The position numbers and the translations under genes were made by a program. The notes under the pieces are model-generated. The model ran no database searches. It saw nothing but the letters and a program-made list of their open reading frames with translations, and was not told where the DNA came from. Positions 1 through 64,000 of a stretch of 64,000 nt of DNA are shown piece after piece. Origin of the DNA: Polytrichum commune (taxonomy: Eukaryota > Streptophyta > Polytrichopsida > Polytrichales > Polytrichaceae); assembly GCA_950295325.1 (NCBI GenBank), contig OX485804.1, forward strand, positions 42,222,001 to 42,286,000, written 5' to 3'. Position 1 is the stretch's first letter. The number at the start of each line of letters is the position of its first letter.

Positions 1-139
1 GGATAATCCGCCAAGAATAACTGTAGTTTGATTGTTGGTTATTTATGAACTCATTAGGAGTAGCTTGCTTTCGTTACAATGGGAGGCAACTTGTTGAATA
101 AAATGCCTGCCCCTAAGGGAAGTTAGCCCTTAGGATTTC

Positions 140-980
140 AACCGAGAGCTTCTCATATATGTTCCACATGGGACCCAAAAAAGGTGCCATCTATGTGCAT
201 GGTAATATTGTCTTCAAACTCGCAAAAAATTCTCAAGTTCAAGGTGGGCTCAAGTGAGCGAAGTGTGTGTGTATGAGGCTCCCCTCCACCAATGAGACCT
301 TCTTTCGTCGAGCTCTCAACCTCTCCAATGTGGCATGAGGCTTTAATTGAATACATGTGTACCTCCTATTCATCCAACATAAATGTCTTGAAATAGTATG
401 TAGTTTGTGTTTGTGTTTGTGTGTGTGTGTGTTTTTAAATTAACATTTTTAGATTGATTTTAGATATCTTAACACTTGAATTAACTTCAAACGACCCTAA
501 GCTAGCGTGACACAACACACTTGAAATGATACAACCGCAAACCTATAGGGGGTAGGTTTTTGACAAACATGAAGGAGAGGTAAGTTCAAATGCAACAATT
601 CCCCTCTTGCACTATGATTTGATGTACAAGAGCCTACCCCAATATATGTTGTCAACACTACTTTCGGTTTTCAAGACTGACTCTTTCAACCATGGTTTCT
701 TGACCGAGAGCTTCTCATAGATGTTCGACATGGAATCCAAGAAGGCGCCATCTGAACGCATTGCGCAAGGTGGATTTTCCAAACATGGATGAATGAGAGG
801 TAAAGCTCGCATGCAACAATTCCCTCTCGCACTCTATTGTAGAAGAGGAGGTCTATCCCGAACGATCATTCTCAAATACTTCAGTTTTTCAAGACCGACT
901 CTTTCAACCACACAAGTTCTCGACCGATGAGAGTTAATTAGTGTCACACTAGATGTTCAACATGGGATCCATCAAGGTGC
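140..980 (+). repeat. Three degenerate direct copies of a short dispersed repeat
   Basis: Similar stretches occur near 140-191, 702-755 and 912-985. They share the core 'accgagagcttctcat' or a decayed version of it, then an 'atgttc.acatgg.atccaa' block and 'aaggtgccatc'. The third copy has an insertion after 'gaccgatgagag'. The spacing is irregular (about 560 and 210 bases), so this looks like an old local duplication or transposon remnant, not a satellite. No convincing gene is seen in 1-1480; the short open frames lack family features and splice context. Confidence 0.5.
402..433. repeat. TG/TTTG microsatellite
   Basis: A run of TTTGTG units passes into pure GT dinucleotides (402-433) in otherwise unannotated intergenic sequence. 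Confidence 0.85.
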
Positions 981-1792
981 CACATCAGCGCCACATCAGC
1001 GCCACCATGGTGCCACCTTCGCACTTTGCGCTTGGTGAAATTTCGAGCTCTTGAGTGCAAAAAGTGCCCCCCTCCCTCCTCGAGTGAACAAGTGTGCGTA
1101 TGAGGCCAATGAGAAGGCTCCCAATGTTAGAGCTCTCAACCTCGGCCTAGCCTATTGTAAAGAGCGCGCCCCCAGTAACTATTGTACTGAGTGGCATGGG
1201 GGCAAAAGTGAAAACATGATGGAAAGTGAGGGTAAAAAATGGCCTTGACTTGACTTGACTTATGAACCCCTAACTTATTTACCACAACTTTTGAGAGCTT
1301 TTCACCTTTGAAGCTTCTGGTGAGCCAACCAGCCAAGCCAGCAACACATGGCAGTCTCATAAACCCCCCGCCTCCCCAACACAACAAATTCCTGTTTGGA
1401 AGATTGGGACATACATACATACTCTCACTCTCAACAATCTTGAACAACTTCTTACTTTACTTACACTCATCATATCAGCAATTGTGAAAATAGAGAGAAA
1501 GAAAGACACAAAAAAAAACCCACCATCCAAAATTAGAAATCATAAACAAAAAATTTGGATGGGAACTACCCAATCTACATACTTACATACTCACATACTT
1601 ACATCATTCATTCATACTCAGCAGCTAAGTAAGCAAGTACTTCGACAAGCTCCTGAAGTCCATCCAACCGTTGCCAGAAGAAGAAGAGTCCGTCCGGTTG
1701 AGTGCGATAACAACAACAACAAGAAGAAGCAGCTCAGATGTCATCACAGGAGATAACATATGTTAACTTATGTGATGCGATGATGTGAAAAT

Positions 1793-1823
<31 letters not shown>
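1793..1823. repeat. ATC trinucleotide microsatellite
   Basis: About ten uninterrupted ATC/CAT units, in the upstream region of the gene starting at 4113. Confidence 0.9.
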
Positions 1824-1824
<1 letters not shown>

Positions 1825-1907
1825 GATGCACTCCTTACATAGTTTTGGATCATCGCATGAAGTTATGGCGGTGCACGGTTGAAGCAATGAGAATAGAGCA
1901 GGAATGT

Positions 1908-1911
1908 GAAG

Positions 1912-1941
<30 letters not shown>
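1908..1941. repeat. GAA trinucleotide microsatellite
   Basis: About eleven uninterrupted GAA units, about 85 bases after the ATC tract. Confidence 0.9.
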
Positions 1942-1942
<1 letters not shown>

Positions 1943-2569
1943 TGCGTAGTTTGCCATATCTTACCCTTGGAAGCAGAACTTAAGCAGCAACAGGAGGTTG
2001 CAGGATTCAAGAGAGTGTGCGTGTGTTGCGACTTCTGATGACGATGATGATGTTAGCAGTTACTTAGCCCTGGGAGAGAGATAAGCAGAAGTTGTTGTTG
2101 CAGGAGTGGAGTTCAGAGGATTGTGGTGGGGATGCGAGTAGAAGAGAAGGAGGAAGAGAAGGAAAGTTGGAGAGTTTTGCTCGTGGTTTGAGGAGTGTCG
2201 GAGATTTTTGGTTGCGGAGGAAGGTGAGAGTGTCGCGGAGGGAATGTTGGAAATTAGCGGAGGGAAGCTTGTGGAGGGGAAATTCATGTGGTTGGATGAA
2301 AGAGGGTGCGAATTATTCCTACTTCGCCGTGTGGGGTCATTGGTAAGTTAGCAGAGTAGAGTAGAGTAGAGTAGAGCAGAGCGGTCCTTTTGCTTTGGTT
2401 TAGTGTTCTGAGGAGGGCGGGAGTATAAGTTTAAGGGATTCTCATTAGCGGATCGGTGGCTTCTCCTACTGCTGTTGTGTTTGAAACCCTACGGAAGGCG
2501 CCATTTAAGTGTATTTGCACAGGATTTGGGTCCCTTTGGGCGCCTCCTTTGTCGTTCTTGGATCTCAAC

Positions 2570-2610
2570 TCCTCCTCCTCCTCTTCTTCTTCTTCTTCTT
2601 CTTCTTCTCC
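2570..2610. repeat. TCC/TTC pyrimidine microsatellite
   Basis: A CTC-CTC run grading into TTC repeats, polypyrimidine on the plus strand. It produces poly-Ser and poly-Leu open frames that I regard as artefacts. Confidence 0.85.
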
Positions 2611-2850
2611 TTTGTGCGTTGCACTGCCTCCTACTTCTTCTTTTCTTTTCTTTTCTTTCCTACTTGTGCACGTGGTTAGACAAGCAGGGACAGAGGGGTA
2701 GGGAGGAAGGAAGGAATTCGCGGAGAGTATTCAGCTCTGAGACACACCACGTGGCCAATTTCTTTTTGGGGGAAAGAAGTTCGGGCAGCCGCTTCTTTCT
2801 GGCAGTTAGGAACCGTCACCCCCGAGGGGAGAGAAGAATCCCCACAAAAA

Positions 2851-2851
<1 letters not shown>

Positions 2852-2894
<43 letters not shown>
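2852..2894. repeat. CT dinucleotide microsatellite
   Basis: About twenty uninterrupted CT units, typical of GAGA-type tracts in plant core promoters and leaders. Confidence 0.9.
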
Positions 2895-4112
2895 TCCTTC
2901 CCAATTCCTGGGTACTTGACAACCAGGCAGCGAAGAAATCGAAGAAGTGTAGTATACCGAAGTTTAGATCGTTGAGGCTTCAAACGGGCTTGAAAGCCAC
3001 GGAGGAGGTTGACTCTGCAGCAGCAATTTTCTCTCCTCATTTCAGCTTGTGAAATTTCCTGCCTCCATCTCTGCTGAGAAGTGCTCAAAGGTAGAAGAAA
3101 AGGGGCCGGAGAGGACATCGGCATTACTTGTTTCGGGTGTGTAAAACGTGCAACACAAAATAGCACATCTGCTGCCTCTTTGATCACTTCTACTTGTGAG
3201 GTAACTAAAGCTCTCCCTTCATCTCACCTATCCATCCTCTGCTTTGTATGCATGTTTGTATCTATATATATAATTCACAGGTGGCCTTGAACCTGAATTG
3301 AATTGGATGTTCTGCAAAATGCGGATCATTTGTGATGATGTTTCGTGGTCATCTGGGACATCATCTGGGGGTGTGAATCATTCTTGTCTTAGGACAGAAC
3401 CTTGTCTTTCTTTTCTTTTCTTTGAGCTTTTTCTCTTGTATTTTTTTCTCTTTTTGTTTTTGGTTTTGTTAATTGGGAGTAGCAGGGAGGGGGCGGTTTG
3501 ATCTTTTGTAGCAATCCTCTCTTCTCTCGTGCAGTGATTGGGGAGACATCGATTGCCCATGCGGTTTTTCGAATTTGTTTTCCCAAGTGTAAGCAAACTT
3601 CTTGTTTCTGAGACGCATGACATGGAGGTCTTCGGAGACACACATGCAACCATGGTTCTTGTGATTTGGTTTTTTTAGGCTGGGAAATGATGGTCGTAAG
3701 AATTTAGGGGAATTTTTTGTGGCGGCCTGTTCCGATATCTGCTTGCAAACTGTTTAATGTGGCAGGAGGTGTAAATTGCAAGCGTAACGATGCACTTTGT
3801 CACGAACGCATGAATCACTTAATATTTTAGGTTCAAGAAAACCCAGAATTCTCCTTAAACCGAATTCTTAAAGTTTAGCTCTTTAACTACAATGTTTAAA
3901 GTTTGATTTTGGGTTTGATCACTAAAGCGGAGAGGTTCTGGATAGCCTCCGCGAATTGTTATTTACTCTAATTGTCTCTCAAGTGTGTCAGCGGAAAATC
4001 CTGTATGAAAATTTGTTCATTAGTTTGCAGAGGTTGAAGACGTTCTCTCTCCTCACAGGCTTCTGGTGTGTGTGTGTGTGCGTGTTTTAAAATGAAGTAG
4101 TACAGATAAGAA

Positions 4113-7100
4113 ATGGGGCGGCGGCGTTTTAACAGAGGGAAAAAGCGTGAGGATGGTGGAGTTTGCAAGGAGCCATGGAGACGTCCGGATGCAAGCACCT
4201 TCTCCAAAAACAATAGAGGTATGTTAGTATCTCCCCAGAACTTGAAACAGCCTTGAATCACGTTCTTGACATTTCATGGCAAATTCTGGGATATGGTGGC
4301 AGGGCAGTGGTTGCATTCCTTGAACCAGGCTCTTAAAAGCCACAATTGCAGTCAGTGGTCTTGTAGACCTTGACAGAGAGTAACACAAGAAAATGGGCTT
4401 CTACGATTGGTTTTCTTAATGGTGTGTGTAATAAATTTTTGCATCTCTCCTGTACTCAAACAGCCTAAGTGGATACATGCGAGATTAATGTTTGCAAGAG
4501 GATTTTAGATATGTCAAGGTAAGTTGGCAACAACGTTGTCTCCCTTGACATATCCCTCTCGTTTTAACCATAATATATTGCACCTGTAATACTTGACATT
4601 GCTTCTGGCAGATTGTGGGATGTGGTGAGAGGGGCGATGGGTGCATTTCCTAGAGCCTGGCTCTTAAAAGTTACAGTTGCAATTAGTGGTCTTGTAGACC
4701 GCAAACAAGGGAGTAACACGTGAAAATACGCTTGTATAATTGTTATTCTTATTCTGGATATTCTTGTAACGAGGTTGTGTCCCTTGACATATCCCAATCA
4801 TATTAACCATAATGTATTGCACCTGCAATACTTGACATTGCTTCTGGCAGAAATGGGATGTGGTGGGAGGGGCAATGGTTGCAAATCCTAGAGCCTGGCT
4901 CTTAAAAGTTACAATTGCAATCAGTGGTCTTGTAGACCTCAGCAAGAGAGTAACACAAGAAAAGAGGCTTGTATGGTTGGTATTCTTATGCTGGATGTCC
5001 CCTTGTCCAGATCACACAGCAAAGTCGGAGTGGGATTCTGCGCCATTTGAATGGTATGGGAAGGAAGATGTCCCAGCTGTAACTAACTGGGACGATTCGG
5101 GTGTTCGTGAAGCATGGGAGACGGCAGTGACAGGGAAGGTCTTGGCACAGGACCCGGCGACGTTGTTTTCTCCTGATCTATACAATGACACAAACATAGA
5201 TTGGGACCGCAGGACTTCGTGCAGTATCGCAGAGTCAGCAGAAGAAGGGAACTCAGTTGAGGAACGAACGGGGGTGTCCACCAACGTTTACGAGCACACT
5301 CGTTGCTCAGAAATGAACAGTGGTCCGCCTCGGCCGCAAAGTCCAGTGATTTTGGGTCTTTTAGAACTTCACAAAGAAAAGGGCTACCAAGGATGGGAAT
5401 GTCCGCCAGATACAGAAATTGTTCCAACTGGCTGGGTTATGCCCGATGAAGCTGGTCGGGAAATAGGTGTTGGCTGGGATATGGGTGCGCAACCGCCTCA
5501 AGAAGCTTGGGGCTCATCTATGCAACCACAATATGTGGTATGTCTCAGGTTGCCTTTCTTAATGTGGTGTTGATATGCATTATACTTTTAATGGTGATTG
5601 ATTAGGTAGATCGGATTGAAGGGGCGTCTACACATTGACATTGGAACAGTGGTTGATGGTTGTACTTTGCTGTGTTTGGCTCTATCTTTGATTGATAAAG
5701 AGAGATAAGGTGCTTTGATGACAACGACAAGCATAACTACGATACAAGTGTGTAGGTGGGAGTGGTTTTGATGGTTTGTACTTTACTTTGGTTGTATTTT
5801 TTTAGTAGCTACCGTGTGCATGGGAAAGGATTCGTAAGAGGCAATCACACTTCTGCAGAGACTTCACTATAATCCATAAATCGTTTGTCTCTGCTCCAAG
5901 GATTACACCAATAAGAGGGACGATAATTGCGGTCAAAATCACTCATCAACTACAACTACCCCTTGTGTGGAAATGGAAAAAAACCGTTAGTGGTTATTGA
6001 AAGTGCGCTCGAACCACAATCACTTGTATAGTTGTGTGTAAACTCCCCTTCAGATTTTAAATACATATCTAGTCTGCCGTAGCATTAATTCTGCAGTGAA
6101 TCATCTTGGGCTGAGAAATCTTTGTCTTGCAGGAGCAGGTGGGAACTAGTGGTTGGGAGCAGCCCTCGCAGTTAACCCAGCATGAAATACCAAGTTGGCC
6201 TCTGTCCTCGGGAACTAATGCAAATTGGGGTGGTCCAACCATACAGCAATCCACAGGTCATACTTCAGGACACCCTACTATAGAAGCTGAAGGTAGCAAT
6301 CTGGCAGGGGGACACATGAATGGATGGGATAATTTGGAGAAGCCCACACAGATGATCCCGGACCCTGTGATGTGGACAACACAGCAACAAGTAGCTTCAG
6401 GGTGGGGCCAGGAAGCAGTTGAGAACCGGGGTCCTCCTACATATGGATGGGATGACTATCCTTGTTACACGAGTGAAGCTTTCCATCCTGCACAGGACGG
6501 CGGTACCAATTGGTGGATGGCTGCAGGTTCTCATGGTATGTTTGAGGCCTATCACTTCTTCAGTCAATTGACTATCAGGAACTCTTTTAGTGTGGGTATA
6601 TCCTTTGACATTCATTGTAAGCATCCTCCGTTGATTTGTCAATCAAGAGCATGCCTACAAAATGGTGGATGTTTATGTGTTTTTAATCAGAGTCTATCTT
6701 TATCAAGGTTTTTGTTTGTCTCGTTGATATAAGGGAAGAATCGTTATCTGTTATTGAATTAATCCTAACTAAACATGACTTTGGGTTGGGAGTTGAGGGT
6801 GAAACTCAGTTTGGCATGCCAAAAGGTGCTAATATGACCTAAAAGGGTGAACTGACGTAGGTTGCTCTTTATACAAAACTAAACACTACCTTTTAGCATG
6901 CACCAGAAATGGGAAGAAATGATTGGTATTGTTGCAAAGCAACGAATGAAAAATCATAGGGACCAACTCCTGACAAAAAGTCCCATTCAGTTGATGGATA
7001 ATTCTATTGAAGAGAGGGTATCAAAGCACGTATAGTATCCTCAAAGCTATTGAAGAAACAAGCTCTTTATGTGAGGATGGATGTCTATTCAGAGTTACTT

Positions 7101-7387
7101 AACACTAGACAGAATGATTTGTCTATTTGTGCTTTTGGAACAAAGGACTTGTTCAATTTGTTCAATTTGTTCATCACATGTCCTGTCTTGCAGATTCATG
7201 GCATGGACAAGACAGGAGTTGGGGCCAAAGTTCACATCCAGCCATCCAGGAGTCGCAGCAAGACCTGAAGCCAGCTCGCAACTTTCTTTACGGACATCAG
7301 AGAAGTGGACACACTTCAAAGCAGTGGCATCCAAAGCAAGATTGGAATACTGCACAGACATTCACACAGGCAACCAAGCTTTATTAA
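4113..7387 (+). CDS. Tryptophan/GW-rich protein of unknown function (4 exons, about 409 aa)
   Basis: Exons by inspection: 4113-4218, 5011-5537, 6133-6535, 7194-7387. All introns are GT-AG; three donors are GTATGT and the phases (1, 0, 1) join cleanly into 409 codons plus TAA. The start ATG has A at -3 and opens a basic N-terminus (MGRRRFNRGKK). I count about 23 Trp in 409 residues, several times a normal proportion, spread from SEWDS and FEWYG in exon 2 to SWGQ and DWNT in exon 4. About ten are GW or WG pairs (SGWEQ, NWGG, NGWDN, SGWGQ, YGWDD). The rest is rich in Gln, Ser, Asp, Glu and Pro with no obvious fold, so it looks disordered. I do not recognise the family. GW/WG-rich disordered segments can bind Argonaute proteins ('AGO hook'), but that role here is only a hypothesis. 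Confidence 0.75.
4265..5010 (+). repeat. Three tandem repeat copies filling intron 1 of the Trp-rich gene
   Basis: Copies begin near 4265, 4563 (matching block from 4592) and 4803. Copies 2 and 3 are offset by 240 bases and are very similar; copy 1 is offset by about 327 and more diverged. Shared blocks include 'cttaaaag.yaca.ttgca', 'agtggtcttgtagacc' and 'cccttgacatatccc'. Copies 2 and 3 each contain an acceptor-like 'ttgcttctggcag'. Copy 3 is cut off exactly where the functional 3' splice site (ending 5010) and exon 2 begin. Confidence 0.75.
6774..6950. repeat. MITE-like fragment inside intron 3 of the Trp-rich gene
   Basis: Begins 'catgactttgggttgggagtt'. The reverse complement of this end appears at about 18213-18233 in ALG8 intron 1. 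Both loci also share 'actacc..ttagcatgcacc' and 'ttgcatgccaaaa'-like blocks. The arrangement fits a small non-autonomous element with inverted ends, but the far ends and any target duplication were not resolved. Confidence 0.4.
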
Positions 7388-10300
7388 GTTTCTGGCTTAT
7401 AAGAGTAGGGCAGTCTGTGTTTTTGGAGCTGCATAAGTATACATTTAGGGATCTGAATTTTAGGAGTGTATTTTCATAACGGGAGAATGAATTCCCACAT
7501 AACAGTGGGGAGAACAAGATTTTTTAGACTTTGATTTTGCCAACACACGGATTTTTGATCGAAGATTTTCTACTGTATATATGAGGAGAATCAGAGTACA
7601 TACTTTTGACGAGATTTTAGGGAAGGGTATAGTACCCATCATTGATGATGCATTGAATGCGGTTACTCTGAGTAGAATTGTCTGGCCCAATCAGCCTTAC
7701 AGTAATATCTGGCTCCGTTGAGGGGTGGATGATTGTATTTTGTCTCATTAAGAGCTAGGAAACTGGCCTTGATACCTACGACAAGCAATATTTTTGTCAC
7801 ATCCATATTGGTATGTCTGGGTTGTTTGTGGTCTTGTATTGCAAAATGTTGCTGCATCAATGATGTGTTGAGGTATAGGATTGTACAAAGTGGGAAGTTC
7901 TGTCTATCCTGCAAATCTTCAAATTTCTTACTGGTGTGCCAATTGAAGTACCATATAATTGTATTTCTTCTTTCATCCCTTAATGCTAAAGTTCTTTGAC
8001 CATTATTTGCCTTGGTTGCATTCCAAAAAAATTGGAACTTTTATGCCTAATTTTGGATGCTGGAATAGATGAAATAGATGGATGTATATATATATCCATG
8101 TGTGTGTGTGTGTTTCCTTTTTTTTAATTTTTTGAAAAGAAACCAACGTGACTAAAGGGTTCTGGAGTGCTGGAGCAGTTTATCTTCATTGAAAATTTAT
8201 GTAAAATGTATGGTAGCTCCTATAAGCAGGCAATTATGTATAGTGGCTCCTATAAGCGGGCGATTGAGGCAATAATGCTGCATACATGAGCAACATCAGC
8301 TGCCACTTGGCATGGACATTTTCAAGAGTTGATAGGTGAAAGTCCCACTACAAGCATGCCCCACGGTAAATGAACATAATTGCCCAAAGAGTAATGGTGT
8401 GCAAAGGTAGGCTCAAGCTAATATCCTGACAGCTTTAGAGTGTAATGGTACAACATGACATTGAGAGATCACATATCTTTGCAATCACAGATTGAGATTT
8501 TGTCACCTTGATCTCATTCTTATGGCATTTGATTCGTACAAGATTTGATAATCGGCTGATTCTTTTTCAAAATTTATTGCACATCAGAATAGGCCAAACC
8601 TACTGAAGTAGGATGCAGGCTGAAGTCAAGCATGGATGCAGGCAGTGGACAGTGGACAAATATGTCATTTGGTGTATTTGTTTCCCTGTCACCATCACTT
8701 GCTGAATGTCAGTTGCCACACAAATAACAAGACCTGCAAAACACCCAACACATTCATGTGCCTCACTAAGCAGGCATGTTCATTCAATTGAAAACGATCT
8801 TAAAGGTTTAACAAAATTCGAAATGCTTGATATCACTTCCCCATAAACCCTAACCCCAAAACCAAGGAGTTTTAGGGCTATAGCCATTAATGAGGTTTTG
8901 AAGCTACTCCTTCAACTAGGAGGATTCTCATGTGTAAGCTTCCCCAAAGACCAGCCCAACTTGATTCCACATACCTATTGACTGGTTACAGAACCACTAT
9001 ACTAAACATTTGATTTAGTGTGGCCAACACTGCTCATCATCGACCCACATTGATCACCTTGCAATCACTGGGTGGCACTAGAGAGGATATCAAATGACAC
9101 TTGGTGCTCCATGACACATCACAACGACCGCACTACTTTAACATGGAACACCAATTTTAATGCCACACTAAATCAGATGTTTAGTGTAGCTTCTGAACTC
9201 CTCACCCCCTTGCAAGATGGCTGGAGGCCTGAACCACCAGAAAAAAACACTTCTATGTACTTGCCAGGGTGACAAATGCAGACACATAAATGAAGGGTAT
9301 ATACTCTGTTTGCATAGGTCTCTACTGAAGGCCACAAAGAAATATGACACTGAAATCTAGGGTGATTAACATTCCACATCTACAAAGCATGCCAATGCCA
9401 CCCGTCATAGTTTGTAGTGGTGAGAAGCACACACAAAGCTCCCAAGGTACCATGCCCTTGCATTTTGGTGATATGGGGATACTTTCATACCTACAAAATA
9501 ATAGCCAGACACAATAAATCACTGCTTGATTGGATGAAAGCATGTTAATCCCTTTCTGGAAGGGCCGGTAGATATAAAACACAAAGACAAGATGACAAAG
9601 ACAGAGAACCGTAGGACTACTACAAGGTTAAAATCTGAAATTCGAGATGATACACAGACCCATCTACATAACGGTCAGTCAGTTACAAGTTTCAGACCTA
9701 CCACACAGCTTTGTGGTACAATAACTTGAAAAACCCTAACATCTGAGAAAAAACTTGGATCAACACCAAAGCTTGTATATATATTAGTTTACCTCCAATG
9801 ATTCATGCTCCTGGAGCACTTGCTGCCATATCCTCCAAATTCAAGAGATACCGCAAGGGTAAGGCAAGAACCATGTATGGCACATAGTGTACATTGCTGG
9901 TCTTGGAGTTTTCTGATGCAGAAACCCCATGAAGTGCAAAACAAGTAACTTTTCTGAAATCGATTCTGACATTCTAAAGTTGTGCAGACAGAGTTACCTA
10001 CTCCTAGTTATAAGCCATAAAGTATGACAAAGGTGTTAATTGGTTTAGTGAAAAGCAGGACAATAATCTGTAAACCACAAGGGTCCTGTATTGGCTTGTC
10101 AACAAGGTCCTAGGTTTGAACCTCGCCTCCAGCCCATTTTACATAGGCCATGGGCCAGGCATCTCATAGCACATCACAAGTCTGTAATCTCGGGTAATTA
10201 AACAGGTTATGGAAAAGAAATGTTTTTGTCTGTCGAAATTCAGACAAACACAAGCTTCATGTCAATGGTAAAGGACTATATAGTAATTGGCTTCAGACCA

Positions 10301-10983
10301 GGATGTGGCTGATGACAGCTAAACAAGAACCTCCTACTTGAGGATAGGTGTAGGGAAAGTTCTCCAGCTTTGAGGAAGTCTATGCAACTGTGTGCACAAA
10401 TATATTTGACCTTGCGGTTCACTACTGTCATTCCCTAAGTGTGTAGTGAAGAACTTATTACCTAAGAGGTGTCAAGTTCGAATATGTCACAGGTGTAAAG
10501 ACTTGCTACTAGAAGATTGGACAGCAGCACAAACTGGTGCAGAAGCCAGAAATACAGATTACCCACCTTCAACTTAGGATTTGTGCCTCCAAAAAGTCAG
10601 AAATCTTAGATATGTGACTGGTATTAAGGCATTTCCATCAGTCTCCACTGCCGTTCCCATGACCTGAAGGAATAACTGCAACTCCACCAATCTTGCAAGG
10701 AGCAGTTCTTAGAGTGTAGATTTTATCTTGTGTCATCAAGTGTTCCTGGACATGAGAAACTTTGATCTTTTGAAGTGGTCAAGCCAAGAGACATTACTGA
10801 CATGGCTACTCCTTATTGGATACAATGTTATCACCTGTAATTGATGACATTGCCATGGCCTGACCACTTCGTCCGGTAATAGACATGTGTCGCCCTGCCA
10901 TCCGCTGTAGTAGGCACTCAATACATTCCTTGCCGCTACTGTGTCAGGGCTCCTTGCATTCATTACCCAATTCACAACAGAGA
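7388..10983. other. Gene-poor intergenic region between the Trp-rich gene and SECA2
   Basis: The first part is the 3' UTR of the Trp-rich gene and the last about 250 bases the 3' UTR of SECA2. In between are a small 33-base direct repeat (near 8200-8262), a TG run (8098-8113), a dispersed repeat (8462-8625), and two short stretches resembling pol III B boxes (near 10110 and 10470) that could be old SINE remnants. No open frame has conserved character. Confidence 0.5.
8462..8625 (+). repeat. Dispersed repeat, copy 1 (partner in ALG8 intron 3)
   Basis: Shares 'agatcacatatct', 'gtcaccttgatctcatt.ttatg', 'gtacaagatttg' and 'ggctaaacct'-like blocks, in order and orientation, with about 19548-19695. 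The two copies are moderately diverged. Probably two copies of an old mobile element. Confidence 0.55.
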
Positions 10984-13900
10984 TTATGCGTACTCTGAAT
11001 TTTCGGGTCGGTCACCAAGAATCCAGGGCTGTAGTAAGGACTCTACGGTAAGGCGACGTGCCGCACTCAACATGGCAATGAAGAAACGGCACCCGTCGAT
11101 CTTGTACTCCTCCAGTGGATTCATGTGACCAAAGCAACGGACATTAACTGCTGCTCGCAGCCGATTCATATTCACAAGATGATCTCGCCAGTAGCGATCC
11201 ACGGCAGTGATAGCCATGATCCTTTCCACTTGCTCAATCTGGTAATGGGGGACCAGAGTCCCCTTCAGTTTTTCCTCATACATACCAATGATTATGTCAC
11301 CTATATACTTTCGAAGCAGACTCACCTCCAACTTATACCGTCCCCTGTTAGATGCTGGATCCAATGTAATGTCCATCCACCTTTTAATTGCACCTGCTTT
11401 GAAACGAAGAGTTCTGTGCCCTTCGAAAGCCACAGGTAGACCTGGCAATGTAAGATGATGATCTGCATCCACTTTGTCATATCCTCTCAGCCCCTTTATG
11501 ATCATATCTGGTGTAACATTGCTCAAAATATCGTAAGGACTGTTGACAGGTTGTTTTCCAGTGTTGAAGGAATCCAGTGCCGAAGTTCGGCTTATGAAGT
11601 CATGAAACTCATCCAGTATGCAGTTGATCTTCCAAGCTCCAGGAGGTTTTGAAGGGTTAACATGCGGGAGGACCATTTCATCGGCGACTGCTTGAATGTA
11701 CTGAAGCAGACGCTGGTGGTTGCTATCTGCATCGTCGAGCAGCAAAGATTGGCGTAATGTATACACATGGTTCCTTTGAACCTCAAGAACCTCATCAAAT
11801 TCAACGAGGCTTTTCCGAATGCCGAAGTAATACCGCTCGGCGGCTGTTTGTAGAGACAGAAGTTGCTTCGCGAGGGAACCATATTCCATTGGAACATTCT
11901 CCTCCAGACCAAGTTTGAGAACAATGCTGTTTGCCCACTCTGTGTTGAATTTCCGAAACATCTCATCCTGCAAGCTGATCATGAAGCGCGTGGATCCAGG
12001 GTCACCCTGGCGAGCGGCTCGACCGCGAAGCTGGTTGTCAATACGGCGTGACTCATGCAACGCTGTCCCAATTACATGGAGGCCGCCGAGATGTTTCACC
12101 TCCATACCTTCGTTGCGGCAATGGACCTGGCACTCTTTCAATGTTGAAAGGTAGGCTAAGGCGATTGTTGGTCCTAAGGTGATAATCTCGGCTCCTTTAC
12201 CAGTCGCCATTTCAATGAGATCAGCTTCCTTCTCCGTCTTTGCAAGTTCTAAAGCGGCGGCAACTGTCGCCTTTGCTTGGCGGTAGTCAGAAACAACACC
12301 GTCCATCCCCAATGCATATTTTGCAGCAAGGCTTGCTCTCGCCAGTTTCGCATGCGTGATTGGACTGACCTTAATTTTCGAGAGTGCCAATTGAGAGAGA
12401 GGAGCACCATCCCGGTCAACATTTGGGGCATCAGTAGTGAGAAAACCAAGCAACCTGTTCTCCACAATTTCCTTTGCAAGCATCTCAGGGTTTCCTCCTA
12501 ATATGATATCTGTCCCTCTACCTGCCATGTTTGTGGCTATGGTGATGGCATTCCTTCGACCAGCCTGTGCAACAATCTCAGCCTCCCTCGCGGCATACTT
12601 TGGACGTGCATTAAGGACGTTGTGAGGGATACCCCATTCGCGAAGCAGGTCTGCAAGATGCTCAGACTGCTCGACACTTGTGGTTCCTACAAGCACAGGA
12701 CGGCCTTGCGAGTACATCAATGCAACTTCATCTCGAACTCGATCCCATTTCCCCCGTGTGGTTGGGAAGAGCTGGAGGGGAAGGTCTTGGCGGATGTTAG
12801 GTAGGTTGGTTGGAACTTCGACGACGGGCATCTTGAACATCTTCAAAAACTCGGCGTCTTCAGTCTTTGCCGTACCTGTCATGCCAGAAAGCTTCGGGTA
12901 GAGTTTGAAGAAGGATTGGTATGTGATTTGTGCAACCGTCATTGCATCTGCTTGAATGCGAACACCCTCCTTCGCCTCAACTGCTTGGTGGATACCATCT
13001 GACCACCGCCGATTCTCTACGACCCGACCTGTGAACTCGTCAACAATCTGAACCTGGCCGTCCTTCACAATATAATGCACATCGCGTATGTGAAACTCCT
13101 TCGCTTTAATGGCTGTTATCACAAATCGAGCCCACGGGTCCTGGTCATCCCAGAGATCTTCAGTGTCAAGGGCAAATTCCGCAGCTGCGACGCCATCCTC
13201 TGTCAAGTCGACATTCTTATCTTTTATGTTTACTTTGTAATGAAAGTCGGCCACGAGCAATGCTGCCACCTCCGCAGCTGCAGGGTACCGACCTGCATCC
13301 TTGTTGGCCTGTGTGCTAATGAGCAATGGGTTTCGGCCCTCGTCAATGAGGACAGAGTCGACTTCATCCACAATAGCAAAATTGAAGGGCTTCGGCCACC
13401 GCATAACGAGGTCCTCCTTCCTTTCACTAATGTTGTCCCGAAGGTAGTCGAATCCAAGCTCAGAATTGTTGGAATACGTGACATCACAAGCATAGGCATC
13501 CCTTCGTTCAGAAGGCTGCAGTCCCGATTGTATGAGGCCAACAGAGAGACCTAAGAAGCGATGGATTTGGCCCATCCACTCCCCATCTCGCTGTGCCAGA
13601 TAATCATTCACTGTCACCACATGAACTCCTTCGCCAGATAAGGCATTTAGGTATGCCGCAAGCGGTGAAACTAAAGTTTTGCCTTCTCCAGTCCGCATCT
13701 CAGCTATGGCTCCATCATGAAGCACTGCTCCCCCTATGATCTGCAGTCGATTAAAGTGGATTTAGGGTTTTATGGAATAAGGTAGATTGGCCTCATTTGG
13801 TTGCTGAGTATTATTTGCTATCTTACACTACTTGGATTCGCATTCGTCCACAAATGTATCTAAAGAAGCCAGGGCCACACCCAGAAAGTTTTTGAGCTGA

Positions 13901-15344
13901 TCTCAAATTGCTATGAATCATAAAAGTCCACTGATAGTGAGTCATAAGAAGATCACATAGACCCCCCCCCCCCCCTTCCCGGGATGGTTAAATTTTTTTG
14001 AGCATGTAGTCAATCTCTTTTAAACACATGTCATTCTGGTGTCCGTTCTTAGATCTGCACCTAACCACCCCCCACTCAATATAGGTGTTTAGGTGACCAA
14101 ATTAGGCCTGCTTAGGCTTTTGGGCTTTAGGGTTTAGGGTTTAAGGCTTAGGTTCTCCTCATGTGCATAATCAGAAACTAGAAATGCATGCGAGTTGTTA
14201 CACACACGAGAAAACCAGGTGCCACAGATTATAAATTCAATACTACCTGAACATCGAAGTGTCGCATGCCCAGAGTGCGTCTTGCTGCCTCCCGAACCAC
14301 TGCAAACGCCTCCACTTGGATGTCGTCCAAAGTCTCACCTATGTAGCGAAATTGCACCCAAGAAAAGAAAAGAATAGCCAATATTATCACAAACGTCCTA
14401 ATTCATATATGATCATTACTGATTATTTCACATCGATTCAATCAGATCAGACTACAACACTGCCTACTAACAAACACAGGGTTGCATTTTCAGTCTTTTA
14501 TTTTTGTATTTTTTAAAAGCAGACCTAAGAGATTGAATCATGAGTTTCAATGTTGAGTGAATCATGCGCTAAATGTTGAGGTAGCACTGAAAAGATAGCA
14601 AACCCCGAAGGATATGTATTCCCACTGACTTAACAACCAACATTGAACCCTGGTCACTTGCAATTTGATCAAGGACCATTGCTCTAAAATTCTCAGAGGA
14701 AACCTTACAAGGAAACACTACTACCATAGATAACGAGTACCCAATCGATGTCCATAATCAACAACGAATAATGAACTTCAGTGTGATGGGATTGTAATCT
14801 CAAGAATGTCACCTTTCTTGAGGCGCTTTCGAAACTCAGCTGTCTTGGCACGCAACTGCTCATCTGACAAACTCCTCATGCCTGTCTCCAAGCTGTTGAC
14901 AGCCTTGACAAGCTTAAAGTAGTCATGGACAACCCAATGATTCAGGTTCACAGCCTTCTGTATATTCTGCTTTGCTTCCCCTACACTCATTCGAAAAGTA
15001 TCCCAAGCTGAAGATAGATTTGCTGCTGGGGTTATACCAGAGTTGTTGGTGTCCACAGCCACTGCTCGCAAGGTTGATGATGATCTGCAAATTCCTTGTC
15101 CTACGAACCTCTCATGCAGTATGTGAATGCTTGGGTTTCTGGAGATCCCATTCCGTGCTATCCATTCGCTAACACTGACCATTGACACACCAGCAGTTGA
15201 TTGTCGGCCAATACATCTTGTCTTGCCTTTGTATTGTAATCCAGCAGTTTGAGCCAACATGTTGTCCTGTATACTAATTCCCCAAAATGACCCCCGGGTT
15301 ATGCACCCATGTGCACCCATGTGCAAAATTCCAGCACCCATCAT
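10984..15344 (-). CDS. SECA2: Plastid protein translocase ATPase SecA2 (3 exons, about 1126 aa)
   Basis: SecA-type ATPase that drives precursor proteins through the plastid SCY2/SECE2 channel, thought to act at the inner envelope. Coding exons (minus): 15344-14813, 14338-14247, 13740-10984. Both introns are GT-AG and phases 1 and 0 match, giving 1127 codons with stop. Exon 1 has a Ser/Thr/Arg-rich, acid-poor transit-peptide-like N-terminus, then the [11 protein letters not shown] helix. Exon 3 holds Walker A GEGKT (residues about 226-230), DEVD (about 333-336), [23 protein letters not shown] and the C-terminal [11 protein letters not shown] and [14 protein letters not shown] segments. It resembles Arabidopsis SECA2 rather than SECA1, for instance in [16 protein letters not shown] and [16 protein letters not shown]. 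Odd: motif VI reads RGRAARQGD where RGRAGRQGD is usual, and about 82% of the protein lies in one uninterrupted exon although flowering-plant SECA genes are rich in introns. Confidence 0.93.
13962..13975. repeat. Poly-C tract in SECA2 intron 2
   Basis: Fourteen consecutive C on the plus strand (poly-G in the SECA2 transcript), inside the 13741-14246 intron. The same intron carries two TTTAGGG-type units near 14128-14140, a telomere-like motif too short to be an interstitial telomere array. Confidence 0.8.
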
Positions 15345-17040
15345 CTTCTATACTCCGAGGCTGTACAGTGTTCAGTAAAATTGGCTGAACCAGGTAACCC
15401 TAATTAAGGACTAACAATTCCGTAGGACCTTAACATTCATACACAGATGATGGCTCCTGGAGAAGGCAAAATCACCCAGAAGAATTTTAACCTCATTGCA
15501 GAAAGGCTCCCACAAATTCTTCAAAACTGCATCACCAGTACACAGAAGTGACGTGAGTTTCGTGTATCAGCAGGTACTTCGGCGCCATCATCACAACTAG
15601 GACCGGGAAACCCTAATCCAGGACTACCAATTCCGTAGGACCTTAACATTCATACATAGATGATGGCTCCTGAAGAAGGTAAATCACCCGAAGGAATCCT
15701 ACCCCCAATGCAAAAAGGCGCCCAAAATATCTTGAAAACTGCATCACCAGAAGACAGAAGAATCGTGAGTTTCATGTATCAGCAAGTAATTTGGCGCCAT
15801 CGTTACAACCGCCAGCACAATGAAGCTATAACTGTCAAAACCCTGCCAAAACCTCGGACCCAATTTGCTTTTGAAGAGATTAATACCATCTGGGCACGTG
15901 AGGACCGTGTTGTATCAACACCAAAGTGAGGTCTAATTATACATTCAGACATGTGAACTATGCAACTTCGCTGCAGTACATCGTTAAAATCATCAAACAC
16001 GGCAGCCTGACGATGAAGAGCTGCTTGTTGCAACCCAGACTTTCACATTCAAACACTCAATATTTTACACATTTTGGTGAAGCAACCAACAGACTTGACG
16101 AAGACAAAAAAAGTAGTACTCCTTCAGAATCCCGAACAGGGGAGTATTGCTTCCAGCGGTACAATTCAATGCTTACAGTGGGCTTGTCCGAGCATCAACA
16201 ATATGTGTGTAAGCCCATTCGAGGTTCGCAACTTGCAACGGACGCAGTCACATAAGCGGAATGTCATATAAATATAAATTTGCCCCAAAGACGATGCACG
16301 ACCACAGAAACATTCTCGACAACACACAGAAAAGAAGGCTGTATTACTGATCAAGTTATACCATCTCCTGAGTCCACAGAATGTTCACCGCCAATTGCAG
16401 GAGAAACAATGCAAGTGACGGTACTAACTGCACGTCCAGTCAAGGAATAATCTTCACTGAAGAGAAACAGCGTAACTTGATACCTCCTCCCGGCCCTATC
16501 TTGTGAAGGAACATCCGTAAGGAAACAGGCTCCCTAATCTACCCCGTTGGTAGATTTTATCCGTACCCAGTTCCAAAATGTTTCTAAAATCTACGCTTCG
16601 AGAGAAGATTTCCTACGTAGATTACGATGGTCAGCTACTGCAATTGCCTTGTTGATGATTTAGTGGGACGCACTCGAACTTACTGCTGAAGTGGTGCTTT
16701 TGATTTTGAACAGGAAGATTCAGAAGAAAGAATCCAAGTTGGGTCTGGAATCGAACAACAGAACACCTACAGTCTGTTTCAATCGAAATACCTAAAGGGC
16801 TTCAGCGAGGAGAGATACTTATGGAGTAAATCGTTGTGTCCATGTATGGAGGAAATGCTCCCGCAATAATTGTCCGATAGCCTATCTGATAGTTTCTCCT
16901 CATCTCGGTCATGTGTTTGACGTATTTTGATCCTACGATGTTCTTAACGGACTAATAAATTGGGTGACTAAATAGAAGATGAGCGTTCAACTGGACAACC
17001 TTGCAATTGTTAGAAGGACTGGTGCATCATCATCATCAGT
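15345..17040. promoter_or_regulatory. Shared divergent upstream region of SECA2 and ALG8
   Basis: The starts of SECA2 (minus) and ALG8 (plus) are 1.7 kb apart with no gene between, so this interval must hold both promoters and leaders. It contains the 212-base tandem duplication at 15396-15809, each copy opening with a telo-box-like AACCCTAA. No TATA box could be assigned with confidence. Confidence 0.55.
15396..15809 (+). repeat. Tandem duplication, two copies of about 202 bases
   Basis: Copy 1 is about 15396-15597 and copy 2 about 15608-15809 (period 212). They share 'aattccgtaggaccttaac', 'gatgatggctcctg', 'aaaactgcatcaccag' and 'ggcgccatc'. Divergence by many single-base changes and small indels indicates an old event. 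It lies just upstream of the SECA2 start. Confidence 0.8.
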
Positions 17041-20000
17041 ATGGCTCCCACAGCATTCCAAGCATTAGCCCAGTTGGCTGGAATAGCCACATGCATCAAA
17101 CTTCTCCTTGTGCCGACATACCATAGCACCGATTTCGAGGTTCACAGGAACTGGCTAGCAATCACACACACCCTACCTCTCAAGAACTGGTACATCGACG
17201 AGACCAGCGAATGGACACTTGATTACCCCCCTTTCTTTGCTTTCTTCGAGCGATTCCTTGCAACTTTTGCCTCATGGGTTGATCCACGGATTGTTGACCT
17301 AACCCATGGCCAGAACTATGGAGCTGACACCGTGGTTATGTTCCAAAGAGCGACAGTCATGGCTGCGGATGTGGTCCTGTACTGGGGTTTATGGGAACTG
17401 GGCAAGGGTTTTGCGAGGCCAAAGCGATTGTTGCTCTACCTGGCTGTGATTTTTGCTCCAGGGCTTATCATAGTGGATCACATTCACTTCCAGTACAATG
17501 GATTTTTATTTGGGATGCTTTTGCTTTCCCTGGCTGCTTTGAGAGATGGAAATGACCTACGGGCTGGGGTTTACTACGCAATTCTTGTCTGCTTCAAGCA
17601 TCTGTTTGCGATCGCAGGGCCTATATACTTTGTGTATTTGTTGCGACATTTCTGTAAAGGACCTCACAAAGTTTCAAGGTTTTTTACTCTTGCGGGTTCC
17701 GTGATTGGTGTTGTTGCAGTTGCATTTGGGCCATTCGCATATTATGGCCAGGTATGGATGGCTTTTAACCCTCTCTTTTCTCGTGTGCAAGCAGAAAGCA
17801 TAATATGTAACTGGTATGCTTCGATTTCATAGACAATATTTTAACATAAATTGTTATGCCCAGGTTTGCGCTTCCAAATTGATCAGAAAGTAGAGTTATC
17901 TTTAACCTCAATGGGAGTTCTCGTCGGGAGTTGGTCCGCTATGATTTTCCATTCGTTGTTTTGCATACAAATTCATTAATTTCTTTCCACTGGTGACGAT
18001 GGTGCATGCTCGGAGATACTGTTTGAATTTGAATGAAGAGGAACCTATTCCGGTGCTTCATTAAGGGCCAAACTCATTTTAGCACCTCTTGATTGCATGC
18101 CAAAATGATGAGTACCGGTATAGAATGTTCTTCGTTCAAACCTCCACACTACCTCCAAGCATGCACCGAAAAATTACCGAACATGGAAGGTGTTGTGTTC
18201 AAGCAACGAACTCCCAACCTAAAGTCATGCTGAGTTGAAGGACAACTCCACTGTTCTCCAAAAGGTTGTTGATCTAACAATCAGAAAATGTTTTCCTGTG
18301 GACGAAACCAGATACCGCAGGTTTTGAAGCGCCTCTTTCCATTTGGGAGGGGTCTCTGCCATGCATATTGGGCTCCTAATTTTTGGGCCCTGTATAACAT
18401 GGCTGATAAAGTTTTGGCAAATGTACTTCGGCGATGCGGTGTTCCTGTTGAAATTCCTAAAGCAGGCTTGACAGGAGGACTTGTTGGAGACCCAACACCG
18501 TATTCCATCTTCCCACAGGTTTGTATGACAGTTTTTCCTCGTCTTGAGCTTCTCATTTATTCATACATTTGAGCTCATTAAGCTTGTAAAGATTGGAGAT
18601 AAGTTGCAAGATTGTACACTCAAGAAATGTTGTTATAGTATCCTTGAGGCTGTCTTAGTGTCAGAGCATGACTGTCTGGAGCATGTGAAATCCCAGGCAG
18701 TCAAAACTTATTGTGGTCAACAACCAGATCACTCTCAGTATATGTAGTTTATGTACCAGATTATGTGCTTCTTTTTGAAGCACATCATTTTCGTAGAAAC
18801 TGTCCTATAAGTGCAAAAACGACTGCGTACTAAAGACATTTATATTGTTCTGCTGCACATTTTCCGGCTTCTGGATGTAGGGTAAATGCCTAATTTGCAT
18901 CTTTAAAGAATTTTTTTGCATCGGTGCTCTATATCATAAAGTGGTCATTCTGATGGTTTGATGAAAGAGAATAATAACGTCTCTTTTTCCCACCAGATCA
19001 CTCCAAGAATTTCAGCATTGCTTGTACTTGGATCAATGCTGCCCTGCCTTATACAATGCTGGAGGAGGCCCAATCGAGGGGCCATTATACGCTGGGTCAC
19101 ATACACATTTGCCTGTGGGTTCATATTCGGTTGGCATGTCCACGAAAAAGCCTCTTTGCATATGGTAATACCATTCAGCATCGTGGCAGTTGAGAGCTTG
19201 GACAATGCAGGAGCATTCTTCTTCTTATCCGTGGGTCAGTTTCTTCTGCCACCTCTTGTGCAAAGTCAAGTGAAACCTTATAAGACATTTTAGTAGGTCC
19301 TTTCAGTTTTTTCTTTTGAATTCATGTTCTTATGCTAGGTAAGGTAGAGAGATATCTTATTCAAACACCAGCCTTATTTCAACACCTGTTTTTTGGTTTA
19401 AGATGGTTTGATGTTTCCCTAAAACAAAGACTTCTAACACTATTCTAAGGATCAACATGATGGCTCACTGGTTGGGATAGCCAAAAACTCAATGCTTAAC
19501 ACCTGCTCCCCACTAACTGAGTTGTGAACGCCTATATGACAACTTAAGATCACATATCTGCTCTTTGGAAATTTGTCACAAATTGGCACTTGTCACCTTG
19601 ATCTCATTATTATGCCACTGGATATGTACAAGATTTGCTAACGAACTGAATGTTTTCCCAGAATTTAGTGCCCATGAGGAGGCTAAACCTTCTGGAAGTA
19701 ACCGTAGTAGCCTCATCTACCTTATGTCAATGTGCTAATAATCATGCATTTTGTGCTGTGGTTACAGTCTCAACTTACTCACTGTTTCCACTCCTGTTCG
19801 GCATGAAGGAGTATCCTATCAAAGTGATGCTTCTTCTTGTATACGCACTCGTCATGTGGTTGAGCTTCTCAGAACTCCAAGAATCAGACACCAAGGAGTC
19901 AAATTTGGAGCCCACCGCAAAATTGCAGGAAGGTTCTCCTCTGGGTACCAAGCCAAGAGCATCACCTCAGCTCTTACATCCATTTGAAATAGCGTATTTA

Positions 20001-20159
20001 GGGGGTCTGCTGATGATAGAAGCTTATGTTCAGGGTGTGCACCCATTATTGTTCAAAAACTCTCTTCCATTTTTACCCCTGATGCTTACATCTGTCTATT
20101 GTTCACTTGGGATGCTGTACTTTTGGGCAGGTCAACTGTACCAGATAATACATAGCTAG
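17041..20159 (+). CDS. ALG8: ALG8-type dolichyl-P-glucose alpha-1,3-glucosyltransferase (4 exons, about 515 aa)
   Basis: ER membrane enzyme that adds the second glucose to the lipid-linked N-glycan precursor, using dolichyl-phosphate glucose. Exons: 17041-17751, 18312-18518, 18997-19234, 19768-20159; phases 0, 0 and 1 match and the sum is 516 codons with stop. Family signatures: [13 protein letters not shown] and [10 protein letters not shown] in the first luminal loop, [52 protein letters not shown] and FPFLPLML. Many hydrophobic helices. Length is close to the Arabidopsis protein. The exon 2 acceptor was placed at 18311 rather than nine bases downstream because this restores the conserved IPQ residues before the LFPFGRGL block. 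The related ALG6 adds the first glucose; the HEKASLH region and overall resemblance favour ALG8. Confidence 0.93.
18040..18245. repeat. MITE-like fragment in ALG8 intron 1
   Basis: Related to the element at 6774-6950: 'actccca.cc.aaagtcatg' matches the reverse complement of that copy's start, and 'agcatgcacc' and 'agcacct.ttgcatgccaaaa' blocks are shared, partly in opposite orientation. Boundaries are uncertain. Confidence 0.35.
19548..19695 (+). repeat. Dispersed repeat, copy 2 (ALG8 intron 3)
   Basis: Second copy of the element at 8462-8625, same orientation, inside the 19235-19767 intron. The shared blocks run almost into the last part of the intron but stop before the acceptor at 19767. 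Confidence 0.55.
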
Positions 20160-21229
20160 GACTTTTGAAGCCATTTGCTTTTAGTTGATCATCAGCAGAA
20201 AATAAATCCTGCATCGAGAGCAAGAACAATTTTTATTTTGCGGAACTGCCTGGAGCCTTGCACATATTGTGCCAATATTCCTTGTCAAGTTAATAAACTT
20301 AGAAGTAGGACATTGGGAACTGGCAGGAAATGAAATGTACTAAAGAATGAGAGTTGAGAGCACATTATTGAGGTTGCTGTCAGCATTGCAGGTGCTCAGT
20401 TGAGCTTCTAAAAAATAATGAAGCATGAAGTTCTGAACCATAATTTATGTGAGTCAAAGGCATTCCAGAGTCGAGATTACATTCAGTTTATTGTCACTGC
20501 AACAGTTGTGATGATTTGTTCAGAATTGAGTTTTAAGTTTAATGTCACCAAAAGTGGGTGGTCTGTCGAATAATGTGGTAATATTTTTGCATGGTATATA
20601 GACCTGTATGGTATCGAAAACAAACAAAAAAATATCAATATCCATACCCTACTGGTATCAAAAAGTGTGATATCCTCATTATAGATACCCAAACGGTATT
20701 AAAAAAGATGTTACCAGTCCAACACTGGTGCATACCCCACTTGTAAAAGAAAAGAAGTCAAGGGTTTTGAGTCCATGATAACAACATGAAGCAACTGCAA
20801 GATTCACAGTCAGAAGATTTTCTTATCAAAGAAACTAGTCACTTATGACCTTTTACAAGCACAGATACCAAATTGTAAGCTAACACCCAAAATCTTAAAG
20901 CATTGAGAGTAATCACACTAAAAGTAATTTGTCAAAATTTAGTGGTATCATCGTTTTGAATCTCCGAAACTAAAATGAGGAAAACACTGCTGCTTGTTCT
21001 TATACCACCTAGATTCCTAAATCTGTCAACAGAAAGTGAAGAGGAAGCAGGTGATTACTACACCTTGAAAAAAAAGTTTAGTGTCTATTTTGTTCAACCT
21101 CTCTCTCCTCTTCCAAGATAGACTAGGTGGGTCCATCATGCAGGCATCGTAGATCCTCTTGAGCCACTGACTAACTAGGAGCTGCCTAGACAACACATTG
21201 GACACACTATTATACTCAGAGGCGGCAAG
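20160..21229. other. Convergent intergenic region ALG8 / CCT6
   Basis: Two 3' UTRs face each other over 1.07 kb. The sequence is AT-rich with several 'ggtat' repeats around 20580-20710. No coding or structured feature was recognised. Confidence 0.5.
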
Positions 21230-22825
21230 TTAAGATTTCCGCATGTTGCGACCAGCTCGGATGACCTCGTCAACAAGTAGAAGTTGTGCTGCAATTACTG
21301 GGGCTGAATTAATAATTTGTTTCTTGACAGAGTAATTGTCAAAGATCCCCTGCACATTTGGGTCAATTGGATCTCCAGTGGTGAGGTCTAATCCACACAC
21401 ATTGCCGGCATCATGTTCTGACTGAAGATTGATCAAAATATCTTGAGTATCAAGTCCAGAGTTGTCAGCTAAAGTTTTTGGTATGACCAGCAGGGCATCT
21501 GCAAAGGCTTGCACCCCCAACTGCGCTCTCCCTTGCACACTTTTGCGGATGTCATTCACCAAATGCTGTCGAGCTGCAACTTCAAATGAGCCTGCTCCCA
21601 AGATGACAGCTCCATCTTCAATCGTGTTCTTCACTGCTCTTAATCCATCCCGAATTGCATCTTTGATCTGTGCTATTGTATGATCATTTGGACCTGTTAT
21701 AAGGATAGTGCAGGAGTGAGGATTTTTCACTTCCTCAATAAATGTATACTTTTCTTCACCAAGAACATGTTCATAAACTAGGCCAGCATAACCAAGGACA
21801 TCAGGAGTCAAATCCTCCACTGAATCCACTGCCTCTCCACCACAGGCAAGTACCAGACGCTCCATGTTCCTCCGCTTTGCTCTTCTCAGGGCAACAATCC
21901 CTGCTCTTGCAAGCAAATCAAGTGATACTGGATCAATACCCTTCTGATTGACAACAACAAAGCTCTTGTCTGTGCCATCACAAAGCTCCTTCTTCAGCTT
22001 AATAATCTTCAATACCTTCTCATCAACGCTCCGACGTTCAGCTGCTACCATCCTCTCCCGTTGCTCAGCATTGTGGTAAAAGAACCCCGCATTCACCTCA
22101 CTCTTTTCATATTCCAAGGAGACATTGCAAGTCAATATGTAGCAATTTTCAGCACGCTTCAACATGTCTGGGTGGCGTGCACCATGATCGAGAACGAGAC
22201 CTTCAATTAAACGCGTATCTGTATCAAATCTATGCCTCATGTGCATAATTTCCACCATGAACAGATCTATAATCTGGTCTGGCTTCTGCACACAGAGCAC
22301 AGCATTCACAACGATATCGGTCAGCTTATCTGCCAGCTCCTCATGCACCTTGGTCCTCAACGATGTACGAGCAACCACTTTGAGCATCTCCTTATCACCA
22401 GAAGTTACAGGAGTTTTAAAACTCTCGAGAAACTCCAACGTGGCTTTCTTTGCAATCTCAAAGCCATCTACAATCACACGAGGATGCATTCCTTCTGCAA
22501 TCACCCGCTCCGCTTGTTTCATCAACTCTCCAATAACAAGAACTGTTGATGTGGTCCCATCTCCACTGATATCATCCTGCGCAACGGCTGTGCGGGCAAT
22601 CATAATAGCTGTAGGGTTCTGAATTTGCATCTCCTTGAGCAAGGTGTTGCCATCCTTTGTGAGTTTGATGTCACCTGATCCGCCAACAAGCATTTTAATT
22701 GTGCCCTTTGGCCCCAAATTGGTTTTCAGAACATCTTGCAAACCCTTAGCTGCATTGATGTTCATAGCCAATGCAGCAGACTTGTTGAGTACCTCTGCAT
22801 TAGGGTTTACTACCCTGATCGCCAT
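21230..22825 (-). CDS. CCT6: T-complex protein 1 subunit zeta, intronless (531 aa)
   Basis: Subunit of the cytosolic chaperonin CCT/TRiC, which folds actin, tubulin and other proteins by ATP-driven ring closure. A single open frame covers the whole subunit. I chose the ATG at 22825 ([18 protein letters not shown]); two sense codons upstream are not a start. Group II chaperonin motifs are intact: [28 protein letters not shown], the ATPase [53 protein letters not shown] and [20 protein letters not shown]. It closely resembles Arabidopsis CCT6A. Odd: no coding intron, although plant CCT6 genes usually have several; the frame is fully intact, so it is likely functional. A short deletion after TPVTSGDK relative to Arabidopsis is a minor family difference. 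Confidence 0.95.
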
Positions 22826-24010
22826 TTTCACTAACTATTATCCAAACCTAACACTGTTGATGTTGTAAAATGCAATGAATGCTCAAAGTAAAGTTTATCA
22901 AAAAAGAGTATGTAAACAATCCTTCTCCTTGCCAAGGTAGATGAATCAACCATCAGACGCCCTGTTCCAAGACAGAACACATTAAGGTCAGGCAAAGTTT
23001 GCTGTCACGTGTTCTTCTCATTAAACCCAAGGCCTTAACCCCTAAACACTTTTAGCATGTTCACACCAATTGTGTATTCTCACTTTATACTGGATGATAT
23101 AAAATCTCCCTTAAACTTCCTTCCAAGTCACTTTGTGAGGACGTCAAGAAGTGCAACCTTCAAGACAACAAGCATCACAGTCCACAAAAAAAGGTCACAT
23201 CACAATGTCTTGTCACGTTCTCCAATTTCAAGATATTGAATGTATGAGAGGCCCAAATGGAGCCCCAAATGCGTTTAGAAGTTAACCCGGATCCCATCCC
23301 ATGGGACTCTAATGTTAATCCACCCAAGTCCGGAAATAGAATAGTACTCTGATGGGTGCCGTTCCTAGCACTTGATTTATAGTGAACCCTTTCACCTATG
23401 GTCCACCCAATCATAGTGCATGTATCAAAAGGTATAAAGGTAAACCAATATTTTCAACCTTTCATTTGAAAGGAGGCAGTAGTCTAAAATTCTCGTGATG
23501 ATCGTTTCTGGATTACATATAGACCAACAACTCGAAGATGAAGCATCAACAGCATAATTCACGCCAGTGGCAACATCGGAGTCTTCTCTTCTCTTCTAGG
23601 TAACTCACAAATTCAAGCCATCAAAGCTAAAATGCAGAAGAAGCTAAAATGAGTGAGGCACGAGTATCACTTGATACCAAGAAATAATAGGAGGATGAAT
23701 TCCCTTACCGACTTCGACAAAGAGAAGACCCAAAGGCGAAGTGTAGATTGTAGAATGACCTAAATGCGACAACCGAACTCCTAATGGACTGTACACATCC
23801 AAAAAACACAGGAAACGAAGATATTCAAGTAAGATCCAGATCTCAAAAGCGTAAGATGAGGTGATGTGATTCACCTGAACTTCAAGAAGCAGTCCGAAAT
23901 CCCGCGACAAGGTAGCGATTGCGAATCAGAGAGCGCAAGACTTTTAGGGTTTAGGCCTTTCCTTCTCAAGAATGAATGGGAGAGGAAGGTTCTCGCACAA
24001 AAGACACCCA
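22826..24010 (-). promoter_or_regulatory. Probable 5' leader of CCT6 with non-coding first exon and telo-box
   Basis: On the minus strand about 24005-23875 reads like a non-coding first exon, pyrimidine-rich and ending in a good donor ('aagttcag|gtgaat'). It contains AAACCCTAAA at 23952-23942, a telo-box common in plant genes for translation and protein folding. An intron of about 1 kb would then run to just upstream of the ATG at 22825. Inferred from motifs only; the acceptor is not certain. Confidence 0.4.
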
Positions 24011-24800
24011 CATCACTTAACTTGAAATATAGGAAAATAAATCTAATGATGCAATGCATGTAGTTTTGAAGTGTTTAAACCTTAACTTCCTTGAGTGTAT
24101 TGTGGTTTCATTATTTCATCTCAAAACTAAGTTTTCTAGAGCTCAATTTTATTGTACCTTAAAAAAAACTTGTTGCTAAATATTTTAAGATCACATCAAT
24201 ATTGTAGCACAATAATTAGTAGTTTTCATTATTTGTTTACAATCGATTCAGAATCATTAAACTTCAAGAAATTGTGATGAATATATGCAATGAAATTATA
24301 GTCCAAACTTTGAAGATTGTATTAAGAAAATATATATACACTTTGAGACAAGAAAAAAAGTCCATGAAAAACTAAAAAAAATCAATCAAAATAATATGAA
24401 GTTACTATACATAATAATGTATCAACAAAGGGAAAATTTTAGTTCATTCTTGACTTTTAAGAATTTGTGTGAACAACCATCTTTTCATATTGGAATGGGA
24501 CCATCACCATTGACAAGACTAATTTCATGAGGAACACAACGATACATATTGTGACCCTCCTAGCACCTTCCGATTAAATGAATTTGCCTTTAAGAGTCAT
24601 TTATAAGCCCAAAACATGCCTCTCATGAAGTAAGGGTTGAAATCACAGGGTCCGGGTGGGTTGTCCAATTAGGGCATGCTAAGTGGGGTTGGAAGTTTAT
24701 GTTTTAGAGTGTGACGCTAATTCATGATGTATTTAATATTTAGGAGGAACTATCCATTCATAAAGCTTATATATTGTGTGGAAAATAATATTTGTCCTAT
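24011..24800. other. AT-rich intergenic sequence left of the transposon block
   Basis: Very AT-rich with no coding frame or recognised repeat. It marks the change from the left gene cluster to the transposon-rich region. Confidence 0.4.
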
Positions 24801-24802
24801 AA

Positions 24803-25337
24803 ATAGCAATCATGTGTCACTGCAGCTCGAGTACCAATCACCATTAATAATTACAACTAAAACATGGCAAAAACACACATAAACAACACACCTCCACAAA
24901 GAAGGAAGATAGTCAAACTCTTGTAAGAGCTCTAATTCTCTCTTCAAATGCACATAATGAATCAAGTTATCTCTCACTCTATCACGGGAGAATCCAAGAG
25001 TGTAAATAGCGGGAGAAGAACTCAATATTTATTTCAAAAACATGCAATTTTCACCTCACACAAGCTCTCTTCACACACTCACTCACAATGCTTGATTTGG
25101 CAAGAATGTCAAGTCAAGAAGGAGGCTCCTTACTTAAGAGCATCTCTCCAACTTCTAATATTCATCCATCCAAATCTAAATGGATGAAATCCCACGGATA
25201 AGGTGTGGCCATCGACGCCGCATATCGTGACAGTTGTTGTGTAAATAACAATCGTGTGTCACTGCATCTCGAGTATCAACTATCATTAACAAATGCAACT
25301 AAAACATGGTAAAAACACATTTAAACAACAAACCTCC
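24803..25337 (-). repeat. LTR-like repeat with flanking 95-base direct repeats (copy 1)
   Basis: A stretch of about 330 bases (24902-25232) recurs at 41165-41503 in the same orientation, sharing 'tcacctcacacaagctctct', 'cacactcactcaca' and 'atgaaatcccacggataagg'. Read on the minus strand it starts TGTCACGATATGCGGC (TGTTACGGTATGCGGC in the other copy), like the 5' end of an LTR. Related blocks of about 95 bases ('tgtgtcactgca.ctcgagta' to 'aacctcca') flank it at 24807-24893 and 25246-25337. Probably a solo LTR or nested fragments. Confidence 0.45.
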
Positions 25338-25480
25338 ATATGCCCCCCCTTAGCTAACTATGAAGTCCCGCCAAGCAACTAGGACCAGTGCCAGTCCAAA
25401 GGGCATGGATAATGAAGAATCGTTCTGCAACCAACGAGTGTAGTGAATGTCATTCCAAGGAACTATAGGTTGGGTGCAAT

Positions 25481-28400
25481 CACTATAAAAAAACATGTTT
25501 TTTTTAACGTTGGAGAAAACGGCTATCGGTGTTCACTTTAACATGGACTTTGTTTTTTTGGACGTCACCTAAAATCCGTTAAAATTGACGAGCCAAAAAC
25601 ATGAGGAAAACGGATATAACATATCCAATTTGAGCTCGTTTTTTATGTGACATCATATGAAACATGGTTTTCCATGGTCCCCAGACATGGACACATGGAG
25701 GACATGTCGGCTTTATGTAAGCAAATGATGTGCTGGCAGTGCCAGGAGGGCCACTTTCACATGGAATTCGCCGCTAACGTGGGTGACACTTGGACCCCAT
25801 AAAGAAATGACGTGGACATTGCATTTTGTGGAAATGCAATTGTAATCGTTGTTTTGGTTGACGTCATGTGGGACGGGAGAATGTTATGGGGGACAACATG
25901 TTCGTCCTGCAAAATTTGTGATATTGTAGTTTTTGGCGTTGTTTTCGAAGCCATCATGTGTGGTGGGAGATTGTGATTTCCTTCATCGTCTTCATCACGA
26001 TATGTGTCGATGGTGTCATGAACAGGAGACAACATGTCTAGGGACTCGTTTTTCATAATAACATCCCGTCAATATGAATGTCGACGTTGACATGCATTGG
26101 CGTTGTCATGGACGCTTATATGAACGTATGGGACATGCTGTTGATGTCAAGGTGGATGACATTCTAGATGAGCATGGGCATATACATAAAGAACATGTAC
26201 AAAAATTATTGCAAAGCACACATATGTTGCCATGAAAAGGGTTTTATTCATTTCCATAACATGTTGCAACTAGAAAGCTGCAGTCCTACATAAAACATCG
26301 CTACCCGTTGGCATGTGCTATAGAACAAACGGAAAAAATAATGTTCACGACAAAATCACTAGCCATCCCAAAATTGACGTTGCATGCATCTATGCTACCT
26401 CATTGTCATGGATGCATGATGTCGTTTATACTATGCATAGAACTTGAAACTACTCCGATATCAGCCGCGGAATGTCTGCTGACATGTCATTTCTTCTTTT
26501 GCTCGTCCGATTTCGTGGCACTCCCTGCATGCTACATCCCAAAACGATTCACATAGCACCACGACGAGTGTTAGTGAGTTTCTATCCATACATTACCAAT
26601 ATATGCAGACTATGTAAAAAAAATTACATTAACAAATGAAAATACATTTTCCTTACCTTTCCTGGATTTACCTCCTGCAAATACGTTACACATTCATGTT
26701 TTTAGGAAGATAATTCGAGACATGAGTGAGCGTTATGGCTGACATCCACATCTATCGAACTAGACGTCTGAACATGTGTCCGATTAAACAAGCAGATGTC
26801 TAAAAAAACGGGTGTACGACGATGCGATATTGAATTCGATGTCTCCTGCCATGTTCGATAGGATCACAATCACAGTTGGGGTTTTGCATCAAATATTTCA
26901 ATTGATGGCTGGGTTCTATCTAAGGGTGGTGGTATGCGATACCTGCTCTACCACATTCTCATCGCCTGTGACTACAATTTCCTCGCCCGCTGCATGCCCG
27001 TCATCGTTCTCCACACCGGACTGCCCAACCCTTTCATCCACTGCGTCCTCCGCAATATCAGCAATGACGTCGGACTCCACTGCCTTGTTCCCATTCTCGT
27101 GCACTATCTCCTCCACCACCGTGGTGATATCCGTGGTGACATTGGCGTGGTCTTCCGCCTTGTTCATGGTGGCATCGGCCGCAACATCTTTGATGACGTC
27201 GCTGCAAACAAGCAATGCAAAAGGACATGGCACGTCCACAATGCTCACAACATTCAACAGGGGAGGGAGGGCAGGTTCCGGCGGGACCGTCTTCGCTTCC
27301 GCTGTGGTCGACATCAGCACTGATGTATCCACCAACTTCGCAGATGACGCTTGCGTTTGCATGTCATCGCCTGCAATGCCTTGTTTAGTGAAGAACGGGT
27401 GGTTAGTTGCAAATGAACCGGTTGAGTTCGAAAAACAATCGGTTGAAGTTGAAGACTTGCCTCACCTGGAAACTAGTTGAAGATTCGTCGATTCGCCACC
27501 TCTCCACCCTACCGAAGCAACAAACGTGGCTGCACACCTGCAACACCTTCAAAACGTTGACATGCATTGGTTTAGGGTTGTGATAAATTGTAAGCAATTG
27601 AATACAATTATCTAATTCCATAATATTCTTTTTTGAACATATGTACAGTCCCCTCCATTGCAGTTGACATCGGAACGGAGGACTAGCCTTGGGAAAGTGA
27701 TTGCAAAATGTGCAACAGCTGCAAATTTGACCTAGTGTAGTGCCTAGACTTCTCAACACAAATAGGTAGGGCAAGAATCACCTTTTTTTGAAGTGGGTTT
27801 TGCAGGAGGCTCTCTTCTGGAGCATCCGGCATGGAGCTTTGCGTCCCCCCCCCCCGCTGCTGCAAACGCAAGCTCCTACAGCGGTCCATTCCGATTGCGT
27901 CGAATGTGATGTCAACGCATTCGAATGTGATGTGCGTCGACGCCAACATCGACGGTCTCTTGTCTCCACATTGCGGTACGAGATTGTTGAGAAGCATGGC
28001 GGTGTCCTACTCATCTACATCCACGACGTGAGGCCATTGCCATCAAGGTAAGTGATGCGTTTGCACTCTTTGAAAGAAGGTTCACCGTTTTATTTAGGGT
28101 TTTAGGGTGTCGCCCAACCTTTAAGGGCACTTCCACAGCACCAGGTGAAATGGTCGACCTCTGGGACACGTGGAAAATGGTCGACACGTGTCACAGTGGA
28201 CGTCTACCCATACATTGGCAAAGACATGTTTTGTATTATGTAAATTTAAATGAAGATACCAATAAGGACACCGCATGCGTATTTTGTATTCTATCAATTC
28301 CGTCTTCCGGTAAATAAATAAAAATAGCATGCTTTAGATATCGTGAAATGTTCATTGACATTTAACATGCAATTTGGATGTAACTACTACCATGGATAAG

Positions 28401-28958
28401 TGGTTTCACAATATCAATTGATTTAGTTCTTAGTTATTAGCATGTTCCGGAAAACATGCATGGTTTTTTTTATGTATTTTTTCATTTTTTTTAATCCAAT
28501 TGCTTTCAAAGTGTTCCCATGAATTCCAAGAAGTATATGGAGTGTTCGAGTAATTAATCATTTATTTGGGGTACTCATTCATCGATGATTCCATGACATT
28601 CAATGTCAATATATGTTGCCGCCCGTCATCGCATTTTTTGTGGTGCGGACAGCATTTTCTGTCTACCCGCCACATCAGCCATGATTGTACATGCAATGCA
28701 GACGTGCATAGTGGTTGATGTGGCTTTTTCTCCCCTAGACACCCTCCAGCATAACGTATCCATGTTTTACCCAACACCCACAAAGACACGTACATCTAAA
28801 ATAACATTGCCACGTTTTCAAATGTGAACATGCATGTTTCCAACAACATCGCATTTAATTCGAAGTATTGCGCACGTTAACTGCCAAACATACTGACGTC
28901 TTACAAAACAATACACGTTTTCTGAAAACAACCCCTAAAACGCCAGTTTCTTATAGTG
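25481..28958. mobile_element. CACTA (EnSpm/CMC) DNA transposon, complete ends, probably non-autonomous
   Basis: Left end CACTATAAAAAAAC at 25481; right end, read on the minus strand, CACTATAAGAAAC ending at 28958. The imperfect terminal inverted repeats of 12-13 bases both start CACTA, and the element is flanked by a 3-base duplication AAT (25478-25480 and 28959-28961). Both features are diagnostic of the superfamily. Both subterminal zones are rich in short ACATG-containing words, as expected for transposase-binding repeats. Size 3478 bases. No TNPD-type transposase (DDE/tnp2) was recognised inside, so it probably depends on a partner in trans. Confidence 0.85.
26916..27362 (-). CDS. Acidic Val/Asp/Glu-rich open frame inside the CACTA element
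   Basis: A 148-codon frame encodes a low-complexity acidic protein with many VI-AD, DV and EE steps and no Cys/His or catalytic motif. The opposite strand is also open over the same region. It could be an exon of an element protein or a captured host fragment. Base composition is more GC-rich than the rest of the element. Not recognised; may not be translated. Confidence 0.25.
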   Translation of the reverse strand: MQTQASSAKLVDTSVLMSTTAEAKTVPPEPALPPLLNVVSIVDVPCPFALLVCSDVIKDVAADATMNKAEDHANVTTDITTVVEEIVHENGNKAVESDVIADIAEDAVDERVGQSGVENDDGHAAGEEIVVTGDENVVEQVSHTTTLR

Positions 28959-29149
28959 AATGTGAACCCCACCCTTAATCGCCTATGATGTTTGGCCATC
29001 AAATTCCAAAGAATTAAATCCACTGTCTCATGTTTGATCACGTCTGTAAACTATAACCCATTATTTTCCATTTGGGCATGCATAATACGGTGAAAGCCAC
29101 ACAAAATCATTGAATACAATTGGAGAAAGCACCAGACACCGAAGATTCT

Positions 29150-29285
29150 CGACAATGAGGACAACTCCACTATCTAGATGGTAAAGAAATCAAAGGTGTC
29201 CTCAAGCATGCCATGTGCCAACCACGTTGACACTGATTACACAAGAGTATAGTAGCCGCTCATTTCTTCTTCCCACATACAAAAC
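29150..29285 (-). pseudogene. PHD-finger-like C-terminal domain of the gypsy integrase
   Basis: After the integrase C-terminal segment the frame reads CFVC, then LLCNQC, GWHMAC and WSCPHC. This is the C-x2-C ... C-x2-C ... H-x2-C ... W-x-C-x2-C spacing of a Cys4-His-Cys3 PHD finger, including the usual Trp two residues before the last Cys pair. Two in-frame stop codons (TGA near 29260, TAG near 29168) break it. PHD fingers generally bind histone H3 tails; here such a domain could have guided integration, by analogy with integrase chromodomains. The function is inferred. Confidence 0.7.
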
Positions 29286-30308
29286 ATGGAAGACCCTCTG
29301 GCATGACAACCAGTTCATGATGAACTGTACCCTCAATGGGTAGATGACATGGGGCACAATTTTTTGAATGCTCGCGACATTCCCTACCATTCTTGTCTTC
29401 TAACAACAACAATCCACTCGGCAACACCTTCTTCACCCAAAGGATAGTGCACCCCACTCTGACATCCAATGTCGTAGGTGCCTCACGTTGGAGATAAACA
29501 TTATCCCCTTGTCGGAATCCCGACAACTGAGGTCGATAAGCACCACTGCAAATGTGTATATAACGCAATGTATCACAGTATTAAGCAATGGACAAATTTT
29601 CCATAGCCATGGGTATGGCCTTCTGGAAGAATTGAGCCCGCTCCTGCAAGCACTCTGCCCAAATGTTTGGGTTATCCAAATCCACAACAGGAGCTAGTTT
29701 TTCTCGAATAAAATTCGGGACTATAGGCTCATGTTCATACACCAACTGATACGGCATGTAGGACGCCAATGAGGCATGTCTACCAAATCGAAAACCCATA
29801 GCAATCCAAGGCAACATAAGGTCCCGATCCCGGTGGCTTCCCCGAAGTAATCCATACTTCCTCAAGCCACGTTTGGTTGTCTGAGCAACCCGTTCAACCA
29901 AGCCATCCACCTCCAGATGATCCCGCAAGGTGGTACGGTGATCTATAAGAACCTTAGTACACAACTCCTCAAAAGCACCAAGGAACTCCCTCCCCTGATC
30001 CGTCAATACCTCAGCTGGTGCTCCAAATGTGCCAATACACGATCCAAAAAGGCCGCCGTGGCCAACTCTGCAAAGTTTTGGGATAAATCAACAAGCTTAA
30101 TCCACTTGCTAAAATGCTCTACCATCACCAACACGTACTTTGTTCCACGTGGTGTGACAACCAACGATCCTGCAAAGTCCAGTGACCAGCGGTAGTCCAT
30201 TTCCATAATATGTAAGGGTTGTAATTGTGGTGACAAGGTGTTGAAGCTAGACTTGACCCGGTCACAAACTTCACACCTCCCGACATAAGAAGCTACATGC
30301 TGATACAT
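29286..30308 (-). pseudogene. gypsy integrase (zinc-binding, DDE core and C-terminal region), broken
   Basis: Upstream part (30308-about 30030): H-x-C-x2-C zinc-binding remnant (CEVCDRV), then the first catalytic Asp in SLDFAG and the region RGTKYVLVMVEHFSKW. Second part (30006-29581): second Asp in TDQGREF and the catalytic-Glu region DGLVERVAQT, then the KYGLLRG segment. Third part (29568-29260): GDNVYLQREAPTTLDV and the LPSGLLLLEDKNGRE segment. A frameshift near 30030 and another near 29575 separate the three parts. The element cannot integrate by itself. Confidence 0.85.
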
Positions 30309-30784
30309 GCCAGTCCATCAATATTAGCCACGCAACATTGAATGTGTCATACGTATGCCAAAATGGCCAAGTTTCTTGTGCACTTCTCGCACCAAGGAGG
30401 CCCTATGACAATACGCCTTGTCCCATCCAACCACAATCAATATAACAAACCATTATCTCAACGGAACCTTGTTATTCGATGTCCAATCTTGTCCCTTTCC
30501 ATCGCCGAGATAGACAAGGAAAAAATTCCATATTGAAGCTTATGCAATACGGAAGATCCTTCCATATATCCGCAATAGCTTGAGGTCGATCAGTCTCATT
30601 ATCGGAGCCCTATATCAAAACCTCAACAGCAGAGCCAAAAAACAACTGGTACCACCTCTCGATCACAATCCCCATGCCACATGGCCCCAGTCAAGTCCTC
30701 ATCTGAAGAACTTGGATTGCGTGAGAGTCCATCTACATCCAAATTGGTAATCCCGACACAGTGTATCACCTCAAAGTCGTACTC

Positions 30785-31900
30785 TTAGAGCAATAAAACC
30801 CACCTGGTGAGTTTGCTAGTTAGCTTATCCGACTCCATGAGCCACCGTAAAGGTTGATGGTCAGTCACCAAAGTAAAGCGCTGACCATATAAATATGGCC
30901 GGAAATGGGTAATAGCCCACACCGCCGCCAGAGTTCCTCCCTCGTAGGACGAATAATTGGCCTCCGTAGTATTGTTGCTTCGTGAAGCATAAGCAACAAC
31001 ATATTCCTGGCCAGAGTCATCCTTCTGAGTGAGAATTTCTTCCAAATCCAATGAGCTCCAGTTTATATGAAACTGGAAGGATTTAGAGACATCCAGACTT
31101 TGAAGCACTGGAGCCACACTTAGTCTTTGCTTAATTGTCTCAAATGTCTGTTGTTGCTCACAACCCCAAGTCCAAGGTTGGTCCTTACTCGTGAGAATGG
31201 TAAGAGGCTTGGCAATCAAGCTAAAGTTCTTGACGAATCGATGGTAGTAATTCGCCAAGCCCAAGAAAACACGAAGTCTCGGCACATCGACTAATGTCGG
31301 AATCTTTTGCAAAGCGTCCACCTTAACTTGCTGTACTCCAAGACCTCCTGGAATAATCATATGACTTATATATGCTAGTCCGTCATGGAAAAACTTGCAT
31401 TTCCTATGGTGCAAGCGCAATCCTCACCACCGCAACTGTTCAAAAACGGCTTGCAGACGCCCCACATGCTCCTGTGGTGTCTTGCTAAAGATGATCATGT
31501 CATCAATGTAACACCGAGCAAAGGACAAGCCAGAGAGGACTTGGTCCATCACTCTCTGAAACTCAACAGGTGCATTTTTTAGGCCAAATGAAAGAAATTT
31601 CCAATGATATAGTTGATCATTCCTATCCTGATCAACTCCCCATAATGCGGTTTTCACTTGATCTCCCGCAAGTAATGGGAGCTAGTAATAGCCGGATCTC
31701 AAATCCAGGGTGCTAAAAGCTCGAGAATATCTTATGGCATTGAACAACTCCTCCAAGATTGACATGGGATATCGATCCAACTTGGTCTTTTGGTTAACTC
31801 AACGGTAATCCCCACACATCCTCTACTCCGTCCAATTGCCAAAGATATCCTTCTTCGATGGCATAACCGTAGCACAAGCATACTCCCCATTGGAGAGTTC
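30785..31900 (-). pseudogene. gypsy reverse transcriptase and RNase H, broken
   Basis: Reverse transcriptase (about 31900-31400): the strand-transfer core shows CYIDDMIIF, a YxDD catalytic box, after FLSFGLKNAPVEFQRVMD. In-frame stops occur near 31800 and 31680 and a stop lies between 31424 and 31420. RNase H (about 31130-30790): the tether reads YYHRFVKNFS and DQPWTWG, and the catalytic part ends with VTDHQPLRWLM. Both are typical of Ty3/gypsy in order and motif. Confidence 0.9.
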
Positions 31901-32399
31901 AATCAGCCTTGCTGCTAAGAGCTCTCGGCAATACTAAGCCTATAAGGTCTCTGAAAAATAGGATGGTCGTCCTCCAACTTAATGTGGATGGGTTTTCCTT
32001 TATAGCCTTTAAGATCTTAAAGGCTAAAAGAAAAATACCTACGGTACGAGCGAATGAATGCTCGTACCTTCCATGCCTTAGCACCAGTGAGATGAGGGCC
32101 TAATTCCAATGGCCAATCGTCAAACTCTGTGGTCTCTCTTTCCACCAAAGGGGAACCACCTGATGCTGGCACTGACTCTAACTGCTATAAAGAGGAAGGG
32201 GCATTAACCATGCCTCCAACCTTAGTGCCACCAATAGAATTTGGCCTCTCTTCATCATCACCAATATGTAATGATGAAGCCACCACCGGAGGCGAAGAAG
32301 CCAAAGGAGTATAAACTTGTTGAGCTCAAAGCTCTTCCATCACATGCTGCTCGAATCGAGAGATTCGTTCGGCTTCTCCAACCATGGCCTCAATTACTC

Positions 32400-33690
32400 T
32401 TTCATGGATGTGGACCGTTGTGCCCCCTGAATAGAGTCCTCTCCTCCCAGAGACAACAAATGGTCATCATGATGTTGTTGCAATACAAGGCATAAACCAA
32501 TAGTCCACATCATGGTATTAAGATCCATGGTTTGGCCCAACACGAAGCGCCATTGGCCCTCATAAATGCCAAAAGTTGTTGTGGTGCTTGTGAAAAATCC
32601 CATGGCACGCTCCCATTTGTCAGCCAATGGCTCAGTATGGGTTTTAGTGTGATCATCCCATACAATACCAGGTCCCCGAACGCAGAATGCGAATGACTAT
32701 GGGAAAGTCATAAAGATGGGGAAGGCCCTCCATGGTGCTCCTACTTTGTTGACCAATGTCAACGAGGGTAAATTATCTCGAACAACCGGCAAAAAAATCC
32801 GGTGTGGATCCAAAATGTCATCCACCTTTTGATGCAGAAAAATGTTACAGTTAAAGTGGATAGCGGTGCGAGGTTGGTCCAAAGCCACTGAGGCCGGTGG
32901 GAATAAGAACCAAGGCTCGCCGCATCCACAAAAATGGGATCACCGAGGTGTTGACAAACATAATGCATGCCTTCCAACATCTTGTCCTAAGAATCTCCCA
33001 ACAGAGGTACATTCTCGAATATGTACCCTGGAAGGGAAGGTCGGTGAGCATACCACCATTGCATGAGTCGGATGAGGTTCCCAGAAAAATTAGATTTGGG
33101 ATCCTTCAACCCTTGGCTGGCTCTAGCACGTGAGTGGCTCTGGCATGGCCATCCTGCGATGACCATATCCATAGGACCCAATTTGCGTAAGTCTGCCTCA
33201 CTGATAAGTGCAACATCACGAGGGAGATGTGCAAAACATCCACGAATGATAGTTGGATCCAACTGTTGTGGTTACAACACCATCAATTGGTGGAAATGGT
33301 GACGGACCACACGGGTGGACACTTGATTGTCATCCACATAGACATAATATTGAACTATGAGACCAACCTCCAACACAGCCGCCACTCCTGTCCCAATGCC
33401 CTAAACGGTTCCACCAAAGTGATCCCCTTGTTTGGTGGATACCATGAGATAGGATGTGCCAACGTCGATGGGGTATCACGGATGAGTAGTGTTGTAGAAC
33501 CGAGAGAGATGACAATGTCCTTACACCTCCGGAATAACTCAACGGAATCGCACCAGGGAGGAAGAGGATCTTTGGAATGGTGTACCAATGCACCCTTAAG
33601 TGCCATCTCCCATTGATCCTTAGCTCTCTCCATGAATACCAATGACTCCTCCAATAATGCGGAAGTTCCCAATAGCACCACATCCAAAAA
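32400..33690 (-). pseudogene. C5-cytosine DNA methyltransferase domain inside the retrotransposon, broken
   Basis: Lies between protease and reverse transcriptase on the element's coding strand. Motif I (AdoMet binding) reads GIGTGVAAVLE near 33400-33365, followed by YVYVD. Motif IV, the catalytic Pro-Cys loop, is IAGWPCQSHSRA at about 33157-33122 (PCQ near 33148-33140). Motif VI is IFENV near 33022-33008. A VDAASL...HRPQWLWTNL block near 32925-32860 fits motif VIII, and AMGF then FVLGQ...MDLN near 32610-32520 fits motifs IX-X. Motif order I-IV-VI-VIII-IX-X is that of genuine C5 methyltransferases, of the general Dnmt type. Stops (one near 33275) and frameshifts (near 33400, 32985 and 32760) make it non-functional. 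Methyltransferase genes inside retrotransposons have been reported from charophytes and dinoflagellates. Confidence 0.85.
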
Positions 33691-33843
33691 CCATGCATAA
33701 TGGTGTTATGGACGCGGCCGTTGCGAATGCCAGAATAATAAGTTCCCTACGGCCTTCTCCAGCCGACCAACCTAATTGGATTTAAACCTTCTCAGCCCAG
33801 TTGTCCAAACCAGAACCAAGGGGGTAGAGTGCTTGCTGACCAA

Positions 33844-34329
33844 CTAAAATGTACAGTTGGTCACAACTGTCACCGCACACCTGAGAAGAAGAAATGCATG
33901 TGGATCTCCAAGCTTCACGTGGAAGCTAAGCTGCAATGGCTTCCGCATGTAACCAGTGGTCCGCTCCATATGGCCAATAAAGGTGACGATGGTAAATGGG
34001 CAAAGAGCCAAGTCGTCGGCCGTCAACCGTAACTCTTGAACAAGTTTTTTGCCGATTATAACTGGTTGTGCCCCCGAATCCATCATCATACATTGGGGTG
34101 CAACCCAAATAGGATTGCCCCCAATCCAATCGACCACCAAAATGCCGGTATCATTCACCATACACATGACGCCATGTTGAATGCCACGGCACTTGCAAGT
34201 AGGCCTAGCAACTACATCAAACAAATAAATTGTTCCCGCGGATTCTGGTGAGTCATAAGATGTAGTCAGGCCCCTATCATTTGAGCTGTATGTGCTAAAA
34301 GATGCAATGGCCTCCGCTACAAGCTTCAC
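33844..34329 (-). pseudogene. gypsy aspartic protease region
   Basis: The frame includes the protease signature MDSGAQPVIIG (D-S-G catalytic box) about 80 residues in, preceded by CKCRGIQHGVMC and VDWIGGNPIWVAP. It sits between Gag and the methyltransferase domain, the expected protease position. The link to the methyltransferase is broken near 33690-33840. Confidence 0.7.
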
Positions 34330-34984
34330 TCGTTGTTTGACCGTTTCATCGGGATCCTCAGTTGCAGGGAATTATGCGGTGGTTTGAGTCACAGTGAGAG
34401 GAGACAAAGATGCCTTGCCTTCTAAATCCTATTTGCTAGGTGTAAAATCTTAGCCAGTTGGATGTCGGATAATGACCACATCATTGCTATAAACAAATGT
34501 ATATGCAACACCTTGGATGCCAATGTGTGCACCATGTTGGTTGCCGGATTTGGAGCCTCCATGCTCAAAATTTGACCACTGATAGATTGGACAACATATG
34601 CCAATCCAAAAGACAATGGCAGACGTGCGTGACCAATCTTATCAGCGGGGCCATTTTCCCGAGCTCGTAAGTTCTCCACAAACTCCCATGTGGTCAAAGG
34701 TGTGGCTCATGATACAGATTGAGCACGTGCACAACTGCCGAACTCACCACCTCCCCCAAAGTCCCAAACATATAATAATCCGTAGTGGACATAGTAGCCT
34801 TAGTTCCGGATTTTGCCGATGATTCTAAGATTTAGCTTGAGGACACCAAATTCTTAAACCTTTCTTCCAAGGCTCCAAGATTTGCCTCCAACGTCTTTTC
34901 CCGTTCGGAAGAAAGACATTTTTTCTGGATGGAGAACGAAACAATTTTCCACCGTGTGATTGTTCCATCCACATTGAGAACACT

Positions 34985-35700
34985 TCAACTACTTTCGTAA
35001 ATGTTTACCAGTCTCCTTCGTTGACGTGTTAGTGGGAACAACTGGGTTTCGCTTCGGATTATTCGCGGTGTGGGCATGCCTTTGCTTTGAAGGACAATCC
35101 TTCTTAGCGTGGCCCGACTGCCCACAAGACCAACAATATAAGTTTTTGTCCCCCTGTACATCTGCCAATCCTGCAGTCGCAACCGAAGTCTACCGGAATT
35201 TGTTAGAATCCACTAGCAAATACCAAATTAGTGGCATCGTGCTGACACAAGGCACGATTGCAATGTTTTACAACGGCAAATGCCTATGCAAATATCACCC
35301 ATCTACTATAATCCATAATGAAAGTGGGTAGAGCTAAGTCAATGAGGCGTTTGTCAATCTTTGACAAAAGGACCTTTACCAATTAGCTCTCTGCGAAAAC
35401 ACCTTCAGATTCCCTGGCAAATCTCGCCAACCTCGTGTGCATGGTACGAGGTGTATCGTCTTTCTCCGGCCGGAAGTCATGGATCCACTGCATTTGATCC
35501 CGACGGAAACTTCCGTATTCCTTCTCCAAATGGAGATGGAATTCATGTAAAGAATCAAAATCTGGCGGAACCCCTAAGGAACCTATTGCCGCATGGATAA
35601 CCTGGACATAACAAGAGAGTGAAAAGATTGGGCTCAATGTATTCGCAGATGTGGAAGCATGAACCTTCTCCTTAGGTTCACTAGGGAAAGGCCCCTCCAC
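34985..35700 (-). pseudogene. gypsy Gag remnant with CCHC zinc knuckle
   Basis: The 35700-35383 frame resembles the retrotransposon Gag core (DSLHEFHLHLEKEYGSF, then RDQMQWIHDFRPEKDDT and RLARFARES). Further on, at about 35130-35085 in another frame, CWSCGQSGHAKKDC gives the C-x2-C-x4-H-x4-C nucleic-acid-binding knuckle. Frameshifts separate the two parts. Confidence 0.75.
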
Positions 35701-37100
35701 ATTTACTACAAATACGCCCTCTCCTTACTCTATCTTAACCACATGAGCGACTGATGAAGTAAAAGTCGTGTTTTCCTTCAATTCAGAAACTAACTCCACC
35801 CAAGTCTACCAATACCACTTTACCTGACGAAACTTCATCTAATGAGCATCCCTTCACTTCTCATAAATCTGGAGCGTTTTGTGCTACAGATGTTGGGTTA
35901 ACGTTCGAATATATACTAGTCATTAAAACTGGTATTGCGTTGTCGCTTCTCCCTTATCCACATTCTAAACCAAATTTTCCAATATTGCAAGGAAATGGTT
36001 CCTATTCAAACAAAAAACCGGTCTCGGATACTTTCTCGTGTTTCTTCCACCATATCGTCAAAGATTCCTACCCAAAGAACTTGAGACCGAGTGGCAGTCC
36101 TCCATGCTGAAATAGGCTAAAAAACCTTGTCGGATGCTACCATTGGTTCAATGTCTGAAAAATCAGAGGATCGACCTTCTGATGCTCCTAAAGATGGAGA
36201 ATGATAATGTTGGCTTCAAGTTGTAACCATAGATTCACAATGGGTTCGGTCACTAGAGCCAACAACCTATTAATCTAATGTCAAGGTAAAATGTTAAAAT
36301 GTGAAAAACAACAATCACCTCTAACCACCATCAATCTTATGCTCTATTGGTGATCAATCCAACCTCACCATAAGGGAATACAAGCACCGCGCACTTGATG
36401 CACACACAAGGGTCTTATCAATCATTATTCCGACCTCACCCTCACGATACCCTATCACAAATTAGCCCAACACAAAATAGGACAATGTTGGCAACATCCA
36501 GCAACACAGCCCATCACGGGGAAAGGTACAACAACGAAATATAAAAAACAATGCATATGTTGCAGTAGATTCTCTTCCCCAAACAACAATTAAGCAAAAC
36601 TTGAAATTTACCGCGAACAACCGACATTCGCCTACGATAGGTGGTCAAGCGTGAGATACATTTATTGATGTGGAAAAGAATTGGCACATAAGCACATCTC
36701 TCATCTTCCCACTCAATATAAAAACTCCCTCCCACAACAATTCCCGGAATTTGTGTTGCTAAATACAATTTGACCTCAACAATTATGTCGTTATGTCAAA
36801 TGGTGATTCTATATGCCTTCAATGGAATTTTTTCGGCAATCCCATGCACATATTTCTAAATGAATCCCAATGACCGCCAATTTGCCCCAAAAAATTCAAG
36901 TATACGATTATTTGAATGCCGTCCTTTTATTTTTCTTTCAAGCAAAAGAAAATGAAAACCCCTTCTTATGCCAAGTACCTCTCTCAAGTTAATGTGAAAG
37001 AAAAATAAGCTAATCACAAATTCGTTGCAATCCTACGCCCTCTGCGTGTTTCTAGATATTTTGGCGAACTCTGCTTGCGATGCCTCACGTCATCCGAAAC
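35701..37100. other. Upstream part of the retroelement and flanking AT-rich sequence
   Basis: About 35701-36260 is probably the 5' untranslated part of the gypsy element. From there to 37100 I see no coding frame and no LTR whose partner I could find. Long-diverged repeats would be missed by eye. Confidence 0.3.
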
Positions 37101-37110
37101 CTAAATACCT

Positions 37111-37265
37111 GGGGTAAGGCGGAGGGGGCCAAGAAAAGGGCCTAGGCCCTGCCTAGAGAGGGCAAGGGGGTAGCAGGGTGGCAAAGGGGGTCCTAAGGGG
37201 GTAAACTAGGGAGGTTGCCTAGCTAGGGGGGTAGGTATAGGAAGGGGGGAGGAGAAGGGGGTGGT
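37111..37265 (+). repeat. G-run-rich tract (possible G-quadruplex cluster)
   Basis: More than ten runs of three to six G on the plus strand with short spacers such as 'caagggggtagcagggtgg' and 'ctaggggggtaggtata'. The irregular repeats look like a decayed 'aGGGGGta' minisatellite. It stands out sharply from the AT-rich surroundings. Confidence 0.6.
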
Positions 37266-37595
37266 AGACTAAAGTTATCTAAGAGAATTCAAGCTATCTA
37301 ATAGCTATTTAAGAGCAGTAGAACTCAAGCGGTGGACTGAAGGTCGGAGGAAATTTTGAAGGAGCGCAAGAGCTAAAGTGTTGATAATGTGTTATGGAGA
37401 AAGGCAAGTAATGCTTAATGTAGATAAAATTACAGAGTATGCGTAGATAGAATTCTCCATATGCCAAGAGAAGCAGAAGGTTTTCTTTATATAAAATAAA
37501 AAGTATTTTAATAAAATGAGAAGTGTCATTACTTGTCTTTATCTACTAAAATGCGTAGCCTTCCTTTCCTAACCTTAGACCTTCTCATCATGGAC

Positions 37596-37983
37596 ATCAT
37601 GGCGGGTGAAGAAGAGTGTCATCTAAGTCCCATTTAACGGTCTTCGTCTCCGATTATTTTCCATGGTTACATTTCGTAACTTCAAATCAACCATACGGGC
37701 TTTGTGTTATGTTTTCGATGTCACTTGCTTTGAAAGGATAAGATGATCACAGTCACGGCTCATTTGGTATGTTGTTGATATGTTTACTGTGGTTATTCTC
37801 TTTCTTCCCGCACTTATGTAGTCGATGGGCATACACTAGGTCTATCAATCGTTTAGAACCTACATGTCTCATGCACAACATGGCGGGTCAAGAAGAGTGT
37901 CCATTAAGTCCCATTTAGCGGTCTTTGTGTCCGATTACTTTAAATGGTTTGTATATTGTAACTCCAAATCAACAGTACAAGGC
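37596..37983 (+). repeat. Direct duplication of about 110 bases
   Basis: 37596-37706 and 37872-37983 share 'catggcgggt.aagaagagtg', 'aagtcccattta.cggtctt' and 'ccaaatcaac'-type blocks, 276 bases apart. Both copies are non-coding as far as I can see. Confidence 0.6.
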
Positions 37984-38683
37984 GAAATTTCCGTACGTGA
38001 AACTCTCAATCTCATGAGATTTATACGATTACGATACTCAAGTGTCGCATCACCCACTCTCTTACTATAGCAGATGTTACATTATGTATGTATATCAATT
38101 ACTGTTTTCAATATCGGTATTTGAGTTCCATGCCCAGGTCATGCTAAAGTTGGAACCGGCGATCTTTTTGTCCGCCCCCCATCTTTCTTCCTTGTTTGGT
38201 AAATATTATGAGTAAGGCGTTCAACCGATTGAGTTACTTCTGCGATTTGGTGCTACTGTCACGTTTGTTGAGGTTCTGCCTCACAGTCGATAGATATTGG
38301 TACAATACTACGAGTTGTCTGTATCGACACTGTAGACTTCGTGTGTCGGTGACCAATGAGTGCGTTTGATCCAGTGTCTGAAGCCTGAAGCAGGCTTGTT
38401 ATGACATAACTATTGTAACACGCCCTCGGTCCTGAATGTTGAACTCATCACAAGGTGGCTATTTGATGTCAACCATTTTTCACTCTTACGTCATGCATGT
38501 CACTGACGTAAATGTAAATGAACTCAGGGGCGTGCCAACCATTCTTGCCTTCCAACTTGTCAGGTAGTATTTACTGCAATAAATCCCTAGTAATCTTGTA
38601 TCTACTAGGTAAAGCAATTCCAGTATCATTTGCTTTAGTAGGAGCCTGGGTGAGTAGTGTATTTCTACTAATTCTAATCCCAA

Positions 38684-39300
38684 TTGTGTATGCTCTGGGT
38701 GCAGTGTGTTAGAACCGTGATAGCAGAACCCTACAATCAAACCAAACTGTTGATCTTAAATGTGCATGGTATACTTCTGGATACCAGCCTATTGACTCAA
38801 CCAAATCCAAATTGCAACATCCGTATGACCAAAAAAACTTACACACGTAGGTTCGTGTTCAGGCCATGGATGATGGAGTTCTTGGGCCGGTGTTTTAAAA
38901 TGTTCAAAATAACATTTTGGAGTACAAAAAGTAGTGAATATATGGAAGAGGTTCTACGGAAGATCCTACCAGTGTTCTCACATTTGGAAGGCCATATACC
39001 AATTTTCACGTGGTCAGCAAAGGATTGCGAGTTAATTCAAAAGAGTGATGAGGTTTCATTGTGGGGGAAACCCTTGACCAAGGTTTGGTAAAAATGACCA
39101 TGTTCGGATGCTACCAACACTGTTATTATAGACCATTATGAGCCTAGGATGGACTTCACCCCACAATCGAATGTAATCATTCCCCCCCTTTCTATGTTAC
39201 AAATCTGAAGGATTTATTTGAGGACAAAGATTATTTACAGAAAAATTTATGGCCAACTCTTCAAGGCCTCTATGTGCACCATGACGTTGGAAGTTTTTGA
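38684..39300 (+). pseudogene. Broken FCP1-homology (CTD-phosphatase-like) domain fragment
   Basis: From about 38744 the frame reads KLLILNVHGILLDT, matching the first motif of plant FCP1/SCP-like proteins, then VFRPWMMEFLGRCF, ITFWSTKSSEYMEEVL and WGKPLTKVW, all in family order. After 39091 the domain continues in another frame (TVIIDHYEPRMDF, where relatives have a TLLIDDSPYK-like motif) and then a third (YVTNLKDLFEDKDYL to the stop at 39300). Two frameshifts and loss of the nucleophile Asp (LNVHG instead of a D-L-N/D-x start) mean it cannot be an active phosphatase. Likely a captured or retroposed gene fragment in transposon territory. Confidence 0.65.
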
Positions 39301-39602
39301 TCCACTTGCAATCTATCCAGAATGCAAGCAGGGGTGTGTGAACTGAATCAATTTTCGAAGAATATGGCAAAGACTATTGTGGAGGCTCTAGGAGGTGAGG
39401 GGAGTTGTGAACTTGAAGTTCACAATGAACATTGTCCCCCCCTCCTCTTAGTTGGTCCATGACTAATTGAATTTCGATTTTACTTGCATGTGTAGGTGGT
39501 TCCCGGGATGGAATTGCGGGGAAGGGGTGCGAAAACATGGGATAGCACATTAGACAATACAACATTGCCTGCACGCCCGGTTTGTACAATCCATCCCTGA
39601 AC

Positions 39603-39735
39603 ATTTTTTGAAGTCATTTAGCAGTCATTTAGCAATCATTCGGCAGTCATTTAGCAGTCATTTAGCGGTCATTTAGCAGTCATTAAGCAATCATTCAACA
39701 GTCCTTAAGCAATCCATCCCTGAACATTTTTAGAA
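39603..39735 (+). repeat. 12-base minisatellite with duplicated flank
   Basis: About eight imperfect units of 'gcagtcatttag' (variants gcaatcattcgg, gcggtcatttag, gcaatcattaag) span 39612-39712. Nearly the same flank, 'aatccatccctgaacattttt', occurs before (39586-39607) and after (39711-39731) the array, as if the array expanded inside a duplicated site. Confidence 0.8.
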
Positions 39736-39743
39736 CCGTATAA

Positions 39744-40182
39744 ATGTCGTATGCATTGTTTGGTGTGGGTTTTTTAGTCCATTATGGAAGTGACATTGGA
39801 TGGCAACGAAAACATTGGTTAGTGCCACATGAAGCCCTGATTGCTGACACATTGCTAATTAGATACTTACATTGTATGAGGTATGCCATTGATTGTTTTG
39901 TGGATGGTGTATGGGTGCAGTTCAATGTTGGACAATCCGTGCATATGATGAGCCCGAAAAACAAGAGACGGAAGGTGGCCATTGGTAAAATCAGCGGTGT
40001 GGGGGTGTAGATAAGTTTCATTTTAAGGTCATTCCGGAGTTTTGCTACAAAGTGGACGTGACCACTGCTTACCTAGGTGACGTGAAACTTGCATATCCAC
40101 ATGAAGACGAAGACCAATGGGTAGTGAAAGATGTGGTGGGAGGGTGCACACTGTGGAATGAAAGGAACCTGAGAGCAACATG
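39744..40182 (+). pseudogene. Frameshifted coding fragment of unknown family
   Basis: The first frame (39744-40010) encodes about 88 residues including WVQFNVGQSVHMMSPKNKRR and ends in IGKISG. One base appears missing near 40005. In the next frame the sequence continues VDKFHFKVIPEFCYKVDV, then LAYPHEDEDQWVV and VGGCTLWNERNL, to a stop at 40182. The switch makes sense as one protein of about 145 residues, which suggests a real but broken gene. It is not recognised; the setting suggests a transposon-associated protein. Confidence 0.45.
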
Positions 40183-41160
40183 ATTTTCCTCCCATGTACT
40201 TATCAGGGAGGACATAGAGGGCTTCCGCATTGTAAACTCTGAACCCACTCAAGAACACACCCACGCATTTTCTTGGGAACTGAACAATAAATTTGAAATA
40301 TGTATTCTTTTTCAAATATAATCCCGACTCACCCATCGAGTCTCCATCTTTAATGCTTGAATGGTAGTTGCATGCTTGAAAGGTATTGTTAACGCAATTT
40401 CTGATTGTCATTGGCATGCATTGAGTAGCAATTTTGTCGTCGCTGAGGTCGACTTCTTCGCAGATTTTGTAGTCACTGTGAAGTTGAGATGGATGTTGAT
40501 TGTATATCAATGACTGCACAGATTTTGCAATGTAGTCATTGTTAACCATTCAAAGTCGCCTCGCAGTCAAAATGACATGACACAAATCCGTCGTGGCACA
40601 ATCATGGCCGCACAAAAAGCACAAAAATTTGTACCTGATGTCGAATTCTAGTCATTTATGTATTCACGTGGAGGTCTAAGTCATTACAAAAGACACGTGT
40701 ACCCCTGACACCTCGGCACACGCACTGAAATGTCTCACTAATGAAAGAGTAAACAAAGGCTCAATGTGGTCATAGATGCCATGAGCTGCAGCCACGAGCC
40801 AGCCAGGGGCTTCAGCTCCTCCGCCTCTCCTCTAATTTTTTTTCAAATTTTTTAAAAAAAATTGTGAATGAATTTTGAATGAACCGGTTTCAAGAATACT
40901 CCTCCCAAATTCAATGATGTGAAGTCAAGCTTGCAAGCGAACAAATGACAACAAATTCTGTGGACAATTTAATAATTCATTATCAAAATTGACCTTGATG
41001 TGCCATTCACAAGCAAACATTCTTCTTTTTGTTGCTCCGCAAATCTGTGATGTTCTTCGCTCTGACAATCCGCAACTTTGTCACTCCTTATCCTCACGCC
41101 CTTCCTTGCGTGTCATATCTCAAGAATGAAGAAGAAAAGAAGAAAATTGAAGGATTCTTG
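40183..41160. other. Intergenic, no gene recognised
   Basis: AT-rich sequence. A minus-strand open frame at 40073-40549 overlaps the preceding pseudogene and has no family features, so I do not call it. Confidence 0.3.
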
Positions 41161-41164
41161 CCAA

Positions 41165-41503
41165 GTGAAAAAGAAGAGAGTCAAACCCTTGTAAGAACTC
41201 TAATTATCTCTTCAAATGCACACAATGAGTCAAGTTATCTCTCATTCCACTACGGGAGAATTCAAGAATGTAAGTAGGGGGAGAAAAATTTAAGATTTAT
41301 TGCAAAAACATGTAATTTTCACCTCACACAAGCTCTCTCCACACACTCACTCACAAGGCTTGACTTGGCAAGAATGCCAAGCCAAGGAGGAGGCTCCTCA
41401 TTTAGGAACATCTCTTCAACTTTTAAGATTCATCCATCCAAATCTAAATGAATGAAATCCCACGGATAAGGTGCGGCCGTTGATGCCGCATACCGTAACA
41501 TAT
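41165..41503 (-). repeat. LTR-like repeat, copy 2
   Basis: Matches 24902-25232 along its whole length with scattered substitutions and ends at the minus-strand TGTTACGGTATGCGGC. No matching second LTR or coding region was found beside it, so it is probably a solo LTR. Confidence 0.5.
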
Positions 41504-44500
41504 TGTAGACTAGTTTTTATAGTATATTCGTACAAAGCGTGGATTCAATATGACATCTTTATTTTTTAGTACCTCTTGTTGTGAGATCGCTTTATGCTTC
41601 AATGTTTAGATTAGTGTCCTTTCATTTTTGTGAGAATGTAATGCTAAATACACTAAACATGATACTTAGTGCATAAATTACTATTTGGAGTTACACAATG
41701 CTATATGTTTTTACTATTGATGTTTTTTTTACCAAACACAACTACACTAAATATGATATTTTAGTGTCATATGGTATTTTATGTCACTATGGTAACTTTT
41801 CGGATGACACTTCTTATGAATGAGTTTACAAATACTATCATATATGATGGATGACTTCATTCATTGGCCAAAACCCTACCTTCTCTTGTCAAGAACTTGT
41901 GATAAAATATTGTCATGGATGATTGAAATTTGGATGAGAAATCACTTGGTAAGTGACAGTAATTGTAACACTGTAAATTTATAATCCCCCAATTTTTTTA
42001 CAAGGACTGACAAATAATGTTGGTTTAACATTTATTGTTGGTGACACTATACCACGGTTTGCAATTAGCATTGGGCAAGACATTTAGAATTGGTGACACT
42101 AAATATCATTTTAAGTGTATTAATGTTCTATAATGTCCAAACAACCAATTTGATATTTGTTGACAACTTGATCATTATGTTGATGTGTCTCACAAAAACC
42201 ACTACACTCCATTATTCTAGGGTATCACATAGCCAATTAATTCCATCTCAATGCACTTCTAGCCTTCTTATAAGCCTTTTTTCTTCATGGCCTTAATTTG
42301 TATTGCAGGATGTCCCCCAATTCTCACAAGAAAGTTCATTGCTTAGGGCCACTTCACACATGAGACTGAGAGCCCGTGATCATTACACTTCAAGCACTCT
42401 CATTGGTGGAAAAGGTAGAGTTGGTCCAAGTTTGCTTCACACTACGCTTGAGGAACCAATGAAGTATATGAATGCAAGATGGATGTAAAGTCTACATGGA
42501 TTCTTACATGGCATCAAATGGATAATGTTTCATGGTCACTTGGATTATTTCCAAAAACCACCTCTTGGAGGTAGGCCTAACACAAAACCATGAGAGCATG
42601 GCACTCGGAATGCTCACAACCATTGATTTCTTCTATTTTATCATGTGTGAGAACTCGCATGATTAGAAATTCATTGAAATAGCATTTGGTTGAAGGCCCG
42701 GTCACATGACTTCACACTATACTTGAAGATCCGTGACCACACTGCATGATTTTGGAGGTGTTTTGGGACGGCCTTTGGACACTTTCTTTTGGGCTCTCAC
42801 AATTTCATGGCGATGGCTTTTGGCTCGTGTGTGAAGTGGCCCTTATTACCATAGTATGCTTCTAGGTTCATTTTATTTTTGGGTCTCAACCAATTTGAGA
42901 TTAACACATGGGTAATTATGATCTTAAGATGTTTGACTTTAATTCTAGAATTTCCATGACATGTTCTTGTTCCATGGCTAGTTATGAATGTCTCCTCAAC
43001 ATTTCCAATGTTGTACCAGTTTTTTCCTTGTTAATTTATTCACAAAATCTCAAAGTCACACTATTATTCAGGAAGCACATACTTAGAGTGTGTCAGAAAA
43101 TGTCAGAATTTTACCCAACAAAATCTGACAGGAAGTTTTTGACACTAAATTTTACGAAATTTTGAAGACGTGAGATTTTTTGTTTATCCCGAAGCCAATT
43201 TAAAGACGTGCATAACATTATTCAACTTTAATTGAGAGTTTCAATTTCAAAAATGGACGGACTCTTGACCCAAAGCAATAACTATGAAATTAGGTGCAAA
43301 GATTGACAAGGTCTAGGGAAACCGGGGCCCAACTTTTAACTAATTATCGTTGGCGTGCATGGTCTTGGTGGGGTTAGAGCTTTGCGAGGGCCATGTGGTC
43401 GTTAGGTAGCAAGATAGACTAATACATGCAACCCCATATCATGAACTAAAGCCAATTTATCCAACCCACGGGGGGTGCACTTCATTGTCAAGTTGAACAC
43501 CACGTGCGATAAAACAAAATCTACTTTTTACATAAAGCATCACCAAAATGATTCAAAAGTTTATGATTTTTTTTTCATGAGTAGATATACATGGTATCTA
43601 TTACATAGTAAAAATTTGTAACCAAATTTGATGATTTGTGTTTTTTAATAAAACATACCGTTTCTAACTAGAATGACGCAACATTGAACTAAAAAAATTA
43701 CTACAAAAAATGAAGATGACTAAAAATTTCAAAAAAATATACAAAAGATATTACCAATGGTTATGTGTATGTAGAAAAAATATCATAATTTTAAAAATTA
43801 TCTATGGCATGTAATATAGGGTAGCAAACTTTTATCTCACGTGACTATGAAATGTAAGGGGGTGTGATCCCCCCGTGATCCAACCAATATCCAACATGTA
43901 CATCACTATGGGCCATGGCTAAGCAAGCAACCTACAACATTAAATTAAAGTATTGGTAGTAAGCTTAGCTTGCGCATGAGGGGTGCCATGACCATCAGAT
44001 TGTCAGTACCATGCCAGGGAATAAGAGGTTAGAATGAGGCTCCATATGGTTACTAGGGTTGTCTTTTAGCTAGCTACACACATTTGCCGGTGAACTCATT
44101 GTAGTAAGACTCAAATTTTCAACTTAATCTTTAGACCCAAAGCAACACATGGGAATTGTCCAAGAATTCTCTCTAACATATTCCCACGCCCACTGAAACT
44201 TCTCATGCAGCTAATTAATGTTATGTAGAGAGCATAAATCGACGCATTCAACTATTGGTTTCCAAATATGACAAAGTGGTACAATATTTTTGAACAATAT
44301 TTAGTTGTCCACACAATGTCTAAACTGAACCAAAAATAATACTAATGGGTACACACATTTTTTTCGTGCAATATTTTTCTGGACAAAGTAACTTGAAACT
44401 AAATACCTAGTGCCTACCTACTTCTTAGGTGTGCTCAATGACACTCTTCATCAACCCCTTACTTTTTTCTTTTTTATCTGGCTACTAGTAGCCACTTAGC

Positions 44501-45240
44501 TACAGTGGAGTGAGTTGATTTACGCACACATGTTAAGAAAATTGGATTTTTGGCTTGTAAGGTGTCAACTTCATATAATCATACATACAAGTACAAGTAC
44601 GAGGTGGTGCCAACTAGCTTCTCAAGGGTAGAGTGGAGTCACTTAAAAATCATGACCTATCATTGAGCTCCATGAATGGGAGTAGCCAATGAGCTCCATT
44701 ATGAGCCATGGATGGAGCCCATCCTCCCATCCAAGGGCTCACTTTGCCTTGAGTGGGGTGGGTGGTGTCACCACTTTTTCCTCCATTCTTCACCCTTTTG
44801 GTCACCAACCTATCTTAACTTGTACCTTGTAGCCTCTTTGGTCATGTAGTGCCGACTAATGATGCCACATTTTGATTGTAGCAGAGTTCAAGAATTTTGG
44901 GGATTAAAATTCAAGATCAAGAGTGGGGCGCATTGGTGATGCTTGAAGGTGGCTTACAAAGATTCTCATTTGGGGCTTGTAGTGGGTGTATGTTCCCAAA
45001 TGAAACTCAACCTCGTTGATTTCTGTGATGACGAGGTATTTGATTCATGGAAGAGAGGAGTGGAATTTTGATAGTGTGGAATTGAGAGTTGAATTTGAAT
45101 ATAGAGAAATATTCATACCTACTAGTAGCATAATATTTTAAAACCACAATTGTGCATTTGGATGCAATCATGTTTATGCAAATGCCACCTCCCTCCCTAC
45201 CAAATTGTACTTGTATGTATGAGTATATGAATGGTCTTTC
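41504..45240. other. AT-rich region without recognisable genes
   Basis: Contains short internal repeats (for example 'ttggtgacacta' near 42039 and 42087) and a stretch near 41690 ('actatttggagttaca.aatg') that resembles the arm of the foldback units at 50.1-51.4 kb. A short open frame at 42303-42488 has no family features I can name. Probably decayed transposon sequence. Confidence 0.35.
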
Positions 45241-45284
45241 TAACCAATGATGTTCATATTGAGTATATTATTTTGTTTATGAGT

Positions 45285-45860
45285 GTCGTGCACCTCTCCA
45301 TAAGGAGTGCCCAAAACACCATGGGCACAAGGGGGACCCCGGAGTGACACCCGAGACTTGTGGCGCCATTGTTGAGAGGGCCCAAGTGATCCTAGTGTGG
45401 GTGAGGGCCCTGGGCGTTGGGAACGCCTCCCACCTACGGAAACTAGGAGTCCCGAGGGTAAGGCCATGAGCTATGCGTAGCTTATGCTGTGCGGATTTTA
45501 GAATGCTCAAGAACACCTCAATCGGAGGTGTGGGCTAGGAGATATGACAATTTGAGTGGGGCGTCATTCCGGGACAACGCCCTGGTACATCAGTTGCCCG
45601 GGAGTGGCTCCGGAGACTGCCAAGGTTTGAACAGGCATAACTTACTCAATACTTGCCCGATTGGGGCAAGTGAGGACGGGTCCATTGGTATCTATGTGAA
45701 ACGCAGATGACGGTGAAGTGGTCATATGTGATCATCAAAGATCATACAAGGAAGTTATGTTGTTCTGAAGCAGCTAGGGGTTTCTAGCCCCAACGGCTAA
45801 GGGAAAATGTCTACTTGGCCCCAATTCTTAGTAGAGAGACAAAAAATTTCTTGACGGTAG
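45285..45860. other. GC-rich island of unknown nature
   Basis: About 570 bases markedly richer in G and C than either flank, with sharp edges. It contains short perfect hairpins such as GGCGTT-GGG-AACGCC (45413-45427). Open frames occur on both strands but none is conserved in character. I could not match it to rRNA, tRNA or organelle genes. It may be an LTR or internal part of a GC-rich transposon. Confidence 0.4.
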
Positions 45861-48430
45861 CCTAGGGGCCCTGCCAAAAGTCCTAGAGGCTTATATGGGT
45901 GAGGCAGTGTGGCCACCAAACCCACTCGAGGCTGAACAACATGGCCTTCATGGGTATTGGCCCAATGTGAGGGCATAGTTGCTTAGTTTGGTTCGGGTTG
46001 TTATAGTGTTGCTCCAGCAACGTGATGTTTAACATAAAATTGGACTTCCATGAATGGAAATCTACATTTAAGTATTGGGTACCAATTAAGGGGTGAGTCC
46101 CGAAAGCAAAGTAGGAGGGTTGGTTCCCCTCCTTTGAACTATAAGGTCCGCGGTATGGGGAGCTAAATATTAGCATGGCGGAATGCGAAGGGTTAGTGCT
46201 CGTGACCCTTGCTAGAATTCAAAAAAAGACCAAGTTAGTTAAGGGGAGCTAGTGAGGGTTGCAACAATGAGGGTTGGTCAAATCTTTTTGAGTGTGGGAA
46301 TGCATTAGGTACTTCAAGTGCATGATGTTTCAACATGATTATCTTACATGTGAGCAAATTGGTTCAATGTGGGTGCACATTGATAATTTAAAGGGTTGGT
46401 GGCCTAAGATGTTGCTGAGTGCTTGAAATTTATAATATGTGCATGTTGATCCTCTCATAGATTTACAAACTAGTTGAACTTGGAAGCATCTAGAGGTTTA
46501 AGGGGCTAGTGCAATTTTTTATGTAGCCAATTTCACTGTGCTTGCTCATTTTCAATACGTAGCCAACTTCCCCCTTAGTTTGTGGTGTGTGTGGCCACAT
46601 CTAGAGTGAGCATGTAAATCTGGGCCATTTATTTTCTTATTGTTTTATATGTGGGGCCATTGTTCACCTTATCAAAGCATACATGTAGCCTTAAATAATT
46701 TCCATGCATAATTAGAAGTCACCACCCAAATGGACACATCGCCAAATACTCCCTTTAATTCATATAAATGTAGCCACCCTAAACTCCACAAAAAATCTCA
46801 AGCTCGCCACCTTGGTTGCTTCAAAGCTCATCATGTAGCCAACCTACTACTTTCCAAACAAACAAATAATAAGGGCTACTCTTCACGCATCCACATGAAT
46901 TTTCATGGACACATTCAATATCTTTCTCTTCAATGTAGAGCCCACTTTATGACACTTTATAACTTGTACGCTCACACATCCTAGGACAATGAGTGTTGCA
47001 TGTGCACACGCAATTTCAAAGCATTTCCTCACTAGAATTATGTGTACGCCGCAAAGTCCCTTAAAAGTTTAGTGAAATGCCTTGGGCCTCCTTTTGCCAT
47101 CCCAAAAACTTTAAGAGAACTTTATCGTCTAAGATGGGATTTGTCCATGGGGCCCATAACCTTGAACCTGGATTAGCCTATCCGAGGCTAGCTTGGCCCA
47201 CCCATCCTAGTGTGACAAGCTAGAAATCCATTTTATAATAGCCCAACACCACTAGACTTTGAACATGGTAATTTTAAGCCTTGAGAAAGCTTGGGGACTT
47301 TATGGTTGCGCTCTCAAACTCGTGTTTTCAACCAACTCAACGGAATTTCGATCCCAAGACTTTACACATAACTCTACTTTCCGATGTTTAGACTAAAATA
47401 GGCTAAGGTAAGCATACCCATGATGGTTACTTTAGTAGTGTTACGCCCACTTCACCTAGTACATTAAACATGCAATGAGAAGCAAATTCAAGTCAAGGCC
47501 TAGCCACTTTCCTCACAATCATTGAATTTGTATAAATATATTGTTCATAATCAAATTGAATATACTCCATGTTTTTGAATGATATATAGATCCCCCAATT
47601 ATGTTGAACATTAAACCTTACATTTTGCGCACACAATTCAATCTCTATTGAATACGTGTGATTTTAGTGTCCATTTTTAGATACACACCTAGGTGGCACA
47701 CAAAGAGGCAAATTCTCCAACACATGGTTCGATAATGATTGTCGAAAGGTGTGGTGAAACTACCATATCGTGTTAAAGTCTAGTCACTCAATCAATGCTT
47801 CAAGAGTAGCTTCAAAAAATATCACACAATGATACAACATAAGAAACGCTCTTACTTGGAGCGCAAACATAAGGAACTACATCTTTTGCTAAATGATTTG
47901 GAAGAGCTTTGAAGAAAAACACGTCTCGACCCTCTCATTTATGCCACTAGAAGTAGTAGATTTTTGTACAAAAGTTTACACCTCAAGACAAAGTACCGAT
48001 GATCATTTTGTTCCAAACACTCAACTTTTATATGCTTTTACGAAAGGGAAATACGAGCCAATATGAAAGATTTAGCAAATTAGAAGGCATGATATATTCA
48101 TGGGTTAAAATTTGAGGTTCTAAAATGGGTTGCAAATGATCCATGTAAGCCAATCACAAAGCTTTTTAATTTAGTGGCTAGAGAGGGTTTCCCGGCTTTC
48201 ATGGACTACCAACATTATTCAAATGATCTTCAAATTTGGTGAAAGAAACTTCCTCATGAATTATAGGACCATAATGTTAGGCACAAACTTTGACAAACTC
48301 TATGGCTCCATTTAAAAATAAAATTCAGTCAATGCGCATAATTGAAAATGAGTCAGAGCAAGAGGACAAGTAGGTTTTTGGCTAGGTAGATCTACTTTGG
48401 ACCACATCCTTACATTACATACCCTATTTA
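45861..48430. other. Intergenic, no gene recognised
   Basis: AT-rich sequence with no conserved coding frame on either strand. Probably old transposon remnants, including the missing 5' part of the LINE that follows. Confidence 0.3.
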
Positions 48431-48439
48431 AACAATTTG

Positions 48440-50015
48440 TAGGTTGATGTCTCTAATCCCATTTTGTTGATTTCAAAAAGTCTTTCAACACAGTTCCACG
48501 TGACAAGCTTTGGCAACGCCTCCAATGATTAAGCATGCCAGTTCATTCACAACAAGTTGTCAAAGCCATGTACACCACTGTCTATGCAAAAGTACGACTC
48601 AACAGTGACACAAATGGTGAAGTAATCTCCGACATTGGTGTTAACTAGGGATGTCCCTTTCCCCCACATTATTTGGCGTGAACGTTGATGAACTTGAAAC
48701 ATATTTGCATAAGATCGATGGGGATTCTCTGTGTTTGTTTAACATTTTTCTTTATGTTGATGATGTTGTTGTGCTCTCTAAATCACGAGTAGTGCTACAA
48801 AGACTTTTGAACAAACTACATGAGATTTGCCCTTCTTCTAGCCTTGAAGTCAATCTATTTAAGATCAAAATTATGGTCTTTGGCCGTAGCAAAAGGAAAT
48901 TAAACCAAGAGGTATTTTACCTAGACAATGACCAAATTGAGATAACGCATTAATATAAATACCTTGGGATTAATTTTTATTCACATGGTTACTTTGAGCC
49001 ATTGAGTAAAAAGGTGAAGAATTGCAGGTATGAAAGTCTTGACAGACACTTTAAGAAAAGAAGCTATAGTTGGAGTCACATCTTTGAAACTCACATCCTT
49101 CTATTCAAGGCTTTGGTGTTTCCAACTTTCACTTATGGCATTGAAATTTGGGAGGAGACTTGAAAAACTCTCTTGGAAGGTTTTCGAGAAGGGCATGAAG
49201 ATAAATATGATGTCTTATGTCAAAGTACGTTCTTTGACAACAATCCATATTTTGTTGGTTGAAATTTGTAGAACTCCCATAGAATTATATGCTCTTAAGC
49301 TTACTATGGATTTCCAACAACAGCTTGCCCACCTACCCGCCTCTTGGCTAGTCAATCAAGCAATCTCACCTTCTTGACACCTTGCCGAACAAGGATTTAA
49401 CACTTGGCACAAATGGACAACCATGTGGAAGGCACCATGGGGTCTATCTCGTTGGGAAACCCTTGACAACTTAATCACATCAAGAATCACATCTGATGAT
49501 ATCAAGGAGGCTTTTCTTGCTAAAGGGTGGAATTCTTTCTATCTCTCAAGGAAGAAACTAGATTCCATCCACCTCAATGATTTTTCTCAAATATGAATGT
49601 GAATTGTACTTGAAGCAACCATTGACAACACCAAAAATGCAAGGTCATTGTTGCTTGCCGCACCTCGACTCACAAACTTGCCATTGAAATTGAATGGTGG
49701 TTGAGTGTCCCTACTGTATCTCTAGAGATTATCAATTATGCCACTGTTCTTCTTAAAATGTAGTTGAAAATGAGGCACACTTTGTGTTGGAGTGCCCCCT
49801 ATATAACCCCATTAGAGATAAGTTCCCATCATTATTTGAGAATGTACTTAGAGTACCTGAAGTCTTTTCTTTCAATTGGACTAGCAAGGTGACATTAGCC
49901 CCCTATCTCATGGAGGCTACCACACTCCACCACTCTAAGGATTTAGCCATTTTGAAACCATCTTTATGTGCTTTTAGTTTCATTAGCCTTTTGGCTTCCC
50001 GGACTTTTAAATAGA
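48440..50015 (+). pseudogene. Decayed LINE (non-LTR retrotransposon) reverse transcriptase, 5'-truncated
   Basis: Starts within the reverse transcriptase: VDFKKSFNTVPRDKLW (near 48465), AMYTTVYAKVRLN (near 48570), then an in-frame TAG (48646-48648) just before GCP and a one-base frameshift. The catalytic box is YVDDVVVLSKS (about 48755). SSLEVNLFKIKIMVFGRSKRKL and the following thumb region are typical of plant LINEs. More frame changes follow at about 49000, 49380 and 49780; the last frame (49784-50014) includes the zinc-finger-like LECPLYNPIRDKFPSLF near the C-terminus. Endonuclease and ORF1 are absent. Inactive. Confidence 0.85.
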
Positions 50016-50086
50016 TTTCATTTCATTTCACTAACCATGTGTGCAAAGATAATACTAGGGCATAGAACTCTTGCAACTACATGTGT

Positions 50087-51400
50087 ATCCCAATTAGTGT
50101 GTGCTGCCATTTGGGGTTTGCGCAATGCAATAACGTCTTGCTTAGGAGTTCAATATTTACTATCAAAATATATGAATAAGTTGTTTGGACATATAGAACA
50201 TAGATGACTTTGCTTGGTATAATAATTGCATCCTCATCAAATAATTATAACACCATGTAACTCCAAATAGTAACACACACTAATTGGGATAATCAATGTA
50301 GTATCCGCTTGTTTTCAGATTGTCATAAAACATTGAGTGAATGTGCATAATCATAAATATTCCCATGTTAAAGTATCCGGTGATGACAAGGCATAACAAT
50401 CTCTCCAGAAATATTACTCGTATGTAGAACATAATCTACACAACGACACTGATGATCCCAATTAGGTCGTGCTACTATTTGGAATTGCGCAATGCAATAA
50501 CGTCTTGCTCAGGACTTCATTTTTTACTAACAAAAATCCAATAAGTTCTTTGGACATTACAGAACACAAATGACGTTGTTTGGCAAAATATTGCATTCTC
50601 ATCAAATGATTATAACACTACGTAACTCCAAATAATAACACACACTAATTGGGATAATCAGTGTAGTATCCGTTTGTTTTCAGATTGTCATAAAACACAT
50701 GGATATTCCCATGTTAAAGTATCCGGTGATGACAAGGCAAAACACTCTCTCCAAAAATATTACTCCTACGTAGAACATAATCTACACAACGACACTGATG
50801 ATCCCAATCAGTGTGTGGTACTATTTGGAATTGCACAATGCAATAAAGTCTTGCTCATGACTTCATTTTTTACTAACAAAAATCCAATAAGTTCTTTGGA
50901 CATTACAGAACACAAATGACGTTGTTTGGCAAAATATTGCATTCTCATCAAATGATTATAACACTACGTAACTCCAAACAGTAACACACACTAATTGGGA
51001 TAATCAGTGTAGTATCCGTTTGTTTTCAGATTGTCATAAAACACATGGATATTCCCATGTTAAAGTATCCGGTGATGACAAGGCAAAACACTCTCTCCAG
51101 AAATATTACTCCTATGTAGAACATAATCTACACAACAACATTGATGATCCCAATTAGTGTGTGCTACTATTTGGAATTGCGCAATGCAATAACGTCTTGC
51201 TCAAGACTTCATTTTTTACTAACAAAAATCCAATAAGTTCTTTGGACATTATAGAACATAATAAATGACGTTGTTTGGCAGAATATTGCATCCTCATCAA
51301 ATGATTATAACACTACGTAACTCCAAACAGTAACACGCACTAATTGGGATAATCAGTGTAGTATCCGCTTGTTTTCAGATTGTCATAAAACACATGGATA
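50087..51400 (+). repeat. Tandem array of four foldback (inverted-repeat) units, period about 350
   Basis: 'cccaatta/cagtgtg' arm starts occur at 50089, 50458, 50803 and 51149 (steps 369, 345, 346). Each unit of about 210 bases has inverted arms: TCCCAATTAGTGTGTG.TACTATTTGG on the left and its complement (ccaaa.agtaacacacactaattggga) on the right. The arms extend outward through ACTGAT. Linkers of about 140 bases carry 'gtagtatccg', 'aaagtatccggtgatgacaaggc' and 'acataatctacacaac'. A single extra arm lies at 52655-52690. This combines MITE-like foldback structure with satellite-like tandem arrangement. Confidence 0.85.
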
Positions 51401-53930
51401 TTCTTCCCATGATAAAAGTATCCGGCGATGACAAGGCAAAACACACTCTCCAGATAACACTCCTATGGAGAATCTAATCTACGCATCGGATAAGACATCA
51501 CGATGTTTCCCCTGTAGAACACGGTTTTATCACAGGTGGCAGAAAGCATCAAGTATGTAAATTAAGTTAAGCTGAAGACTTACACATATCTTACAAGAGG
51601 CCCGGGCGGCCGCCTCTCATGTTTAGTCCATTCAAACTATTATACAGTAGGCGAGCAAAACGTAACATTACTCAGCATGATGATGTGAGCTCTGTTCATG
51701 GCCCCCCCAGATAGATTCTAGAATAAGGCCTCTCTGGATGCCGGTGTCTCAGTGCCTCATGTTTCGTATATTATTTAGGCATCTACGGTGACTCAACAAT
51801 TAATCAAGGCACACTGCTCATTCAACATGGCCCGTTTCAATTCGTACTGAGGTCGGTGCTCCTCTCCATGTGTGCAAAGAACATTCAAATTTCGACGGGT
51901 CATGTAACCGTGTGACGCGTTTTTGTGGGTTGTTTTAACAATCTACGTGGTCGATTTAGCATTAATAACATAAAAGAAGGGTATCTAATTTCTGTGAAAT
52001 TTTGTGGAAGTATCTTTTGGAAGGTTTTGATTGCACTGGCGGTGAAGGGCTACATGAATTACTGTATTCTAGTGAAACGTCGAATAGTTCTCAAACTCAA
52101 CTGGTTCATGTGTACGTGGCCGTGCGTTTGAGTATGTGTCCAGGGAGATATTTGTGCATATCCTAGTGTATTTCCGAGTCCTAGTGTGAGAGGAAAGTGA
52201 AGTCGATAGGGCATTGAAAGGTAGATAGAGTCATCAAGGTTGCAAGAAGAAACAAGGGATGGAGTTGCTTCCTAGGAAGAGACAGGCGTTGATGCATTCG
52301 TAGGGCCTCCTATTTACATACTAGACATGTATATATACAGAGGAAGCTTTCTGAGTCGCACATGGAAAATATGACCTTTTCTTTTGGAAATAAAGTGTAT
52401 ATCATATCTAGAAAGCGGTGACGTGTGTATTCTCGTTCTTTCTTTTCTTGGTTTATGAATCAAACTGTTATTACAGCCATCAAAGCCATCGAATATTGTG
52501 AAAGGTCCTTGCCTACTACATGAACAAACAAGTGAGGGGTTCATTTAATGGAGGGACCTTGCAAAACCATGCAAGAAAGATTCGTCCAATGAAGAAACAC
52601 CTTACGGGCAAGACCATGCCCAAGAGAGTGGGTGGGGGCAAATGTTTTTGCAACACTGATTATCCCAATTAGTGTGTGTTACTATTCCGAGATACGCAGT
52701 GCTATGACGTCTTCTTCAAGAATTCAATTCTTTACTAAGGTAGATGAGGCTGGATCGGTTAGCTTCTTGAATTGGACCTTTATTTTTGGCTCTTATCGTT
52801 GGTCCAAGTCGGTGGGTAAGTAATATATGGTGGGTGGCTGGTACATTGATATTTGGGTTAGTCACCTTCGCAAAAGTCAAACTGCACCCACCATACTAAG
52901 AAGTGTTATCAAGCAAGCTATGCCATGTTTGATTTTTGTTGCTGAGGTGGACAAAGTAGGACGCAGCAACTTGGACAAATTAGGACACAAAATATGGTTG
53001 TGAGGTGCTCACAATCTTGTATTATGGGTATTCTTTAATGAAAAAATTTGACAATATTTTATCTTTCGTGTGACCTCTTGAGGGACATGTCACAACCGAT
53101 ATTGGCATTCAACTTGTTTTTTATTGGAAAATATTCCGTGTAAAAACACTTATCGACTTAAGTCCACTCACACGACATTGAACGATAAAATAGGTTCCCC
53201 CTATAAAGCCACATTGGGAAAATGAAAATCATTTATTCTAGAGCCGATAGAGGGCCTGCGCTCGGTGTATGTTGTCTGCTTGACCATGAGGCTAAGAAAA
53301 AATTGATGGGTGGAATGATGCATTCGGTTCGTTACAACTGAATATAAAACTGCTTTCTTCGATGTGCAAAAAGGTGTGGTGAACTAATGTGAAATAAAAA
53401 CTACTAGAAACCTTTTGGTTAGTCGATCTTAAAATGGAAGGTTTCTTTTTGTTACAATTCCAACATCCAAGAAACTGTGAGCGTGTCGCCAAGGAGAAAC
53501 CAAAATGCTAGTGAGCAGATGCGCAAGGCTCAATTATGTTGGATATACTTTGATACATTCAACCAATGTATGCTGCAGTAATATCAGCACATAGATATTA
53601 TCCTGCAGGTCCTTCTTCTGAATAATAGACCTCCAAAAAAAATTCATGAAGAGTAAAAGCTCTCGTCACAACATACTTATCATCGTCGTCAGTCTCATCC
53701 TTATCCTTGGAACTTCAATCTGTGTGAGAAACACAAGATGGAAGGTGACCACCGAGCCGATCACACAAAAAGGAAAACTCGACCTGCCTGGCGGGCTTCG
53801 AACTTTAGGGAGGTCCTGATGCCACTTTCTGTGCTGAGCCCGGAGTGATCACCTATATGTGATTGGACAGTAGTGCTTGGAAACTCGTAATTTTCGCTGC
53901 AAGACTTGAATTAATGGAAGGAAAATCCAT
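51401..53930. other. Intergenic between the foldback array and the phosphorylase gene
   Basis: Holds the tail of the array, a lone foldback arm (52655-52690), a GC-rich near-palindrome at 51597-51616 that includes CCCGGG and GCGGCCGC, and the phosphorylase 3' UTR at the right end. No other gene recognised. Confidence 0.4.
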
Positions 53931-56900
53931 TTACAGGACTGGTGAGGGGGTAATGTCCCAGATGTCCTTGGCATACTCGTGGATTGTTCGGTCACTGCTG
54001 AAGAAATGAGATCCGGAGGTGTTCATGATGGACATCCTTGTCCAATTCTGCAACACATTCACCGAAGAATACATTAATTCTTGATTTAAACCATCTTGTT
54101 GACATTAGCCTACATCGTACTAAGGTTACTGCACTCCGTTACTATAGGGTATTAGATTTCTTGACACCATCTTGATATTAAAATCAACTTCATTTCATTT
54201 TAGCTAAATAATGCAGTACATCATTCCAAGAGTGTTCTGATGCTTACATCTTGATTCTTGTAGGCCTTGTCAACCTCCTCTTGGCATTGAACGTAAGCAG
54301 GGAAATCATGTCCAACCAAAAAGTAATCTGCCTGACCATAGCCTTCGTTGCCTTCAAGGGAACCCAAGAGCTCACTGTAATCATAATCTCCAAACACTCC
54401 GCTTCTGATGAACTCCTTCACCTCCACAAATGAGGGATGAGGCACAAACTGTTCCCCATTTCCCACAGTTTTCATGGTTAGAGTCCAACATGAGTAGCAC
54501 ATCTACTTCAATTTGAAATTTTGTGAAGTGATTTAGTTTGAATAGATCTGGGCACACAGGAATGAACATCGTGCAAGAGCAAACCAACAGGTTTTCAGAA
54601 ATCACATACCTTGCCTGCAGCCCGGTCGGCTCTGAGTCCAGCAATCTCATGTGCGTAGGCTCCGAACAAAAAGAAATTGTCCTCACCAACTTCTTCCCGG
54701 ATCTCAACATTGGCACCGTCCAAAGTTCCAATGAGAATGCATCCATTCATGGAAAACTTCATGTTACTGGTACCACTGGCTTCCATACCCGCAGTACTGT
54801 GAAGAAACACAAGCACATTACCCAGGGTTAAATTCAGAACTTACTCATCCGTCAGTAACACAGACAATTCATCTGATTCATCTAATTCTGCAGTTCAATA
54901 GTTCAAAAATAATATCATGCATTGATGATGGCAATTGGAGGATTAGGATACCTTATGTGTTCTGAAAGTTCACTTGCAGGGATAAGGACCTCCGCCACAC
55001 TAACATTGTAGTCAGGAACAAAGATGACCTTCAACAAGTCCCCAATCTCTGGGTCGTTGTTCACAGTTGCAGCCACATCTGTGATGAGCTTCACAATGCG
55101 CTTGGCTTGCCAGTATGTAGCAAAAGCTTTGCCTCCGAACATGACAACGCGAGGCACATACTTGGCTTCTCTTTCCTTAGCAGTCATCTCCTTCATCTCC
55201 TTGTACCGGTGGATGACCCCCATGATGTTCAACAACTGCCTCTTGTATTCGTGAATTCGCTTCACCTGTTTCACAGATACACATGTTTATCAAACTATGT
55301 CAACCAACCCGGATGCTCTTCCACTCATTTTCTATTGCGGATGGGAAAATTCATCATTTAACGCGAGTCCTAGACCCTAATCCCACCTGAATGTCGAAGA
55401 GTGCCTTGGGGTTGATGGTGTAGCCAGTCTTGTCGAGAATGTATGCGGCCAATTTCTCTTTCCTAGCGGTCTTAGCAGCTACCCACTCCTTCTGCAACTC
55501 CTTGTTGTCTGCAAACTATATCATCAATCATACAACCAAGTTAGTTCCAAGTGTTATCCACCAAAACAGGGGTAAACTGTGCTCTTAATACAAATCATTG
55601 TTTTTGGAAGTACGTACGTTGCGGAGACCAGCGAGTTGCTTGGTATCAAGGATCCAGTCCTCAGAACCAAGCCACTTAGTGATGACTGCACTGAGTTCAG
55701 GGTTGCAGAAAGACAACCACCGTCTCGGTGTGACTCCATTGGTCTTGTTTTGGAACTTGTCAGGCCAGATCTGCAAACAATTGTGACAAAAAAGGGTCAG
55801 AGTGATCCTGGATTATGTTTCATTGGCCTATGAACGCAAAAATGAGAATGTTGATATGAACGATAAAAGGCGTGTGTTCTGCTAACTATTCAGGAGGGAA
55901 ATTAAACACCTTGTAGAAATCGTTGAAGACCTCATCTTTCACAATCTCACTGTGAATAGCTGCGACACCGTTCACTTTGTGTCCTGCAATGACACATAAG
56001 TTGGCCATTCGCACGGTGGCCTTAGGTTTAACAGGAGCAACAACCTCTTCCTCTTCCTCCTCCTCCTCCTCTTCCTCTACGTCTTCCTTGACATCAGTCT
56101 TGCCATTGGAAAGTGACTTTCCGTTAGCACCGTTGGTAGCAGCAGTAATAGTTTCAGTGACTGCCTTTGCAGCAGCAGCGATAGTATCCGTGACTGCGGT
56201 TTTCTTTACCTTCTCCTTCTTCACCACTGGTTTGGGTGGGATCATAGCCTGAATTGATGCTGGAAGGTCGACATTCTCGAGGATCCTCATGCTTGCAATC
56301 TTGGCTTCCAACTCTGTCTTGTCTACCTTGGTTGAAATTAATTTCATGAACTGCACAGGCAATAATTGAATTTCAGTGGCGGTTTATTGTGCTCGATACA
56401 CGACCGAGCCCTCCTTCTGAGAGTATCTCGCAAACACCGGCTGTAATTAGGAGAATCCAGGTCCTCCAGAACCCATAAGACCTTCAATATATAGAAAGGT
56501 AATTCCAATATTCCAACGGAGAGTACATCTCACCTGCTCATCAATCGTCTCGATGATTTCAATGTGGCGTGGCAACAGCTTTTGGAAGGCTGTCAATGGC
56601 CACTTCTCGAGTGCTTCGGGAAGAACAGTGTGATTTGTGTATGCAACCGTCCTGTGACAAGCCGGCAACATATTTGTCAACAAAGAACGTGGGCAAGAAC
56701 TCAAACCTTGTGATAAAGACACTTATAATGAGCATTAAGAAGATTCGAGAATTGCAAAACTATGAAGAACTCTTACGCTTGCGTGATCTTCCAAGCTTGC
56801 TCCCATGTGAGGCCCTCCTCGTCGACGAGGATGCGGAGCAATTCAGGTACACACAGCGTGGGGTGAGTGTCATTCATCTGAATGGCCACCTTCGAAGGGA

Positions 56901-59790
56901 AGTTGTCCCAGTTGACTTCACCACCGGACCTTTCCTTGAAACGAGCAATGATATCTTGAATAGAAGCTGAGCAAAGTGTATATTGCTGCTTCAACCTCAG
57001 CAACTTCCCTTCTTCAGTAGCATCACCTGGGTACAACACGTAGCAAATCTGTACAGAAACAACCCGTGCATTAGCATTTATACTGCCCGTTCTCTTGCAT
57101 TAAGAGATCAGGACATTTTACGTGAAACTGGATGTTTAGACAAATATGTGAAACCCTCCCTTGTATTGGTACACATACCCTTTCCGCATTTGCGTGTGCG
57201 TGTGCAGCCTTCTCATAATCGCCGGAGTTAAATGCAGCCAAATCAAAATCCTCTGCTGCGACTCTGGTTGACCACAATCGCAAACTGATGGTGTTCTTCG
57301 TCCTGAAACCAGGAATTGGCACGTCGTATGCAAATGCACTCACATTCTCACCTCCCACCCATGTCTTCTTGCCATCAGGGGCAGTCTCTACCGTGCCGAA
57401 GAACTTGATTGGATAGAAGATGTCGTTCCTGGGAATTTCCCATGGGTAGCCCATCTGTTCCAAATAGCCAGATTAGTGACCAAATAGAATCTCGCAATGC
57501 AAATTAACTGACAGACATGAATCATGTTTACACAATAGTCTTAATAAAAACCATTCACAGTGGCGACATGGTAATAATTCAATGATTCTACCTCAAGCCA
57601 CTTCTCACACTGCTCCTTTTGACCATCCGTGGTGATGCTCTGCTGGAATAGGCCATATTTGTAGCGCAAGCCGTAGCCCCAGGCAGGATAGTTCAAAGTA
57701 GCCAATGAGTCCAAGAAGCACGAAGCTAGTCGTCCCAAACCACCGTTACCAAGAGCAGCATCAGGTTCCTGCACACAGAAAAACAACAGCGGGTTGGTTA
57801 ATACTCGGAAGGCCTACAGCCTAATTCCTAGACCTAAAGCTGGTGTCTGACATAAAGTAGCCGGAATGTCTTTAGTGATTAAAGCCAGAAATTTTCACCA
57901 CACTTTTCACCCGAATTTGAGCACATAAAATTGAGTTACTCGCCCTGCAACGACAAAGCAATTTCACTTTACCGAAAAGGGCGTCTTTGACAACTAACAT
58001 CACACCTACAGGCGTTAACGGCTGCAATTCGCAACAATTTGTCGAAACTATCCAAAAAAATTATCCTCACAACTCAAACTAGGTAGGGGTGATGCAGGTG
58101 TATATGTGTCCACCTGCTCGGCAACAGCCTCGAGATCGTGACCCAGCTTGTGCAAGGCCTCGGTGTATTCGTCTTTGAGCTCCAGGTTGCCAACTGCATT
58201 CAAAAGGGCTCTGCCCTGTAACACAAGAACCATATCAGGCACTGCCAATGGAAGCGTCTCCTCCGCCGATCACCTCTTCCATGTTTCTTTTCGGCGATTC
58301 CTGGCCACCATTTAGGACTGATAGAACAGAAACTTGTTAAGCACAACAAAATCTCTACAGCATGAATCTGGAATCGAAACACCAGAACTACCAATAACGA
58401 ACCTGAAGAAACTCCATTGAGAGGTAGTGGATGGATTTGGCATTCTCGTCGGTGAAGTGCTTGTAGGTCTCGTTCCATCTCTCAACCAAGGTATCCCTCA
58501 GACTCTCTGCTGTTGCGACGTAAGCTTGCTTCAACTCAAACTTATACGGCGTAAACGAGGGGCTGTAGTCAGCGTGGTACTTGATATTTGATGCAATCCC
58601 GTTGGGATCTGTCGATGAAGGATTCGCCACGGATGGAACAGCTGCACATTTGATAAACGCTAAATACGTTAACGAGTGCCAGGAGCGGGTGTAAATGCGA
58701 AAACAACCAACATGTAACATTTAGATAGTAGGCGTCTGTGTGTGGGGCAAATCAGTAATGGATAATCACGAAACTGCCGATATGACGAGTGGGGACACCA
58801 GGCAGCAAGAGATAAAAGCCTTTGCTACGGGTGTTTCGAATGCATGCCACAAGAGACTGCTGCTGGGAAGTCGCCTGACTTGCCATTACAATCCTTCGAG
58901 AAACTCATCCTAAAGCTTTGTATCACGACGAGTCAGCATGGAGCGATACAATCAATATCATTAGAAAATCTGACGTCTACAACCGAAAGCGCAATACGTT
59001 CGATTTCTCGATCAAAAGGCCATTGTCCAATACGCCACTCAAGCACTTCAGAGGTATGATACTATCTTCCAGACCCACAAAAATGGCCTTTCAAGAAAAA
59101 GGCCGTACTGTTAGAAGATCTGACACAATGCAACTTCCGTTCCAACCAGACATGCGCATTCTTCAATGCCAAAAAGAACTAAACGCCACTAAACGATTTT
59201 CAACTATCACATGCTTTCGCGATTATAACTTAACTAGAGAAAACTCGGCGCTCAAGCACTGCCATCGTGATGTAAATGGACTGGCCAATGGGTAGGCGAC
59301 ACATTCCACGATACAATGCAAGTACAGTCCTACCATAGCCAGCTCTTGTAGTGTGGCAACACCTGGGGTACCCTGTTCGAGATCCAGATCCCCTGCCAAA
59401 AGGTTCCACATTTTGGCAACAAGTCCTACTACATAGACACGAACAGGAGAACAACACACAATGGTGAAACCAAATTACAAGCAAACAAAAAAGCGAACCT
59501 GGAGCGATGGTCGTCGTTTTGACTTTGGGGTCGCTGGCGACGGCCCGAGTCTCCCCCTTGTGATTCGAAGAGTGCCCATTCTCGTATCCTTCTGGTGCCA
59601 TGCTGGTCTTCAGCCTGGTGCCCGACAATGTCGATGACCTCCAATTGGTACTCGCAGCAGCAACACGGCCACCAACCCCAACCTGAACGTCCGACTTCTT
59701 GCCAAGCGCGCTACTCATAGAAGAGGAGGAGCCTGGAACTCCTCCGGCCACTTGTGATAGAGGACCCGCTGCTGCAGCTGTCATCCCCAT
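53931..59790 (-). CDS. PHS1: Plastid alpha-glucan (starch) phosphorylase, PHO1/PHS1 type, 14 coding exons, about 1005 aa
   Basis: Catalyses reversible phosphorolysis of alpha-1,4-glucan to glucose-1-phosphate in the plastid, using pyridoxal phosphate. Coding exons (minus): 59790-59499, 58641-58403, 58215-58114, 57768-57592, 57454-57179, 57048-56777, 56651-56534, 56350-55910, 55770-55618, 55515-55387, 55265-54952, 54796-54610, 54448-54248, 54047-53931. All introns are GT-AG and every phase matches, giving 1006 codons with TAA. Motifs: [74 protein letters not shown], and the PLP lysine in [11 protein letters not shown] (residue about 851). Residues about 525-605 form the acidic Lys/Glu-rich L78-type insertion found only in the plastid isoform. 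The N-terminus is Ser/Ala/Gly-rich and fits a transit peptide. The ATG at 59790 is the first in its exon; an in-frame upstream exon is possible. Confidence 0.95.
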
Positions 59791-60318
59791 GCCTCCCACC
59801 TTTCTGCCGCTTTCCTGCAAATTCTGCAGCGGTACAGTCCTAGATTAGAAACAATGCATCAACCACCATAAGAGAGGCAGACTTGCAGTGGTGTGTTGCA
59901 GTGGGATGATTGAGTTGGGGCCAACGTGCAAAGGGCGAGTGGGAAAATAAGTAATGTATCTCTTCAGTTCTACGGAAGCCATACACAGCGGGAATCATTA
60001 AGTACCGCAATAAACCATAGATATTTTTTTGCAATGCCTCGCTTTTCCCCTGTCACCAATTACGTCTCGGTGCATTTTTTGCACCAATCTGTGTGAGGAG
60101 ATGGCCCACCAATCCAACCTTTTTCGAGCCGTTCTAGCGGGTAATTTGGTAAAAGCAAAGAAATTCCTACCCACGGACGGTTCCTGTGGTTAGTCAATCG
60201 TGGGCCATTCAAACAGGACTCAGATCGAAAAGGATTCAGGCCGGAAACTCCCTGAAGGGCCAACCCTTTGTCTGTATCTGGCCGTCGAACGCCCCCTTCT
60301 CTCTTTGTGTTCCTTCCC

Positions 60319-60340
60319 TTGTGTGTGTGTGTGTGTGTGA
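60319..60340. repeat. TG dinucleotide microsatellite
   Basis: About eleven GT units in the upstream region of the phosphorylase gene. Confidence 0.85.
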
Positions 60341-60689
60341 ACGCCCAACGGCTGCGATGCTCCCAGATGCGATCTGACGGCTCTGAACATGGATGCGTCT
60401 CCCTTCCCTAGGTCTACCAGCACGGAAGTGCGAGAATCTAGGTTTCAGTGCATATCATCTCCCCAATCTCCGGCTCACGTGATCTATCTTTAATAAATAA
60501 ATATTCTGGCGGAAATGTAGATTTGCGCAGTACATGTAAGGAGCCCGCGGTCAGGAGCAGGTTACGTGAGAAGTCAGTTTTTTAGTTCAGGAAATCCACG
60601 TGTCAGGTAGATCACCAGGCCAATGTGGAAAACCTGGCCTAAAGGTTGGCTATGGCAGGATATGTAAGTAGTACTGCGTACTTACTTAC

Positions 60690-60737
60690 CACTGTCCCCT
60701 CCATGATGCGGTTCTCGTTCAGCGTGCCAGCATGCAT
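60690..60737 (-). CDS. Possible extra first coding exon of the starch phosphorylase gene
   Basis: On the minus strand an ATG at 60737 opens 16 codons (MHAGTLNENRIMEGTV) ending exactly at a strong donor, GTG|GTAAGT (exon end 60690). An acceptor 'aatttgcag' lies 10 codons upstream of the ATG at 59790, so splicing 60690 to 59814 continues in frame. This would give an N-terminus 24 residues longer. Alternatively the exon is leader only. Not confirmed by transcript data. Confidence 0.35.
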
Positions 60738-60789
60738 GGCAGCAGCTAGCCTTTGGTGATGATTCAACCTGCACAACAGTGCACTCTAC

Positions 60790-62670
60790 ATTGTCAATAC
60801 ATGAAATTCTTGTGATGTTCTAGTGGTGTCGTTAGGGAATCTCTGTGAGTTACAAGAGAATATTACTTTAGTTCTCGTTTCACAAGGAGATTTTTCTGCA
60901 AGGCTTATAATTAGAGACTTAACAAATAATCTCCAAGTGTACGTGGATGTGGTGTTGGTTTCCACTTACTGACAATGCAGGGTGTGACAGACGGGATGAT
61001 TTTGGCGACGGAAGCTTTTTATACAGAATAAGGCGCTTCAGTTGAGCAATTTCGTCTCCTCTCTTCTCACGTTGTAAGAATTAAGTTCGACATGCACAAT
61101 ACTCATGAATGCAGACTGTACGCTGAATGTCTGAATTTTCCGTATGAAATTCCGTCATAAAATGAAGCAGTCATCAACCTCGATTCAAGAGATATCGCTG
61201 TTTCTAGATGGCGCAATAGTTGCAGATTTCCATGTCCTAGGCTGCTACAGCATGCTTAAGTATACATGACGTATTGCGGAGAGAAATTTATGGCAACAAT
61301 GGAGTTCACCTTTTTCTTTTTGTATATAGCAGCACCAAAGTCATCTCTCCTTCTTTTTTACAAAAATAGCTGATTATAGATTATGATGATGGTGAAGTTT
61401 GATTGGCTTGCTAATTGGTTTCGATATGTGTACCCTACACTTGTCAAATTGTACCATGGTTGGTCGCATGGTACTCAAGCTGATTGCTAGAGAAGTGTCC
61501 ACGAAGTGTAAGTACTTGAAATTGCAGCAGTGTCGAGCGAACCCTATGCTCTGTAATGAAAAGTGGACTATTTTAATGATGGAATCAATCTATTGTCATG
61601 ATACGGGGGAGGGGCTCGTGATTCCAAAAGTTAACACAAAGGAAAGTCGAATTGTACTTTTAAGATGCCATCCTAGACCATTGCGAATTTCTCAATTAAA
61701 AAAGCTCGCACATCTTGATCACGGACCGTGGAAGCATTTACATACTCTCTTCTGTCAATGGCATCCTTAAATCTCCTAATTGGGCTTGAGGTGAGCTTGA
61801 CACGATCTGTCTGTACTTTATCACGTTTGCTGGTCATGGTGCTTGGAAAATCTAAAATGCACTTCATGAAATGTTCAGGACAGTGGAACTCTGTAGAATC
61901 GTTCCGAGGGACACCTGTTGACATTGTGAATAATAGAGTAGGTCACTCAGGATGTGAAAAACAGCTTCATAGAAGTGTCTTTGCCGAATTATAGTTGAAG
62001 TAGAATAGTATGCAGGCTCAATTCCGCCGGAATTGATGTGGAAGTCTCCGTCTATACTTTCGATGGAAATTGCCGCGTATCCTCCACCGTGCAGCAGCTT
62101 TTTTGAAGTATTTCAAATCTTCAGTGCTACATGAAGGAGATGTCCTGTCCTGCTTTGTGCCTCTGACATTCTTTAAATCATTTCCATTCATTAGTCTTAA
62201 TTGTGCACTTGAATGATTATACAAGAAGGTCGTTGATTATTAACAGTATTCTCACCTATTAGATTTCTTATCTTAGTGAGTTGTCAGCTACTTAGTTTCT
62301 TCCTTTCACATAAGCACGATGTAGAGTTCCAATACCTGAAAATTCGGGCGACATGGCACTACAATTCTTATTTCCGCAGATTTTGCGACGTAACTTAGAA
62401 TCGTAATTCTGTGTTGATATATGCTTTCAAAAACATCACAATTGAATGGACTGTTTGAAAATTAAGATAGACTGTAAAAGAGCTAATCAAAGGTCTCTGG
62501 CAGGTCATTCATGCATAGCTTGATCTTCTATTAATATTCGAGACTGCATATACGCATTCTCTCCGATGACTTGCAGGAGGGCTGTGCAATTGAGTGGCCA
62601 TTTCTTCCGGGAGTCAATTTCGCCTCATCTGGCGAAATGTCAAAGATATCTCACCCGACATACTGATTTC
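60790..62670. other. Intergenic, no gene recognised
   Basis: Open frames up to about 120 codons (for example 61399-61770 plus) lack conserved character or convincing splice partners. No repeats or RNA genes were seen. Confidence 0.35.
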
Positions 62671-62678
62671 TTCTACAG

Positions 62679-63770
62679 ACAACAGCGGTCGAGCGAAGAA
62701 TGGAGGATGCGCTGATCTCATCCGAGAAAGGCATGGTCATAATTCTAGATGAATTGTCTCTAGCGGAAGTAGACTCCAACCTCCTGGAGATTTTGTGCCT
62801 GCATTCTAATGGAATCCTGAAATTTCCACTAGTGAGGTTCTTGTCAAACGTCAATGCAATAAATCCCTTTCTCCTCTTCCACATTGATAGACCAGTCTCC
62901 CGCTCTTGAGAGCACATCCAAGCTTTAGTACAGGTTAAGTACTGCAAGGTACCAATACTTGAGTGACACAAAGAAGACAAGAAACAGAGCAATGGCCAGT
63001 GAGGACGACGACCTTATCCATTGTCGCCATCCTTCCGCTCCATCTTCTAGGTCCTAATTGTCCTGTCCTCAATAACTTCCTAACCTCAGTTGCTCCGAGA
63101 AGGATCCTTCAGCTCTATACGCAGAAGACCTACTTTGTCTCTCAGTAGTCACTGCTCCCGTATCACAATCGGTAGTGTACGTCAACGAAATAACTGTAGC
63201 GTAGAATTCAGTACAAGGATTACTCAAAAAGAAGCTTCAAATATAGAATTGAAAGTCCACTGAACCAATTTGTTGTTTACACTGCCTCGATCAAGGAATT
63301 AGCGCATGATATACGCGACAACCTCTACTCCCTCTCCTGCAGAACCTGGAGAGGACTTCGTCACGCGAACAATGTACGTGACTTTCTTTTTTATACTAAT
63401 GAAAGGAGCCACCTAGAATACGTCTCAGTGACAAAAATACATGCAATAACAGAGACATATACTATAACGTAACATTCATTGCATTAAATTTAGGTTTTAA
63501 ACTTCTGTAGATTTGACTGTTCATTTTGACGTTTCAGACCTAGATATGCCAATAGAATCGGATCACGGAAGGAAACGAACAACTGCAAGTATTGAAAATA
63601 CATCTCAAACTGGACTATAGACACTGAATCTAGTGGCGTCTGACTAGGGTTCAAATGTTCATACAGGCAATAAAAAGAGCTGCTGTGGCAGTGAAGAAGT
63701 TGGCCGAAGTGGCGCGAGAGGAACTGCCGAATACCATAGTCACTATCCACCTCTTTGGCATGGACATACT
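62679..63770 (+). CDS. Two candidate exons of an unidentified gene running off the window
   Basis: Exon A, 62679-62831: acceptor 'ttcttctacag', 51 codons beginning TTAVERRMEDALISSEK, donor GTGAGG. Exon B, 63667-63770: acceptor 'ttcatacag', 34 codons plus two bases containing AAVAVKKLAEVAREELPNT, donor GTAAGT. The A-B join is in phase 0 without a stop. The amphipathic Ala/Lys/Glu-rich helices look like real protein, but I cannot name the family. First and last exons are not identified; the next exon is not visible before 64000. It could be chance open reading. Confidence 0.3.
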
Positions 63771-64000
63771 GTAAGTGACTTCACGTTATATTTGAAATGA
63801 TCTCAGGTTCGATTTCTTCCCGAAGTTCACCCCCAGAAATATACCTTGAATATCATATTTGAGGTCAAAATAAAATTTCCAAGAATATACTACGGATGAT
63901 GTTGTAGCATCAAGGAAATCTACTAGACCCATGTTTGAAATTGAAATTCAGCTTAAGTGCAATACTATTTCAGTTCACTTCAACACCATGAACGCAACTT

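Follow-up and report, generated by a model that had tools for sequence, protein, structure and literature searches.

The window, a stretch of DNA of 64,000 nucleotides, contains on its minus strand a decayed Ty3/gypsy element that extends from 24793 to 41500 (16.7 kb, including later inserts) and has ends of the TG...CA type. The ends were defined by comparison of 20 copies from the same genome, and the 4-bp target-site duplication AATA was found at both flanks (41501–41504 and 24789–24792). Given these ends and the AATA on both flanks, the element of the window is a complete insertion. Although decayed, it is in outline a complete Ty3/gypsy element. Its left end is formed by repeat A1 (41167–41500), which was 85.7% identical to the A repeat of one sub-family B copy. 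On the other side of the body are repeats B1 (25235–25336), A2 (24900–25233) and, at the right end, B2 (24793–24898), all on the minus strand like A1. The identities were 87.8% between A1 and A2 (328 columns) and 85.3% between B1 and B2 (95 columns). The repeat order is A1-body-B1-A2-B2, an arrangement of split direct repeats, and the sequence of the B1-A2 junction, which consists of the right end, two bases and the left end, resembles a circle junction. No ordinary LTRs were found in 25000–41000, a range that cuts off both true ends; in the window element as well as in the fetched copies, split repeats take the place of an ordinary LTR at each end.

The upstream coding part is a relic of ORF1 (32185–36230, minus strand) with Gag, two CCHC knuckles, a protease and a DNA methyltransferase (DNMT), which is collinear with the intact relatives P0060 and P0061. 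Residues 1–1286 of P0060 align to 36230–32403 on the minus strand in six blocks. One of the two CCHC knuckles exceeded the Pfam cut-off (PF00098, E=6.6e-5). The protease-like sequence at 34425–33850 matched PF13650 below the cut-off in the window copy (E=0.012); the same profile was above its cut-off in P0087 and P0091 and below it in the five P006x/P007x ORFs in which it was found. The C5-cytosine DNA methyltransferase domain, of DNMT3 type, lies at 32515–33426 (minus strand), has the motif order I-IV-VI-VIII-X and is interrupted by frameshifts and stops. ORF1 is followed at its junction with ORF2 by a TAG (32185–32187, minus strand), next to which is CAG TTA, conforming to UAG CAR YYA. ORF2, on the same strand, encodes a reverse transcriptase (RT) core (31364–31828; PF00078, E=5.1e-25), an RNase H (30788–31093; PF17917, E=5.7e-29), an integrase in two frames (29584–30317) with an H2C2 zinc-binding end (PF17921, 7.8e-5) and an rve core (PF00665, 2e-5), and, at its C-terminus, a PHD finger (29152–29286; PF00628, E=4.2e-9, above the cut-off). 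The RT and RNase H matches exceeded the Pfam cut-offs. Both integrase matches were below them in the window copy, and the integrase is complete in other copies. The pol order RT-RNase H-integrase, a Gag with CCHC knuckles accompanied by an aspartic protease and the short duplication all place the element in Ty3/gypsy. Moreover, the RT of copy L021 was closest to Ty3 RT (7.1e-73), followed by 8r0s, an 'enzymatic polyprotein' (5.4e-45), with retroviruses weaker. The anatomy of the element, that is its layout, repeats and duplications, is thus described with near certainty.

A sequence-only reading of this DNA had recognized methyltransferase motifs (I, IV, VI and others after them) on the minus strand at 32400–33690, between a protease and an RT, in a copy that it called dead. 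The motifs and their order were confirmed. The domain does lie inside that span, of which about 33426–32515 is the domain proper and the remainder is linker on either side. Its position between protease and RT also held, with a weak match for the former (E=0.012) and a strong one for the latter (5.1e-25), and the frames are indeed interrupted by stops and shifts. The Pfam DNA_methylase profile, which had been proposed as a check, matched a one-frame piece of the domain (X at stops) with E=6.3e-6 and 26.3 bits against a cut-off of 22. The earlier order of protease, DNMT and RT stands, to which Gag, the zinc knuckles, the PHD finger, the ends at 41500 and 24793 and the junction stop, all absent from that reading, are now added.

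The element has also been enlarged. Its 3' untranslated part contains a later insert of 3.48 kb (25480–28958) that is foreign to it and has ATT at either side; the insert ends, CACTATAAG...TTATAGTG, are of the CACTA...TAGTG type, and it is probably a CACTA-type DNA transposon. In the 5' part, 37051–40826 is swollen by extra sequence to 3.8 kb, compared with about 0.8 kb in copy L023, and a tandem array (11 bp x 9.1) lies inside this expanded part at 39612–39711. Elsewhere in the window, two long uninterrupted ORFs were found on the minus strand, one for a SecA-type protein of 925 aa (10987–13761) and the other for a TCP-1/cpn60 chaperonin subunit of 534 aa (21233–22834). If the host is a plant, such intron-less ORFs are odd and would be retrocopies or products of intron loss. 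Two further tandem arrays are 346 bp x 3.2 (50357–51482) and 212 bp x 2.0 (15389–15809).

Copies in the same genome and the junction stop

The genome searched was a 407.8-Mb assembly of 64 contigs, mostly in C1–C7. Its host is probably a plant, as judged from the types of genes near the element and from the bryophyte relatives, and these two lines together with the seven large contigs point to a moss. All 123 scored matches to PF00145, of 353 candidates, were above the cut-off, and all 128 scored with the DNMT domain of sub-family B, of 580 candidates, matched at identities from 100 to 65%; both counts are lower bounds. Thus, more than 100 relatives are present in the same genome. Nine of the PF00145 matches belong to open frames whose length is exactly 1386 aa. 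From the 123, 20 copies were chosen for their long open frames and therefore do not represent the family fairly in age or intactness. They comprised two sub-families, A (13 copies) and B (7 copies), with ~78% DNA identity over ORF2. Excluding the variable 5' part, the identities of sub-family A copies to L011 were 96.8–99.3% and those of sub-family B copies to L021 were 93.5–99.2% in long blocks, except that L028 had a long block of 89.8%. In 9 of the 10 copies L009–L018 (L017 being the exception), all of them from sub-family A, a degenerate tandem repeat of ~144 bp was observed upstream of ORF1, in the 5' untranslated part.

Both ORFs were open in 10 of the 20 copies, with ORF1 open to the junction stop and ORF2 of 1045–1048 aa throughout; among these ten, L018 was without the usual N-terminus. 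The remaining copies had shifts or stops, and in L022, L026 and L027 ORF1 was truncated ahead of the junction TAG. The identities between A1 and A2 were 97.4–100% in the 16 of 20 copies in which they were measurable, six of them being at 100%. Compared with the 87.8% of the window element, these values indicate that the window copy is old and many others are young. Better-kept relatives, with open frames and near-identical repeats, were therefore found; from the window alone, it had been suggested that active ones may exist. The family is large and recently active, and the DNMT3-type methyltransferase is a standing part of its proteins.

The broken frames of the window copy could also have come from an artefact, in which a gypsy relic contains an unrelated methyltransferase fragment by accident or the assembly was wrongly joined. 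Protease-DNMT followed by RT was, however, found in 20/20 fetched copies, and relatives on many contigs have DNMT and pol in single ORFs. This recurring layout, which bears out the earlier expectation that methyltransferase and gypsy pol occur together elsewhere, led us to reject a chance neighbour or an assembly artefact, the probability of which we regard as negligible.

Exact 4-bp duplications were found beside TG...CA-type ends in 20 of 21 elements, the exception being L026. Despite the DIRS-like repeat arrangement, such duplications are the behavior of a DDE integrase. DIRS elements use a tyrosine recombinase and are not known to make a target duplication. Membership of the present family in DIRS was rejected, given its rve integrase and 4-bp duplications. 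In 4 of the 20 copies (L009, L010, L019 and L028), the right-hand side had a single B instead of B-A-B, with the 4-bp duplications still kept; these single-B copies are perhaps the product of recombination between B1 and B2.

In the copies of this genome, ORF1 encodes Gag-CCHC-CCHC-protease-DNMT and ORF2 encodes RT-RNase H-integrase-PHD. The PHD finger was present in 17 of the 20 fetched copies, and ORF2 was broken in the other three. In the open copies, the two ORFs are in one frame and are joined at a single TAG. In all 21 elements, including that of the window, this TAG shares the frame of ORF2 and is followed by CAR YYA, the six bases being CAATCA, CAACCA, CAATTA or CAGTTA. CAR YYA after UAG was reported to be essential for readthrough in TMV, and rice gypsy elements include readthrough candidates, according to the accessible text of that report (PMC2754532). 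Similar to the leaky stop of tobamoviruses, with which the stop and the following six bases match in 21/21 elements, the junction UAG is probably leaky, as judged from its sequence context. Different from tobamoviruses, the stop here divides Gag-protease-DNMT from RT-integrase and so separates the DNMT from the RT. Since the DNMT is upstream of the stop, it should be produced in the amount of Gag and not in that of Pol. Unlike the copies of this genome, the database relatives P0087 and P0091 have Gag, DNMT and pol in one ORF.

Comparison of the window element with L023, a related copy and not its ancestor, showed that cytosines were read as T at 22.7% of CG, 22.0% of CHG and 14.6% of CHH positions, whereas A/T transitions amounted to 6.7%. 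The corresponding figures for the young pair L021/L023 were 4.2, 3.1 and 2.5%. The C-to-T excess is consistent with prolonged CG and CHG methylation of the old copy, by an enzyme of either the host or the element. This decay would also suit a role in which the DNMT helps the host or limits the element itself, with pre-silencing of new copies slowing transposition, as has already been proposed for such elements in the part of the literature available to us (PMC5890265). The open, near-identical copies argue against any lasting restraint of the family, and we consider self-limitation improbable.

The methyltransferase, the PHD finger and their relatives

The one-frame DNMT piece of the window had 25 matches in the PDB at E<=1e-3, all of which were DNMT3A or DNMT3B, and 59 matches in the protein database at the same threshold, of 227 candidates, with identities of 41–82%. 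A family profile made of ten domains placed DNMT3A at the top (3.2e-22), with DNMT3B and 3C next. The same profile matched 4onj (2e-11), HaeIII (2.2e-8), DRM2 (9.2e-8), HhaI (1.1e-7) and DNMT2 (4.6e-5) more weakly. 4onj, labelled as a DNA methyltransferase, is presumably the tobacco DRM. Against both 4onj and DRM2, the best stretch was confined to profile positions 1–127 and lay at the end of the chain, as is expected of a permuted enzyme. The motif order of the family, in contrast, is unpermuted from I to X, as in DNMT3 and unlike DRM. Moreover, pLDDT values mostly exceeded 90 in the catalytic part of the AlphaFold model of P0065, and a structure search with this model gave 741 matches, of which the 50 listed were all of the DNMT3 family, with 21–24% identity. 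By its sequence and predicted fold, the family enzyme is thus of DNMT3 type. An origin from DRM, DNMT2 or a bacterial enzyme was rejected, all of these being weaker in the family-profile search. The vertebrate enzymes DNMT3A and DNMT3B, the closest of solved structure in both sequence and fold, share the unpermuted motif order. Different from them, the family has its PHD finger on the other ORF, and neither ADD nor PWWP was found in the ORFs of seven relatives (Pfam, E<=0.1).

The type of the enzyme also bears on whether it acts on DNA at all. As part of a Gag-level protein, it might methylate RNA or be a Gag accessory that binds nucleic acid, DNA methylation being secondary, and RNA methylation was raised by de Mendoza and co-workers for a dinoflagellate LINE enzyme, in the part of their paper that we could consult (PMC5890265). 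Profile and fold, however, are those of DNMT3, DNMT2 is far weaker (4.6e-5), and the catalytic Cys and the ENV motif are mostly retained. We therefore hold such a role to be quite improbable. Among 64 full-length domains, the catalytic Cys was kept in 62 and lost in 2; Glu and Asn of the ENV motif were found in 64 and 61, respectively, and the two Arg of motif VIII in 63 each. The Pro of motif IV was found in 57 of the 64, and motif I had its second Gly in 32, which counts against methylation by the element of its own DNA.

A codon model was applied to 11–12 copies chosen for open domains, because simple counts of dN/dS are saturated between the sub-families. Its omega values were 0.20 for the DNMT, 0.15 for the protease, 0.14 for Gag, 0.09 for the PHD finger, 0.05 for the integrase and 0.04 for the RT. 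Simple counts within sub-family A, all from few changes, put dN/dS at 0.50 (DNMT), 0.08 (RT) and 1.15 (the short PHD finger). The sequence comparisons thus place the DNMT under purifying selection. Its omega is nevertheless the highest of the six regions and five times that of the RT, which again weighs against self-methylation. Together with the catalytic Cys lost in 2/64 domains, it speaks for a passenger, captured and hitch-hiking without being used. An omega of 0.20, the preservation of motifs in 64 divergent domains and the occurrence of two pol positions, each common to many divergent relatives, make a mere passenger very improbable.

The PHD profile matched 100 PDB sequences at E<=1e-3. 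The best 60 of these 100 were led by CHD4, KMT2D, KDM5-type, ATXR5, WSTF and PHF12, followed by PHF21A, BAZ2 and UHRF1. Many of these proteins are readers of unmodified H3.

Relatives in the database comprised 68 long proteins (P0060–P0127). Of those with a named host, 11 belonged to Marchantia polymorpha, some of which were clearly broken, and one each to Sphagnum fallax and Closterium sp.; the rest came from other contigs and EukProt. No protein labelled K. nitens was among the database matches of the window piece or in the searches that gave P0060–P0127. The domain order was DNMT before RT in 13, protease-DNMT with the RT outside the ORF in 29, RT before DNMT in 21, DNMT before integrase with the RT outside in 2, copia-type in 2 and unclear in 1. 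For instance, P0091 (2358 aa) has the DNMT ahead of the RT, and P0119 (2201 aa) has it between RNase H and integrase. A PHD finger was found in 20 of the 68, namely in 19 RT-first relatives and in the DNMT-first P0091, many ORFs stopping before a PHD finger could appear; the copies of the present genome are further DNMT-first elements with PHD.

The RT-first group formed one clade in both trees, with a support of 99/98 for the DNMT (23 rows) and 100/100 for the RT (18 rows). A phage collection yielded 372 weak matches to P0065 among 50,697 records, none of which covered 80% of P0065. In IMG/VR, a single-protein scan found no relative and a profile scan found 15 weak loci, of which nine ORFs were read and six were taken as outgroup. 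In the tree with these six phage-contig enzymes, the family DNMTs and human DNMT3A were on one side (100/99), and DNMT3A joined two other long branches, P0127 and the copia-type P0125. The AU test did not reject a tree that holds the retrotransposon DNMTs together (p 0.448, or 0.119 when the copia row was left out). The two DNMT positions may reflect one capture that later moved or two captures.

Proposed use of the enzyme and comparison with described systems

The features above suggest a mechanism in which the element would methylate its own DNA. Ribosomes would mostly halt at the UAG, so that the DNMT would be produced along with Gag and enter each particle in many molecules, and the RT, integrase and PHD finger would be produced by readthrough. 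The DNMT could then methylate the double-stranded copy DNA, either ahead of integration or during it, and the integrase-borne PHD finger could steer insertion through the histone H3 tail, most likely in its unmodified form. A new copy would land already marked, in chromatin that normally carries such marks. For this mechanism as a whole, from Gag-level DNMT through own-DNA methylation to PHD-steered insertion, we see an about even chance. A broader proposal is that the element both writes and reads chromatin. In it, a Gag-level DNMT set by the leaky stop would mark the element's own DNA before integration, an integrase-linked PHD finger would direct it to chromatin with unmodified H3K4, and this pairing would have been kept across streptophytes in one split-repeat gypsy lineage while the DNMT moved within pol. 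We offer it tentatively, with doubt outweighing confidence.

Gag-level production would also yield much free enzyme, and with more than 100 copies in the genome the DNMT might act in trans, methylating host genes, rival elements or silencing loci and so blunting defence. The location of the PHD finger on the integrase protein and the retention of the DNMT in the Gag-protease polyprotein suggest use in cis instead, and action in trans appears unlikely. Cytosine methylation is a classic host weapon against retrotransposons, and here is an element that has long kept an enzyme of its own together with a histone reader. Self-methylation by the element, if it occurs, would mean that a parasite has turned the mark to its own use, a question that can now be asked in a living plant. 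Many open copies and two sub-families within one genome make it testable, and the proteins of Marchantia and Sphagnum indicate that bryophytes carry such elements.

Among described elements, KnitGypsy-Dnmt3 from Klebsormidium nitens comes nearest (de Mendoza et al., 2018; PMC5890265); the following comparisons with it apply as far as the accessible parts of that paper go. Similar to the present family, it has an intron-less DNMT3-type methyltransferase in a gypsy polyprotein, and both are under purifying selection, with a Ka/Ks < 0.2 for KnitGypsy-Dnmt3 and an omega of 0.20 here. Judging from the legend of its Fig. 4, and by our reading of which DIRS arrangement is meant there, a DIRS-like repeat arrangement is also common to both. 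Different from KnitGypsy-Dnmt3, whose host is a charophyte, the present family is found in Marchantia, Sphagnum and the genome of the window. The UAG CAR YYA junction and 4-bp duplications are not among the features described for KnitGypsy-Dnmt3, and the PHD finger of the present family has no counterpart in the main text of that paper, where 'PHD' occurs 0 times. Methylation was not obtained from the KnitGypsy DNMT in a published yeast test, which its authors judged inconclusive; the outcome counts against self-methylation. SymbioDIRS-Dnmt3 and SymbioLINE-Dnmt of dinoflagellates likewise are retrotransposons bearing a cytosine methyltransferase (PMC5890265, accessible parts). They belong to other retrotransposon classes, whereas the present family has an rve integrase and target duplications.

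Chromoviruses are gypsy elements with a chromodomain in pol that is thought to target insertion (PMC3350952, as far as its text was available). They share with the present family a chromatin-reading domain in gypsy pol, which in the latter is a PHD finger instead of a chromodomain and is accompanied by a DNMT. On DNMT3, gypsy, bryophyte and retrotransposon, the openly readable literature, exclusive of subscription papers, preprints, figures and supplements, yielded only PMC5890265. Relative to that literature, the land-plant range, the leaky stop, the PHD finger, the two DNMT positions and the integrase-type duplications are new. DNMT3 members within streptophyte and dinoflagellate elements of the LTR Copia and DIRS kinds were reported in 2025 (PMC12344493, accessible parts). 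Among our copia-type relatives, P0126 of Closterium looks, by our reading, like a gene model spanning two neighbouring elements. P0125, from an ENA contig, is a Copia-type polyprotein in one long ORF, in which a DNMT3-like domain separates the CCHC knuckle from the protease; its capture looks real and would be a third DNMT position, in a second retrotransposon superfamily.
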